Source: Chondrosia reniformis
Lineage: Eukaryota; Porifera; Demospongiae; Chondrillida; Chondrillidae
DNA length: 64,000 bases
Direction: 5' to 3'
Assembly (NCBI GenBank): GCA_947172415.1
Contig: OX359197.1
Coordinates: forward strand, 496,001 to 560,000
Under the pieces are notes generated by a model, which had not been told where the DNA came from, made no database searches, and saw only the letters and a list, made by a program, of their open reading frames with translations. Positions 1 to 64,000 of the stretch are shown here, in pieces (the stretch's first letter is position 1; each line of letters begins with the position of its first letter). The position numbers were made by a program, and so were the translations under genes.

Positions 1-3000
1 TCTCACTAGATGGCAACACAGTTAGAGCTCTCAAGAAATTCTGGTGACTAAATACAGAAGAGATAACTTCTGAATATATATACGTATGCTTGAATGAATA
101 CAGACTTGGAAGAAAACTTTAAATGTACATGTGGTTATCATTTCAATGATATCATTATTAATAAAGAGTGTTCTTATCAGCATATGACATTGATGAATGA
201 ATCACACACATCTAAAATGTAACAGTGAAGTATTAGGAGTCCAAGATGAGTCTTCAGTCACTTGGCTGGTTAGGTATAAGAACTCCAGTGTTTATCTCTT
301 TTACAATCTGTATACTTTCACTCACCTAAATCCCCGTGGCATCAGAGAGTCAAGTTCTTCTTGAAACTGTACATATTGTCCTCCCTATACAATATATTAG
401 TATAGTTATATATACATATGTACTGTATATAATTACTGATTAATTATATAGGAGGTGTACATGTGAAGTATCTAGTACCTAGGTGAGTCACAAACCATCA
501 AAATTTAATATATAATAGTGTTTCAGTCTATACTATTAGTATACTTCTTAGCCTCCTATACGTATACATATATACATGTCATGATGACGTCTATAGTGAA
601 GTGGTTTTACAGGTTGTTATTATACAGAATCATCATAAATAACAGATTAGATAGTAAACAACATTTGGTGACTATATTTGTGCAACACAAACTACTTAAA
701 CATAAACAACATTTACTTTGTGGTGAGGTAATGATAAAATTTACTCCTTAAATAGATGACCCGTGTCATACGTATATATATGAGTAGAATATAACAAAAC
801 ATCTATATGTACTCTCACAAAAATATGATGCTAGCTTTATATACAGTACCTCAAGGATTGCTGATAACAAGAAAGAGTAGTAAACACATTCTTTACTACT
901 GCCAGAATCTTCTTCCTACATTAACACATACATAATAAATTCGTATGATGTAGCAATATATGTATTCTTGCAAAATAGGAATGCATGAAAAAGATAAAAA
1001 TGGTCAAAGCTGATCTCCTGAATAGGGTTATCCTAAAGAACTCTTATAGATCTTAAAGTTGGACTGGAGTGAGGTAGCCTGCATGTTTCCAGTGTGAACA
1101 TTGCAGCTGGTATATACTGGAAAACGTATTGCTACACCAGCCAATTCGTGTAGTGCCATCTATAACTACAATCCTTCAAGTCCTTCTGGGTACTACTGGA
1201 TAAAGACTTCTTCATCTCCTCAACAAGTCTACTGTGATATGGATACCACAGCATGTGGAGTGAGAGGAGTCATGCGCATAGCCTATCTGGATACCAGTGT
1301 ATCAGATACCTGTCCCAGTAATCTTACTAAGTATGAGGTCAATGGTAAAACTATGTGTGGCAGACATAATCGAACAGTTCCATGTGATTCTGTATATTAC
1401 CCATCTCATGGAGTAGAGTACAGTAATATTTGTGGTAGAGCAGTTGGTTACAGTCAGAAGGGTACAGTAGCTTGTGGTTTTTGGTGGAGTAGCAATACTT
1501 TCTACTGGCACAACAACTCAATTAATGGTCTCTATGCAACTGGTGTCATAATAACAAGAGGTCCTTCTAATGATCGTAATCATGTCTGGACATTTGCTTC
1601 CGGTCGACAAGAAGCGAATTATGATGTTTGTAACTGTCCCTGTGCTTCAGGTGGAGATGCTGCTCCCAGTTTTGTTGGAAACAACTATTTCTGTGAATCA
1701 GCCACAAAATACGAACCTCCAGTAGGTGATGGACATCAGTGGTACACTAACTACACATTGTGGCAAGGTAATTGTTATGAAGGTAGCTACTGTTGTCCTG
1801 ACGATGGAAGACCATGGTTTAATGTAGATCTTGACTGTCCCACTACTCAAGATATAGAAGTACGCTGGTGTGGATATCCAGGGCTTAATTTATATGGCAA
1901 TATAGCAACAGAGATTTTGGAACTTTTTGTGTACTGAAATGATAGATACATAGTTAAGTCACTTTCTCAACACAAAAATATCTTTTCAACAGAGAAATAC
2001 GTAGATAAGATAAATCTTACCTTTTCAATATTAACTGAAAATATGTCTGCCATAAGATCCATTTTAATTGCACTTCATAATACAACATATACCATTTATT
2101 TAGGCTATACTGCACGTATATATGCATACCATATTGTATAATGTATGTACATAAGACGCTGATTGTTATAAAGCACACACCTCATTCACCCCCTCATGCA
2201 AGCTACAGTAGTGTGATGACTACTCAATGTACCTTATAAACCAAATCTGATTGGCCCATTTTTAACTAAAAGTCTGTGAATGCAAATTAAAATCACTTTC
2301 ACGAGACAAAATATACTTTCAATAGTAACTATATAGACAAATGTCTAATTATCACTATCAAAGTCTATATAATGTATTACTATTACTAAACACTTTTGTT
2401 ATAATACTGCTATTGGCTGTTAAATCCCTCTGGATCAAATATAGGGTGTTAATGTACGTATGTTACCAAGGTTCAAGAAATGTACAAAGTGATAGAAGTG
2501 TAGATGTTACAGTTTATTGTTGGATAGATTTATAGTAAAAACACTCAATTCATAATGTACATACAAGTGTATTATACTATTTTAATACCACACTTACTGT
2601 ATACATATGATAAACATTCAACTGTGCGGTATGTGTATATCTTATGAAAGATCTTAAATTGAGTTTGGTGAGTTTTAAAGATTTAAATAACATAAACCAT
2701 CCCTCAGATAAACACATTTGAGTACCACATTTGTATATATATACTGTAGATTGCTATAATTATGTACATATGAGACTACCTTTTCAATTAGGGACTTGTA
2801 CAATTCAACTGCATCTCTCCAAAACTTGTTTTCCAGAAGTACTTTCAAAGCAAGTACTTTACTATTTTGTATCTCACTGTAAATAAACAAACAAAGTATA
2901 CTGTACATGTAGCTACTAGTAATAACGATGGTAAAGTAGGTTTCTTCTAATATAATCCACTTTCAGAAATTTGATACCTTGATTATCACATATTTATTAA

Positions 3001-6000
3001 AAATGACACTTCACTTTAGTGACCTCTACCACTTCACCATGATGATCGCATCAACTTCATATGTTGACCACACCCACTTCATATGTTGACCACACCCACT
3101 TCATATGTTGACCACACCCACTTCATATGTTGACCACACCCCCTTCATATGTTGACCACACCCACTTCATATGTTGACTAAACCCACTTCATATGTTGAC
3201 CACACCCACTTCACATGTTGACCACACCCTTTGATACAGTGACTACAAGTACGACATACGTATGTACCTTTGTAATACGATATGGCACTTGATTTTAACT
3301 GCACTTTCCAACCACTCATTATCAGTTGTACTGTTACCATGGAGATTAGTTGGTAGTGCTTCAAGTGCTCTCAGCCAAAAGAAGTCTTTCTTCACAGAAC
3401 GAGGAAAAGCTGTCTTGTGTCTAGTCTGGAGACTGCGAGCTTCACTCACAAACAAAATAAATGGAATCTAAGTGACAAAGAAAAGAGATAATAAATATTC
3501 CTTATATGCACGCACACAACAAATGGGATCCATACTCCTTCAATACATCCCTTATTTGTATTGGTAGGCATAAACTGGGCTCCATAAATGATTGTTGCAT
3601 AACAATTTCACAAGTCACAAATTAATATGCAACCTGCATGCATCTATATCCAATATTATGTCCTTCTCTTTAGAAAGATGACCCTTTCTAAAGATAAGTT
3701 CAACGCAGTTAGAAGGAATCCTTACTCTATTATTATGTCCTTCATAAGTCCTTAGCACATTTGGTGATGATTACGAGGACTGCTATATTATACATATACA
3801 TAAAATATACCTTTATTATAAGTGTATATATGTACCGTACTATATGTCATATATACTAGTTATATTATAATGAGGAAAAAATATTACTAATGAGGGCTTC
3901 CTTATCTCAAATAGCGTTCATTTAAATGCAGTTTCTTTGTATACCTCAAGTAGGTACTTACCAGTTCATTTGGCTCCTCCTGATATAACAGACTACAGGT
4001 CAACTCAAAGAACAGTAGTTTAGGGGTCCTGTCCAAATCTAAGGAAACGGACACCAGGGCAGGGGACACCTCCGCCACCAGCATGGCCTTCCAGTTGTGG
4101 TTACCCACGTGAGCAGGTACATTTTTACAAGCTACATACATAATAATATTATTACTACACATACATATACATATAATTACGTCTACATATACACACATAA
4201 AGATATTATTACTACACATATGTATACATATAATTACTACATATACACACATAAAGATATTATTACTACACATATGTATACGTACATATAATTACTACAT
4301 ATACACACATAAAGATATTATTACTACACATACATATACATATAATTACTACATATACACACATAAAGATATTATTACTTATATTATTACTATACATTAC
4401 TATGCATATATACATGTATTATTACAATAATGTCTAGTTCTTTGTAATTATAACTGATGAAAGGTGGAATTCTGCAGCTGTCTAGCCAAGTGGAAAAAGT
4501 AAGAAAAGTTGGTATTTAAAATTGTATCATCAGCCAAAAAGTTCTATAAGATTTTCCCAAGTAAGTAGTCCAGAAAATAGTGTTCATTCTTGAACTATTC
4601 TAAGTATTTATATGCTTCATTAGCATGTTATATATATGCCAATCATATCTACAGGAAAACTATGTTCAGATTATAGGTATGCACTGTATGTAGACATTCC
4701 ATTAACCTTCCTCAAATTTGTCAATATTGAGGTAGTTCCTTATTCCCCGAAGCGTCTCCTGTGGGCGTGTCATTGTCAACTTCTCAATGCTGCACTTCAG
4801 TGACATGGCTATCGTATCTGTTGGGGGTCGGTCTTGGCTGTAAAATGACAGGAGCTTACCCTTGACCTCATCTTCAATCTTTGGTAAACTGGCCTGAAAT
4901 CAAGTGGTACAGAAGTGGGTACATGAAAAATCTAAGATACCATTTTCCTACATGCTATATGCCTATTCTGTAAAAAGAGCCTATAGGGGAACTAAACCTA
5001 AAGAGAGCTTTAGATGAAGATACAGGAGTCTTTTCTTCCTTCTTCCTTCTTTTCCCTTCTTTCATCTTCTTCTCCACTGGGTCAGACAGCCGTTTCTGGG
5101 AATTCCACCCTTCATCAGTGATCCTGGGAGTCTTTGTCTTTTTCTTGATCTTCTGTGAATCCTTGGCTCTCTATGCTAAATCTAGGGGCCTTATATACAC
5201 TATTTTGGCGCCAAAAGTTAAATAAGGTGTTAACTAAGACACATGATGAAATTTAATTTTATGAAAGGAATGTAGGTCCAATTAACTTTTATGAATTAAT
5301 TATAAATCTATTAGTAATCTTGCTTGTACAGGTAAAACAGACTCAGCATAACTATAGACACAAGTAGGACATATTACGCAAGTCTACCCTTAGATCTTCT
5401 AGTAGTATAACATTTCTTTGGAGGTGGGGTAACACAATATGGGGTAACATGTAAGTCAGTAATGAGAAGATCATTCCTCACCCTCTAACACTACATCCTA
5501 AATCCTTACACAACTGAATTGCAATATTAAAGCAATGTTAGGTTTCCAAAACACACAAATATGTCTGCTATACAAAGTTAATGTATGGTGAGAGATAGGG
5601 CAAATTTTAAGTTCCATAAAAATTTCAAAATTTCATTGGACATACTCCATAGGTGTCTGTGAATGCTGACACAAAGTCACAGCTTCATATCTTTCCATTT
5701 GATAGAGTTACATAACTAAGTTAATGTACTGTATTGTTAGAGAAGTAGAATAAAACTCTTGTATCATCATCCAAAGCTCTCACTAGGTTTAGTTCCCTAT
5801 AGGCCTTTACTCTAAAGTAGGTGCAGCATGTAAGAAAAATGGTGTATTCATTCAGTAATAATAGTAATTTTTCAAAATGAACTGTAATGTCACATGATAA
5901 ACAGGCTATATATATCGAGATCAAAAAATATTTTAAACAGTTTAAACTACATATGCACAATTGGACTGTCATGGTAACTGTATGTTGTTCACAAAAATAC

Positions 6001-9000
6001 TGATGTACTCACATCCTTCCAAGCCAGGTGGTTTAGTTTTGTCTCATACTCCTCATGTAGTCTTCTGAACTCCTCCAAATATGGTACTACAAAGGAACAT
6101 ATACAGTAATTACAGGGAGGTTCACTAATCATCATGCCACCTTCACATGAGGTGACACATTTTGGAGACTGTGTGTCTGATGGGAGGGCCTCCAACTTAG
6201 TTGTTACCATGGCAACCTGCTGAGGGAGACTAAAAGTAAACAGAAGTAGTGCCACCTTGCAAATGAATATAATTAAAAGGTGCCCAAAAATAAACATTAT
6301 ATTGGACCACCCAGCTCAGAAGGTAAACTTCACAGGAAACAGACAATGAATATGATTAAAGGCAACAAATCCATCCAACGACCACTATTATAAAAGCAGT
6401 TGGAGTCTGTTAGAGTCACTTCACCAGCTAAGAGTTATCAAAGAATATACACTCAGCTCTGGGGCCTAATCTATGGTGTGGACCAGTGGGGACTACCCTG
6501 TGGGCGGGGTCAGAGGATGAGTATAAAAGAAGCTAGCCTTGAAGTTAGAGCTCATTGTAGCAAATCTCAGATAAGGTATCAGGAAATATTTCTTGCTTGA
6601 ATCTATATATGAGAATGGTATTGCATGTTGACTCTCTTCTTGCAGGCTATATTTAAAAGATCTCCATAGAGATCTAGGAAGAAGACAGTTACATTAACAC
6701 AAGTGTTCCTTTCCATCTGTCTCTGAACAAACTACAGACAAACTGGGAGGAGAGAGATTCTGATTGTTCTACCTGCTGAAGACAACCTCTATAGCAGACC
6801 TTTCTATTACCTACTGGTAGCTTGGTCTATATTGTTTCTCTAATTTTACAGGTACAAACAAGCCCAGCAAGTTTTAAGGTACATAAATAATAAAACCACA
6901 AACATTACATATTCATGAGACAAATAGGCCATTAATTGATGCATACTTCAACCAGAGTATTATGTAATCACAATAATAGAACTATACTTAAAGTACTTCC
7001 TGTTTGTAATATTACTCAGCAATGGTGTCTAGTAACACTTAACAACATTTATAACAAGGTTAGGCTATTCCATTACATCAGCAAATATCATTGAAAAAGA
7101 ACTTAAAATCGACCATTAATAGCACCCGATGCTCTGTGCAGCTGTTATTCAGTGGTTCCGCACTGGGCTGGTAGTGCTGGTTGTCATGTGACTTGTTGCA
7201 AGTTCTGGGACATGGTATCCATTCAGTCTTGCTTCAAGTAACTGTGACTTCTGGTACGTTAATGGATCTACCCTGCCTTGCCTGGTGTTAGGAATACAAT
7301 CACTGGATGAGACAACTGCTGATACAGGGCCAGCTTAGGGCTACAAAGTCAACCGTTTTATACAGTTATATGAATTTCGATAATGCATTTTTTATTAATC
7401 TGACTTGAAGTACAAGCCTATACCGTTTATGCTCTTCTTTCGGTCGCAGGCTTGGGTAATTGTTTACGCTGTGTCACTGCTGTTGCAACAATTGACTTTG
7501 ACTTGTGTGTGACTCCCCCACTGATTTTTTCTCATTTTTGAATCGCAAAGAAAAGTCAACACTATTTTTAACTTAGTCATCTAGCAGCACACTGACACAA
7601 AGTGGGTAATTGCAAAACAAGAAATTTACTTTAAATTTAAGTATAGTGCAAAGTTAAATTATGCTATTTGGTAATGATTCACAAAGAAACTAGGGTAATT
7701 CCCTTTAGCAATTATCAATGATTTGCTTGTACAGTGAGGATGATATTAAGAAGGACCTCAGTATATTCGTACGTATATACGCACATATACCCTTTATTGT
7801 ATAGTAATATTTAAGACTGTTTCTATGTTCAACTGCTATTCTTTTCATGTACGTAGCTATATGCTAAACATGGAACAGGCATTTATAGCCTTGCTGTTTG
7901 TTGTATTATGTAAGTACACATATACATACATACATACACATGCAGACACCACATAATACCATGATGACAATAATTTAAAATTATTTTTATTCATACACGT
8001 ATATTTAGGTGTTGCCATAGTGATCACATATTATGCTGCAGTCAAGTTATATAAAAGACATCAAGTCATGTCCAGTGAGGAGACTAGTTATGATAAAGAC
8101 AAATCTAAACTTGTTATTTAATTATACAAGAGATACTAACTACTCTTCACACACTTTATCTACTTCATCAGTCACTTTTTAACTTTCACATTTAACTAAC
8201 CAATCTTTTTATTTAGCGAGGTCAGAATAAAACCATCATCCTTCTTCTTTAAGAACTCCAACGTCTCCTTCTTCAATATATCCTTATATACCGGATGCTA
8301 CGTGGTAGTATACATATTTATATTAGTATTTGGTTTATATGTAGTTGATTATTCACGTACATTTATATTAGCACATGTAGTCACTGTTAAAGGGTGGAAT
8401 TCCCAGAAACAGCTGGCTGGCCCAATACAGAAAAAGTGAAATGGAAGGAGAAAACTCTTGTATTCTCATCCTAATCTCTCACTGGGAGATTAGTTACCTA
8501 GCTATAGGCCTTTATAAAGTAGATGTAGCATGAATGGTGTATTGATTATTCATACAGTAGTGCATATATATTAGTATATACAGTATCACAGGATCAATCT
8601 CAGGTCCTGTTTGAAACTCTATGAACAGCCAGGTTTCAAAAGGTATGAAAGTATGTATAAATTAGGAAAGGGGACTGTTAAAATTTGAAACCAGTGAAAT
8701 TAATCTGTTAGCACATTCTTGAGCACCCTTTGAAACCTGGCTGTTTAAGAAGTTTCAAACAGATTTCATGCCATATGAAAACTGAAATTGTATGTTATAA
8801 TTAGAGGAAGTTATACAAGTAAGGTCAAACTACGTATATACACAGTCAAGGTATATATAGAGAAGGACTTACCTCGGCCATAATAGCAACAAGAAGACCT
8901 GGGTTCTGAAGGCCTTTGACAGACATGCTTACAAGGTCCTCTGTCACTGGCAGCTTGAAGGGAGCTTCTGATTGAGTGAGGTCCTCTTCCTTGTCCTGTG

Positions 9001-12000
9001 ACACACTCTATCAGTAAACATGTCAATGTAACCATGGCAACAGTGCAGTACATAGCAACAGTGCAATGCATAGCAACAGTGCAGTGCATATACTGTAATA
9101 CAGTATACCAATCTCATGAGATTATGTGTAGATGCTGCAAGAGTTATCTAGAATCTAAAGTAATTATTTAATATAAAAAGAATGCCTCAACATCTGTACA
9201 TGTACTGTTTAACATTCACCAACTATTTATATACAATCACCACTTACATACATATACGTACATAAGTCACTTATGCAGTACATATATACACATAGGTCAT
9301 ATATAAAGCACATGTATATGTATATACTAATATATTGTACACATACTGCACATGTATATATACAAACACATTACCTTGTCCTTGGTCTCCATGACTACCT
9401 CGTGTATTTCATCCAGTGCATACTTGGAGCTCCACAGTTGGAGGTTCCACTTCCTGCACAGCTCAGCTGCATGTCTTGGTCCAGAAGTGAGGTAGTCCCA
9501 CGGTGTGGTACCATCAGCATTGATGGTCACAGGAAACTGACCTTTCACAAGAAATTCAGCTTGTTCGGTGATTTTATGACTCTAAAAATATATTTGGAGA
9601 CATACAGTCAATAAGGGGTGTGGCCAGGATGTGCATGGCCAATACGAATATGGGTCAAAAAGAGGTGTGGCAATATGGGGTGTGGCAATATCAATTAGAA
9701 GACCTAGTTCTACAGAACCATGTACAGATAGTCCAGTCAAAGAATCTCAGAGATCAATAAAAAACAAAAAGATCAGTTTTCCGGAGCAATATTATAAGAG
9801 TACATTGGGCAGGAAAATAAACATGGTATCTATATACTACTTAAATGATGGGCGGGGCAAGCAAACGTAAGTGGGTGTGACTATGCATTAAATGAGGTTC
9901 CAATACATTATACTGACCCTAATGATCCACAAAGCATCATCAGTCCAAAGACCAGCTGAGGGGGCGTGGCCTCCAAACCTCCACAGGTTGACCCTGTCTC
10001 CTTCATGCTCATCAGATATCCACACCATCTCACCGCTATGCTCATCATACAACCTAACAACACCACATACACCATCTCACCGCTATGCTCATCATACAAC
10101 CTAACAACATCACACACACCATCTCACCGCTATGCTCATCATACAACCTAACAACATCACACACACCATCTCACCACTATGCTCATCATACAACCTAACA
10201 ACATCACATACACCATCTCACCGCTATGCTCATCATACAACCTAACAACATCACACACACCATCTCACCACTATGCTCATCATACAACCTAACAACATCA
10301 CATACACCATCTCACCGCTATGCTCATCATACAACCTAACAACATCACACACACCATCTCACCGCTATGCTCATCGTACAACCTAACAACATCACACACA
10401 CCATCTCACCGCTATGCTCATCATACAACCTAACAACATCACACACACCATCTCACCACTATGCTCATCATACAACCTAACAACATCACACACACCATCT
10501 CACCGCTATGCTCATCATACAACCTAACAACATCACACACACCATCTCACCGCTATGCTCATCGTACAACCTAACAACATCACACACACCATCTCACAAC
10601 TTACGTATATATGACTGGACTCATACACTAGCTTAACATATTTGAAGTATTGACTATTCTCACCAATAAGTCATTCTATGAATAAGTGGTTTCAATTTTT
10701 ATTTATCCTAATTTGAGAGTTATCAGTATATTATTCCTCAATTGCCTGCTAGAGTTCACATGTAATCAACTAGAAACAACTGTACACATCACATACACCA
10801 TCTCACAACGTATATACGTATGACTGGAATCGTAGTAGTGTGTACACTTACCGAATGAGTCCTTTGTACAGAATGCCAATGTAAGTTTGATAACAAAACA
10901 TTTCCAAGTTAGTCATCTCGGTCACAATTTGACTTCTCTGTTCTTTAGCCGGATGACCAAATCTTGGAAAGTGCTCATGAAAATCACTCAGTTCAACTAG
11001 CAGGCGTTCTTTCAGTGACCATTGAGATGCATCCTTGCACAGCCAGACCTCATGGACTTGGCCATTATTTAGCAGAATTGTAATTTTTTGGTCGCACACA
11101 TCAACAGTGACTGCAACTACACTGCAGGGTGACTTCTATATAGAGATGTCCATAAAGTACAATAATAAGAAAACACAACTATATATATGTAAAGGGCTAT
11201 ACATATGTACAAAGTAGTAATAGCAGATACTGATCGTACATCTTAACATACTTTTGTCAGTAAACTTGCTATCTTGACTACAACACTCTTGTGGGTACAT
11301 CCGGGCTTAAGCCGTCTCACAAGTAATGGAAGGGTTTTACCCCATAAAAATGGCTGAAGAATGGATATCACAGGGAAGCGGCATACAATGTGTCTACTGG
11401 TGCAATAGCACATCAATGAATTAGTATAGTACCATTAAAACTTGGTCTTTGATGTTCCAAAAATAGATAAGATTCTGCTGGATAGCAGATCTACAGGAAT
11501 TAAGCTACAATACTAAGTATTACTACTATCATCATATAGATAGACCACTCACCGCGCCCATATTGCCACCATACTGTCAGTAGCATATAGGTGGACATTA
11601 GTACATCCTTCAACGATCCGCAAACTGGATTTCATTCTGTAGTCTGGAAATGGAAAACTGATCAAAGTAAATTATTAGCTAGTACATTATATATACAAAC
11701 TATCCCAGTGCTAAAGACCAGGTTTAGAAGTCAAAAAGTACTAATGAAGAGTGAAGTTTGCATAAACACCTGTCTAGCCTAGAGAAGAGAGTGAGAGGAA
11801 GTTAAGAAAACTGAAACCTCACCTAATGCTCTATATTATTAGATAAATAGATCAACGAATATAAAAGTTACTAGAGAGAGTTTTACTTACAATATCTGTT
11901 CTGTCCTAATATAGGAGTGTATAGCATAGTACCTAAATCTGATGATAGACTTTGTTGACAAACAGCAAAAGTCACTTGTTCATCTTCTGTTGGCTGGCAT

Positions 12001-13056
12001 TCACTCCAGATTACTATCTGTGTGTTGGGTACCATGACAACGGAATGGAGATCCCCTTTAGCACTTAACTGGTAGGTTCTTCCCTTATTCCACTTCCTAG
12101 TCTCAACTGAATACAACCATTGCTCAGTGTAGCCATTTTTCAGTACCTGAGATTAGTATAAGGACACATTTTTTATCATTAACATGCATTTGCATCAAAA
12201 CTTAATATATGCAAATGCTACACTGTACAGTCAATCTATATACAAGTATATTTATATTTTCATTACAAACTTTAGCCAAAAGCTGTTAGGATAAATTTAA
12301 TCTGTTTATTTTGTGTAAAAGTTACACAGCTGCATATATATGCATATATTACATAATCAACTCACCAGATATACCTGTCTCATGTTACTGTTGTCACTAA
12401 GTATGGATATCAGAGGTACGTGGACAACAAGAAGAGGATCAAAGTGGTGCTCCTGGACATCGTAGTGAGGCATTTGGGAAGAGGCGGACTTCGGTGAGTT
12501 GTCAAACACAAATACTTCTTGATCTTAGAGCATAAAAGAGATTATTACTAACTTACATCTCAATCACATAGTAGTAGCTAATTCAGATAGTAGATTTTAC
12601 AATTAAGATAATATTCATTTCTTCATCTAAATCCCAAGACAAAGTCAAAGAATTACGTATACTCTATTAACATCATAATTTAGAGTATATGAGTATAAAA
12701 TCTAGCGAGAATTCAACTGTCTATATTTTCCATGTAATATCAACCACTAAAAGTGAATATACGTATACTCAAACCTCGGTAGATTGACATATAAGGTTAT
12801 GAAAGTTTAAAATAAATCTTCTTACCTTCTCTTGTAGGTTTAATTATAAACACATGTCCTGGATGGACAAAAACGTTATGTACTGTGTTTCCTACGACCT
12901 TCTCTGTGGACCGTCTAAATAGGGCTCGAATAGCCTTCAAAACAAGAAGTAGATAGAATAACCTTAAACCAGAGAAATCACAGAGTACAGTTGAAAGCTT
13001 ACGCGAGCATCTTTTAGTGGCCAAACATCCCAAAGTCTTTGAACGTCGAAGCGCAT
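1..13056 (-). CDS. HPS6: HPS6-like BLOC-2 subunit, 19 exons, C terminus cut by left edge
   Basis: Exons, 5' to 3': 13003-13056 (ATG at 13056), 12826-12934, 12366-12523, 11891-12146, 11553-11643, 11252-11393, 10852-11135, 9918-10053, 9375-9581, 8873-8995, 6141-6216, 6013-6086, 4707-4893, 3962-4131, 3268-3467, 2780-2876, 850-915, 326-384 and 47 to beyond position 1. All junctions are GT..AG and the phases agree throughout, giving about 845 residues. The N-terminal half reads as beta-propeller strands and the C-terminal half as helical solenoid. Segments such as FFELTCSLLYQEEPNEL and LALKVLLENKFWRDAVELY, in that order, resemble remembered vertebrate HPS6, as does the start MRFDVQRLWDVWPL. In animals HPS6 joins HPS3 and HPS5 in BLOC-2, which acts in the cytosol in endosome-to-lysosome-related-organelle trafficking. 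The identity is by eye. HPS3 was the other candidate and fits less well. Confidence 0.65.
1107..1937 (+). CDS. Fibrinogen-like domain exon (3' part of a secreted or surface protein)
   Basis: One open frame of 277 codons ends at TGA 1935-1937. There is no ATG at its start. An in-frame TGA lies just upstream at 1093, and a cag acceptor ends at 1106, so this is probably a terminal exon with 5' exons not seen. The N-terminal part has CSAIYNYNPSSPSGYYWI followed by VYCDMDT, the usual opening of fibrinogen C-terminal-like domains (C..I....P...SG.Y.I......VYCDM). More than 15 cysteines and several N-glycosylation sites (NLT, NRT, NNS, NYT) fit an extracellular disulphide-bonded fold. It lies inside an intron of the HPS6-like gene on the opposite strand. 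The downstream half is not a clear canonical fibrinogen domain. An isolated, dead exon cannot be excluded. Confidence 0.6.
   Translation: MVYTGKRIATPANSCSAIYNYNPSSPSGYYWIKTSSSPQQVYCDMDTTACGVRGVMRIAYLDTSVSDTCPSNLTKYEVNGKTMCGRHNRTVPCDSVYYPSHGVEYSNICGRAVGYSQKGTVACGFWWSSNTFYWHNNSINGLYATGVIITRGPSNDRNHVWTFASGRQEANYDVCNCPCASGGDAAPSFVGNNYFCESATKYEPPVGDGHQWYTNYTLWQGNCYEGSYCCPDDGRPWFNVDLDCPTTQDIEVRWCGYPGLNLYGNIATEILELFVY
3055..3230. repeat. 22-bp minisatellite, about 8 copies
   Basis: The unit cttcatatgttgaccacacc plus ca repeats head to tail with few changes. It lies in the HPS6-like intron just downstream of exon 3268-3467. Confidence 0.95.
4138..4378. repeat. AT-rich tandem repeat of about 57 bp, four copies
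   Basis: Each copy contains catataattactacatata followed by cacacataaagatattatt. The array lies beside the 5' end of HPS6-like exon 3962-4131. Open frames across it are repeat artefacts. Confidence 0.85.
4924..5160 (-). repeat. Interspersed repeat family R1, long copy
   Basis: The family recurs throughout the window. Reading on its own strand it begins near gggtcactgatgaagggtgg, continues through aattcccagaaacagctgtc, and ends near gatgtagcatgtaagaaaat. No clear terminal inverted repeat was found. It is either a short non-autonomous element or a SINE-like sequence. This copy lies in a HPS6-like intron. Confidence 0.75.
5560..5715 (-). repeat. Interspersed repeat family R2, copy
   Basis: This is the reverse complement of a sequence found three times in the third RAB gene's intron (48010-48235, 48236-48310, 49855-49990). 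It shares the stretch around gtatggtgagagatagggca. Confidence 0.6.
5745..5865 (+). repeat. R1 repeat, 3' half
   Basis: It contains the R1 core aaagctctcactaggtttag and ends at the aaaatggtgtattcattc tail. It is intronic in the HPS6-like gene. Confidence 0.7.
7861..8121 (+). CDS. Two-exon gene for a 53-residue single-pass membrane protein, nested in a HPS6-like intron
   Basis: Exon 1 is 7861-7909 and exon 2 is 8009-8121. The donor is gtaagt, the acceptor is tatatttag, and the phase 1 junction restores the frame. The product is about 53 residues from the first ATG (50 from the second, at 7870). Its N-terminal half is one long hydrophobic helix, FIALLFVVLCVAIVITYY, followed by a basic stretch KLYKRH and an acidic/serine tail ending DKDKSKLVI. 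The layout fits a small integral membrane protein. I do not recognise the family. It lies antisense inside the 2.6-kb intron between HPS6-like exons 8873-8995 and 6141-6216. The short length means chance cannot be ruled out, but splice signals, phase and protein character all agree. Confidence 0.55.
8389..8565 (+). repeat. R1 repeat, nearly full copy
   Basis: It runs from agggtggaattcccagaaac to gatgtagcatgaatggtgta, diverged from the copies at 53-60 kb. Confidence 0.75.
8608..8762. repeat. Foldback (inverted-repeat) element
   Basis: The left arm gtttgaaactctatgaacag then ccaggtttcaaa is matched in reverse by tttgaaacctggctgttt then aagaagtttcaaac, with about 90 bp between the arms. It is probably a MITE and is intronic. 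Confidence 0.75.
10020..10600. repeat. 47-bp minisatellite, about 12 copies, overlapping an exon boundary
   Basis: The period is 47 bp. On the minus strand each unit carries ttgttag followed by gttgtatgatgagcatagcg, which is the acceptor and first coding bases of HPS6-like exon 9918-10053. The exon's 5' end is therefore the last unit of the array. Confidence 0.9.
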
Positions 13057-13274
13057 AGTTCGAAAGAGATCTAGCTAAAAGTGTACAGTCACATGAGGGG
13101 ACTTTCCCTATAACTTGCATATATGCAGTAGTTTTTACAATTATTAGCATTCAATCATAAAATACATAATACACTTTTAATTCAATCATAATTGAATATA
13201 CATTAAATGTACAAACGGTTAAAGTTATGGTAAAAGTATAAGTAAAAAAACAAAAATATCCAAGAGTTTACGAG

Positions 13275-14160
13275 TCACAGTAAAATGTTCTTTTCAATTG
13301 ATCCATCCATTACAATCCAACAGCTTTTCTGTACTTCTTTAGCATCATCTTGACAGATGATCCCAGGGCACACCACGTGGAGGTAGAAGTACTTCGTGCC
13401 CCAAATGGCCTCCGGTTTCTCAACTCTGTTTGACACTTCCACTACTTGCGTCGTAAGAGAAGCTGCTCGGGAACGGTCCGGCGTACCTGACCGACCTGTG
13501 ACCAGTTACTAGTCCTGCACTGCCTCACGCTACGGACAGAACAAGCCCGACCCTGGCGGACCACAAACTCCCACCAATGAGAATCATCATGTGCACACAA
13601 CGCAGCTTGGGAACACTGTACACAGACTTTAGCTCATTGGGATCGGCCAGGTTGCTTTAGAGTAGGGACCCATCGATGAACTATATAAGAAAAGAATTAG
13701 AGAATACCATGTAAAATTGCAATTGTAATACAAATTTTAAATGTCTTCAAAACCAACCTGATGCGGCAGCCTACAATAGCTTCCTGACCGACTACGTAGT
13801 GGCACTGGACCCACGCTCCTCCAGGTACGGGTCGTATAGCAAGAATCCGCAAGTGCCAATTTAACACACAAGCAGGATTAATAGTGAGATACATCTCCAG
13901 GCACTAACCCATGATGGAGAGACCACCCCACTATACGAACACCGATGACCCTTTGTCGCATGGTACCATGGTCGTGCTCCTACCACGGTTTTCGCATCGA
14001 TCCACACCAAAGTAGACCTCCAGAGTTGATAGCCCGGAGGCCAAAGACTGAAAATTTGCTCGACTATTTATTAGAAATTGTCGGCGGGAAACATCGTGAA
14101 CTTGGCGGAAAATCATGGAACTGCAATTGTTTTCGATATCTCTTTCAAGAACAATAGACA
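13275..14160 (-). other. GC-richer, coding-like block, unresolved
   Basis: Base composition is visibly GC-richer than its surroundings. On the minus strand one frame ends at 13275 and reads coding-like (IWGTKYFYLHVVCPGIICQ). A neighbouring frame upstream contains CAHDDSHWWEFVVRQGRAC. Stops and a frame change separate them, and no clean splice solution was found. Further short coding-like stretches lie at 13700-14160. It may be a decayed gene or transposon fragment. I do not recognise the protein. It sits directly upstream of the HPS6-like start codon. Confidence 0.35.
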
Positions 14161-16328
14161 ACAATAGACAACATGTAGTACATGACCCAGCCTATTCAGC
14201 AAATTGTTATTGTTAGTTCGCAAACATGCATGGCTATGCAGCAAAGCTACTCAAAAACATGTCCAGTGACCCCTATGAATAAAAGTGCTTAATTAAAAAA
14301 CAAACTATCAATCTCTTAATGAACATTTAATTGTTACAGCAGTAATCATTTTGTTTTAAACATATGCATAAGCTCATGAATTGACAATGACATATCAAGC
14401 GGCATGTTTCATGCACAATTAAGGCATTGAGAATCAAGGATATAGAAGTATTTCGAGTTTAAAAACTCCCACACTCCCTCAAAATCACAGGTATTAATGG
14501 ATCTTTATTATATGTACATTGACTATACGTAGCTAAATCATTATGCCACAATTTTGCACGTTCTCACATGCAGACTCGCGAGGCTATAATCTATTGTCAG
14601 TACTAAAATGTGCAACATTTTTGCACTGACACCCATGATGTGAATGATTGTTGCTCAATCCAAAATGGCCGTTGCTAAATGAGAAGCTTCTGCGTTGTAC
14701 CATGGTTGTACGTACATTCCTTAAGCTACACTGATTGGTAGGTCATCTTGTTTAGGGAATCAGACAAACTCTATAGCCGCTTTAAATGAAGTCAAGTTAT
14801 GAATATGTAACATATTAGCTAATTGGTATCTTTATACCTCTAGTAAGAATACTTCTTGTGAAATGTAAGTTTTGTACTTCGGGTACAAATTAAACAAACT
14901 AACATTTATTCACATGCTTGTGCAGCCTATACTTTATTTGCTGTAGCTATATTCATATGATCTATTTACAGAAAATTGTCATGGACATCAAATGTCAGTT
15001 ACCTAGCAACATGTCCAATTAGGAAAGATAATTTGGGGGAGTAGTAACAGTGCTGGTAAGGTGTAAGTGTGGCGATTTTAACTTGTCTAAGTATTCTTAA
15101 ACTTATATATACTGTTTGCTTCTGTATAGCCTACCTACACTTTTATATATAATAGAAAAGTCTCCATAACAACCTCCTAGCAACCATTCTATTAAAATTT
15201 AAAATAATTTCTCTTACTGGTAGAACAAATTTCACAATGTGCTTATTTTGTACATCTTGTTTAACTTACTATACCTTTATTTATTTTACATAAAAAGTCT
15301 CCATAACAACCGGGTACAGTTCCCTAGCAACCATTCAATTGGAAATAAAGTAATCAATTGTTCATGTGGCTCTCACTTGTAGAACAAACTTCACACATGT
15401 AAGTCAAGCAGTATCTTCACCTAGTCAGCTGATCCTAATTTAGATCAGGCAGTTTCTCCAAAGTCATTTTTAGTGGATGTACATAAAAACACTTTAATTT
15501 GTTGTACATAAAAGTGATGTAATGTGTGCATATACTTCATGTACATATCCTTTTACAGGACATATCTGTGACTGCTACATGTATAAAAATACTTTGTAGA
15601 TTTTATCATTGACCTTTTAATTTTTTGTCCAGCTGCTTCACTGTAACAGCACATGACAGTGGTTGATGCAATAACATATTTGGCAGGATATGTGTCTGAG
15701 CATGCACTAATTGAATAACAACTTCTTCTTGTTATAGTCTAGAAAAAGTTAAGATTTATAATCCCTTAAACTATAACAACAATACAGTGCTCACTTGCAT
15801 TATATTTGTGAATACATGCAGTTCTACTGACATTAATAACTGTATTATTCACTGTAGTCAATGCTCCAGAAATTACTAAGAAACCAAAAAGATCTAATTT
15901 ATAGACATAGTTTTTATATTACTCTATTTTGATCTTATAAAGGTCTATAGGACTAAATATATGGTCACATCATTAGCCAACACCAATTAAATTGATATAT
16001 GGATTGTACCTTAGAAATAAATTTTGAGTACAAACTATATACATGTTAGAGAAGGAGCATCTGTTGGTGGATGGACTTAGAGAGGAGTAATGTGGATATG
16101 AAGATGTACAGAAATAAGGATAATCTCACAGAGAAGGAATTGTTGAAGGCAGTCAAGGCAAGTAGGGCAGGTGATACAGGTAAGGTAGAGGAAGACTTAG
16201 AAAGCAGATGGACACGTTTTTCATTGTAGCATTAATAAAAATAACATAGATTTAACTACAAAAAACTAAAAAAATTCATTTAATGTTGTGGTCACATGTG
16301 TGTCATGTGACATGTTACTATTAGCAGA
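14161..16328. other. Intergenic, no supported gene
   Basis: It is AT-rich with many stops in all frames. Two related stretches of about 100 bp, at 15155-15260 and 15290-15400, share aaaagtctccataacaacc and ctagcaaccatt. A purine-rich stretch at 16040-16220 on the plus strand ends at a plausible donor (gtaagg) and encodes a short charged peptide, but I could not connect it to other exons. Confidence 0.6.
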
Positions 16329-17045
16329 CTACTGTTTCAGGGTTGCCCCTACAGTCTCAAAAATGTAGCATATGACATCCTCACTCTCCATGGCAATGTA
16401 AGGCAACAGGCTGACATGAGCATTCTCTCTATCTTTAATGCACTTGGTGAGTACATCAGCAGCCATTTTCCTCTCAGCTGGGAACTGCAAAGTGCAGAGC
16501 ACCTGACCTGATGCACAAGATAACAATCACTTTACATATATATACATGAAGAAGTGAATAATCACTGAAAGATATTAAGCTGTAGAATCCAGCTACATAG
16601 GTGCTTAATATTGGGTATATATATATGTACGTAGGTATAGCCCTGTACCCCATGGGTATATAATAAGTCACATGACCACTCCCAAAAGTCACATGACCAC
16701 TCCCAAAGTCACATGACTACTGAAGCACAATCTACAGTGCATTAACACTCACCAAACTCCTCACAGGTCAACTTGATCTGAAGACTAGCTGATTCAAGTA
16801 GTTCTATAAAATGAAGAAAGACAAATTCATACAACCGTGACATAGGTAGTTGATCTATACGTATACGTACGTGTAGCCACGATATAAAACACTGTACAGT
16901 AGTGGCGTGTATATACGCGTACGTACGTAGAATATGGTGTAGTTTTGTTGACAAATATGATTTTCTATAGCTAACCTCTCCTTTCTTGCATGCTGCCTGA
17001 ATTTCTCAGGCGATCCAGCAGACGTCCAAAGACAGGGTTTCCCAT
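16329..17045 (-). CDS. Small DUF4476-like helical protein, 99 residues
   Basis: Exons are 16976-17045, 16753-16803 and 16329-16507. Both introns are phase 1 with GT..AG ends, giving 99 residues and stop TAG. The protein is all-helical by appearance: a repeat of about 40 residues with EEFGQVLCTLQF and a second block with KDRENAHVSLLPYI. This spacing of hydrophobics, with D.EN after the helix, resembles the DUF4476 module found in PROSER1 and related small proteins. That assignment is by eye only. The ATG at 17045 was chosen as the first in frame, but a ctag acceptor lies just upstream, so a 5' non-coding exon or further coding exon is possible. The gene follows gene A on the same strand, about 370 bp downstream of its stop. 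Confidence 0.6.
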
Positions 17046-17412
17046 TTCATTAAAAGGAAAAGCTAGAAGAAAATGATAATAAATTTCTCCCTAAGACACC
17101 ATGCTAAGGAAAATGGCGTGTTTGGGAATTTCCCTTCTTTAAAATCAATTTATATCATGCACTATATTATATAGCTATAGCCCATCTTAGCTTAGGTGTA
17201 TATCAAAGCACTTTTAGCTATAGATAACTTCATTATATGAATTTAACATAATAAAGGTGCATGAATGCTTTTGCTGTGTCAGTGTACTTTGAAAAATATA
17301 CAAACAAAAAGTAGGCAAATGTAACAAACATGTAACAAAAAGAAGGCAAATGGATTGGTCAAAACAGTTACTTTTCAAGGCCTTTACTTGTAATAGCTTA
17401 AGAATCTCCACT

Positions 17413-19888
17413 TTACTTCTTATTATTTAGCTGCCTTAGGCTGCTATTGCTTGGTATTTCACCAAAACATTTACTACTCTTATCACCAGTACCAACAACC
17501 ATCACTGAGTCTTCAGTATTTTTGGGCTGGCCAATCAGAATGTTGTTCCTCTCTTGGTTAGGAACATCAATTATTACATTGTTCCCATTGAACCTTGCAC
17601 TCCCTCCACTTGCATTGTCCCTGTAGTAAGAACAGTACTATCTGTAAATGAGCAATAGAACTCAATAGAGTTATACAGGATCTGTATAAATAGCTATAAA
17701 CAGTACACAAATATACCCCTTGTTGCTATGGCTGCAGTAGGAGTTACTCCTAATGAATAAATCATATAACAGTATAGCTACTGTTTAGTGGGAAAATTTC
17801 GCATGCAAAATCAAAACTTTCGTGATTTGAAGTAATTCGCGACTCCTTCACCTGCATATTGCTTACCTCATGGAGCAAAAATTTCATAAATTGGTCTTTA
17901 CAAGTGGTTAATTGTAATTGTGTTGCCTGGCAACCACAAAGTACACTTATTAACATTCCAAGGGTGCCTGCATATTCTTGCCATACATTGTGTACATAGC
18001 CAATTAGGACACAACTCAAGAGCAATTATTGCACAATATCTGATTTCATCAGGTGAGACCTACCTGTAAAGGTTCTTGTACACACCATACACAACTGGTA
18101 TGATCAGGAATACCACAATGAGAAATACAACCAGCCCTCCAAAACTACCTCCAACAATAGCTCCAACATTACTTTCACCGACCTGGGCTTCTAAACCTTC
18201 ACCACTTGGGTCCTCACTTGGTCCTCCTTTTTCTGTCAAAGATCTGAGAATACGGGCTGCAGAAATCCCTTCTTCAAAATGGCTTCTCCGGGGAGGGTCT
18301 ATGTTGAAGAAGCCGATTCCATCTGGTTCCTTCAGTGCTATCTGAAAGGTACCATCTCCCTGATGCACAAATCCTGAACACCCAGATCCACACACTTTAC
18401 TGGACTCAGGAACTTTAACCCTTTCCACATCTTCACCTAGCAGAGCTCGATTGATGTCTAAAGTGTATACACTCCCTTGTTCCTCCGCATATACCAGTGT
18501 ATCTGTGGTGTTTCTGGTGACTATGAAGGCATCCTTAAACGATAGTGAGGCAGTGGGCGTGATGGGCTGTATAAAGTGCAGTCCATTGAACTGCTGAACC
18601 ACAATCTTTTCCCTACTGATACTGCCAATGAGTGAAAAATCTTCAGAAAAAAACAGTTTACCCAGGTGACGCTCTTGGTTGAAGATTTTGGACTCAAATT
18701 TTGCCGTCTTCAGGTTGTAAGGCAGTGTGGTGACCACTTCATCAGATTCCCTCAAAAGACCACACTCCACTAGCAGCTTCTCCACAGATTCAAGCACTGT
18801 AAGTCTGAGCACCCGCTCACACCCATCCAGACGTTCAGAGGGCGTGGCCACCTCATCTTTGAGATCAAAGAAGACTAGATGGGTGGGCGTGGCATAGATT
18901 GCGTAATAGCCATTGTAGTTCATCAGTGCAGCAACACCAGGTACAACTGTTCCTTCTGGTTCAATCAAGTAAGGGTTAGTGGCCTCCCAGCTGTCTGCTT
19001 TATTATCTCTTATCAGTTTGTGAACCACAACTGTTTCATTTCCACCAATAGGACTGCACATTATCCATACCACCCGACCATCACCAAAGTGCCGCAAGAG
19101 AAGAGGATCATCGCAAGTGCTAAGAGGAAAATTTTCTTGGTATTTGAAGGACATTGTGCTTGATTCAAAGTAGAGCAGCACAATCAAGCCATTTGTTGGT
19201 AGAAAGACAGTGGAATTGTGCCATAGAGAGTTGTAAGTAGGATCCTTCAGTGACATTGGTTGCCGTAGCAACACATCTTTGTCTGTTGGTAGACTGTGAC
19301 GGGTAAATTTACCTCCATCTACAGAGGTCAGTAGAGTGACGCTGACAGAGGGAGATATCAGTAGATAGTTCTCCTTTGTGGGGTGCACAGCCAATATAGA
19401 CACTATAAGAGAGGAAGAGAGACAGTCATTGACACACACTGCAACAATCAGACAGGCATCTCAAATAATTGTCAAAATGTGATAAATTATGATTATACAT
19501 ATAATTCTAAGTAGTCTTAGGAGTTGAGAGATTACTGGACTTTAGTATTTAATGAACAGGTTTCTCATACAGGTGTATCACTTTTATAGTGGAATATGTA
19601 CGTTCTATACTTTAGAGTGACCACAGGAGCTTCAATATAGTCAAATTATTATACGTTTAAAATTCAATATTATACATTATTATTATTATTATTTATACTG
19701 GGGTACCCCTTAGCCATGGGTTAATTTACAGTGGGCCCAGGTACATCAGGAGACGCAGATATCTTTCGAATCTCCTTCAACTACAAGAATCCAAGTCACA
19801 ATCTGTTTATATTCACAATCAATAATACTGTACACAGATGAAACATCTTACCTGAGAAGATAAAGGCGGTAAAGATACACCTATTCAT
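17413..19888 (-). CDS. Gene A: type I membrane protein of a four-member tandem family, 527 residues
   Basis: Exons are 19852-19888 (ATG at 19888), 18064-19402 and 17413-17620; intron phases are 1 then 2. Exon 1 and the start of exon 2 encode a signal peptide (MNRCIFTAFIFSVSILA). Residues from about 20 to 420 form an extracellular domain rich in short hydrophobic strands and N-glycosylation sites, which looks like a beta-propeller. A membrane helix follows at about 425-452 (GGLVVFLIVVFLIIPVVYG). The last exon gives a 70-residue polar tail. Family landmarks seen here are GKLFFSEDFSLIG, LLVECG and the motif VCGSGCSGFVHQGDGTFQI near the end of the ectodomain. I do not recognise the family. It starts 104 bp from gene B, head to head. 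Confidence 0.85.
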
Positions 19889-19992
19889 GTCCTTGGCCCT
19901 AGAAATCACAAATAGGAGGTTAGTGACGTAATGGTTATTTCCCAGGGAAACTACCTGTTAAACCGAAACATTCAGGGTCGATATGGGAGAAG
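19889..19992. promoter_or_regulatory. Shared divergent promoter region of genes A and B
   Basis: Only 104 bp separate the start codons of A (minus) and B (plus), so both 5' UTRs and core promoters must lie here or overlap the first introns. No clear TATA box was seen. This is inferred from layout. Confidence 0.45.
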
Positions 19993-22913
19993 ATGAGGAA
20001 GAATTATAAAGTCTATCGTCTGCTCCAATTCTGGTCCCTGTTGTTATATGGTGAGAACATATCCTTTGTAGCTATACACTCGTAACTCAGATCATTTGAT
20101 AATCTGTAATCGACTACAACTATTTACTTCTACAGCTAGTACAGTACTGTACAGCTAGTTCTAGTACTTTATATGCGAATGCCTTGACATTGCGTTTAGT
20201 CTAATATTACATATTCAGTTAGTCAATTAGTAAGAGAATGAGATTTGAGATAGTTTAATCATAGATCAAGGTTTTCAAGGATGTGGCAGCGTTCTTAGAA
20301 ACTTAGTTGTATTTGTATATAGTAACGCCCTGTATGACATCATCTGTTATTGTGGGCCGAATTGCAACCTTTTGCTACATTGCATCATAATTGTGATGCA
20401 ATGTATAGTGATGCAATGTATATAGTGAATTGAATTTAATCCTTATTCAAAGCTCTCACTAGATTTAGCTCCCTATTGAACTTTTCTTTAAAATAGTTGT
20501 AACATGTAAGAAAATGGTATTTATAGGTATCAGTAATATGGATATCACATGATCACATGACTTTAGTTATCCTTTTAATGTATGTAGCATCAGCTGGCCC
20601 AAATGGTGTTCTAGTGAGTGTGGCCTCCGACTACTCCATCACCCTCACCAACATCAGAGATGGGATGGTAGCCACCTACTCTCCGCCCACTAACCACTCT
20701 ACTACTTCCATGAGACCATTCCATCGTCATGGCAACCAAGGATACAACCAGTATATCCTGGATGACGCCATGTTTGTGTTAGACTCTGAAATAATGACCA
20801 TCGTAGAGAACATTCTGACTCCTCGTGTTGCCAAAGTCCTGTCTATTTCACTGCCAAACTGTGATCCCTTGACCATGACCTCCGCTTGTATAAATGGACT
20901 TTCACTGTATGTGTACTGTAGACCTAATGCATGGAACGGCTACCAGATCTCAGTGTATCATGTTGCCAACACTTCAGTTGGATGGAGAACTGAAAAGGTT
21001 TGGAATTATGGGGAATACGGGTCAGGGTCTGTGGCCATGTTTATGGAAACTGACAAATTATATCTAATAACAGGGTTAGCCTCTTCAGCTGGGTTAATAT
21101 TCTGTGACATCAATGAGCAATTAGTATATCCCATAGATGACCCCAGTGGCAGATATGTGCATAGAATGCGCTCTTTTGAAAAAGGTGTGCTATTTTTAGA
21201 GTGTACTGCTTCGGAAAATGAAACTCAAGTGCTGGTCACCCAGGTCTATAGCATGGCCCAGAGCAGATTCAGTCCCTTCTCTTTGCAGCAGTCATTCCTC
21301 ATCGGAGGCCTCATCTTCTCCAAAGACCAGTTGATTGTGGGCATAGTCAGTGAGAAGACGGTCACAGTCTACAACGTGTCTGATACCAGCTCTGGGTCTC
21401 CAACTGGCTATGTGACCTTTGAGGAGGAAGTGGTCGACGCCCACCTCGTTGGCAAAGGGACATACCCTCTGCTGGTAGCCAGTACTAAGAATGGTGTATA
21501 CTTGGCAGACACTGAACAGGCATTTGAAGGGAAATCCCAAACTCCTCTTCTCCTGGAAGGAACAGAAGATATTTGTGTCACCAGTGACTGCCCCATCCTT
21601 CAGATCGTGGATGATGACTTTGTCATGATTCCATTATCCAAGGGAGTTGGTATCTTTTCCCTTTCCTCCAACAGGGCTGGAACATCTACTGTTTTGCAGG
21701 GTAGTACTCCTGTGAGAATGGCCTTTTTTATGCATGCCGATCGAGATCTTCCTCATAAGGCTCTCCAGGTTCCCGTCGCACTAGTTGGATCAGCTTCAGC
21801 AGGAGTATTTGCCTGTTGTTACCTGGTCCTGGTCTTAGCTCTAGCTGTGGCATACATTGTGAAGAAGAGGAGGAATAGGAGGTAATTAAATACATCTTGG
21901 GTAGCCTCCATACTCTACCTCACCCAATGTATGATCATATACAACCACGTATGTGCCAGTGTATGGTAGATGTACAACATACTGTTTACAGTTATACAGT
22001 ATATGTACCATATACAAGTCATTATGTATGAGAGAACTACTAAAATGGCTGACTACCTGCATATACCTGTTGTGTATGCATGTCACTTTTCACACCAATC
22101 TGATTTGCAATTTTAGATGATCATATATGTATATAGTTTCTCTGCACAATTTAGCCTCCTTTCAGTTGATCCTTTGTTCATGTGTTGTTTCTATGTGATT
22201 GAGTTGGCCTATTATCAACCTACAGTACTCACTGGTCCACTGTTCAGTATACACACATTCTTCTATTTTTCCAATTGTGTAACTATTAGCTATCTTACCC
22301 CATCTTTCTTCCTTGATTGGATCACTCCTGTTTAAAAGGAGGCTTCATTATAATTAGACATGTACATATAGCAGAGGGCGTAAGATTAAAGCACTACTTA
22401 GCAGTAGATCAGTTACAGAGGACCTACATGTAGTACTAGTACAATTCTCTCCCTTTAAGGTTTCTTTGAAATTGCACAACACTTGTGGTTTTATTATCAT
22501 TCATCTTGTTCAATTATGTATATAGTGCCTTGAAATGATGTGTCTTCTACTCTGTGTTATTTAGACAAGAACTAACTCCTCCTGGTATTGAGGAGATTAC
22601 AAGAGATGGACCATCCACTCTCACTGTGTCCACAGCCACTGGAAGAAGACAGGCTGTGAGCATCTCTCACAGAGCAGGTACTCTGCATCCTCCTCAGAGT
22701 AGTCCCAGTGCTGTTGTGAATGAGGATGAGCTGCCGTTGAATCCCGCTGGGTCTGATAGTGAATCTGATGGTGATTCGGATGGTAACATTGATGAAGTGC
22801 CCAACAGATCTCCTGCTGTTTTTGAGGAAGTGGGTGGAGGAAGTGAGGAATTGGTAACTAGACAAGACTCAGTGGAGAGCAGAACCTCAGCAGATGGAAC
22901 AGAACAGCACTGA
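19993..22913 (+). CDS. Gene B: type I membrane protein of the same family, 564 residues
   Basis: Exons are 19993-20050, 20594-21881 and 22565-22913, with phases 1 and 2 as in A. Exon 1 gives a signal peptide (MRKNYKVYRLLQFWSLLLYA across the junction). An alternative start inside exon 2's frame at 20557 (MTLVILLMYVASA) would also make a signal peptide without exon 1. The shared intron phases favour the three-exon model. The ectodomain carries GGLIFSKDQLIVGIVSE, LFLECTASENETQ and the C-terminal motif ICVTSDCPILQIVDDDFVM. A membrane helix follows at about 418-442, then KKRRNRR as stop-transfer. The 116-residue tail has an acidic run (SDSESDGDSDGNIDE) and ends EQH. The function is unknown. The gene converges on gene C. 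Confidence 0.85.
20448..20530 (+). repeat. R1 repeat fragment in gene B intron 1
   Basis: It contains aaagctctcactagatttag and the aacatgtaagaaaatggta end of R1. Confidence 0.65.
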
Positions 22914-23295
22914 ACAATGTAACTGCACACATTTCATGACACCTCCTTATGCATCAGAAAATAACTAATTACTTTCCTTTATGAAGCTGTTGAAATTTAT
23001 TAAAATGGAGTTACATGTACGTACATATGTATATATTGCATCATCATACGTAGGTAGGATGGAGTACATATTGTTTCTTTTATATAGCCTCCATATTTAT
23101 TAATTCTCATCCAATTAACCACAATTAATTAAAAGAAATTTTTAATCCTAAATAAAAACTTGCACCAATTTAAACAGACCAAGACTAATGAAATATTTGA
23201 AATGAATAGAAATATAGGTATATAGCAGTTAGTATACAGTACATGTACACAATATGTATACAACAACACATATACACTATCTTATGGTACAAATA
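22914..23295. other. 3' intergenic between convergent genes B and C
   Basis: AT-rich sequence of 382 bp between the two stop codons. It holds only 3' UTRs, with aataaa at about 23151. No other feature is seen. Confidence 0.6.
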
Positions 23296-25294
23296 TCAGT
23301 CGCCACCTTGAGTAGGTGGTCTTTCCTCAGTAACCGGTCTTTCCTCAGTAATCATGGAGTGCCTGTCCACTACTAACTTCGATTTCTTCACTACTGATTC
23401 AGTCTCAGGCTGAAGAGGATCTGTTAGGATCTCGTTACGAGGATCAACAGTTTCTGGGACACTCTGATGAGTGGATTCACTGAGCTGGAGACGGGGCTCA
23501 CTTTCTTCTTTAGAGGGTGCCTTAGGAGCTTCTGTCATTTGTACTTCTTTGTTAAAAAGAGGATTTGGAAGTTGAGGAATAACTGGATCAGCCTTATCAT
23601 CAGCACCTCCATCCTCCACAGGAATCATATTATTTTGTCTACAATTATATAAGTATTTAGTGAAAATATCGTTAAAAACACTTCAAAATATTTTAAAGCC
23701 ATACTTTGCCTTTCTTTGCCTCCAAGTCTTCCAGACAACTGCTGATACAATAATTGCAACTAGTGCTACTATAAGGACAAAAGAAATTATAACACCAACA
23801 ATAATTGGGGTATTGTCAGTCTCAGGAAATGGAGATGAGGGGTTGGTTGGATTGGTTCTATTATTGACGACCTCCAACCTTGAAGCTGCAAAGGGGATTT
23901 CCCACATCACTGGATCACTTCCTTCTTCTAGTGAGTACTGAATGATGGTCGTGTTTGAATTCCTACCAACTGCCACAATATATCCATCTGATTGGTACAC
24001 TATACCAGCACTTCCAGGATCTGTACATGCTGACACTGTTTCACTTCCAGTAGCTAGGTTTGGTTGGAAGGCCACATCATCAAGAGTCATATTTATCCAG
24101 TAGATCATTTCTCCAACAAGGGCATATACAAACACAGGTGTCCCATCGTATGTTCCATAATCATAAGAGTGGATAGTAGACGGGAAGCAGTAGGATTCAT
24201 TTTTAGTCGGAGAACTCACAGAGATGGCCGTGAGTTTAGAAAAGCCTTTACAACTTGTATCATTATGACTTAGGGCAATTAAAAGATTAGCATTTTCAAG
24301 AAATAACAGTTTACCAAGCTCATAATTCGTTTTATATTTTGATGGATTACTGTCAATATCATTAAAATCATTCTTTGCAACCACTGTAACTGTAGATGAG
24401 TTTGAATCACTTGTGCACTCGGCAAACAGTTTACGACCAAAAATTGAGAGTTTCGCTACGTAGCTACAGTTCAAGGATATTAGGAAGGGTGGTAGTTCCG
24501 GTGAGGTGGTCACAGAGGCATTACCCTCCACTGCAAACACAGAGTGATACTGATTGTTAAAATAAAGTATAGCAGGAGCAGTAGGGTTAATTGGTTGACT
24601 TTCTTCATTGTAAGAGAGAGGCTCGTATAAGTGGATATTCCCAATTTTATTCGTAAGTAGATCAATTTCGACTTTATAAATGCCCAGACTAGTGGTAGGT
24701 CCATCAATGGCGCAAGCGACAAAGCCTTCTAAAGTGTTTTTACCAGAGAGTCCTGAAGTAAGATACACTGTGCTTGGTGTACAGTTAAACCGGGAATAAT
24801 CCAGTTGTAACCAATCGGCAGACCCGCTAGCTAAATTGAAGAGCAAAACTTTGTCCTTCTGGACGATAATGTAAAATCCTTCCATTTGATATCCATTTTT
24901 AACATTTGGCTCAAAAGGGCAATACGGTTCTATGGGAGGAATAGAGTCTAGGCCTTCTTTGTGAATGGAATACGAATCACCACTAGAAGTATCAATTTCC
25001 GTAGCTTTGAAATTTTCAGATACGACTAAAATGCTTTCGTTTGCAAATGCGCTAATACCTAACGGGAAAGGGAAAATGAAACCGTAGGTACTGGAATACT
25101 AAACTATAAAACAAATAATCAGATAATATGTAGCATTTGAAATAAACTTACGAATAAAAGGACCCTAATATCCACGTTATAAGACAAATGCTCACCGCGA
25201 ATGCATGCACATATATAAGTTTAGTTAATATATACTCACCTATGCTTGAAAATGCTAATATTGCTAGCGCACACCATCTACATACCGTCATCAT
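23296..25294 (-). CDS. Gene C: type I membrane protein of the same family, 583 residues
   Basis: Exons are 25240-25294 (ATG ATG at 25294), 23705-25058 and 23296-23638, with phases 1 and 2. The signal peptide is MMTVCRWCALAILAFSSIG. Ectodomain landmarks are YCPFEPNVKNGYQ, LFAECTSDSN, GKLLFLENANLLIALSH, HSYDYGTYDGTPVFVYALV and the closing motif ACTDPGSAGIVYQSDGYIV. At least seven N-glycosylation sites are visible. A membrane helix follows at about 437-461, then WKTWRQRKAK. The 114-residue tail is proline- and glutamate-rich with a repeated EERP near its end. It is closest to gene D by shared motifs. No known domain was recognised. Confidence 0.85.
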
Positions 25295-25906
25295 CAGCGC
25301 TTCAGATAGAAGAAGATTGGCGGGTTGTTATCATCTCAAAATATACCGGCCTAGTCTATAGTCCATGCCAAGCTAGCCCCTTTTAATACTTTCAAACACC
25401 TCTTAGATCATAAACAATTGGGAAATATCCCTTGCTACTATAAATTCATAGTTGTACTAAATATAGTAACAAGGTACCTGTAATCAAAATTATATTTATA
25501 TAACTGAACTCTCCTTTCACCTTGACATAATGTGGTAGGGAGTGGTGTGGGTGTGTGAGAGGGGGATTTAGTGTGACTTTTAATGACATATTTAACCATA
25601 ATTGTACTTGTTACATAAAAAAATCTAATACATCATTTTCCTACATGCTATGCCTACTCTGTAATAAAGCTATAGGGAACTAAACCTGGGTGGAACATGT
25701 ACAGTTACTAGCAATGTCCAGTATGAGAAAATTAATTCTTCTCATTTGTGTGGCAATACACATATTGATCCATATATCCTGTTTAGAAACACATATTCCA
25801 AAAAGTTCCTGTTACATCATCCTGTTAATAGTATTCATTGAGGCAGTCCCAGACAGGCTAAATAAACAAAGGTCATGTAGCTGCAGGATCGATGGAATTT
25901 CACTCA
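25295..25906. other. Intergenic between C and D, first part
   Basis: No supported gene. A fragment of the R1 repeat (minus orientation) lies at 25620-25690. Confidence 0.6.
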
Positions 25907-26285
25907 TAGACCTTCTGAATGACTCTTTTAAGTTATACCTCAAATAATAATATTATTGGAGGTATAACTTAATAGAGTCATTCATTTCACTCATAGACCT
26001 TCTGAATGACTCTTTTAAGTTATACCTCAAATAATAATATTATTGGAGGTATAACTTAATAGAGTCATTCATTTCAGAGTCATTAATAGAGTCATTCATT
26101 TCAGAGTCATTAATGAATTACGTACGTATATCATTTATATAATATATAAATGATATACGTAATTCATTAATGTATAAATGATATACGTAATTCATTAATG
26201 TATAAATGATATACGTAATTCATTAATGACTCTGAAGCAATTAATGAATTACGTATAATACGTAATTCATTACTTGCTTCATACT
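25907..26285. repeat. Nested palindromes: duplicated hairpin followed by a second palindrome cluster
   Basis: A hairpin with arm gaatgactcttttaagttat then acctc, loop aataataatatta, and the matching right arm occurs twice in direct tandem (about 25913-25983 and 25994-26070). It is followed by a palindrome centred near 26140 built from attaatgaattacgt and atatcatttat, with three more tandem copies of its right arm, and a short perfect palindrome at about 26245-26275. It is likely nested MITEs. Confidence 0.85.
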
Positions 26286-26753
26286 GCTGCAGAAAACTCA
26301 TCAACTAGTTCAGCAAACAAGAAACACAGCAACAAACTGTTATTCTAACATATAACATAGTACACATGCATATTAGGTGGTTCAATAGGGGTACAAGAAG
26401 AATCCATTGTTTGGATATGCATGCGGAGGAGGAATTGATATATAAAATTAACAATTCCTTTACTTTGAAATCATGATTTACATTATATTGTGGCTTCCTT
26501 CAATAAGGTGCACTGTTACCTAAGAAGGAATCTATTAACAAAGTATTTAATTTCACCATGCCCAACAATGAATTCAAAAACAATATTACAAACCATAAAA
26601 TGAGCATGATTTATTGTATGTCCTCATCCAGATAAACATGCTATTAAAATAATCACAAAATCAAACAAACTAGAAGAGAAAAAACAAACAGAGTTTAGGG
26701 CAAGAGATTTGAGTTGAAAATTATCAGTAAAAATATTGAGAGGAGAAGTTTAT
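26286..26753. other. Intergenic downstream of gene D
   Basis: AT-rich sequence of 468 bp with no coding signal. It probably holds the 3' UTR of gene D. Confidence 0.5.
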
Positions 26754-28773
26754 CTATGCATGATGTGAAGGTTGACCTTCTGGGTCCTTCCTTCCCATTT
26801 TATCAGGGATTTTACTCTCTTTTTCGCCACAAACCAGTTGGTCTATTTGGTTGCTAATAGCAGACCCTTCTTTGGCTTCTACTTCTTGCTCTTCTTGTAC
26901 ACCCTCCCCTTGGAACAATGGATTATTCGTAGAAATTGCCTCTGTATCAATTGTATTAAAAGTGGCAGATTGGTCACTATTTGGAACACAGAGCTCATCA
27001 GTATGATTAGGTTTAGACTCTGATTCAGAAGCAACACAAGGTCTACAAAGAAAATGTAATATAACACATGCCAGTTAATCAACAACACAATTTTTAAATC
27101 TAACTTCAATTTTACTACTATATAATGTTAATACCTTGTAACACTATACAAACATTGCCCCAAGCCTAGCAGTTGTTTTATATGCACATTATAGCAAAGT
27201 TTCATTACGTACATTTGGGATTTAGATTGATGTTTTGCTTTCATCCTTTTGTAGCAAAAGACTGCGGCCACAATCACAAGAATAGTAATAATTAATATTA
27301 CGGCAATACTAACTCCAATTGGAACACTGATATCCTTTTTCTGATCCGTTTTTTTTGTTGGTGACTCTGTTGGTGACTGTGTTGGTAATGTTGAAGAAGG
27401 TAGTAAATCTGAGGGTAAATCTGTAGAAGGTGAAGGCACAACTAATACAGCAGAGGAAATGAAATTCAATCCTTGAACTGTAAATCCAACATCAGCCTCA
27501 ACCGGGGTGGCATTACCCAGAGACAGCAGAATGATTCGTTGTTCTTTAGCAGCAGCTATAACTGACCCAGCTGAAACGTATATGATACCTCCACATTCAG
27601 TGGAGGTACAAGCTTTGTCACTACCAGCAATACTAATGCCAGTAGTAGTTATACCATTCAGGAGAACTGTCATATTCACCCAAAAAATACCTCCTTCAAC
27701 AAGGGCATACACCAACACTGGATCCAGGCCATAGTACCCGTAACTGTAGGAATGCAGTTGGTTCGGCAGACAGAGGGAGCCGTTCCTGCCACCATTTTCA
27801 AGCAACTCAACAACAGTGAAATGGGTGGCACAGCCAGGATGACCACCAGTGAAGGATAGGAGAACTTGATCTGCTACACTACTCTCAGCCTCAAAGATTG
27901 AACTTTTCCCAAATGGATATTGAGCGTTCAGTCTGTAGTGGCCCTCAGTCCCATACCTCGTGACTACTACCTCTGTCACATTCACTGAGGTATCATCTTC
28001 GGAACATTCTAGAATGATAAGATCACTTAGATGAATGATGTTTTTAATGAATCCGCACTGGATGTCATTGATTGGATGAGGATTATCAGCTTCAATCCTA
28101 TTGGCATAAAGCCTGCCCATTGAATCGGTATACGCAACAAAGTATTCATTCGTTGAACGGAAGAAGACTGGAGGCGTGGCGGCAATCCCATCGTATGAAA
28201 TAGGTGATAGCTTCGGTTCACTGGATCTGCCGGGCATATTCTTCAAATCTATTTCGTAAAGAATCAGTTCTTCTGCACATGACAAAAAATACAACTTTGA
28301 TGAACCGTCTAGTCCTTCCAGCACATCAACGCTACTAATTCCCGAACAATCAGGAGGTGTGTAAGTTTTCCACTGTCCATTCGTATCGCCTAGGTCTAAA
28401 AGGAAACTCTGATTACCTGTTACAAGGACTGCCACATCAGAGATAACGACGGCGTTCTCACTGTCTGGACAGACGGGGCAATGTTCCGGATGCACAGCTA
28501 CTGGGAGACTAGGTGACGTAGTTACATTGCCATTCGGAATGGTAACTCGTGCTGCCTTTCCGGTGTGAGAAAACGTCAGGACTTCGAACTGAGTAATAGT
28601 TTCTCCATTAGAAATCGAAATGAATAATGAATATAAAAATATTCCAACAACTACAGTGGGAAACGGAAAATAAATTGCAAGCATGCAGAGACTAGGCTGT
28701 AAGATAGCAATTAAATTGTACTTTCCTAACAAACATTCACTTAGTCTCACTTACATAAAGCTATCTCACACAT
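26754..28773 (-). CDS. Gene D: type I membrane protein of the same family, 581 residues
   Basis: Exons are 28755-28773 (ATG at 28773, only 19 bp), 27213-28650 and 26754-27042, with phases 1 and 2. The signal peptide across the first junction is MCEIALFVGIFLYSLFISIS. A longer continuous frame from an ATG at 28684 is possible but would break the family structure. Ectodomain landmarks are HCPVCPDSENAVVISD, ILECSEDDTSVNVTE, HSYSYGYYGLDPVLVYALV and the closing motif ACTSTECGGIIYVSAGSVI. A Thr/Pro/Ser stalk precedes a membrane helix at about 449-473. The 95-residue tail is acidic (EGVQEEQEVEAKEG). It is closest to gene C. Confidence 0.85.
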
Positions 28774-28965
28774 CTAGGAGGATTGATTTAATCTCCATGA
28801 TTAAATATTAAATACTATGGGAGATATACAAAGTGTTTTCCTTTTATTAGGGTTGTTGTGACATCATTCAATCATTCTATTTTTAGTATCACCAAAAGTG
28901 TCCATTTTAACTGCAGGAAATACCCTTCATCCATCAGACTCCCAGACCGCGCAATCTTTACCCTG
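28774..28965. promoter_or_regulatory. Divergent promoter region of gene D and the SLC25 gene
   Basis: 192 bp lie between the two start codons. The SLC25 side reads open from 28858 without an ATG, consistent with 5' UTR. This is inferred from layout. Confidence 0.35.
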
Positions 28966-30251
28966 ATGACTCACAACGAGAAGAGGGATGTCTGGTGGAA
29001 GGAGGGGCTCATAGGGCTGGGCGTGGGCGTGCTCTATGGGACCACCAGTGTCGCGGTTGGCCATCCCTTTGACACTGTCAAGACGAAGATGCAGGCGCAG
29101 GCAGGCTTTGAGAAAGCCAACATGTTTCAGACGTTCGGGAGGACTCTCCGTACCCAAGGCGTCCGGGGGTTGTATCGGGGAGCGCTGCCCCCGTTAATGG
29201 GATCCGGGATCTTCCGCTCAGCGCAGTTTGCCGCCTTTGAAGGCATGTACACGTTCCTAGGAGATAGGCTACCTTCGACCAAACATGAGATACCACTGAC
29301 TGGCGGACTGCAGGTATGTAAGTCTGTGTCTGTGAGCTCACAAAACAACTTTATGTACATTATCAATAATTTGTCAGCCATTTTCTCCAAGATTAAATGG
29401 AAGCATCATTTTATGCAGTAATACTAATTTCCTTCGATTATGTAATTGTCGGTACATTTTATAGCTTTTGAAGTCTTATTTGCAATTTGCACAAGATTTA
29501 CTCTGTTGGTTTGGAAGCCATTTTTATATGTGCATTTCTTGCAAAAGAAAACAAAGATTTCTAGGGTCACTGATGACATTGGAAATCACAGAAACGACTG
29601 TCTGGTCCAGTGGAGAAGAAGAGAAGTAGGAGTAAACGTTTGTATCCTCATTTACTCTAAATAGATGTAGCATGTGAGATTCATGGGTATATATATATAT
29701 GAGATAAGGTATGTAGTTACTCTTTCACATGTCCATTCCTGCAGACAAGAGTGTTGATAAGTGGATTGTTTGCTGCAACAGTGCGATCTGCTATTGAGAC
29801 ACCTCTTGAGTTTATGAAGGTCAGAGGTCAAACCAATCAATCTTGGAAGTTCAGACAACTGTACACCGGATTGGGCGTCACATGGCTCCGTTGTCAAGGT
29901 CTCATGAACACGTACTTTATCATAGTTGACAATATACGGCGGAACCATCCGGAAGTATTCAAAGTAACTTTCCTTGGACCGTTTTTAGTGTCAGGTTTAG
30001 CGGCTACTGCTGGTTGGTGGGTGGTATGGCCCTTTGAATACATGAAGTCACAGATCCAGGGGGGCTATGGAGGGAAGGAGTCGACTCTGAAGAGAATGAG
30101 AAAGATTGTCAGTGAGAGGGGAGGTTTTTTTGCTCTCTATCGCGGCCTGGCTCCTGGGACTATTCGCAGCTTCATTGCCAACGGAACTAGCATGGTAGTA
30201 ATGACTTACGCACAACGAAAAGTGACTGAATTTGGACTGCGAAATAAATAA
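28966..30251 (+). CDS. SLC25-family mitochondrial carrier, 284 residues
   Basis: Exons are 28966-29313 and 29745-30251 with a phase 0 intron. The usual three carrier repeats are present, each with a signature after its first helix: HPFDTVKTKMQ, TPLEFMKVRGQ and WPFEYMKSQIQ. The third repeat ends with LYRGLAPGTIRSF. The length matches the family (about 280-310). Such proteins sit in the inner mitochondrial membrane and exchange metabolites. The substrate cannot be read from the sequence. GWWVVWPFE in helix 5 and the weak basic residue pattern in repeat 2 make it look unlike the common ADP/ATP, phosphate or UCP carriers. ATG 28966 was chosen as the first ATG in the open frame. Confidence 0.85.
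29553..29690 (+). repeat. R1 repeat in the SLC25 intron
   Basis: It runs from aaagatttctagggtcactg to gatgtagcatgtgagattca, with the middle shortened. It lies in the only intron of the carrier gene. Confidence 0.7.
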
Positions 30252-30723
30252 ACGTAATTGTTTATTGTCAGTTAATAGATATTTAATTTGTGTTATCTTT
30301 TATTTTTAAAATTCAAAGTATAAATGTTTTTATGCATTATAGTATTGTTTTTTAGGAAGTTAAGTGTCATTTTAGTTCCTTTAATAATTGTCTTATATAG
30401 AGTATCTGCCATTATTATTATTATTATCATTACTCAAAGACTACAGACAGACAGCAATAACGTAACTACACGTTGTTTAAGTGTATGAGCAAACACTCTC
30501 ACAAGTGACCATTGTTCCAGTCGACAGGTTTAGCTAGAAATCTTAAAATTGAGTATGTCTTAGACCTCATCTCAATTAGGATATGCAATAACTTAAGTAT
30601 GTAAATACTAAACACTTGAAGATAAAGGGTTTGTGGTTGCACTATATACACCACCTAGCTCCAGGCCTAGGGGTCAGGTTGTACATTAAAGGATTGTGGT
30701 TTGATAATAGATAACTAGACAAA
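30252..30723. other. Intergenic, SLC25 to SMU1
   Basis: AT-rich sequence of 472 bp with a short tta microsatellite near 30412. It holds the carrier's 3' UTR and the SMU1 promoter. No other gene is seen. Confidence 0.5.
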
Positions 30724-33700
30724 ATGGCGTCATTAGAAATCGAATCGGCCGAGTAAGTTAATTCACACCGCTTGTAGTTCTCAACACAATTTAGCACTCT
30801 AGGAATCTCTTACTTATCTTTTAAATTAGTGTTGTTCGCTTGATTGAACAGTATCTTAAAGAAAACAATCTTTTTAGAACCTTGGCAACTTTGCAGGTAA
30901 GATAGTCGCAACCATAATAGCATACACTGCAGATTAGTTAATCAAGTATCTAAGAGGACCTCCCATATAGGTTTAGCAGTAATACCGTACAACATTTATT
31001 CAGTACAAAATACAAAAATGGTAAAGTGGTGTAACTTGGAACAAAGCTTTCCTTTACCTTCTAACAGCAAAACAAGTAGCTGTTGGTGCAGCCTATTTAA
31101 AGGCAAGCAAGTGTTCCTTTTGAAATATGCTACCTGGGCCTCTGGTTTAGCTAGGTCTATATAAGAAAAGGTCTGTTCCACTCTCCAAATAACCCCTCTT
31201 TACCTTATATCGTATACATACTACATGTTACAGCCAACGCATCAACATCTTAAATACGTTAGGTACATACACATACTGAAGTATAACATCTCTTATGTCT
31301 ACCGAGGAAGGGAAATAGATTTTACTAGCTGTATGTATGTGATACAGTATCAATACAGTATGAAAGATGGAGCCATTGTTTATGGCCATAGGATGGTCTG
31401 GCTGGTCAGACTAGGCAGCCATATTTGTACTCCCTTGCCCTTATTAGGAGGAGAGTGGCACATCTCTGAATACTGTAGACAGTATTGACAGTTTTGTGTC
31501 AGATATTCAACATGGCCACTGGGATGTGGTCCTGCAGGTTGTGCAATCACTCAAACTGCCCGACAAGAAGCTGATGGATCTCTATGAACAAGTAAGTGGT
31601 GATTGCATAATATTATCTATGGCATATCAATAAATGGGTGTGGCAGATCAATGTGGTAGGTCAATAAATGGGTGTGGCAGATCAAGGTAATTCGTACCTC
31701 ATTGGGCGGTACTGCAGTCTAATCAGTAAAGAAATGGAAGAGACGATACTACCTCTTCACTGATCCTCTGTAATGTCTAGGGGTAGTTTATTCACAGGTC
31801 TGGTATCGTGTGCTAGATAATTTAGGCCCTGTCCACATTACAGTGTTAAGGAGATCTCAGGTATTCTTTTTAGATGTAACCATTTGTCTGTTTGAGAGGT
31901 ATAAGTAATAGATGCTAGTTCATCAAGGGGACATCCCTCTCATTAGTAGGCAGCTGTCATGTGACCCCTGGAACCAGTCCATGATAGCCACACTGTCTAG
32001 TGCAAAGTCCAATGTACTTTAACCCTACATCCTACTGTTGTGGTAATGTATGTGTTATGGTAGTCAGATACCTTGATGTTATTTTAATACTTTTGACCAC
32101 TTACTTAATGCATGTATATGTATGTCTACAGCTAATAATGAGCTCATACGTAAGAAATCTGGAGTCTGTTAGTGGATGTATCGCAATCTCATACTACTAA
32201 GCCAGGTGGTGATTATTAATAATAGTTATTACTAAATAAGATCATCATTTGGCTCTAGATTGTACCCCATGCAACCGCTTGAGGAGCACAATGAGCTAGT
32301 GGGTGAACTGAAGTTTATGCACTTAAAAATTGACAAAAACCAGAACTATCATGCTTTAAGATCGGCTTTAGATCTTAGAGTCCATAGCTATTGTAAAATC
32401 TTTACCTTCACCAATTATTACACAATCTTTATATTCACCAATTATTACGCATCCCTTGCCTTGCCTTACCAGATTGTGTTGGAGCTGATAGAGCTGCGAG
32501 AGTTAGGAGCTGCCAGATCGCTGCTGAGGCAGACGGATCCCATGGTAACACTCAAACAACAACATCCTGATCGCTATGTACACCTTGAAAACTTGCTATC
32601 AAGGTCGTACTTTGACCCCAGAGAGGTCAGTGTCTTTCATACCTCATCTCCACTACTTATATACACACAACCTAGTCCTCTATAACTATCATAGAGTACA
32701 GTAGTACTCTATAGTAGGGATGTTACATATACAACCTTTTACATACTCGTCTCTGGGATATAACTATTACATATACAACTAGTCCTCGTCTCTGGGATAT
32801 AACTATTACATATACAACACCTAGATTTAGCACCTTGAGCTAGGGACTTAGAGAGGGAGACAAAGACTGCCAACCTTGGGTCACTGATGAAGGAATGAGT
32901 TCCCAGAAACAGCTGTCTGACCCAATGGAGAAGAGGTTTAGTATGAAACCGTTTATCCTCATCCAAAGCTCTGTAGGGTTTCCCTAAGTAAGATAATCTA
33001 TTCTACTTGTATAGTTCTTAACTGCATATTAATGAACCAGCCCCTACGATACTATAGATGTACACTGTGTCTAAGGTTATATTGTAGTGTTACTCCTCGG
33101 AAGCAGCATTTAATGTATGTCAATGTTCCACAGGCTTATCCGGATGGAAGTAGTAAGGAAAAGAGACGAGCTGCTATTGCTAACGGTATATATACCTACA
33201 TACATACATACACATATACTGTATGTATATACCAGATTGTCCTTCAAATGCTCAGCAATTGTCTTTGATAGACAGACCTTAGACAGCCATTTTACTTTTT
33301 CACTAGAGATGTTATTTCATGCTTATATCTTGCGAATACAGTCTTACTACGAAGTTGAAAATTTGGTTAATACTTTTTATAAAGTTTTAATAATTAAACA
33401 ATCAGTTAGCTATATATGTACTAAAAAGCCTCTGTCTTCCCTCCCTGGTTGCCATAGCGCTGTCTGGTGAGGTGTCAGTCGTGCCTCCAGCCCGTCTGAT
33501 GGCTCTGCTGGGGCAGGCACTGAAATGGCAGAGACACCAGGGATTGCTGCCTCCTGGAACTGTCATCGACCTGTTTAGAGGCAAGGCAGCAGTCAAGGAC
33601 ATTGAGGATGAACGCTATCCCACCCTTCTCTCCAGAACCATCAAGTTCACAGCCAAATCTCATCCCGAGTGTGCCAAGTTTTCTCCTGATGGCCAGTTCC

Positions 33701-35426
33701 TTGTGACTGGGAGTGCTGACGGGTTTGTGGAGGTGTGGAACTACATCACTGGGAAGATTCGCAAGGACCTTAAGTATCAGGCTCAAGGCAACATCATGAT
33801 GATGGGTGAAGCAGTGCTATCCCTTGCCTTTAGCAGAGACAGTGAAATGTTGACCTCCGGAGACAACGGAGGGAAGATTAAGGTTAGCACCTCAATATTA
33901 ATAATACCAATGTCTACGACTATGGACCTTCTAATATACTATTTATTATATTCATTATAACCTTGCCAAGACTTTAAATCCATACTACATGATGTTATTA
34001 CCACTGTGACCGAGGTTTATCAATTGTATACATTTTGTACCACATTGTTTGGAAATATGTATTAAAAAATTATTGAGTTTGTTACTATTCACGATTGTCA
34101 TATACACTGAGTGTGACTGTCACAAAAACATGGTCACCCTGTAAATGTCAGCTAATTATGCTATTGCAATGGTGTTCTTCCTATATAATGTGCTAGATTT
34201 GGAAGCTCCAAAGTGGACAGTGCTTGAGGAGGTTGGATCAAGCCCACAGCAAAGGAGTCACTTCTCTGCAGTTCTCCAAAGACTCGAGTCACCTTCTCAG
34301 CACCTCCTTTGATGCCACTATTAAGTGAGTCCGTACACAGTTGAAGAATTGTACCATCTTGTACTGTCGGATTTACTAATGTAAGTGATGGTCACCGTTA
34401 TTGTAAAGTGGTTATGTATTTTCATTCATTTCAGGATACATGGACTAAAGTCGGGTAAAACCCTAAAAGAATTTCGTGGTCACACCTCTTTTGTGAACCA
34501 AGCTCTCTATATCCCTGATACAAACAATATCATGTCATGCAGCAGTGATGGTACTATTAAGGTGAAATTTCTAGTTCTATCTCTAAACTACTTTCTTTTA
34601 CATACATCTTAATTTGGTAAACTATTCATCATTAACTTCCTGAAATTTTCACCCTCTCTCCCTTAATAACTCTCGCATTTCTCTCTCTCCCATTAACTCT
34701 CCCACTCCCCTCTCCCTCTCTTCAGGTGTGGAGTTTGAAGACTACAGAGTGTATCAGTACGTTCAGAGGATCTCTCTCTGGTTCTGAGAAAGAGGTGACA
34801 GTCACTTCAATCCACCTCCTCCCCAAATCACCAGATCAGTTTGTTGTCTGTAACAGAAGCAATACTGTCTCAGTAATGACACTACAAGGACAGGTACTCA
34901 CTCACTAGCACATGTGGTACTCGCTCACTAGCACATGTGGTACTCGCTCACTAGCACATGTGGTACTCGCTCACTAGCACATGTGGTACTCGCTCACTAG
35001 CACATGTGGTACTTGCCCGCTAGCCCAATTTCCAACTATATACAGTAAATATGTTGTGTAGATTGTAAAGAGTTTCAGTTCTGGTAAGAGGTCTGGTGGA
35101 GACTTCATTTGCTGTCTAGTCTCTCCCAAAGGTGAGTGGATCTACTGCATCGGAGAAGACAGAATGCTCTACTGCTTCAGTTTGACTACCGGAAAACTAG
35201 AACATGCTATGGAAGTGAGTATCCTATCATGTTACCGTGGCAACATGCATCAGTTTTGTCTGTTAATTATATACATACTGTAACTGCCATTTCCAAATAA
35301 GGTATCCGTCTACTTGTACATACGTAGGTCAGTGAAAAGGATGTTATTGGATTAGAACACCACCCTCATCAGAACATTCTAGCAAGCTTGGGGGAGGATG
35401 CTTTGGTCAGGCTCTGGAAGCCATAG
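30724..35426 (+). CDS. SMU1: SMU1, WD40 spliceosomal factor, complete, 514 residues
   Basis: Eleven exons: 30724-30752, 30830-30896, 31448-31591, 32473-32625, 33134-33185, 33458-33882, 34197-34324, 34435-34561, 34726-34893, 35062-35214 and 35328-35426. The sum is exactly 515 codons; human SMU1 is 513 residues. The N-terminal LisH/CTLH part ([35 protein letters not shown]) is followed by [16 protein letters not shown] and then seven WD40 repeats ending LVRLWKP. SMU1 partners RED (IK) in the nuclear spliceosome B complex and is needed for its activation. Conservation is high along the whole protein. It converges on GPATCH4, with 368 bp between stops. Confidence 0.97.
32872..32995 (+). repeat. 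R1 repeat in SMU1 intron 4
   Basis: It contains gggtcactgatgaaggaatg and ccagaaacagctgtctgacc, ending near aaagctctgtagggtttcc. Confidence 0.7.
34894..35031. repeat. 23-bp minisatellite of six copies starting at the SMU1 exon 9 donor
   Basis: The unit gtactcgctcactagcacat plus gtg begins exactly with the GT of the donor after exon 34726-34893. Each unit repeats a gtactc that resembles that donor. Confidence 0.9.
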
Positions 35427-35569
35427 AGACTCGTTACCATGGAAACACTCAGGGAATGTACTCACTTTAACAAAGTTTTACGTAATAATTATATAGTTTG
35501 GAATGCATAACATTTGAATAATGATTTAAAGGGTGCATGCGAGATAATGTAGACGTATACAGTAAAAAT

Positions 35570-35645
35570 AATGAAAAATCTAAGATACCATTTTCCTACA
35601 TGCTATATGCCTATATATTCTGTAAAAGAGCCTATAGGGGACATA
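35570..35645 (-). repeat. R1 repeat fragment
   Basis: It contains the end aagataccattttcctacat and gcctataggg, between the SMU1 and GPATCH4 stop codons. Confidence 0.6.
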
Positions 35646-35794
35646 ACATTTAATAATACATATAATACAGGTTGTTACGCTTGTCTTGTACATTGCATTT
35701 TTATAAAAAAATTCAGAATATCAGAAAACTTGACCAATCATATGCATTGAGAATTAAATATATACAAATTTAAATTGGTTTCTAAGAGTACGTT

Positions 35795-37774
35795 TTATAT
35801 TGAGATTTTCGTTTCTTTGTTTGTAATTTGTTTTTTGTTTTGAGATGTTTTTAAAGAGTTGCACTTCTTCTTCTGTTTGGGAGTCACAAAGTCTTCATCT
35901 TGCACAGCCACTCGTTGGAGCTTTCCTGACATCTGCACACCAAGTTTGGCAGCTCTAATCATGAAAGGACAAAGACAGCTCTAATCATGAAAGGACAAAG
36001 ACAGCTCTAATCATGAAAGCACAAAGACACAGCTCTAATCATGAAAGGACAAAGACACAGCTCTAATCATGAAAGCACAAAGACACAGCTCTAATCATGA
36101 AAGCACAAAGACACAGCTCTAATCATGAAAGGACAAAGACACAGCTCTAATCATGAAAGGACAAAGACAGCTCTAATCATGAAAGGACAAAGACAGCTCT
36201 AATCATGAAAGCACAAAGACACAGCTCTAATCATGAAAGGACAAAGACACAGCTCTAATCATGAAAGCACAAAGACACAGCTCTAATCATGAAAGCACAA
36301 AGACACAGCTCTAATCATGAAAGCACAAAAACACAGCTCTAATCATGAAAGCACAAAGACACAGCTCTAATCATGAAAGCACAAAGACACAAGTATTCTA
36401 GTAGAAACATCTCAAGGAAGAAGGTATTTACTTACTTGTGAGCCGTTCTTCCCTCACAAGCTTTGAATAAATCTGCATCACTACATTTACATGAAGACAG
36501 TTCAATGCAGGACCTTATAAGTGTGCAGCTATAGTTTATCATAATGGCATTATAGTATAGTAACATATATTGTACTACTGCAATATACGTATACACATAT
36601 TACTATGGAGCTGCTACGTATTTTATTGTCCATATACGTATATAATGTTTGAATTCTGCCAGTAGAAATTGCAGAAAATAACCACAGACATTTATCAAGA
36701 AAATGGCTAGGTGAGATACGTAGATAGGGATTTCTTCTAACTTCACCAAACCTATCTTTCAGATGGTTTATACATACACACACATGTACATACATACATA
36801 CATACATACATACATACATACATACATACATACACACACATGTACATACATACATACATACACACACATGTACATACATTTGTACACACTTTAGTACACA
36901 CTTTAGTATAGGACCGTGTCCATCTTCCTTGTCATCATTTACAGCCGAGTGTTCCCTCTTCTGTTTACTAACTGACGTGCACCCATCTTTGTAAGTAGCT
37001 GTGCTCTGAGGAAGAAAAATGGAATAATGCGACAGTCACATACTAGGTATCCACTTTGATGCTATGAAGCAATTGAGTCACAAAATTTCACAATATCAAT
37101 AATGTTCTCAAATAACCTTTTGAAATCTTCCATAGAGCAGACTGCTGTGATGTTGGTCAAAATGCTTTGCCTTCAACTTCCTTACAGCATCACATTCCCT
37201 GGACCTGATGGTCACTCCTTCTTTCTCAGTCTCCACAGAGAAACTGTCGGCAGTCTTGTTGAATACCTGGCTCCACCATTGGCAGGTAAAGTCTTCACTC
37301 AAGTGATACCCTACCTAATAACACCAAGAAACACACTATACATACCTCATGTGAATGATCAAAGTTAAAAGGTAACAGAATTAAGATATACATTCAATTT
37401 CAATGCAAGTTGTAAAATCCTTATTAAGTAAAGCAATTTTAACAGAAAATTGGGGAAAACACAGATAACCAATACACGAATACTATACACTCTCTACAGA
37501 CTGACTTACACCTGCTGTGTCTCTCTTTAGTGGTACTCTTACTGCATTAGCTGGTCCATCTTCATTTCTACCTAGTCCACGACCTATATACAGTTGAACA
37601 GCACTTTGCTTGTAGATAAATTAGATAATCAAAGTTCACTTGCGAAATACGTAACACAGGATTAGTAAAAAACTATTATATCAATAGACTAAGAATACAA
37701 GAATAGACTAAAACATTCGCCAATTTACCTTTCCTCCAGCCATACTTTTTCAACTGGACCTCAGCAAACTCCAT
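35795..37774 (-). CDS. GPATCH4: GPATCH4-like G-patch protein, 206 residues
   Basis: Six exons: 37729-37774 (ATG at 37774), 37512-37583, 37117-37310, 36902-37005, 36436-36480 and 35795-35954. The total is 207 codons including the stop, with consistent phases. The N-terminal G-patch reads EFAEVQLKKYGWRKG, then GLGRNEDGPANAVRVPLK. Next comes the GPATCH4-specific block CQWWSQVFNKTADSF, later ACEGRTAHKAAKLG, then a lysine-rich C terminus typical of nucleolar proteins. Human GPATCH4 is about twice as long because of an extended basic tail. G-patch proteins bind and stimulate DEAH helicases; GPATCH4 is nucleolar and linked to ribosome and snRNA modification through DHX15. It diverges from the first RAB gene, 340 bp between start codons. 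Confidence 0.9.
35951..36395. repeat. 26-28-bp minisatellite of about 16 copies next to the last GPATCH4 acceptor
   Basis: The unit is agctctaatcatgaaaggac followed by aaagac(ac). On the coding (minus) strand each unit reads ...ctttcatgattag then agct, so it repeats the 3' splice site of the last exon. Confidence 0.92.
36774..36880. repeat. cata/caca microsatellite
   Basis: A simple tetranucleotide run in a GPATCH4 intron. The long frame across it (minus strand) is an artefact of the repeat. Confidence 0.95.
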
Positions 37775-38114
37775 ACTTCGATACAACTACATTCAATCGT
37801 CTTCCATTAGCCACGTGAGTTGTACTGCGGCCATTTTGTCCGTCTTTCAAAGGTAGAGCTCCACCAATTCGGATCTGATTTTATCAATTCGAAGTTAGAA
37901 AAGGTTGATGATGTAACTCACATGATTGCCTAAATATAGGTTTTTCGGAACGTGCATTCGTAGGGAGTTTATAGCAATATCGAGATAAAGGACCCTTCTT
38001 TGTGAGTGTAATGTTGTTTATAGGATATTAATTGCAGTATTTGAAAGTATGAAGGAGCATCTGATTGTGTTTGTTTATCAATTGTGACTGCACGTCTTTC
38101 CGTCTCTCAGGAAA
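37775..38114. promoter_or_regulatory. Divergent promoter region, GPATCH4 and first RAB gene
   Basis: 340 bp separate the two start codons. No TATA box or other core motif was identified. This is inferred from layout. Confidence 0.35.
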
Positions 38115-41100
38115 ATGGCGAAGACATATGACTTTCTCTTTAAGTTGTTGCTGATAGGCGATAGCGGAGTCGGCAAGACTTGTATTCTAGTGCGGTTTTC
38201 AGAAGATGCGTTCAACTCGACCTTCATCTCCACAATTGGTGAGCAGCGTCCATCCATACCCAGCGGCACAGTGTAATCTTCATTTGAATACCTCAAATAG
38301 CAACAGATTACATACTAGTTCCATTAATAGCTTTAGATGAATAGCCTTCTGTACCGCCGCTGTAGGTATCGACTTTAAGATAAGGACGGTCGAAATAGAG
38401 GGAAAAAAGATTAAACTACAAATTTGGTAGGTTGGATGGTATCATGAAATGCTATATATGGAATATGTACCACATTGAATTGTATTAAAAGTGCTATTTG
38501 GTAAAGTGTATTCAGTTGGTGTACAGTACAATGAATTTGTTTAATAGTTCTATAACTGTCTTCGTGTGCCACTACCAAAGTAACTCAATGATAGGTCCTT
38601 CTAATGTTAATAATGTGATTATAGACGCTAATACACACATTACAGTGCTTCCATTTAAGGGGGCGGTCTCATTTTTCATGAAATTTATTTTACACTGGTC
38701 TGGTAATGGAGGGAAACCCTTCAATTAACCAAAGGAAACACTTAAGTGAACTACGATTGGATAAAGTAACGTTTGGATGATCTCTACTTTATCTAGTGAG
38801 TGAGTGTTTTAATGGATATTCTCATAATATTATACTAAATTAGCATTTGGTATTAAACTTGTATTTGCCTGTTTCAAACTATCGTAGCTATGGTTACCTT
38901 TTATGGTAGTCATGGTGAAATATACAGAGCTGATTTCCATTTAGTAATGAATGATAAAGTACATCAAATTTCTAATGCAATGGAGCTACTACTAGATTAT
39001 TTTGTTTGGTCTCTAAGTAAGACTTCCTCACACGTTCATGACCCCTTTACTAGTAGTGGTGAAGTTGTTGCTTGGAAGTCGGCCATTTTCTGTTTAGTTT
39101 ATGTAATACAGTAGTTATACACTGTAATACACTTATACGTAATTTGCCTTGGTTGCCCCAGCAACGGAGCGTATGAGTTAATATTAACTTGCCTTGTTCT
39201 CTCAATTATTATATTTTATGACACGTCACTGAAATACTTCTTTAGTATGAGCTGATTCTTAGAAGAGATGCCTTGTGTGCCTATTCATTGATCAGCTTTA
39301 GTGTCTTCAATTGTTTCCATGCGGTTCAGTTTCTATAATTAGCTGTGCCTACCCGTAGTCCTTTCTGTTCTCAAACAGAGCACTTGTTTATGTGACCCCT
39401 GAAGCTGTGAGTGAGAAACTCCACTTTTCAGTTAAAGTGACTCTCCTTACGTATGTATATGTCACAGTGTTTCTTTCAGAGCATTTAGCAAGGGGGGCAA
39501 AATGATGATAATAGAAATGAAGGGGGCAAACATATTTAGTGCACCAATGTTCATTCTAGCACATACGTACGTATATAGCATATAACATTTGTCATTTTCA
39601 ATGTCATTTTGCCCCCCCCCCCTCCCTGAAAGAAACCCTGTACCAACTATTCTCAATAAATTTTATACTCTCCATATATAACCTGTAACATATGTATGTA
39701 CGTATGAGACACTGGCATGAGACTGGAATTGTTTATGAATATGGAGAAACATGTATATATACGTACATATATGTTTGTAATAGTAATCTTAGTATTCATG
39801 AAATTTAGGGAAACCTGCAGGTCTTCAGATGAAGGTACAGTGGGGAACCAAAGGTGCCCCTATATTGTTTTCAAAAATTATGTAAACGTATGGCTTCCTG
39901 TTCGTAACCTTTTATATCTGTTACCAAAATGGCAGACGCTCGGCTGGCTTTCGTATTCTAGCTTAAAATTAGCTTTCTCTTCCTTAGCGTCGAACATTGA
40001 ACCAACAGAAAGTATTTAGAAACCACCTTTACTAATACTATGTAACGTAAAGCTTGTGCAATAACATTTTCTACGAGATATGGCCTTGAAATTGATGGCA
40101 ATCAAGCAACGACTGGAATCGGTTAACCAGACATCTAAGCACCAGCAAGTAGTTTGAGTTGTAAGGGGACGCCAGGTACCCCACAAGTTTTTAAACTCCA
40201 AATACTTGTTTCTTCTCCAAAGCTTTCACTAGGTGAAAGTCTTTACTCTTAAGTAGACATAGCATGTAAGAAAATGGTGTATTGATTTTTAATTTATGAA
40301 TGTATAGTAGTAGGCGGCCATTTTTGTTATGGCTTTAAGCCTTAGTAGATTGCAATTATCATTATATATTGTTAAGTGTAACTATCAAGGTGTTATGTAT
40401 GTTGAAGCTGTCCTTTAGCACTGCTAGTGCATCCAAGTGAGTACGTGTTTGTTTGTGATGAGATCTCTGTCAGATCAACCATGTTGTACTTCCTGCAATC
40501 GATGACTTCATAATAATATGTACCTTGCTATTCAATACCTCTGTAATATATACATTTGACTTCAATTAATAATTGTTCAATTATTAGATCTTGTATATAT
40601 TAATTAATTCCCTTATATGTATATTTTAGGAAGAGAAAGTTGTTTTAATAAGAGATGTATGTATAGGTATTTCTATCTGAGAATTGCGTATAAAAGTGAT
40701 GACTATATATACACATCTGTGTCTAGATGTTAACTTGTTTTAACTTGTTTTGTCATAGTTACTGTAGGTTGTCATAGTTACTGTAGGTTGTCATAGTTAC
40801 TGTAGGTTGTCATTTAATAGTAGAGTTATATGTACAGTACGTATCTACATTACACATAAATAATGTTTACACTATCTGAATGTATTTGTAATGATTTACG
40901 GGAAATGTAACAGAAAAGAACGTATTTATCAATTAAAACACTATTATTTTCAATGTATTTAATATTTTATGAGTCGCTTGTGTTTGCAAGTGTAGAAGAG
41001 TTGAAATTTTAAACGTTTTTACCATATATACGTATATACACATATGTGCGTATGTTTGTATTTGTACAGGGCTAAGAAAGCGTATGAATACAATATTACT

Positions 41101-44100
41101 ACTTTCCTAAACTTGTGACAGGCATATAGAGCTTTCAATGAGACTGCACTTTTTGCCAACATTTACACCTGTCTCCTTACATCCTCAAGTTTGCTATCGA
41201 GTGTTCTTCTAAAAATAGCAGTTTCTCTTACCTTATTAGGAGAATGTTTTTAACAACTTGCTTTGAGGATTGGCACCTAATTCAGCACATTCTTTTAACA
41301 ATGCATTAGATGATATGGAGATTCCTCAAATACATTCTGTGATAAAATGATAAGCCAACCACAAGTGTTATTGTTGCATATATCTGTCTCTTATCTATAG
41401 GGACACTGCTGGTCAAGAGAGATTTAGAACAATCACAACTGCCTACTACAGAGGAGCAATGGTGAGTGTGGCATCAGCTGACTATCAGTAATATAATAAT
41501 ACAGTGGAATCTCATTATAGTGAAGCTCAAAGGAGACCAAAATAAGTTTCTTATATCAAATATTCACTATATTTGAATGTATATAAAAGTATACAATATT
41601 TGAGAAAAGGGGGGTTAATTGCACTAAGCCGTGCAAAGGCTTTTACGATAAGCAAATTTTGCTTATTATACAATATTTACTGGGGCTAGCAAAATACTGA
41701 GACATTCACTATAAGCGATTTTATTATAATTAGATTCTACTGTATTATGTACCAACATACACCTAACTAATTTCTATAGAGAAAAGGGCAGCAAAGAGTA
41801 AGTTTATCTTTGATACTTTTAAACGTCTACGTAGTAACTGAAGGTCAATTAATGCACTTAAGGTCAAATTATCCATAAGAGATAAAATATGATGCATTTT
41901 TGTATGATCGAAACTGACAAAGATGAACCACTTCCATGTTGACAGGATGGTAGCTTTTATTAGAGTTTAATTCACTGAATTCAATTTCAAAGTATGTATG
42001 TCTATTGCGGACAAGTGAAAGTATATAATATGTATATTTGTATTAAGTTGATTCAGTTGTGCGTACTTTGTAATGCTTCGTTGAATCACTGTGTATTGGT
42101 ATAGTAAAATATCCTGAGAGTTTAAGACTACGTATATATAGGCTACATTCCTAGTGTACTTATTTATGTTGTGACAGGGGGTAATTTTAGTTGCGTTTAT
42201 TATAAAAGATAAGTTTATTGGTACTGCTGATGAAGACCTACGGGTCGAAACGTTCAATCTAGCTCAATTTTGTTGCTGATAGCACCAATAAACTTATTTA
42301 TGTTGGTATCTTCACAATATATTATATCATATCTCTCCTCAATTGCCAATGCTACATAAGTACTTTCATTAGATTATTATGTACTACGTAATTAATATTG
42401 TACGAATGTTTTTATTATTACATTGTATTATAATATATGTAGTTGCATTGGGTATTATGTATTAATATTGTAAAAATGTGTTGGTTATTGTATTAATTAT
42501 TGTATAGGGAATTATGTTGGTTTATGACGTGACTCATGAAAAATCTTTTGAAAACATCAGAAATTGGATCAGAAATATCGAAGAGGTAATTACGTATAGT
42601 ATATTCTTTTAGAGGTAAATATTCTTTTGAAACATGCAATATTTAATGTTTGTTAAAACTTGTATTTTTGAAATTTGAGGCAGAAAACGTGTGTTATGAA
42701 TAATTTTTAGCATGCTACATCTATTCTAGAGTAAAAGGCAGGGCTGCATAGAGGGGGGCAGTGGGGGGATTCCCCCCCCCCCCAGACTTTTGGGAAGTTA
42801 ATAAAAACTGCTTTGACACCCTCATACCATTGGCCCCCTAATTTTTGAAAATTTTCGTTTTGCCCGCCCCCTCCTGGCCCTAGCCCTGAAAGGCCTATAG
42901 GGAACTAAACCTAGTGAGAGCTTTAGATGAGGATACAAAAGTATTCTCATTCGTCTTCTTCTGCTCCACTGGACCAGATAAGATGTATTATATTCTATTG
43001 TATGATGACTCTGTTTCCTAGAAGTCTGTAGTGAGATTAGTTGAAGTTGAAACTGTCGAATGCTCAATATTTTAGTGGTTCATAAGTGACCCCTTAATAG
43101 GTAGTTTCAACTACATGTTGTACATTTTCCAACCATTTTACAATATAAGGGATTTTTCACAACTTTACTGTTTCTACAGTATTATTTACTTGTATTAGAT
43201 TATATATACCTTATGATCAGAAACCTATAGAATCAGATATACCTTAAGCCTTGTGGTTGAACCTTTTTCATTTTTTAATACCCTTCATCAGAGATTTAGT
43301 GTTTGTTGTAATGCTTGTGGTTTTATTGTCAACTTAGCTTACCATCTTTATCCATTTCATTTAGAATGCATCAGCAGATGTTGAGAAAATGATTTTAGGG
43401 AATAAGTGTGATCTTGAAGATTCACGAGTGGTCACCAAGGAGAGAGGGTCGATGCTTGCAACAGAACATGATATCAAATTCTTCGAGACTAGTGCTAAAT
43501 CAGGTCTGAACGTTGAAGAAGCCTTTCTCACTTTAGCTCGTGATATTAAAGAGAAAATGGATAAACCAGTAAGTTTGCTAGCTTTGCCTTTTTTCTATTA
43601 ACCACTGTTAGCATATTAATTTGGTATGTGTGTTATCCCAGCGTATTTGTGCAAGGGTTGCGTATGTGATACCATATAGCGGGAAAATTCAATATCGATA
43701 GCTTTCTAAGGAAAATTAGTCGAGGACTTCATTTGGCGATTTGGCGAGTAGTTTGAAGCTCGCCAAATTTAATTCTTCGCCAAATATTCCTTAGACAGCT
43801 ATCGATATCGAGCATAACAGTATCATCCTCCATTTAAATAATTAAGCCAACGATTGTGTCATAGTTACGGGGCAATCTGCCAAATATAAAACTCACCAAA
43901 TGCTAAAATTGGGCATTTCACCAAATATATTGCCCGCCAAATTTTCCAGCTATACGGTACCTTCCATCTGTCAGCCATTTTATATGAGAGTCTCCAATGC
44001 CTTGTCAATCTTTCTGTTGTTCCACAGGCTCCTCAACCGAATGATGGTGCCGTGAGAGTATCAGAAAATAAAGGAGAAGAAGGGAAGAAACAAGGAGGAT

Positions 44101-44111
44101 GCTGTAATTAA
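38115..44111 (+). CDS. RAB8: RAB8-like small GTPase, copy 1, 203 residues
   Basis: Six exons: 38115-38238, 38366-38426, 41401-41461, 42508-42585, 43365-43568 and 44028-44111. All GTPase motifs are intact: GDSGVGKT (P-loop), [11 protein letters not shown] (switch I with the conserved Thr), [12 protein letters not shown] (switch II), NKCD and ETSAK. The start [20 protein letters not shown] and [13 protein letters not shown] match RAB8, which directs Golgi/recycling vesicles to the plasma membrane and cilium. The C terminus ends GGCCN, a double-cysteine prenylation site. It is the least diverged of three tandem copies with the same five intron positions. Intron 2 (3 kb) and introns 3-5 contain several mobile-element insertions. 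Confidence 0.93.
39464..39642. repeat. MITE-like element with terminal inverted repeats
   Basis: The left end acagtgtttctttcag is matched in reverse by ctgaaagaaaccctgt, and inner g-rich and c-rich runs also pair (ggggggcaaaatg with cattttgcccccc). It lies in RAB8 intron 2. Confidence 0.65.
40203..40300 (+). repeat. R1 repeat fragment in RAB8 intron 2
   Basis: It contains aaagctttcactaggtg and catagcatgtaagaaaatgg. Confidence 0.65.
40752..40815. repeat. 19-bp tandem repeat, three to four copies
   Basis: Unit gttgtcatagttactgtag in RAB8 intron 2. Confidence 0.85.
41500..41744. mobile_element. pogo/Tigger-like MITE
   Basis: The ends tacagtggaatctcattata and, in reverse, tacagtagaatctaattata form imperfect terminal inverted repeats. 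The form CAGTNGAATCTC..TATA is typical of pogo-type Tc1/mariner elements. It is about 245 bp with no coding capacity and lies in RAB8 intron 3. Confidence 0.7.
42158..42305. mobile_element. Short insertion with 14-bp target duplication and a hammerhead-like core
   Basis: acttatttatgttg occurs at 42158-42171 and again at 42292-42305. Between them lie ctgatga (42227-42233), a short hairpin gacc-tacg-ggtc (42235-42246) and gaaa (42247-42250). These are flanked by a perfect 12-bp inverted repeat, aagtttattggt (42211-42222) and accaataaactt (42284-42295). Penelope-like elements and retrozymes carry such hammerhead motifs. No protein is encoded. Confidence 0.55.
42885..42985 (-). repeat. R1 repeat fragment in RAB8 intron 4
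   Basis: It contains aggcctatagggaactaaac and tgagagctttagatgaggat. Confidence 0.7.
43670..43960. repeat. MITE with taccatatagcgggaaaatt-type inverted ends
   Basis: The left end taccatatagcgggaaaatt is matched in reverse by taccgtatagctggaaaatt. A second inner inverted pair (tatcgatagc / gctatcgata) flanks gcgaaatttggcga-type sequence. It lies in RAB8 intron 5. Confidence 0.75.
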
Positions 44112-44586
44112 ATCTTATTTTGCCCATAAATGTAATTCTGATAACTACCAAAATTATTAAAAATTGTTGATTTAGAACCTTATGCATCACAACAGTTGAA
44201 GTAAATGTGTATTGTAATGTTTATATCTGTAGCATGTAGACTGCATGTATCCATGTAGATGTTGTACCTAATTAATATGCATAATTATTAACTGTTTCTA
44301 TAATAATTTGATATATGTGTATAAGACAAAGATTACAGTTGCAAATCGGACAACTTGTATAAACAGTTGATTAGGGATCTACCTTATGATGATTACGATG
44401 ATGTAATCATGTAGGGGGCGTGTTCTCACTATAGGTTTTTTTTATTATGATCCGTATGTTTATCTTGGACAAAGGAACTCATTGTGAGTTTGTTATGTGA
44501 AATATTTGAAAGTGTCGACATCTAAACATCCATCACAGATAGACGTCGAATAATACGAAATTAATCATTTCATTATCCTGCAGGAA
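44112..44586. other. Intergenic between RAB copies 1 and 2
   Basis: 475 bp, AT-rich, with no gene. Confidence 0.5.
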
Positions 44587-46202
44587 ATGTCCAAGTTCTA
44601 CGATTACTTTTTTAAGGTGGTTTTGGTAGGCGACAGTAGTGTGGGGAAGACGTGCATTTTAGTGCGTTTGGCGGATAATAACTTCAACCCAGTATTTACG
44701 TCTACCATTGGTAAATCAACACATCACATGCATCACACCAAATATTGTTAAATTGATGTTAATAGGTTTCAGAGTGTATATACTATAGTTCGATTAATAG
44801 CTTTAGATAAATGCGCCTTTTGCTGCATGCAGGTATCGACTTTAAGATAAAGACATTCGACGTAGATGGAAAGAAAATTAAACTGTCCGTGTGGTATGTT
44901 TAGTTACGTGACGGATTGTATATGTTTCATATACATTCAACTGTTTATCTAGAAAAGCTAAAGTAGATTTTATTTGGAAAATATGATGAAAGCTGATCTT
45001 AAACTCAGTTGTCATCATCAGTGGACTCTGAATTTACCCCACCCACTAATGTCTCCTAAGTAGCTTGATGAGCTAATGAGAGGAACTGAAATTGAATCCA
45101 TGTCTCCCCTTAGCCACTCAATAAGATGATGGACCCATAAACAACTCTTTTGTCCTTATTAGTACTTATCAGTATGGTATATGATGGACCATTAGCTCAT
45201 CGAGCTCTTCAGGGACATGAGTGGGTGGGGGAAATCCAGTGTCCACTGATGATGGATTTTTATTTGTTAATAGCCTATATTTAATGATAAAATAAGGTAA
45301 CCACAAGTGTGTTTGATTCTATAGGGACACTGCTGGTCAGGAGAGGTTTAGGACAATCACGACATCCTATTACAGAGGGGCAAATGTGAGTTGTCGTTAA
45401 TTATGTTTGACATAACCACTTCAAATTACTGTTAATGTTGTAGACATGCGTTTTACTGTTATTACTACATAGGGTATTATGTTGGTTTATGATTTGACTA
45501 ATGAAAACACATTTGAAAGCATCAGAAATTGGATCAAAACAATTAAGGAGGTATGTTTATATTTATTTACATGTGTTTATATGACCCCTAAAGGTAAATC
45601 TATATACTTTAGGAAGTGAATACCAGATCACTCCATATGAGTTTGACTGTGTACATTATGTGTAGAGAAAACCTAAAGTGTATATTTGTGGCTATATTTT
45701 AGCAATATTCCGTGTTTGTTGTAATGCTTGTGGTTTTACTATCAACCTATAATTTAGCGTGCACCAGCAGAAGTTGAGAAAATGATTTTAGGGAATAAGA
45801 GTGATCTTGAGGACTCAAGAATGGTCTCAAAGGAGAGAGGGTGCATGCTTGCAGCAGAATACGGTATCAAGTTCTCTGAGATTAGTGCTAAATCAGGACT
45901 GAACGTTGAAAAGGCTTTCCTTGCCTTAACGCAAGATATGAAAGAGAAAATGGATAAAGCTGAAGTAAGTCTCTAATACCAACTTTTTGGGTGCTACTTT
46001 CATGTTATGGTGGATATAAAGGAATAGTTTGAATGTTATTTTTATATATACTGATTATTTAACTTTAGAAGGATTTAGGTGAATTATTTTAATGCTTGCT
46101 TCCCTTAATTTTGTTCCACAGAGTCCAAAACCAAGACACGAAGCAGTGAGAATACCAGATAAAAAGGAGGAGAAGGAGGCGAAGGAGGGTTGCTGTAAAT
46201 AA
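44587..46202 (+). CDS. RAB8-like small GTPase, copy 2, 203 residues, diverged
   Basis: Six exons: 44587-44710, 44833-44893, 45325-45385, 45473-45550, 45758-45964 and 46122-46202, with the same phases as copy 1. GTP-binding motifs are present: [35 protein letters not shown] and EISAK. The last two differ from copy 1 (NKCD, ETSAK) but keep N.xD and SAK. YYRGAN replaces YYRGAM at the end of switch II. The C terminus is GCCK, still prenylatable. It is probably a functional GTPase with changed effector surfaces and is best called a lineage-specific RAB8 paralogue. Confidence 0.9.
45013..45254. repeat. MITE family M1 copy in RAB copy 2 intron 2
   Basis: The left end catcatcagtggactctg then accccacccactaatgtc is matched in reverse by the right end. 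Related copies lie at 52-61 kb. Confidence 0.75.
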
Positions 46203-46732
46203 ACCTTATTTGCCAAACAAAAATAACTAGGACTATATTGTGAATCTCTTGTACATATTATAATAGTTATATACACAACATGACATAATTAATATGTGTT
46301 CACAATTTGGTATATAGAGGTGAAATGACCAATTAAATTCCATACCAGGGAAAGACAGCCAATATAGTCATGCACATACAGATCAAACATAATTTTTCTT
46401 CTATATACGTATACCATTTCCACAGCTAATATTATATGACTGTTTATTCTTCTCTTCCTATATTTACCATATATCTCACCATACATTATATTGTGAACAC
46501 GCGAGGATGACCAAATATGGCACACTCCCATGCAATCCAAGTAACTTGTTAAAGCGTCATTGACTCAAATGTCAAATGATGATATCGATGATGTAATTCA
46601 CATGATACTGTAAGAATATCGCGATCGCCAAAAGGTTTTTTTTTCATTAATTTCAGTATTTAAAAGTTTACCGAGAAACATCTTTAGTCTGTTTTTATTC
46701 CATTTGTAATTGTACGTCGTCTGTGTCCGGGG
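46203..46732. other. Intergenic between RAB copies 2 and 3
   Basis: 530 bp, AT-rich, with no gene. Confidence 0.5.
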
Positions 46733-49700
46733 ATGCCCAAATTGTACGATTATCGCTTTAAGGTCTTAATGGTAGGCGATAGCACTGTTGGAAAGACTAG
46801 CATTCTACTCCGTTATGCAGAAGGTGACTTCACTCCAACATTTACACATACCATTGGTGAGCATTGTAGATACGACAAGCAAAATATCCCGTACCGAAAA
46901 TCTACTAGGAAATGAAACATACGCTATATAAGTGCTTGGAGGATTTTTATTGTGTATGTATAGATTATTCTGTGTTATAGGAATTATATAGATTGTAAAC
47001 TACTGTACATAAATGCATGACATTGTATACATGCTAGCTGCATATAAAAACTATATACTAGCCATTTGTATACCTATATACTTCCATTTAACAGATTGTA
47101 TACATGAATTCGAAATTCCAGCTGAAAATTTAAAGGATTTCATAATAAAAAATATGTTTAACTATACCCTTCAAATGTTGAATATACTTCACTTGGCTTT
47201 GTTTATTGTGCATGTAATGTGTTTTGTATGTTTTATGTGAATTATTCTAAAGGTGAAACTAAAATAGGAATCTTATATAGATTGCAATTGAAGAGTAATA
47301 ATTGTTCATGCATGCATGAATGTGCAAATATATATAGGCATATAAACTATACTAGAATGAAATATATACATACGCTTGAATGAACGTTTGGTTTAGATTT
47401 TAAAAATGAAAAGTCATACTCTAAACTGTGTTAAGCATTCAGGCTGAGAAATGTACTGCATGTCACAATATAGGATTAAGATTAATATATATATGAATTT
47501 CTTTTAAATACTGCCAAAAATTTAGGTATTGACTTTAAGATGAAAACATTTGAAATGGATGAAAAGAAAATAAAACTACAGATATGGTAGGTATAGGTCT
47601 GATTACCATACTATATCAAGGAAATCTATTATTCTGCATGCCATGCATATAGTGCAAATATGGATTGTTGTTTTATGATAAATCAGTAGCTATATAGCTA
47701 ACCATCTATAAGTGGTATATGATTTATATTTGAATATTTATATTTGAATCCTATAATTGTATATAGGGACACAGCTGGTCAGGAGAAGTTCAGGACAATC
47801 ACCGCATCCTTTTATCAAGGGGCTGCGGTCAGCGAACAGATTTTGTTATATAGATCTTGTATACATAATACATATATATGCATGAAGTGAAGGTTATTGT
47901 TATTAATATAGGGTATAATGTTGATTTATGATGTCACTCATGAAAAATCCTTTGACAATCTCAGATATTGGATTACAGAAATTAAGGAGGTATATATTTT
48001 CATGTATACTTACATTTGCCCTATCTCTCACCATATGAAAAATCTAAGATACCATTTTCCTACATGCTATGCTATATGCATACATTAACTTTGTATGCCA
48101 GTAATTTAATGTACATTAATAGTGCTGTAACTCTATCAAATGGAGATCTAGAGATATATGAAGCTGCAACGTTGTGTCAGTGTTCCCTGACATGTATGAA
48201 GGGTTCCAATGAGTTTTACAAATTTTGATACATACCCAAATTTGCCCTATCTCTCACCATACATTAACTTCGTATACCAGTAATTGTACATTTAGTGCTG
48301 TAACTCTATATATCCAATGGAGAGATATAAATCGTAAGATATCAGATGCCAATCCCACATACGTGGAACCCGGATTATTGGTGAGCACGTCTCTATGGCA
48401 CCAACTGATTAGGAGACAGCTTCAGAGTCTAACTACTACCAACCACTATGGGAACCGCTACCACCATAGAGATGTGTCCAGGTAGGCCTACTTTATACGC
48501 AGTGGCTAGAGTGCTGGTACCGTATTTAAAGAATTGACATGTTCGTTACGGGTACTGATATCATTAATTTTTGGATTAGTATACCAGTAAGGTTTGTTAC
48601 TCTAAGCCGGGTTATCATTGACTTGTTTATTACTGCATGGCACTGAAATAAGGTTTTCTTCCACATGATACCAGCATGACCTACAACAATTTACATTTGA
48701 ATTTCTTGTTGCTATATTTTTTGGAACTTACGTCTTCCATCATGGCCACCTTCCTCATGTTTCGCAGGTTATTGCATTTATTTTAAGAAGAATGATTATT
48801 ATTTTACTACTAATGACTTCATTGCCTTTAAATCATATTCATGAAATATATCGATATTCATAGGACCACAGAAACATTACCCGCACGTTAACACATTTTT
48901 CTGTACCAGTACGGTCCCTTGTATATTTATTAAGTTTTGAAATTTCCCTAAGTAAATTGTAAAGTAAAGTAGAGTAAAAATAGCCAAAAAGGTAACGATG
49001 CCGGTACCGGTAGCGATCGTAATAAGTCATATAGTACCGGTACCGGTGCTTTAACTAATAAGGTAAAATATAGTCTACATCCTGTAAAAAGTTTTTTTGG
49101 AATTCTCTTCAATATTAATTTTACATATCACAACGAGAAAAAAGAAGAAAAAACGACCCAAGCGTGTTTGGAACTCAATCGTTTCCCAGACCCTTCAACA
49201 AATATCGCGATATGCAAACGATAAGAAAAAAAGAGAAAAACGTCCATTCTCAGTGGGTTACAACAAATATTGCGATATACTGACGATAAGAAAAAAGAAA
49301 ACACCAGTCACGTTAGCCAGCAGAGACTGCTGTTACCGTCGAGCACCACGAGGAGGTGTGACTTGGATTTTGCTCGACGCAGGAAGTTCACGTTACCATC
49401 CACAATGCGAGCCGTCCTTCCATCGCTGGTCGTCTGGGGCCAGGATCGTTGGTAACGCCTAACTGGTGCAGTTTCGGCTTTGGTAGTCACGGAGTGACAG
49501 AACCGGCCTTATCCCTCCCCGGGTTCCGTTGTATCGATAAATCGATAATTGGTGAGCACATCCCCATGGCACCAACCGATACAGGGCAGCTACGGAACCT
49601 AGACACTACCAAGCCATCGAGTAAGGACTCACTCTCTTACCCGAGGCTCCACGCTGGCAGGCCTGAATGGTCATGTTAAAATGGACTATTTATATGCAAC

Positions 49701-50635
49701 TACGTTGGGAAATGATAAAGAAAAAAAAGGAAAAAACTGATTATCGTTGTAATTGATCCCATTCCAGAAGCTTCCTTTTATTCTATACGCTTCTCTCTCG
49801 CATCACTCTGCCACCAGCGCGGTGGTGATGGAAGTGAAAATATACTAGTTATAAATGTGCTGCAACTTTTGTGTCAGTGTTCCCAGACACATATGACAGG
49901 TTTCCAATGAGTTTTGCAAATTTTGATATCTATATACCCAAATGTGTCCCATCTCTCACCATACCTTAACTTTGTATGCTAGTAATTTTCTTTGTTTATA
50001 TTATATATTATAGAGTGCATATGCATCTGGAGATGCTGAAATGATGATTTTAGGGAATAAGTGTGATCTTGAGGACTCACGAGTGGTCACCAAGGAGAGA
50101 GGGTCCATGCTCGCTGCAGAATATGGTATCAAGTTCTTTGAGACTAGTGCTAAATCGGACTACAATGTGAAAGAGGCCTTCCTTGCCTTAGCTCAAGCCA
50201 TTAAAGAGAAAATGGATAAACTATTAGTAGTAAGACTTAGTGTTAATGGCCAAATTTGCATGCTTGAAATATATACAATATACTCAACTATATATCCTAG
50301 CTCATATATAGGCCTAGGCCTGTACTATATAAACAAAACCATTTTCATAAATTTGTTGATTTCTAAAAATTACGATTTTTCGATGTAGAAGTCTAGTGGT
50401 AGCCATTTTGTTAATTACATATAAGCACTGATTCAGCCAACCTAAATATATGGCAGCCTTTATAATTAATTAAAGGCGTATAATTTTCATTTTATTATTA
50501 CGGTTATATACCCTTGTTCTTTCTCCTCTTATTAAGGTTCCTCAGGTCACACTGAACGTATCAGAGGATAACATGGCAATGCAGAAGGGGGGGGAGAGAA
50601 AGCCAGAGAGCTCGAGGTGCTGCATACGTAATTGA
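46733..50635 (+). CDS. RAB8-like small GTPase, copy 3, 212 residues, most diverged
   Basis: Six exons: 46733-46856, 47526-47586, 47767-47827, 47912-47989, 50014-50229 and 50537-50635. Intron positions and phases match copies 1 and 2. Motifs are GDSTVGKT, HTIGIDFKMKT, WDTAGQEKFRTI, NKCD and ETSAKSD. Switch II has K for R after QE, and SFYQGAA replaces AYYRGAM. The hypervariable tail is longer and ends RCCIRN (CCXXX-type prenylation site, as in RAB11). An alternative acceptor at cctcag inside the last exon would remove three residues in frame. Intron 4 is 2 kb and holds R1/R2 repeats and a GC-richer insertion. Confidence 0.88.
48010..48310 (+). repeat. R2 interspersed repeat, one long and one short copy in tandem
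   Basis: Both copies contain ccctatctctcaccatac and cagtaatt. The long copy also has gtcagtgttccctgacatgt and ttccaatgagttttac. An R1 fragment (aagataccattttcctacat) is embedded at 48036-48075. Confidence 0.65.
48370..49700. other. GC-richer insertion in RAB copy 3 intron 4, unresolved
   Basis: Two diverged stretches, at about 48375-48485 and 49549-49615, share ggtgagcac and atggcaccaac and then drift. The part at 49300-49680 is GC-rich, and a purine-rich stretch precedes it. Open frames exist but none resembles a known protein. It probably derives from a transposable element. Confidence 0.4.
49855..49990 (+). repeat. R2 interspersed repeat, third copy in this intron
   Basis: It contains gtgtcagtgttcccagacac, ttccaatgagttttgcaaat and atctctcaccata. 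Confidence 0.65.
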
Positions 50636-50892
50636 TTTCTTTTCTGTAAAAATTAATACTAACCATCAATATAATGAGTCTTGCATTGATCAAAGTCAAC
50701 AAGTTATTGAATTTGTAAACAAATGACTTTTATACCATATATTTCTCATTTTAAGGTATAAGCTTATATATATTATGTATGTGTATTAGATTAATGTTCT
50801 CTATGCAATTATATTTCTATTATTCTGAAAAAAATCAGTGTTTAATAAATGAATGTTGAATCTACTAATTATACTATGTGGAATTCAGTGGA

Positions 50893-51924
50893 TTACGATT
50901 GTGATATCTGCTTCCTTTTCTCCTCCAACCACTCATGAAGTTGCAATATCCTTTCTTCACACTTTTGCTGTTCTGTATCCACGTACCTTCCCCTTAAGGC
51001 CTTGAAGGCTTCTACTGTGGCATAAGGCGTCTGGGTCACAGGGTCAAAGTACTTGGCTACCTGACCTGTTATGGGACAGAAATGTCTCCTAGGGATTCTT
51101 GGGGAAACCTTTCTAGGGAAAATTTCCTCTATAGTGGTTGCATCTGAAAATTCTACAAAATTTCTTGAATAATGCAAATTACTTCCAACTTTGGGTGGAT
51201 CATTTGAAATGTCAATTGCATTAGACAAGCTAGTATCGACAATTTCAGATCCATCTTTCTCACTAACAAGAGGCATTGTCATTGAGAGATACCTTACGGT
51301 AGGGCCACTTACAACTTTTCTTCTGGATGTCGTCTTTTTCTTTTCTTCTTCAAGTCTCACAAATGCTTCAAGAGACCTAAGATTTTCGATTTCTGTCAAT
51401 TTTGCTTCCTCCAACAACTCGGCTTGTGTAAACACCCTGTCAGTTGTCTTCTTGCGAGGGACGTTCTTCTTTTTAGCCTGTAATCGGCGTTGCCTTTTTC
51501 TTTCTTCCGTAAACTCGACAGTTGATTTTCTCAACGTTCGTTCTTCTCCTTCTTGAGTTGAGTAAGATGGGGCCTTTGGCTTCCCCGCTCTAGGAACTCT
51601 CTCCTTTTTGTCTCCAACCTCCTTTCGAGCCGCCTTCTCGCGAGCTATCGATTTAGCTGTAATTTCAGAAAGTTTCTTTTTCTTCCTTTTCGGCTCATCC
51701 ACTTCATCTCCAGACTCTCCTTCTGAGTCCTCATCTTCGGGGCGATCGAAATCAGAATCCACTAGGTCTTCTTCTTCTTCTTCCGATTTGTAGAACTCGT
51801 CGCCGCTAACTTCTTCAAATCCTCCATAGGCTGTTGAGTAGAACTCATCCAACTTTTCCTCGCTTTGTAACAATTTTGAAATGTTTTTGCCAGCATTAAC
51901 TCTTCTGCTTCTATCAGCAGCCAT
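50893..51924 (-). CDS. VPS72: VPS72/YL1, histone H2A.Z chaperone subunit, 343 residues
   Basis: A single exon with ATG at 51924 and stop at 50893-50895. The N-terminal H2A.Z-binding region begins MAADRSRRVNAGKNISKLLQ and continues GGFEEVSGDEFY, then an acidic run (SEEEEEDLVDSDFD) and long basic/charged helices. The C-terminal YL1_C domain (about 279-315) has HFCPITGQVAKYFDPVTQTP followed by YATVEAFKALRGRY. YL1 is a subunit of the SRCAP and TIP60/p400 complexes and escorts H2A.Z-H2B for deposition in the nucleus. The length is close to human (364). The gene converges on RAB copy 3. Its first 160-190 bp are copied twice further right as exon 1 of chimeric genes. Confidence 0.95.
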   Translation of the reverse strand: MAADRSRRVNAGKNISKLLQSEEKLDEFYSTAYGGFEEVSGDEFYKSEEEEEDLVDSDFDRPEDEDSEGESGDEVDEPKRKKKKLSEITAKSIAREKAARKEVGDKKERVPRAGKPKAPSYSTQEGEERTLRKSTVEFTEERKRQRRLQAKKKNVPRKKTTDRVFTQAELLEEAKLTEIENLRSLEAFVRLEEEKKKTTSRRKVVSGPTVRYLSMTMPLVSEKDGSEIVDTSLSNAIDISNDPPKVGSNLHYSRNFVEFSDATTIEEIFPRKVSPRIPRRHFCPITGQVAKYFDPVTQTPYATVEAFKALRGRYVDTEQQKCEERILQLHEWLEEKRKQISQS

Positions 51925-52037
51925 TTTGGGACTTAATTACAATATCGCAATTTGTCGATAATCGGATCACATTCTATTATAAACTCAATTACATGGATTG
52001 GATTTCTAGTTATAAAATAAATTGAATAATTGAGTGC

Positions 52038-54231
52038 TTAGGGTAAATAGAGGAGGTTACTAGATGAAAACTTGTGATAGTAGCCATTTTTTGGAGGCAG
52101 TTTCATTGATAGAAGTTCAATTTCAAACACTTTATGACTTCCATGATATTTAGTCAGGAGATCTTCATAGAATTTCCTCTTTAACTTGACCTCATAGAAA
52201 GCCTTCGTCAGCCTGGCGACTGTGAGATGAGGAGTAAACCTCTCCTTGAGAACCGTGGATTCAATACCAGCAGAAACAAATGCAGTTCTAACTATGTCTA
52301 TATGGAACAAGTGAAAAGGTGTTTAGTAATGAAAGCAAGTGATGTCTGTAAGTATGTCATCATTTTTTGACTCTGGATTTCCCCCACCCACTCGTGCCTC
52401 CCGAGGAGCATAATGAGCTAATGGGTGTAGCCATCACTTAACGGGAACCAGAGTCTCCCCTCAGCCACTAAAAGGTGGTTAGCCATAGATCCAGAGTCAA
52501 ATGATGATTAGATCAAAGCTTTAAAATTGGCTTTAGATCTAAAATTCCCCCATTTTTCAAATATTTAAGTATCTTTGAAAGGGCTCATTTTTGGTCTCCT
52601 CGGAGCATCTAAAGATGCAGTTATGGCTGAATATTCCTATCTCACATTTCAATACTTAAAAGAGATTGAAAGATGTACCCTTTCAATTTAACTTCAATGT
52701 AGATAGAAGAAATTCTACATATATATTGTAAAAGCAAGATTAGATAACAGGTCACTTCTTAGAGTAACACAAGTGTTTCATTGGAAAGCAAGTTCCACTA
52801 CTGCTCTGGTCTATTCTAGTGTGAGTACATACTTGTGATGGTGTGCAACACTTTGAATGTCTCCTGATTTTCAGGGTCTAGCGGAGCAAACACAACATTC
52901 TCGCCAAAACTATCCAAGCCTTTGAAAGACAACTCCAGGGGAGAAATGGCATCCAGTTTACCAGTAAAGTGCTCTGTTATATTCTTACAAGCGGTAGTTA
53001 GTGCCTTCTTTGCCCTATCCAGCAGATCAAAAGGATTCACAGTTTAAACAGTTTAACATGGAACTTAACTCTTCATTAAGATACTACATATTTTCATCAC
53101 CTCCCAGCTATACATACTTAGGACTCACAAAAGATCAAGAAAAAGACAAAGATTTCCAGGGTCACTGATGAAGGGTGGAATTCCCAGAACAGCTGTCTGG
53201 CCTGGTGGAGAAGAAGAGAAGGAGAAGGAGAAATCTCTTGTATCCTCATCTAAAGCTCTCACTAGGTTTAGTTCCCTATAGGCCTTCACTCTAAAGTAGA
53301 TGTAGCATGTGAGAGAAAGGGTGTAGGAGACTAATATAAAGGTCACTGGTATGAATTGATATGTGACTTGGTAGAATAAACATTAAACTACATCTCTTCA
53401 TCACCTCACAGCTACACATATACGTACGTAGGTCACTGGTAGGACTTAGAGTTCACAATACTTTATACAGGAAAAGTAGGGGAAATCTTAAAGCATTGAT
53501 ATATCATCAGTAAACTCTGGATATTACCCCACCCACTCATGTCTCCTGAGGAGCGCAATGAGCTAATGGGTGGAACCAAAGTTTGCTTGATGGGAACCAG
53601 AGTCTCCCCCTAGCCTAGGTGCTCCTCAGGGGACATGAGTGGGCAGGGGTAATATCCAGAGTTCAATGATGACAGTTGACATAGTTGGATACTGAAGGCT
53701 CACAGTTCTAGTCTATCTACATCCTTTCCCAGTTTCATGACCATTAGAGTGATGTGTAGCTTGTCCAAGGAGACCAAGGCTCCTTTCAGCTTCGGGTCCT
53801 TCTCCACCAGTACTTGCTGCACCTCTTCAAAGGAAGCTCTAATTTGAGGCGACTGGATCCTCAGTGACAGGAAGGCATCAGGAGAGGCGGGCTTGGCTCT
53901 GGCTTCTTGCCTTATTTGGGGATGCTTGCTTCTTCTTTTGGAACCAACTGGGAATTCAGGACCTGGGTTCAGAAAGGTCAAAGTTTAAAGGTCATAATTA
54001 ATTCGGATAGTGTGCAAGATTATACCGTTAAACACACTATATGGAACTGCTATTAAGTGACACTGGATCTACCAAACATTTTCAAAATGGCCGACTACTA
54101 CCTAAGGGGCGAAGGTCTTCTTCTTCTTCTTCCGATTTGTAGAACTCGTCGCCGCTAACTTCTTCAAATCCTCCATAGGCTGTTGAAATGTTTTTGCCAG
54201 CATTAACTCTTCCGCTTCTATCAGCAGCCAT
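52038..54231 (-). CDS. Chimera 1: VPS72 N terminus fused to AKAP7-like 2H domain, 276 residues
   Basis: Exons are 54102-54231 (ATG at 54231), 53704-53962, 52833-53014 and 52038-52297, joining in phases 1, 2 and 1 to 277 codons including the stop. Exon 1 is the VPS72 start with an in-frame 42-bp deletion (14 residues after GKNIS) and one 3' change, then ...EEDLRPL before donor gtagta. Exons 2-4 encode an AKAP7-type 2H phosphoesterase domain with both catalytic HxT motifs intact: KLHITLMVM and RFTPHLTVARL. Compared with the other copies it lacks five residues after the second motif. The 3' end reads ELLSMKLPPKNGYYH as in AKAP7. AKAP7 family proteins bind nucleotides and some cleave 2',5'-oligoadenylates. 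Expression is unproven. Confidence 0.65.
52358..52508. repeat. M1 MITE, short form
   Basis: The ends tttgactctggat and atccagagtcaaa, with flanking catcat/atgatgat, lie in intron 3 of chimera 1. The same insertion is at 55687-55837 and 58975-59125. Confidence 0.75.
53145..53330 (+). repeat. R1 repeat in intron 2 of chimera 1
   Basis: A nearly full copy, duplicated with the unit at 56460-56660 and 59755-59945. Confidence 0.8.
53505..53672. repeat. M1 MITE, long-armed form
   Basis: The left arm actctggatattaccccacc then cactcatgtctcctgagga pairs with ctcctcaggggacatgagtg then ggcaggggtaatatccagag. Matching copies lie at 56833-57002 and 60131-60299, and a lone right arm is at 61196-61250. Confidence 0.8.
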
Positions 54232-54892
54232 TTTGGGACTTAATTACAATATCGTAATTTGTCGATAATCGGATCACATTCTATCAGAGAGTACGGTAGT
54301 ACTCTCTAAGTAGGAATGTCGGAAAAAAAAATGGCCGCCCTATCCAATGTATTAGCAATCAACACATCATAAATCGCCAACGAAACGATTTTCGGTTATA
54401 TTCGGTTATTTGCAGCGATTAATGCACGCTTTCCTAAATGCCAAAACATGTTTCGACGCTCTACACGCTCTATAGCGTTCAAAAAGCGGCTAACTAGGAA
54501 TAGACCCACTTTCAAATTCATTTTTTCTTCTTCTTCTTCTTCTTCTTCTTTTATTGAATAGACTAGCGCTAATATGCGAACTTGTGCGGGCACGTACTAG
54601 TTATAAATCGTCATAAATATTTCGAAACTAGGGAATAGACAGCCCTAAATCTGAATGCGCTCTACAATAAGCATGTTAATTGTGAAGAGCGAAAATTGTG
54701 GTCTTCTCGGACGCCATTTTTTAATTAAGAGATCATGGTTTTCGGCATATTTCTCTTGTCTAAGACGTTATTTTGAAATCTTCGCCAAGAAAACTTTCAA
54801 ATCAATTTAAAACTAGTAATATTAAGAGGAAAAAAGGGGGAATACAAGTAAATAAAAAACATTTACAAAAATGATGTTAGAAGTAGAAATAT

Positions 54893-55312
54893 ATCCATGT
54901 AATTGTGTTTATAAAAGTAAATAAAAAACATTTACAAAAATGATGTTAGAAGTAGTAATGGCAGTGTTCACTAATACATCTGCAAAAAGTATCGAAACAA
55001 GACACTGATTATATGATAAGGCTAATCATACAGAAGTTGCATATATACTGAAATTTAAGTAACTTAACCATACACTTCTGTGTTTGGGCGCACCATTCCT
55101 ACTTAAGGTTAGTGCACCCAAACACAGAAGTGTATGGTTAAGTTACTTAAATTTCAGTATATATGCAACTTCTGTATGATTAGCCTTATCATATAATCAG
55201 TGTCTTGTTTCGATACTTTTTGCAGATGTATTAGTGAACACTGCCATTTCTACTTCTAACATCATTTTTGTAAATGTTTTTTATTTACTTTTATAAACAC
55301 AATTACATGGAT
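54893..55312. repeat. Large near-perfect palindrome, arms about 200 bp, unit 2
   Basis: The left arm (from atccatgtaattgtgtttat at 54893) is repeated in reverse up to 55312, with few mismatches. The spacer cattcctacttaaggtta is at 55094-55111 between gcgcac and gtgcac. The arms include host flank (ataaacacaattacatgg), so the palindrome formed after, or together with, the insertion. A further direct copy of about 45 bp of the arm precedes it at 54846-54890. Confidence 0.92.
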
Positions 55313-55351
55313 TGGATTTCCAGTTATAAAATAAATTGAATAATAGAGTGC

Positions 55352-57603
55352 TTAGGGTAAATAGAGGAGGTTACTAGATGAAAATTTGTGATAGTAGCCA
55401 TTTTTTGGAGGCAGTTTCATTGACAGAAGTTCAATTTCAAACACTTTATGACTTCCATGATATTTAGTCACGAGGTCTTCATAGAATTTCCTCTTTAACT
55501 TGACCTTATAGAAAGCCTTTCTTCTTGGTAGCTGTGACAGCTTAGCGACTGTGAGATGAGGAGTAAACCTCTCCTTGAGATCCGTGGATTCAATACCAGC
55601 AGAAACAAATGCAGTTCTAACTATGTCTATACAGAACAAGTGAAAAGGTGTTTAGTAATGAAAGCAAGTGATGTCTGTAAGTATGTCATCATGTTTTGAC
55701 TCTGGATTTTACCCACCCACTCGTGCCTCCCGAGGAGCATAATGAGCTAATGGGTGTAGCCATCACTTAACGGGAACCAGAGTCTCCCCTTAGCCACTAA
55801 AAGGTGGTTAGCCATAGATCCAGAGTCAAATGATGATTAGATCAAAGCTTTAAAATTGGCTTTAGATCTAAAATTCCCCCATTTTTCAAATATTTAAGTA
55901 TCTTTGAAAGGGCTCATTTTTGGTCTCCTCGGAGTATCTAAAGATGCAGTTATGGCTGAATATTCCTATCTCACATTTCAATACTTAAAAGAGATTGAAA
56001 GATGTACCCTTTCAATTTAACTTCAATGTAGATAGAAGAAATTCTACATATATATTGTAAAAGCAAGATTAGATAACAGGTCACTTCTTAGAGTAACACA
56101 AGTGTTTCATTGGAAAGCAAGTTCCACTACTGCTCTGGTCTATTCTAGTGTGAGTACATACTTGTGATGGTGTGCAACACTTTGAATGTCTCCTGATTTT
56201 CAGGGTCTAGCGGAGCAAACACAACATTCTCGCCAAAACTATCCAAGCCTTTGAAAGACAACTCCAGGGGAGAAATGGCGTCCAATTTACCAGTAAAGTG
56301 CTCTGTTATATTCTTACAAGCGGTAGTTAGTGCCTTCTTTGCCCTATCCAGCAGATCAAAAGGATTCACAGTTTAAGCAGTTTAACATGGAACTTAACTC
56401 TTCATTAAGATACTACATATTTTCATCACCTCCCAGCTATACATACATAGGACTCACAAAAGATCAAGAAAAAGACAAAGATTTCCAGGGTCACTGATGA
56501 AGGGTGGAATTCTCAGAACAGCTGTCTGGCCTGGTGGAGAAGAAGCGAAGGAGAAGGAGAAATCTCTTGTATCCTCATCTAAAGCTCTCACTAGGTTTAG
56601 TTCCCTATAGGCCTTCACTCTAAAGTAGATGTAGCATGTGAGAGAAAGGGTGTAGTAGACTAATATAAAGGTCACTGGTATGAATTGATATGTGACTTGG
56701 TAGAATAAACATTAAACTACATCTCTTCATCACCTCACAGCTACACATATACGTATGTAGGTCACTGGTAGGACTTAGAGTTCACAATACTTTATACAGA
56801 AAAAGTAGGGGAAATCTTAAAGCATTGATATATCATTATTGAACTCTGGATATTACCCCTGCCCACTCATGTCCCCTGAGGAGCGCAATGAGCTAATGGG
56901 CGGAACCAAAGTTCGCTTGATGGGAATCAGAGTCTCCCCCTAGCCTAGGTGCTCCTCAGGGGACATGAGTGGGCAGGGGTAATATCCAGAGTTCAATGAT
57001 GACAGTTGACATAGTTGGATGCTGAAGGCTCACAGTTCTAGTCTATCTACATCCTTTCCCAGTTTCATGACCATTAGAGTGATGTGTAGCTTGTCCAAGG
57101 AGACCAAGGCTCCTTTCAGCTTCGGGTCCTTCTCCACCAGTACTTGCTGCACCTCTTCAAAGGAAGCTCTAATTTGAGGTGACTGGATCCTCAGTGACAG
57201 GAAGGCATCAGGAGAGGCGGGCTTGGCTCTGGCTTCTTGCCTTATTTGGGAATGCTTGCTTCTACTTTTGGAACCAACTGGGAATTCAGGACCTGGGTTC
57301 AGAAAGGTCAAAGTTTAAAGGTCATAATTAATTCGGATAGTGTGCAAGATTATACCATTAAACACACTACATGGAACTGCTATTAAGTGACACTGGATCT
57401 ACCAAACATTTTCAAAATGGCCGACTACTACCTAAGGGGCGAAGGTCTTCTTCTTCTTCTTTCGATTTGTAGAACTCGTCGCCGCTAACTTCTTCAAATC
57501 CTCCATAGGCTGTTGAGTAGAACTCATCCAACTTTTCCTCGCTTTGTAACAATTTTGAAATGTTTTTGCCAGCATTAACTCTTCCGCTTCTATCAGCAGC
57601 CAT
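55352..57603 (-). CDS. Chimera 2: VPS72 N terminus fused to AKAP7-like 2H domain, 295 residues
   Basis: Exons are 57432-57603 (ATG at 57603), 57034-57292, 56162-56343 and 55352-55626, with phases 1, 2 and 1 and 296 codons including the stop. Exon 1 keeps 57 VPS72 residues through KSKEEEEDLRPL with no internal deletion, so the whole N-terminal GGFEEVSGDEFYKS segment is present. The 2H domain has KLHITLMVM and RFTPHLTVAKL, plus SQLPRRK after the second motif. The VPS72 upstream sequence is kept for about 55 bp, then the 1-kb insertion follows. Otherwise as chimera 1. Confidence 0.68.
56460..56660 (+). repeat. R1 repeat in intron 2 of chimera 2
   Basis: Duplicated with the unit; see 53145-53330. 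Confidence 0.8.
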
Positions 57604-58203
57604 TTTGGGACTTAATTACAATATCGTAATTTGTCGATAATCGGATCACCTTCTATCAGAGAGTACGGTAGTACTCTCTAAGTAGGAATGGCCGGAAAAA
57701 AAATGGCCGCCCTATCCAATGTATTAGCAATCAACACCTCATAAATGGCCAACGAAACGATTTTCGGTTATTTGCAGCGATTAATGCACGCTTTCCTAAA
57801 TGCCAAAACATGTTTCGACGCTCTACACGCTCTATAGCGTTCAAAAAGCGGCTAACTAGGAATAGACCCACTTCCAAAATTCATTTTTTCTTCTTCTTCT
57901 TCTTCTTTTATTGAATAGACTAGCGCTAATATGCGAACTTGTGCGGGCACGTACTAGTTATAAATCGTCATAAATATTTCGGAACTAGGGAATAGACAGC
58001 CCTAAATCTGAATGCGCTCTACAATAAGCATGTTAATTGTGAAAAGCGAAAATTGTGGTCTTCTCGGACGCCATTTTTTAATTAAGAGATCATGGTTTTC
58101 GGCATATTTCTCTTGTCTAAGACGTTATTTTGAAATCTTCGCCAAGAAAACTTTCAAATCAATTTAAAACTAGTAATATTAAGAGGAAAAAAGGGGGAAT
58201 ACA

Positions 58204-58577
58204 AGTAAATAAAAAACATTTACAAAAATGATGTTAGAAGTAGTAATGGCAGTGTTCACTAATACATCTGCAAAAAGTATCGAAACAAGACACTGATTAT
58301 ATGATAAGGCTAATCATACAGAAGTTGCATATATACTGAAATTTAAGTAACTTAACCATACACTTCTGTGTTTGGGCGCACTAACCTTAAGTAGGAATGG
58401 TGCGCCCAAACACAGAAGTGTATGGTTAGGTTACTTAAATTTCAGTATATATGCAACTTCTGTATGATTAGCCTTATCATATAATCAGTGTCTTGTTTCG
58501 ATACTTTTTGCAGATGTATTAGTGAACACTGCCATTTCTACTTCTAACATCATTTTTGTAAATGTTTTTTATTTACT
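58204..58577. repeat. Large near-perfect palindrome, unit 3, spacer inverted relative to unit 2
   Basis: Arms match those of 54893-55312. The spacer at 58382-58399 reads taaccttaagtaggaatg, the exact reverse complement of the unit 2 spacer. Confidence 0.92.
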
Positions 58578-58639
58578 TTTATAAACACAATTACATGGAT
58601 TGGATTTCTAGTTATAAAATAAATTGAATAATAGAGTGC

Positions 58640-60997
58640 TTAGGGTAAATAGAGGAGGTTACTAGATGAAAATTTGTGATAGTAGCCATTTTTTGGAGGC
58701 AGTTTCATTGACAGAAGTTCAATTTCAAACACTTTATGACTTCCATGATATTTAGTCACGAGGTCTTCATAGAATTTCCTCTTTAACTTGACCTTATAGA
58801 AAGCCTTTCTTCTTGGTAGCTGTGACAGCTTAGCGACTGTGAGATGAGGAGTAAACCTCTCCTTGAGATCCGTGGATTCAATACCAGCAGAAACAAATGC
58901 AGTTCTAACTATGTCTATACGGAACAAGTGAAAAGGTGTTTAGTAATGAAAGCAAGTGATGTCTGTAAGTATGTCATCATGTTTTGACTCTGGATTTTAC
59001 CCACCCACTCGTGCCTCCTGAGGAGCATAATGAGCTAATGGGTGTAGCCATCACTTAACGGGAACCAGAGTCTCCCCTTAGCCACTAAAAGGTGGTTAGC
59101 CATAGATCCAGAGTCAAATGATGATTAGATCAAAGCTTTAAAATTGGCTTTAGATCTAAAAGTCCCCCATTTTTCAAATATTTAAGTATCTTTGAAAGGG
59201 CTCATTTTTGGTCTCCTCGGAGCATCTAAAGATGCAGTTATGGCTGAATCTTCTTATCTCACATTTCAATACTTAAAAGAGATTGAAAGATGTACCCTTT
59301 TAATTTAACTTCAATGTAGATAGAAGAAATTCTACATATATATTGTAAAAGCAAGATTAGATAACAGGTCACTTCTTAGAGTAACACAAGTGTTTCATTG
59401 GAAAGCAAGTTCCACTACTGCTCTGGTCTATTCTAGTGTGAGTACATACTTGTGATGGTGTGCAACACTTTGAATGTCTCCTGATTTTCAGGGTCTAGCG
59501 GAGCAAACACAACATTCTCGCCAAAACTATCCAAGCCTTTGAAAGACAACTCCAGGGGAGAAATGGCGTCCAGTTTACCAGTAAAGTGCTCTGTTATATT
59601 CTTACAAGCGGTAGTTAGTGCCTTCTTTGCCCTATCCAGCAGATCAAAGGGATTCACAGTTTAAACAGTTTAACATGGAACTTAAGTCTTCATTAAGATA
59701 CTACATATTTTCATCACCTCCCAGCTATACATACTTAGGACTCACAAAAGATCAAGAAAAAGACAAAGATTTCCAGGGTCACTGATGAAGGGTGGAATTC
59801 CCAGAAACAGCTGTCTGGTGAAGTGGAGTAGAAGAGAAGGAGAAAACTCTTGTATCCTCATCCAAAGCCCTCACTAGGTTTAGTTCCCTATAGGCGTTTA
59901 TTCTAAAGTAGATGTAGCATGTGAGAGAAAGGGTGTAGTAGACTAATATTAGACTATTTTTATAAAGGTCACAGGTATGAATTGATATGTGACTTGGTAG
60001 AATAAAAATTAAACTACATCTCTTCATCACCTCACAGCTACACATATACGTACGTAGGTCACTGGTAGGACTTAGAGTTCACAATACTTTATACAGAAAA
60101 AGTAGGGGAAATCTTAAAGCATTGATATATCATCATTTAACTCTGGATATTACCCCTGCCCACTCATGTCTCCTGAGGAGTGCAATGAGCTAATGGGTGG
60201 AACCAAAGTTCGCTTGATGGGAACCAGAGTCTCCCCCTAGCCTAGGTGCTCCTCAGGGGACATGAGTGGGCAGGGGTAATATCCAGAGTTCAATGATGAC
60301 AGTTGACATAGTTGGATGTTGAAGGCTCACACTTCTAGTCTATCTACATCCTTTCCCAGTTTCATGACCATTAGAGTGATGTGTAGCTTGTCCAAGGAGA
60401 CCAAGGCTCCTTTCAGCTTCGGGTTCTTCTCCACCAGTACTTGCTGCACCTCTTCAAAGGAAGCTCTAATTTGAGGCGACTGGATCCTCAGTGACAGGAA
60501 GGCATCAGGAGAGGCGGGCTTGGCTCTGGTTTCTTGCCTTATTTGGCGATGCTTGCTTCTACTTTTGGAACCAACTGGGAATTCAGGACCTGGGTTCAGA
60601 AAGGTCAAAGTTTAAAGGTCATAATTAATTTGGATAGTGTGCAAGACCGAGATTATACCATTAACCACACTACATGGAACTGCTATTAAGTGACACTGGA
60701 TCTACCAAACATTTTGAAATGGCTGACTACTACCTAAGTGTTTACTGGGCCTATTGCATTATTATGTCACACAAGAGCAACATATAAACACTGCGACACA
60801 CTTCTATCTGTATCCATATTTGTCAGAACTGGACAATCACCGATCACTCTACTGGTCACAGAACGCTGTTTAATGTCTTCATCAAATCCAGAAGGGGATG
60901 GCAGACCTGAAAGACTATCTAATCTCTTCAGCTCACTAGAATCTGTCCGTTCTTCTTGGACAGCTCCTCTGTCAGTGATTACCTTTCTTTCTGCCAT
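58640..60997 (-). CDS. AKAP7: Parental AKAP7-like 2H phosphoesterase, 303 residues
   Basis: Exons are 60802-60997 (ATG at 60997), 60331-60589, 59450-59631 and 58640-58914, with phases 1, 2 and 1 and 304 codons including the stop. Exon 1 encodes a polar, probably disordered N terminus (MAERKVITDRGAVQEERTDS). The 2H domain follows with PDAFLSLRIQSPQIRASFEE, first catalytic KLHITLMVM, LSFKGLDSFGENVVF, second catalytic RFTPHLTVAKL and the AKAP7-like end ELLSMKLPPKNGYYH. No PKA-anchoring helix is evident after it. The native exon 1 marks this as the source of the two chimeras. It diverges from the CD36-family gene. An extra upstream exon is possible (see 61711-61833). Confidence 0.8.
59755..59945 (+). 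repeat. R1 repeat in intron 2 of the parental AKAP7-like gene
   Basis: The best-preserved full copy of R1, from aaagatttccagggtcactg to tagatgtagcatgtgagaga. Confidence 0.8.
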
Positions 60998-61195
60998 CAG
61001 TGCAGCTGGGATTGAGAGGGCTCCGAGTTTATAAACTGTTACAGGACACTGATTGCCAGCTTCACTGCCCGTCCATAGAAATCTCAAATGAGCAAATATC
61101 AAGTTCTTATTCTACAGTTCCAATAACATTAAATTTGATACAATTTTCATCATCTGTATAAAAGTGAATGTCAAAATAATACAATACAATACTGC

Positions 61196-61250
61196 ACTCC
61201 TCAGGGAACATGAGTGGGCAGGAGTAATATCCAGAGTTCAATGATGATGA
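61196..61250. repeat. Solo right arm of M1 MITE
   Basis: It contains ctcctcagggaacatgagtg and gtaatatccagagttcaatg, with no left arm nearby. Confidence 0.65.
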
Positions 61251-61710
61251 CAAACAATACAAGATAAGACATCAAAACATTGAATTATCTTCCAGTTTTT
61301 AAGGAGTACAATGAAAATGAGAGCAAACTTTTAAGGTCTAAACATATTGTCTAAAGCTGAGCACAAAATAGTCAATATTATCATGTGACTATCACGTGAC
61401 TATGTGTATACCACCCCTACTCATGTCTACTGAGCATACAAATGAGACTTGCACTCCTCATGCGTAAGTATATATATTGTACTAAATCTACGGTCGTATA
61501 GTTTTCCTGTATTTCTTTGGTAAATAAATGGCTTTGAACAACACAAACACATGCAAAATGTTGACCGAAAAATGCATCCAATTTGTTAGTACGTACGTAC
61601 ATTCATGCTCTGTTGAGAGATACGTAGATTGATGCATTCAAACATTGCTGTTTATACTGTACGTATATCGTACAAGGATGAGATAGACTTTGTATACTGA
61701 ATAAACTCAC

Positions 61711-61833
61711 ATGCAATAAAGACACGTGCTGTCCGGCGCTACTGTATATTCTATTGACTACAAATATGAACACACAAGAAACAATACTTGTCGGAGATGC
61801 GTACAATAACACTCCAGGAGAACGAACAGACAT
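61711..61833 (-). other. Candidate alternative first exon of the AKAP7-like gene
   Basis: ATG at 61833 opens 41 codons ending at a gtgagt donor (phase 0). It includes a hydrophobic stretch TSIVSCVFIFVVN. Joined to a cag acceptor before 61048, it continues in frame into exon 60802-60997, giving 361 residues in total. The acceptor has a poor pyrimidine tract, so this remains a candidate. It starts 58 bp from the opposite-strand ATG at 61892. Confidence 0.3.
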
Positions 61834-61891
61834 TTTGTGTAGGAAATGAACGTGTTCATTTCATCCGTCACATGATCAACTTCTGGTTAAA

Positions 61892-64000
61892 ATGGCCGCT
61901 AAGCGGCGTTGTTGTCGGATGCGATTTGTTCCCAGTATTATCTGTTTCACTGGAAGCTTTGCCATAGCTACCTTGTGTTCGCTTATACTGTTCATTGCCG
62001 TTCTAGTCTTTCGTCTGGACCTTCTCGATAGAATCCTAAACCCCCTCATTCAGGAGCAGATAGACGAGGTACCCATATGGAGATAGCTAGCTTCATCCGT
62101 AACTAGTTGTGTTTTTACTTTTGAATGCGTATGACCTTCCTCGCCTTAGTATGATTGTGTTGCATAAGGTAGTGGTACCTTTTCTTTTCAGCTGGTGAGG
62201 ATCTCTTAATTATTTTGTGATCGGCACGTGATGCTAGATCTTCTCACTGGGAACAGAATAAATATGTAATTGAATTATGTGACAGTCTGTTTATTTTTCG
62301 TTGACCTTTGGTCACTTAATTGTCTTTTTTATTAGAAACCTCACAAACAACTACTGTCCTTTTATAACAACATATTTTTTATAATTTTCTTTTTTCTTTT
62401 AAAATAACTTGTATTGTTATCATGTCTGTTAATCTCATTTCCTTATTTGGTATGTAGAAGGTTCAGCTATTGCCAAACAGCCAAGGAACAGAGCAGTGGG
62501 TTCACGCTTCAACTGAAATATACGCCAAATTTTACTTCTTCAATCTGACAAACCCAAGTGATTTTCAAAATGGAGCCAGACCTGTTTTCAAGGAAATAGG
62601 CCCCTTCGTATACAGGTACAAAGTGTGGGATCATAATGAACGTGGGAATGATGCTCCTTGAGTGTTCTGTCCCATGTTATATGTGTAATGTAATCAATCC
62701 TGTCTAAAGTTGGAAAACCAAATTCCTATTATAATATGTACATGATATAATAGTTGTAACAACATTAGCAGTCAATCATTGGTCAATTTTCAAGAAAAAA
62801 ATCATTGGTGTGGGCATTCGAGATTTTGGTCAGCCATCTTGTCTGGATACCAAATCTATTTTGTTTCTTAATTGTTTGGCCCCAGGGTGGAGTTTGTAGA
62901 AGAAGGGATAGAGATGTTTCAAACCTAAGAGTTATTTTCAGCCATTTAGACGATATTCTCAAGAGCTTAATTGATATTGAATGGCTATTGCACTTTTATT
63001 GATTTGAATACATCTAGCAAAATTGAAGGAGAACAAATTTTACACTTTTTAGCAGCTTTTCATTTTTATGCATTTTAGGGAGAATAAGACTAAAGTTAAC
63101 ATGAAGTGGACAATGGATGAGACGGAGGTTGGTTATAATTTGGAAGAATCTTTCGTCCTTGATCTTGAAAAGTCTATGGCTGATCCGCACAATGTGGAAG
63201 TAGTGCAAGTTAACACTGTAATTGTGGTAAGTCTGTGTACAAAGGAGAGTCCATTGTTATCTAGTCTCATTCCCAGCCCACTACAGTAAAAATGGCGGCC
63301 GGAAGTGGGATGGGAATGAGACTAATTGTTATCCTCAATCTTATCAGCTGATGCCACCTCTCCTTTTATAGGCACTGCTAAATAAGATAGAAGAAATCGT
63401 GAAACATTCTATAGAAAAGGACCTGATAAGCTTGTTCCTGAAAGCAGCAGGAAGTCTGCTAGAGGAAACCTTTATAATTAAGCATAGTGTTCACGACTGG
63501 CTTTGGGGATATAATGATAAACTATTGGAGGACATAGACAAGATTGTAAAAATTTTTAATGAAATTTTCCGTACTCATATTGTGGTACCACCTTCCCTGA
63601 CAGCTCTGCAGGTATGTTTTGTGAAATCTGTAGTGTACGTATTTTGTAACCAACTTGTTCATTTTGGTAATCCCCCTAGCAAAATAACAGTCTGAACAAT
63701 TCCCAAGGTTGGAGCATTGTTAAAACGGGCAAGAATAACCTCACTCACATCGCCTGGTACACTCAGTGGAATAGTGTTACACACATTAATGGCTGGCTGG
63801 AGGATGGGGGCGTGTTCATGGGCGGGGAAGGCATAATGTTTCAGCCTGCCCTATCCCGTACAGACATTATCTATGCCTTTATAAATCAGCTATTTAGGTG
63901 AGGCGGCCATTTTGTTGTTAATGAGATTATGTTCTTGACTTTATTGTGTGGGCGGCATCAAGGGGTTTTCCCAGTGAGAAGAAAGTTACATATAACCTCG
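61892..64000 (+). CDS. CD36/LIMP-2 (scavenger receptor class B) family, 5' part
   Basis: Exons visible: 61892-62068, 62458-62615, 63079-63226, 63372-63611 and 63680-63897; the next donor is gtgagg and the gene runs off the window. The product begins with a short basic, cysteine-bearing cytosolic tail (MAAKRRCCRMR) and a membrane helix (IATLCSLILFIAVLVF). The ectodomain starts with YAKFYFFNLTNPSDFQNG and FKEIGPFVYRENK, both diagnostic of the CD36 family. Later come a helical bundle (ALLNKIEEIVKHS) and WGYNDKLLEDID. Several N-glycosylation sites are seen. Family members are two-pass lysosomal or surface receptors for lipids and ligands. LIMP-2/SCARB2 and SR-B1 cannot be separated from this part. 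Confidence 0.9.

Follow-up and report, generated by a model that had tools for sequence, protein, structure and literature searches.

A tandem array of three units, each ∼3.3 kb long and ∼95–98% identical in sequence comparison, joins two adjacent genes of the sponge Chondrosia reniformis. The array lies within the 64,000-nt window analyzed here (GCA_947172415.1, contig OX359197.1, 496,001–560,000; all positions are those of this window) and has an intact VPS72/YL1 gene at one end and an AKAP7-domain (2H phosphoesterase) gene at the other. At its two internal junctions the N terminus of VPS72 is fused to AKAP7-like exons 2–4 (Table 1). Such identity over 2–3 kb, together with the junctions held in common, shows that the array is not due to chance, confirming the tandem duplication of the VPS72/AKAP7-like region proposed in a preliminary description. 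We hold the array and the history proposed for it to be real with high confidence; the array is very probably genuine, with a history resembling that of Drosophila Sdic. The explanation as a whole, in which a young array was built stepwise and would now yield a chimeric transcript and protein, is one that we favor with moderate confidence.

Table 1. Features of the VPS72/AKAP7-like array, in window positions
Feature	Position	Strand	Details
Parental VPS72 (YL1)	50893..51924	-	One unbroken frame, 51924 to 50893; 343 aa; intact
VPS72 breakpoint region	51740..51763	-	GGGCGA (51740–51745) kept; 18 nt, 51746–51763 (VDSDFD), deleted in both junctions
Chimera 1 AKAP7-like exons 2–4	52038..53962	-	53962–53704, 53014–52833, 52297–52038; 15-nt in-frame deletion in exon 4
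Chimera 1 first exon	54102..54231	-	VPS72-derived; ATG 54231; 42-nt in-frame deletion; cryptic donor 54101/54100
Junction 1	54107..54112	-	AKAP7 intron 1 ...CCTAAG (to 54106) abuts VPS72 GGGCGA
Repeat copy 1	54285..55290		High-copy, ∼1 kb; insertion lies 53 bp ahead of chimera 1 ATG (upstream); palindromic in its right part
Chimera 2 AKAP7-like exons 2–4	55352..57292	-	57292–57034, 56343–56162, 55626–55352; mosaic of outer units
Chimera 2 first exon	57432..57603	-	VPS72 residues 1–54, RP and junction-derived bases; ATG 57603; donor 57431
Repeat copy 2	57657..58578		Same repeat, same place, 53 bp upstream of chimera 2 ATG; ∼380-nt palindrome
Parental AKAP7-like exons 2–4	58640..60589	-	60589–60331, 59631–59450, 58914–58640; Pfam AKAP7_NLS 1.1e-33
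Putative parental exon 1	60770..60997	-	Open frame from ATG 60997

The parental VPS72 carries both Pfam domains that identify the family, YL1 (7.1e-33) and YL1_C (4.4e-13), a pairing found in neither chimera. It is the sole full-length YL1 match in the genome, and the only other match is junction 2 itself, so a second YL1 copy as the true source is rejected. The AKAP7_NLS domain of the two chimeras and the parental AKAP7-like gene scores 104.7, 116.2, and 117.4 bits, respectively, against a curated cut-off of 24.4. All three units carry HITL and HLTV, in the H-ϕ-(S/T)-ϕ form of 2H motifs (PMC8406329). In all three, moreover, the introns between exons 2, 3, and 4 have GT/AG ends and preserve phase. 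The best solved relatives are AKAP7 gamma/AKAP18, but the sponge frame stops 7 residues past the aligned AKAP7 domain (measured in chimera 2, with an identical ending in all three units) and therefore has no C-terminal PKA-anchoring part; in the chimeras the N terminus is swapped as well. The PKA RII-binding helix of AKAPs lies C-terminal to the 2H domain. The predicted protein is thus AKAP7-like by domain alone, without the C-terminal helix expected of an A-kinase anchor. Upstream, the putative parental exon 1 offers four phase-1 GT sites as candidate donors and gives zero matches in a Pfam search at E ≤ 1. Two other AKAP7_NLS places in the genome were rejected as the source: C5:6666479, with 28% identity to the protein of chimera 2, and C5:8349779-8350469, absent from the search with that protein at E ≤ 0.001. 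The former sits within a long open frame. A search for relatives of the exon-4 peptide in a prokaryote contig collection gave 169 pattern-matching stretches and no confirmed relative, as expected for an animal gene.

Alignment places one breakpoint in the VPS72 coding exon and the other within AKAP7-like intron 1, as the preliminary description had it, and coding potential is present in every chimeric copy. Chimera 1 has an open frame of 276 aa when the exon to 54102 is followed by exon 2 from 53962, and chimera 2 has one of 295 aa when the exon to 57432 is followed by exon 2 from 57292. These splice coordinates and lengths are exactly those first described, and the same holds for the phase match (a phase 1 donor and a phase 1 exon-2 acceptor, CCCAG/GT) and for the intact 2H motifs, H-I-T and H-L-T, in all three units. 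We estimate that frame compatibility by itself is roughly a 1-in-3 event. Pfam AKAP7_NLS is found in both chimeras (8.3e-30 in chimera 1 and 2.4e-33 in chimera 2).

The original proposal of part of an H2A.Z-binding segment at the N terminus is weakened. The H2A.Z-binding domain of YL1 comprises the N-terminal ∼65 residues, including VDSDFD. Both chimeras lack these six residues and nearly all that lies beyond, and chimera 1 lacks 14 more, KLLQSEEKLDEFYS, a stretch that aligns with the YL1 structures 5chl and 5fug; the complete domain is therefore present in neither. A partial segment does stand in chimera 2, where Pfam YL1 is matched at 6.1e-07 (30.2 bits against a cut-off of 29.2) over profile positions 1–48 only, whereas chimera 1 matches neither YL1 nor YL1_C at E ≤ 1. 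Chimera 2, the sole chimera searched against structures, matches AKAP7 (5jj2, 3j4q, 2vfk) and YL1 (5chl, 5fug), with residues 2–55 aligning to 5chl at 3.2e-09. Among the open-access papers searched, none joins VPS72, AKAP7, and fusion.

The junction donor, TTAG/GTAGTA, had been described as a usable donor ending the VPS72 fragment. Its use in phase 1 is possible, but the site is formed from AKAP7 intron sequence rather than from VPS72, and it is weak. It scores below 22 and above 2 of 24 native donors (29 candidate Rab introns, less 7 in which the donor was not fixed by at least 5 bits, plus 2 AKAP7 donors); vertebrate donor frequencies also rank 2 of the same 24 below it. A competing out-of-frame donor 58 nt upstream (54159 and 57489) scores higher, and so does a further GT located after the stop codon, at 54037 in junction 1 and at 57367 in junction 2. 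That at least one chimera yields a spliced in-frame mRNA is possible, at somewhat less than even chances.

Placing the chimeras under the VPS72 promoter was an overstatement. Each keeps just 53 bp ahead of its ATG before the ∼1-kb repeat, which is absent from the region upstream of the parental VPS72, so little of that promoter is left. The left ∼606 nt of the repeat occur at 88–98% identity in at least 39 places outside the window, a lower bound because scoring covered 40 of the 1,899 candidates from a first look; a host regulatory module is rejected on this account. The empty site at VPS72, CTAT/TATAAAC, is compatible with an insertion that split its two T residues, and a TT-dinucleotide insertion rule is given for Helitron2/Helentron non-autonomous elements (PMC5148889). 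Such elements leave no target-site duplication and carry a terminal hairpin. Read by eye, the left end of the repeat forms a short hairpin, but the right flank is variable among the seven loci read, two of which have identical flanks. The copy at junction 2 shows 7 differences to that at junction 1, 7 to one further copy (L014), and 8 to the other six copies. Two independent insertions were nonetheless judged unlikely, as both copies lie at the same base and have two derived sites in common. The same repeat also supplies both chimera 2 and the parent with an AATAAA, in each case 69 nt from the first stop-codon base.

Whether the frames have been maintained bears on a rival reading to which we give an even chance: both internal units are relics, either silent or mis-spliced, that lost their start exon and had their remaining promoter broken by the repeat, with frames that persist through the youth of the array. 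The weak donor with its stronger out-of-frame competitor and the repeat 53 bp from the ATG both favor it. So does the small number of coding differences (15, 16, and 7 per pair), as only ∼3% of random changes create a stop; frame survival is accordingly little evidence. Against it, all three identified coding indels (18, 42, and 15 nt) are multiples of three, a property of 2 of the 6 indels that separate units 1 and 3 in introns, and the splice dinucleotides of exons 2–4 are intact in every unit. Chimeras 1 and 2 also differ by 7 nonsynonymous and 8 synonymous changes (pN/pS 0.26; one-sided P = 0.034 against neutral), a value that is one among three tests and uncorrected, with exon 4 of unit 2 inferred to be of parental descent. 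The chimera-parent comparisons are indistinguishable from neutral (10N/6S, P = 0.28; 5N/2S, P = 0.63), and coding sequence has not diverged significantly less than intron sequence (Fisher P = 0.62 for units 1 versus 2 and 0.47 for units 1 versus 3); differences private to unit 1 number 12 in 701 coding columns and 13 in 1361 intron columns. Taken together, these comparisons provide weak evidence for selection on the chimeras, with a marginal signal of constraint, and it seems unlikely that the chimeras carry a selected function.

We consider it improbable that the junction exon is instead expressed unspliced, as a short VPS72 N-terminal peptide that might titrate H2A.Z-H2B. In both junctions the frame crosses the weak donor and meets a stop a few codons later, giving peptides that are 49 and 63 residues long, counted from the ATG, and end in GSSRPF just beyond the donor, and the N-terminal VPS72 domain has served to deplete H2A.Z in Xenopus egg extracts (PMC7408173). 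However, VDSDFD is missing from both peptides, and from the first so is KLLQSEEKLDEFYS, the stretch that can be aligned to YL1 structures 5chl and 5fug.

The favored reading, a genuine array assembled in steps, draws on the relationships among the units. The 18-nt deletion and the repeat position are common to both junctions, indicating a single origin. At one end, all 17 informative sites place unit 2 with unit 3, and beyond it 30 of 41 place it with unit 1, a pattern reached by none of 20,000 shuffles; toward exon 4 unit 2 resembles the right (parental) unit, and toward exons 2 and 3 mostly the left. The middle unit is a mosaic of the kind expected from unequal crossing-over between the outer units, which gene conversion could mimic. 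As the junctions themselves display, a single duplication linked AKAP7-like intron 1 with the interior of the one VPS72 exon; VPS72 remained whole at one end of the array, and the AKAP7-like gene stands at its other end. The repeat would have inserted once this duplication was in place, and unequal crossing-over within intron 3 would then have given rise to a third unit and, with it, to chimera 2. A transcript would start near the VPS72-derived start, from a core promoter remnant or one supplied by the repeat, and would splice weakly from the junction donor into AKAP7-like exon 2. Its product would be a 2′,5′-phosphoesterase-type domain in which a short acidic VPS72-derived N terminus replaces the native one. 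An assembly artefact, with haplotypes of a polymorphic locus joined end to end, is highly improbable: the array is merely 10 kb long and an alternate haplotype is deposited for C. reniformis (PMC12181767), but the breakpoint is identical to the base in both junctions while later changes differ (the 42-nt deletion, repeat indels), which with the mosaic middle unit requires a real rearrangement, and HiFi reads at ∼70x average ∼13 kb (10.31 Gb in 0.80 million reads), exceeding one unit. An RNA-seq run for this species, ERR10177766, is named in the same source; the HiFi run is ERR10224860.

As a possible birth of chimeric genes, the case is neat but has precedent. Sdic of Drosophila melanogaster is a sw-AnxB10 chimera that arose by segmental duplication of two adjacent genes and expanded in tandem, with unequal crossing-over invoked and a transposable-element fragment in the repeat unit (PMC7475035). 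The sponge duplication likewise spans two adjacent genes with the fusion inside the repeat, its array appears to have expanded later by unequal crossing-over (subject to the same caveat of gene conversion), and its unit holds mobile-element sequence, the high-copy repeat. In contrast to Sdic, it involves other genes in another phylum, comprises two chimeras, needs a cryptic splice donor, and is known from sequence alone. Tandem duplications in Drosophila yakuba gave 76 chimeras in 15 lines (PMC5460883), and there too 5′ and 3′ gene parts are shuffled by breakpoints that fall within genes; the D. yakuba chimeras vary within populations and come with RNA-seq, whereas the sponge case comes from the DNA of one assembled genome.

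In mammalian AKAP7, an N-terminal signal sets nuclear versus cytoplasmic location. Amplification of a 2′,5′-phosphoesterase that captured a VPS72 start and a mobile repeat, and with them a new upstream region, might have given rise to one or two species-specific 2-5A-degrading enzymes of altered location, an outcome that we regard as quite unlikely. C. reniformis is named as one of the sponges in which 2′,5′-oligoadenylate synthetase (OAS) activity is surprisingly high (PMC2852836), and for that reason amplified, re-started 2′,5′-phosphoesterase genes, if expressed, would bear on the role of 2-5A in interferon-less animals. The OAS Pfam model PF10421 has no match in the genome and likewise none in 14 control genomes, and is thus uninformative. 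If silent, the array would be an ordinary young tandem duplication. If expressed, it would illustrate to the base, and from outside the insects, every step in the birth of a chimeric gene, with both parents preserved next to the first junction, the mobile insertion, and the product of the crossover.

The window contains a tandem array of three ~3.3-kb units of about 95-98% identity, recognized by repeat search and self-BLAST, in which all genes lie on the minus strand. Our analysis confirms this array, corrects its anatomy and reconstructs its history. The right-hand unit (unit 3) is the parental AKAP7-like gene, and at junctions 1 and 2 the N terminus of VPS72 is joined to AKAP7-like exons 2-4 of the left and middle units (units 1 and 2), forming chimeras 1 and 2. 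VPS72 itself matches the Pfam families YL1 (7.1e-33) and YL1_C (4.4e-13); the genome holds two YL1 matches, the full-length one in VPS72 and the other at junction 2. AKAP7_NLS is matched by chimera 1 (8.3e-30), chimera 2 (2.4e-33) and the parental body (1.1e-33), and among solved structures chimera 2 is best matched by AKAP7 gamma (5jj2), AKAP18 (3j4q) and AKAP18 delta (2vfk). The splice coordinates and chimera lengths (276 and 295 residues) are those of the preliminary description.

Coordinates of the array and of other features of the window
Feature	Position	Strand	Detail
Minisatellite	3054-3229		22 bp x 8
Minisatellite	10021-10597		47 bp x 12.3, 96% match
Single-exon frame	18060-19460	-
Single-exon frame	20527-21885	+
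Single-exon frame	23683-25098	-
Single-exon frame	27128-28750	-
Minisatellite	35950-36391		28 bp x 16.1
Rab/Ras-type GTPase exon matches	38142-50388; near 38142, 43365, 44614, 45743, 50023	+
Short dispersed repeat	45010-45121, 52355-52472, 53514-53615, 61193-61248		partly inverted around 53504-53672
VPS72	51924-50893	-	one uninterrupted frame, 343 aa
Chimera 1	54231-54102, 53962-53704, 53014-52833, 52297-52038	-	276 aa
Repeat insertion, junction 1	54285-55290		1006 nt; 53 bp upstream of chimera 1 ATG
Palindrome, first copy	54874-55332		near-perfect, at repeat end
Chimera 2	57603-57432, 57292-57034, 56343-56162, 55626-55352	-	295 aa
Repeat insertion, junction 2	57657-58578		922 nt; 53 bp upstream of chimera 2 ATG
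Palindrome, second copy	58199-58582		~380 nt; near-perfect, at repeat end
Unit 3 AKAP7-like exons	60589-60331, 59631-59450, 58914-58640	-
Candidate first exon of parental AKAP7-like gene	open frame at 60997	-

Read along the plus strand, the sequence passes from the end of AKAP7 intron 1, CCTAAG (to 54106), into GGGCGA, corresponding to VPS72 51740-51745; the next 18 nt of VPS72 (51746-51763) are absent, and its sequence continues from 51764. The missing nucleotides encode VDSDFD, and this segment can be aligned with the solved YL1 domains (5chl and 5fug). Because this deletion is common to both junctions, the two go back to a single event. A further 42 nt (KLLQSEEKLDEFYS) are absent from junction 1 alone, and 15 nt from exon 4 of unit 1, so that all three coding-side deletions are multiples of three. 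Among intron indels, two of six are multiples of three between units 1 and 3 (1, 6, 1, 14, 6 and 1 nt) and two of five between units 2 and 3 (1, 6, 14, 6 and 1 nt); the introns of units 1 and 2 differ by a single 1-nt indel.

In the three-unit alignment, unit 1 or unit 3 alone differs at 58 sites, unit 2 alone at a further 14, and all three differ from one another at one. From the low-coordinate end to 52382 (unit-1 coordinates) unit 2 groups with unit 3 at 17/17 sites, and from 52402 on it groups with unit 1 at 30/41; an equally good split arose in 0 of 20,000 shuffles. Such a mosaic is the product of unequal crossing-over between the outer units with the crossover point in intron 3, although gene conversion could imitate it. 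Chimera 2 would thus have its exon 4 from the parental gene, preceded by the older chimeric exons 2 and 3. The short dispersed repeat recurs in introns and flanks, and the inferred crossover point (52382-52402) falls within one of its copies.

The inserted repeat is present in the two chimeric units and absent from VPS72, where the empty site reads CTAT/TATAAAC. The preliminary description had given the chimeras the VPS72 promoter; since the repeat lies so close to each ATG, at most a 53-bp remnant is left. Its left ~606 nt recur at 88-98% identity in at least 39 further places outside the window, a lower bound from scoring 40 of 1,899 candidates. In the seven loci read, two of which have identical flanks, the left end is identical (7/7) and the right end reaches TTTACTT (7/7), beyond which the element may extend by one more base. 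For Helentrons, a candidate class for this repeat, a TT dinucleotide is described as the insertion site (PMC5148889). A palindrome of ~380 nt makes up the right part of the repeat (folding energy -206.9; mean of 100 shuffles, -32.4), and the two copies carry its loop in opposite orientations. Over ~560 nt, the junction 1 and junction 2 copies share two derived sites relative to seven other copies and have five and two private sites, respectively. We argue for a single insertion mainly from the identical position, because the junction 2 copy, with seven differences from the junction 1 copy and seven or eight from each of the others, is about as far from one as from the rest. Behind both chimera 2 and the parental gene, the repeat starts 61 nt past the stop codon, and its end supplies an AATAAA at a distance of 69 nt, counted from the first base of that codon; in the corresponding 130 nt of chimera 1, neither AATAAA nor ATTAAA was found.

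The junction donor (TAG/GTAGTA), previously described as usable, is usable in principle but weak, because of its low rank among native donors and the better-scoring GT sites nearby. Of 24 native donors, all but 2 outscore it, the set comprising two AKAP7 donors and 22 of 29 Rab introns of this genome, placed by protein score alone. The competing GAA/GTTAGC, 58 nt upstream in phase 0, outscores it, and its bases are also present in the uninterrupted frame of VPS72; with a vertebrate matrix, so does a GT beyond the stop codon in each junction (54037, 57367). The parental intron has an identical CTTAGGTAGTAG, so there is no sign of improvement after fusion.

We compared coding changes with a neutral expectation drawn from the mutation spectrum of the array's noncoding sequence. 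Chimeras 1 and 2 differ by 7 nonsynonymous and 8 synonymous changes (pN/pS 0.26; one-sided P = 0.034, uncorrected, one of three tests); the counts are 10 and 6 for chimera 1 against the parent (P = 0.28), and 5 and 2 for chimera 2 (P = 0.63). Coding sequence has diverged significantly less than intron sequence only between units 2 and 3 (7/716 versus 37/1362, P = 0.009), and not between units 1 and 2 (P = 0.62) or 1 and 3 (P = 0.47); private differences of unit 1 number 12 in 701 coding and 13 in 1361 intron columns. These values are weak evidence of selection on the chimeras; the lowest P value of the three tests is uncorrected, and the exon-4 part of its signal may also mirror change in the parent lineage.

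The genome searched comprises 117,379,552 bases in 15 contigs; the published assembly, from ~70x HiFi reads and Hi-C, is 117.37 Mb in 14 chromosomes plus the mitochondrial genome, and an RNA-seq run exists (ERR10177766; PMC12181767). Elsewhere in the window, the Rab/Ras-type exons apparently form a local tandem cluster, within which 45760-45958 and 50022-50220 are 84% identical. The four long single-exon frames, each with a hydrophobic stretch near the C terminus as judged by eye, have no Pfam match above cut-off; three of six pairs match by BLASTP (21-24% identity), and they may represent a local membrane-protein family that has not been named.

Events of this kind are already known. The closest case is Drosophila Sdic, in which two adjacent genes were duplicated, fused and expanded in tandem with unequal crossing-over, and whose repeat unit contains a mobile-element fragment (PMC7475035); in D. 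yakuba, chimeras formed by tandem duplication are common, with 76 in 15 lines (PMC5460883). Our search of the open-access literature found no earlier report of this VPS72/AKAP7-like chimera. Another AKAP7_NLS match lies at G000:C5:8349779-8350469 of this genome (loci L026 and L032), close to open frames of low complexity, built of WMDG and QWYPITVVPHYSG units, in opposite orientation. Judged by sequence, the sponge AKAP7-like proteins are not A-kinase anchors, because the frame stops 7 residues past the aligned domain. The 2',5'-oligoadenylate synthetase (OAS) of C. reniformis has been described as surprisingly active (PMC2852836). Mammalian AKAP7 is described as a nuclear 2',5'-phosphoesterase whose location is decided by an N-terminal localization signal (PMC8406329), and by analogy the new N terminus of a chimera could relocate the predicted 2-5A-cleaving domain.
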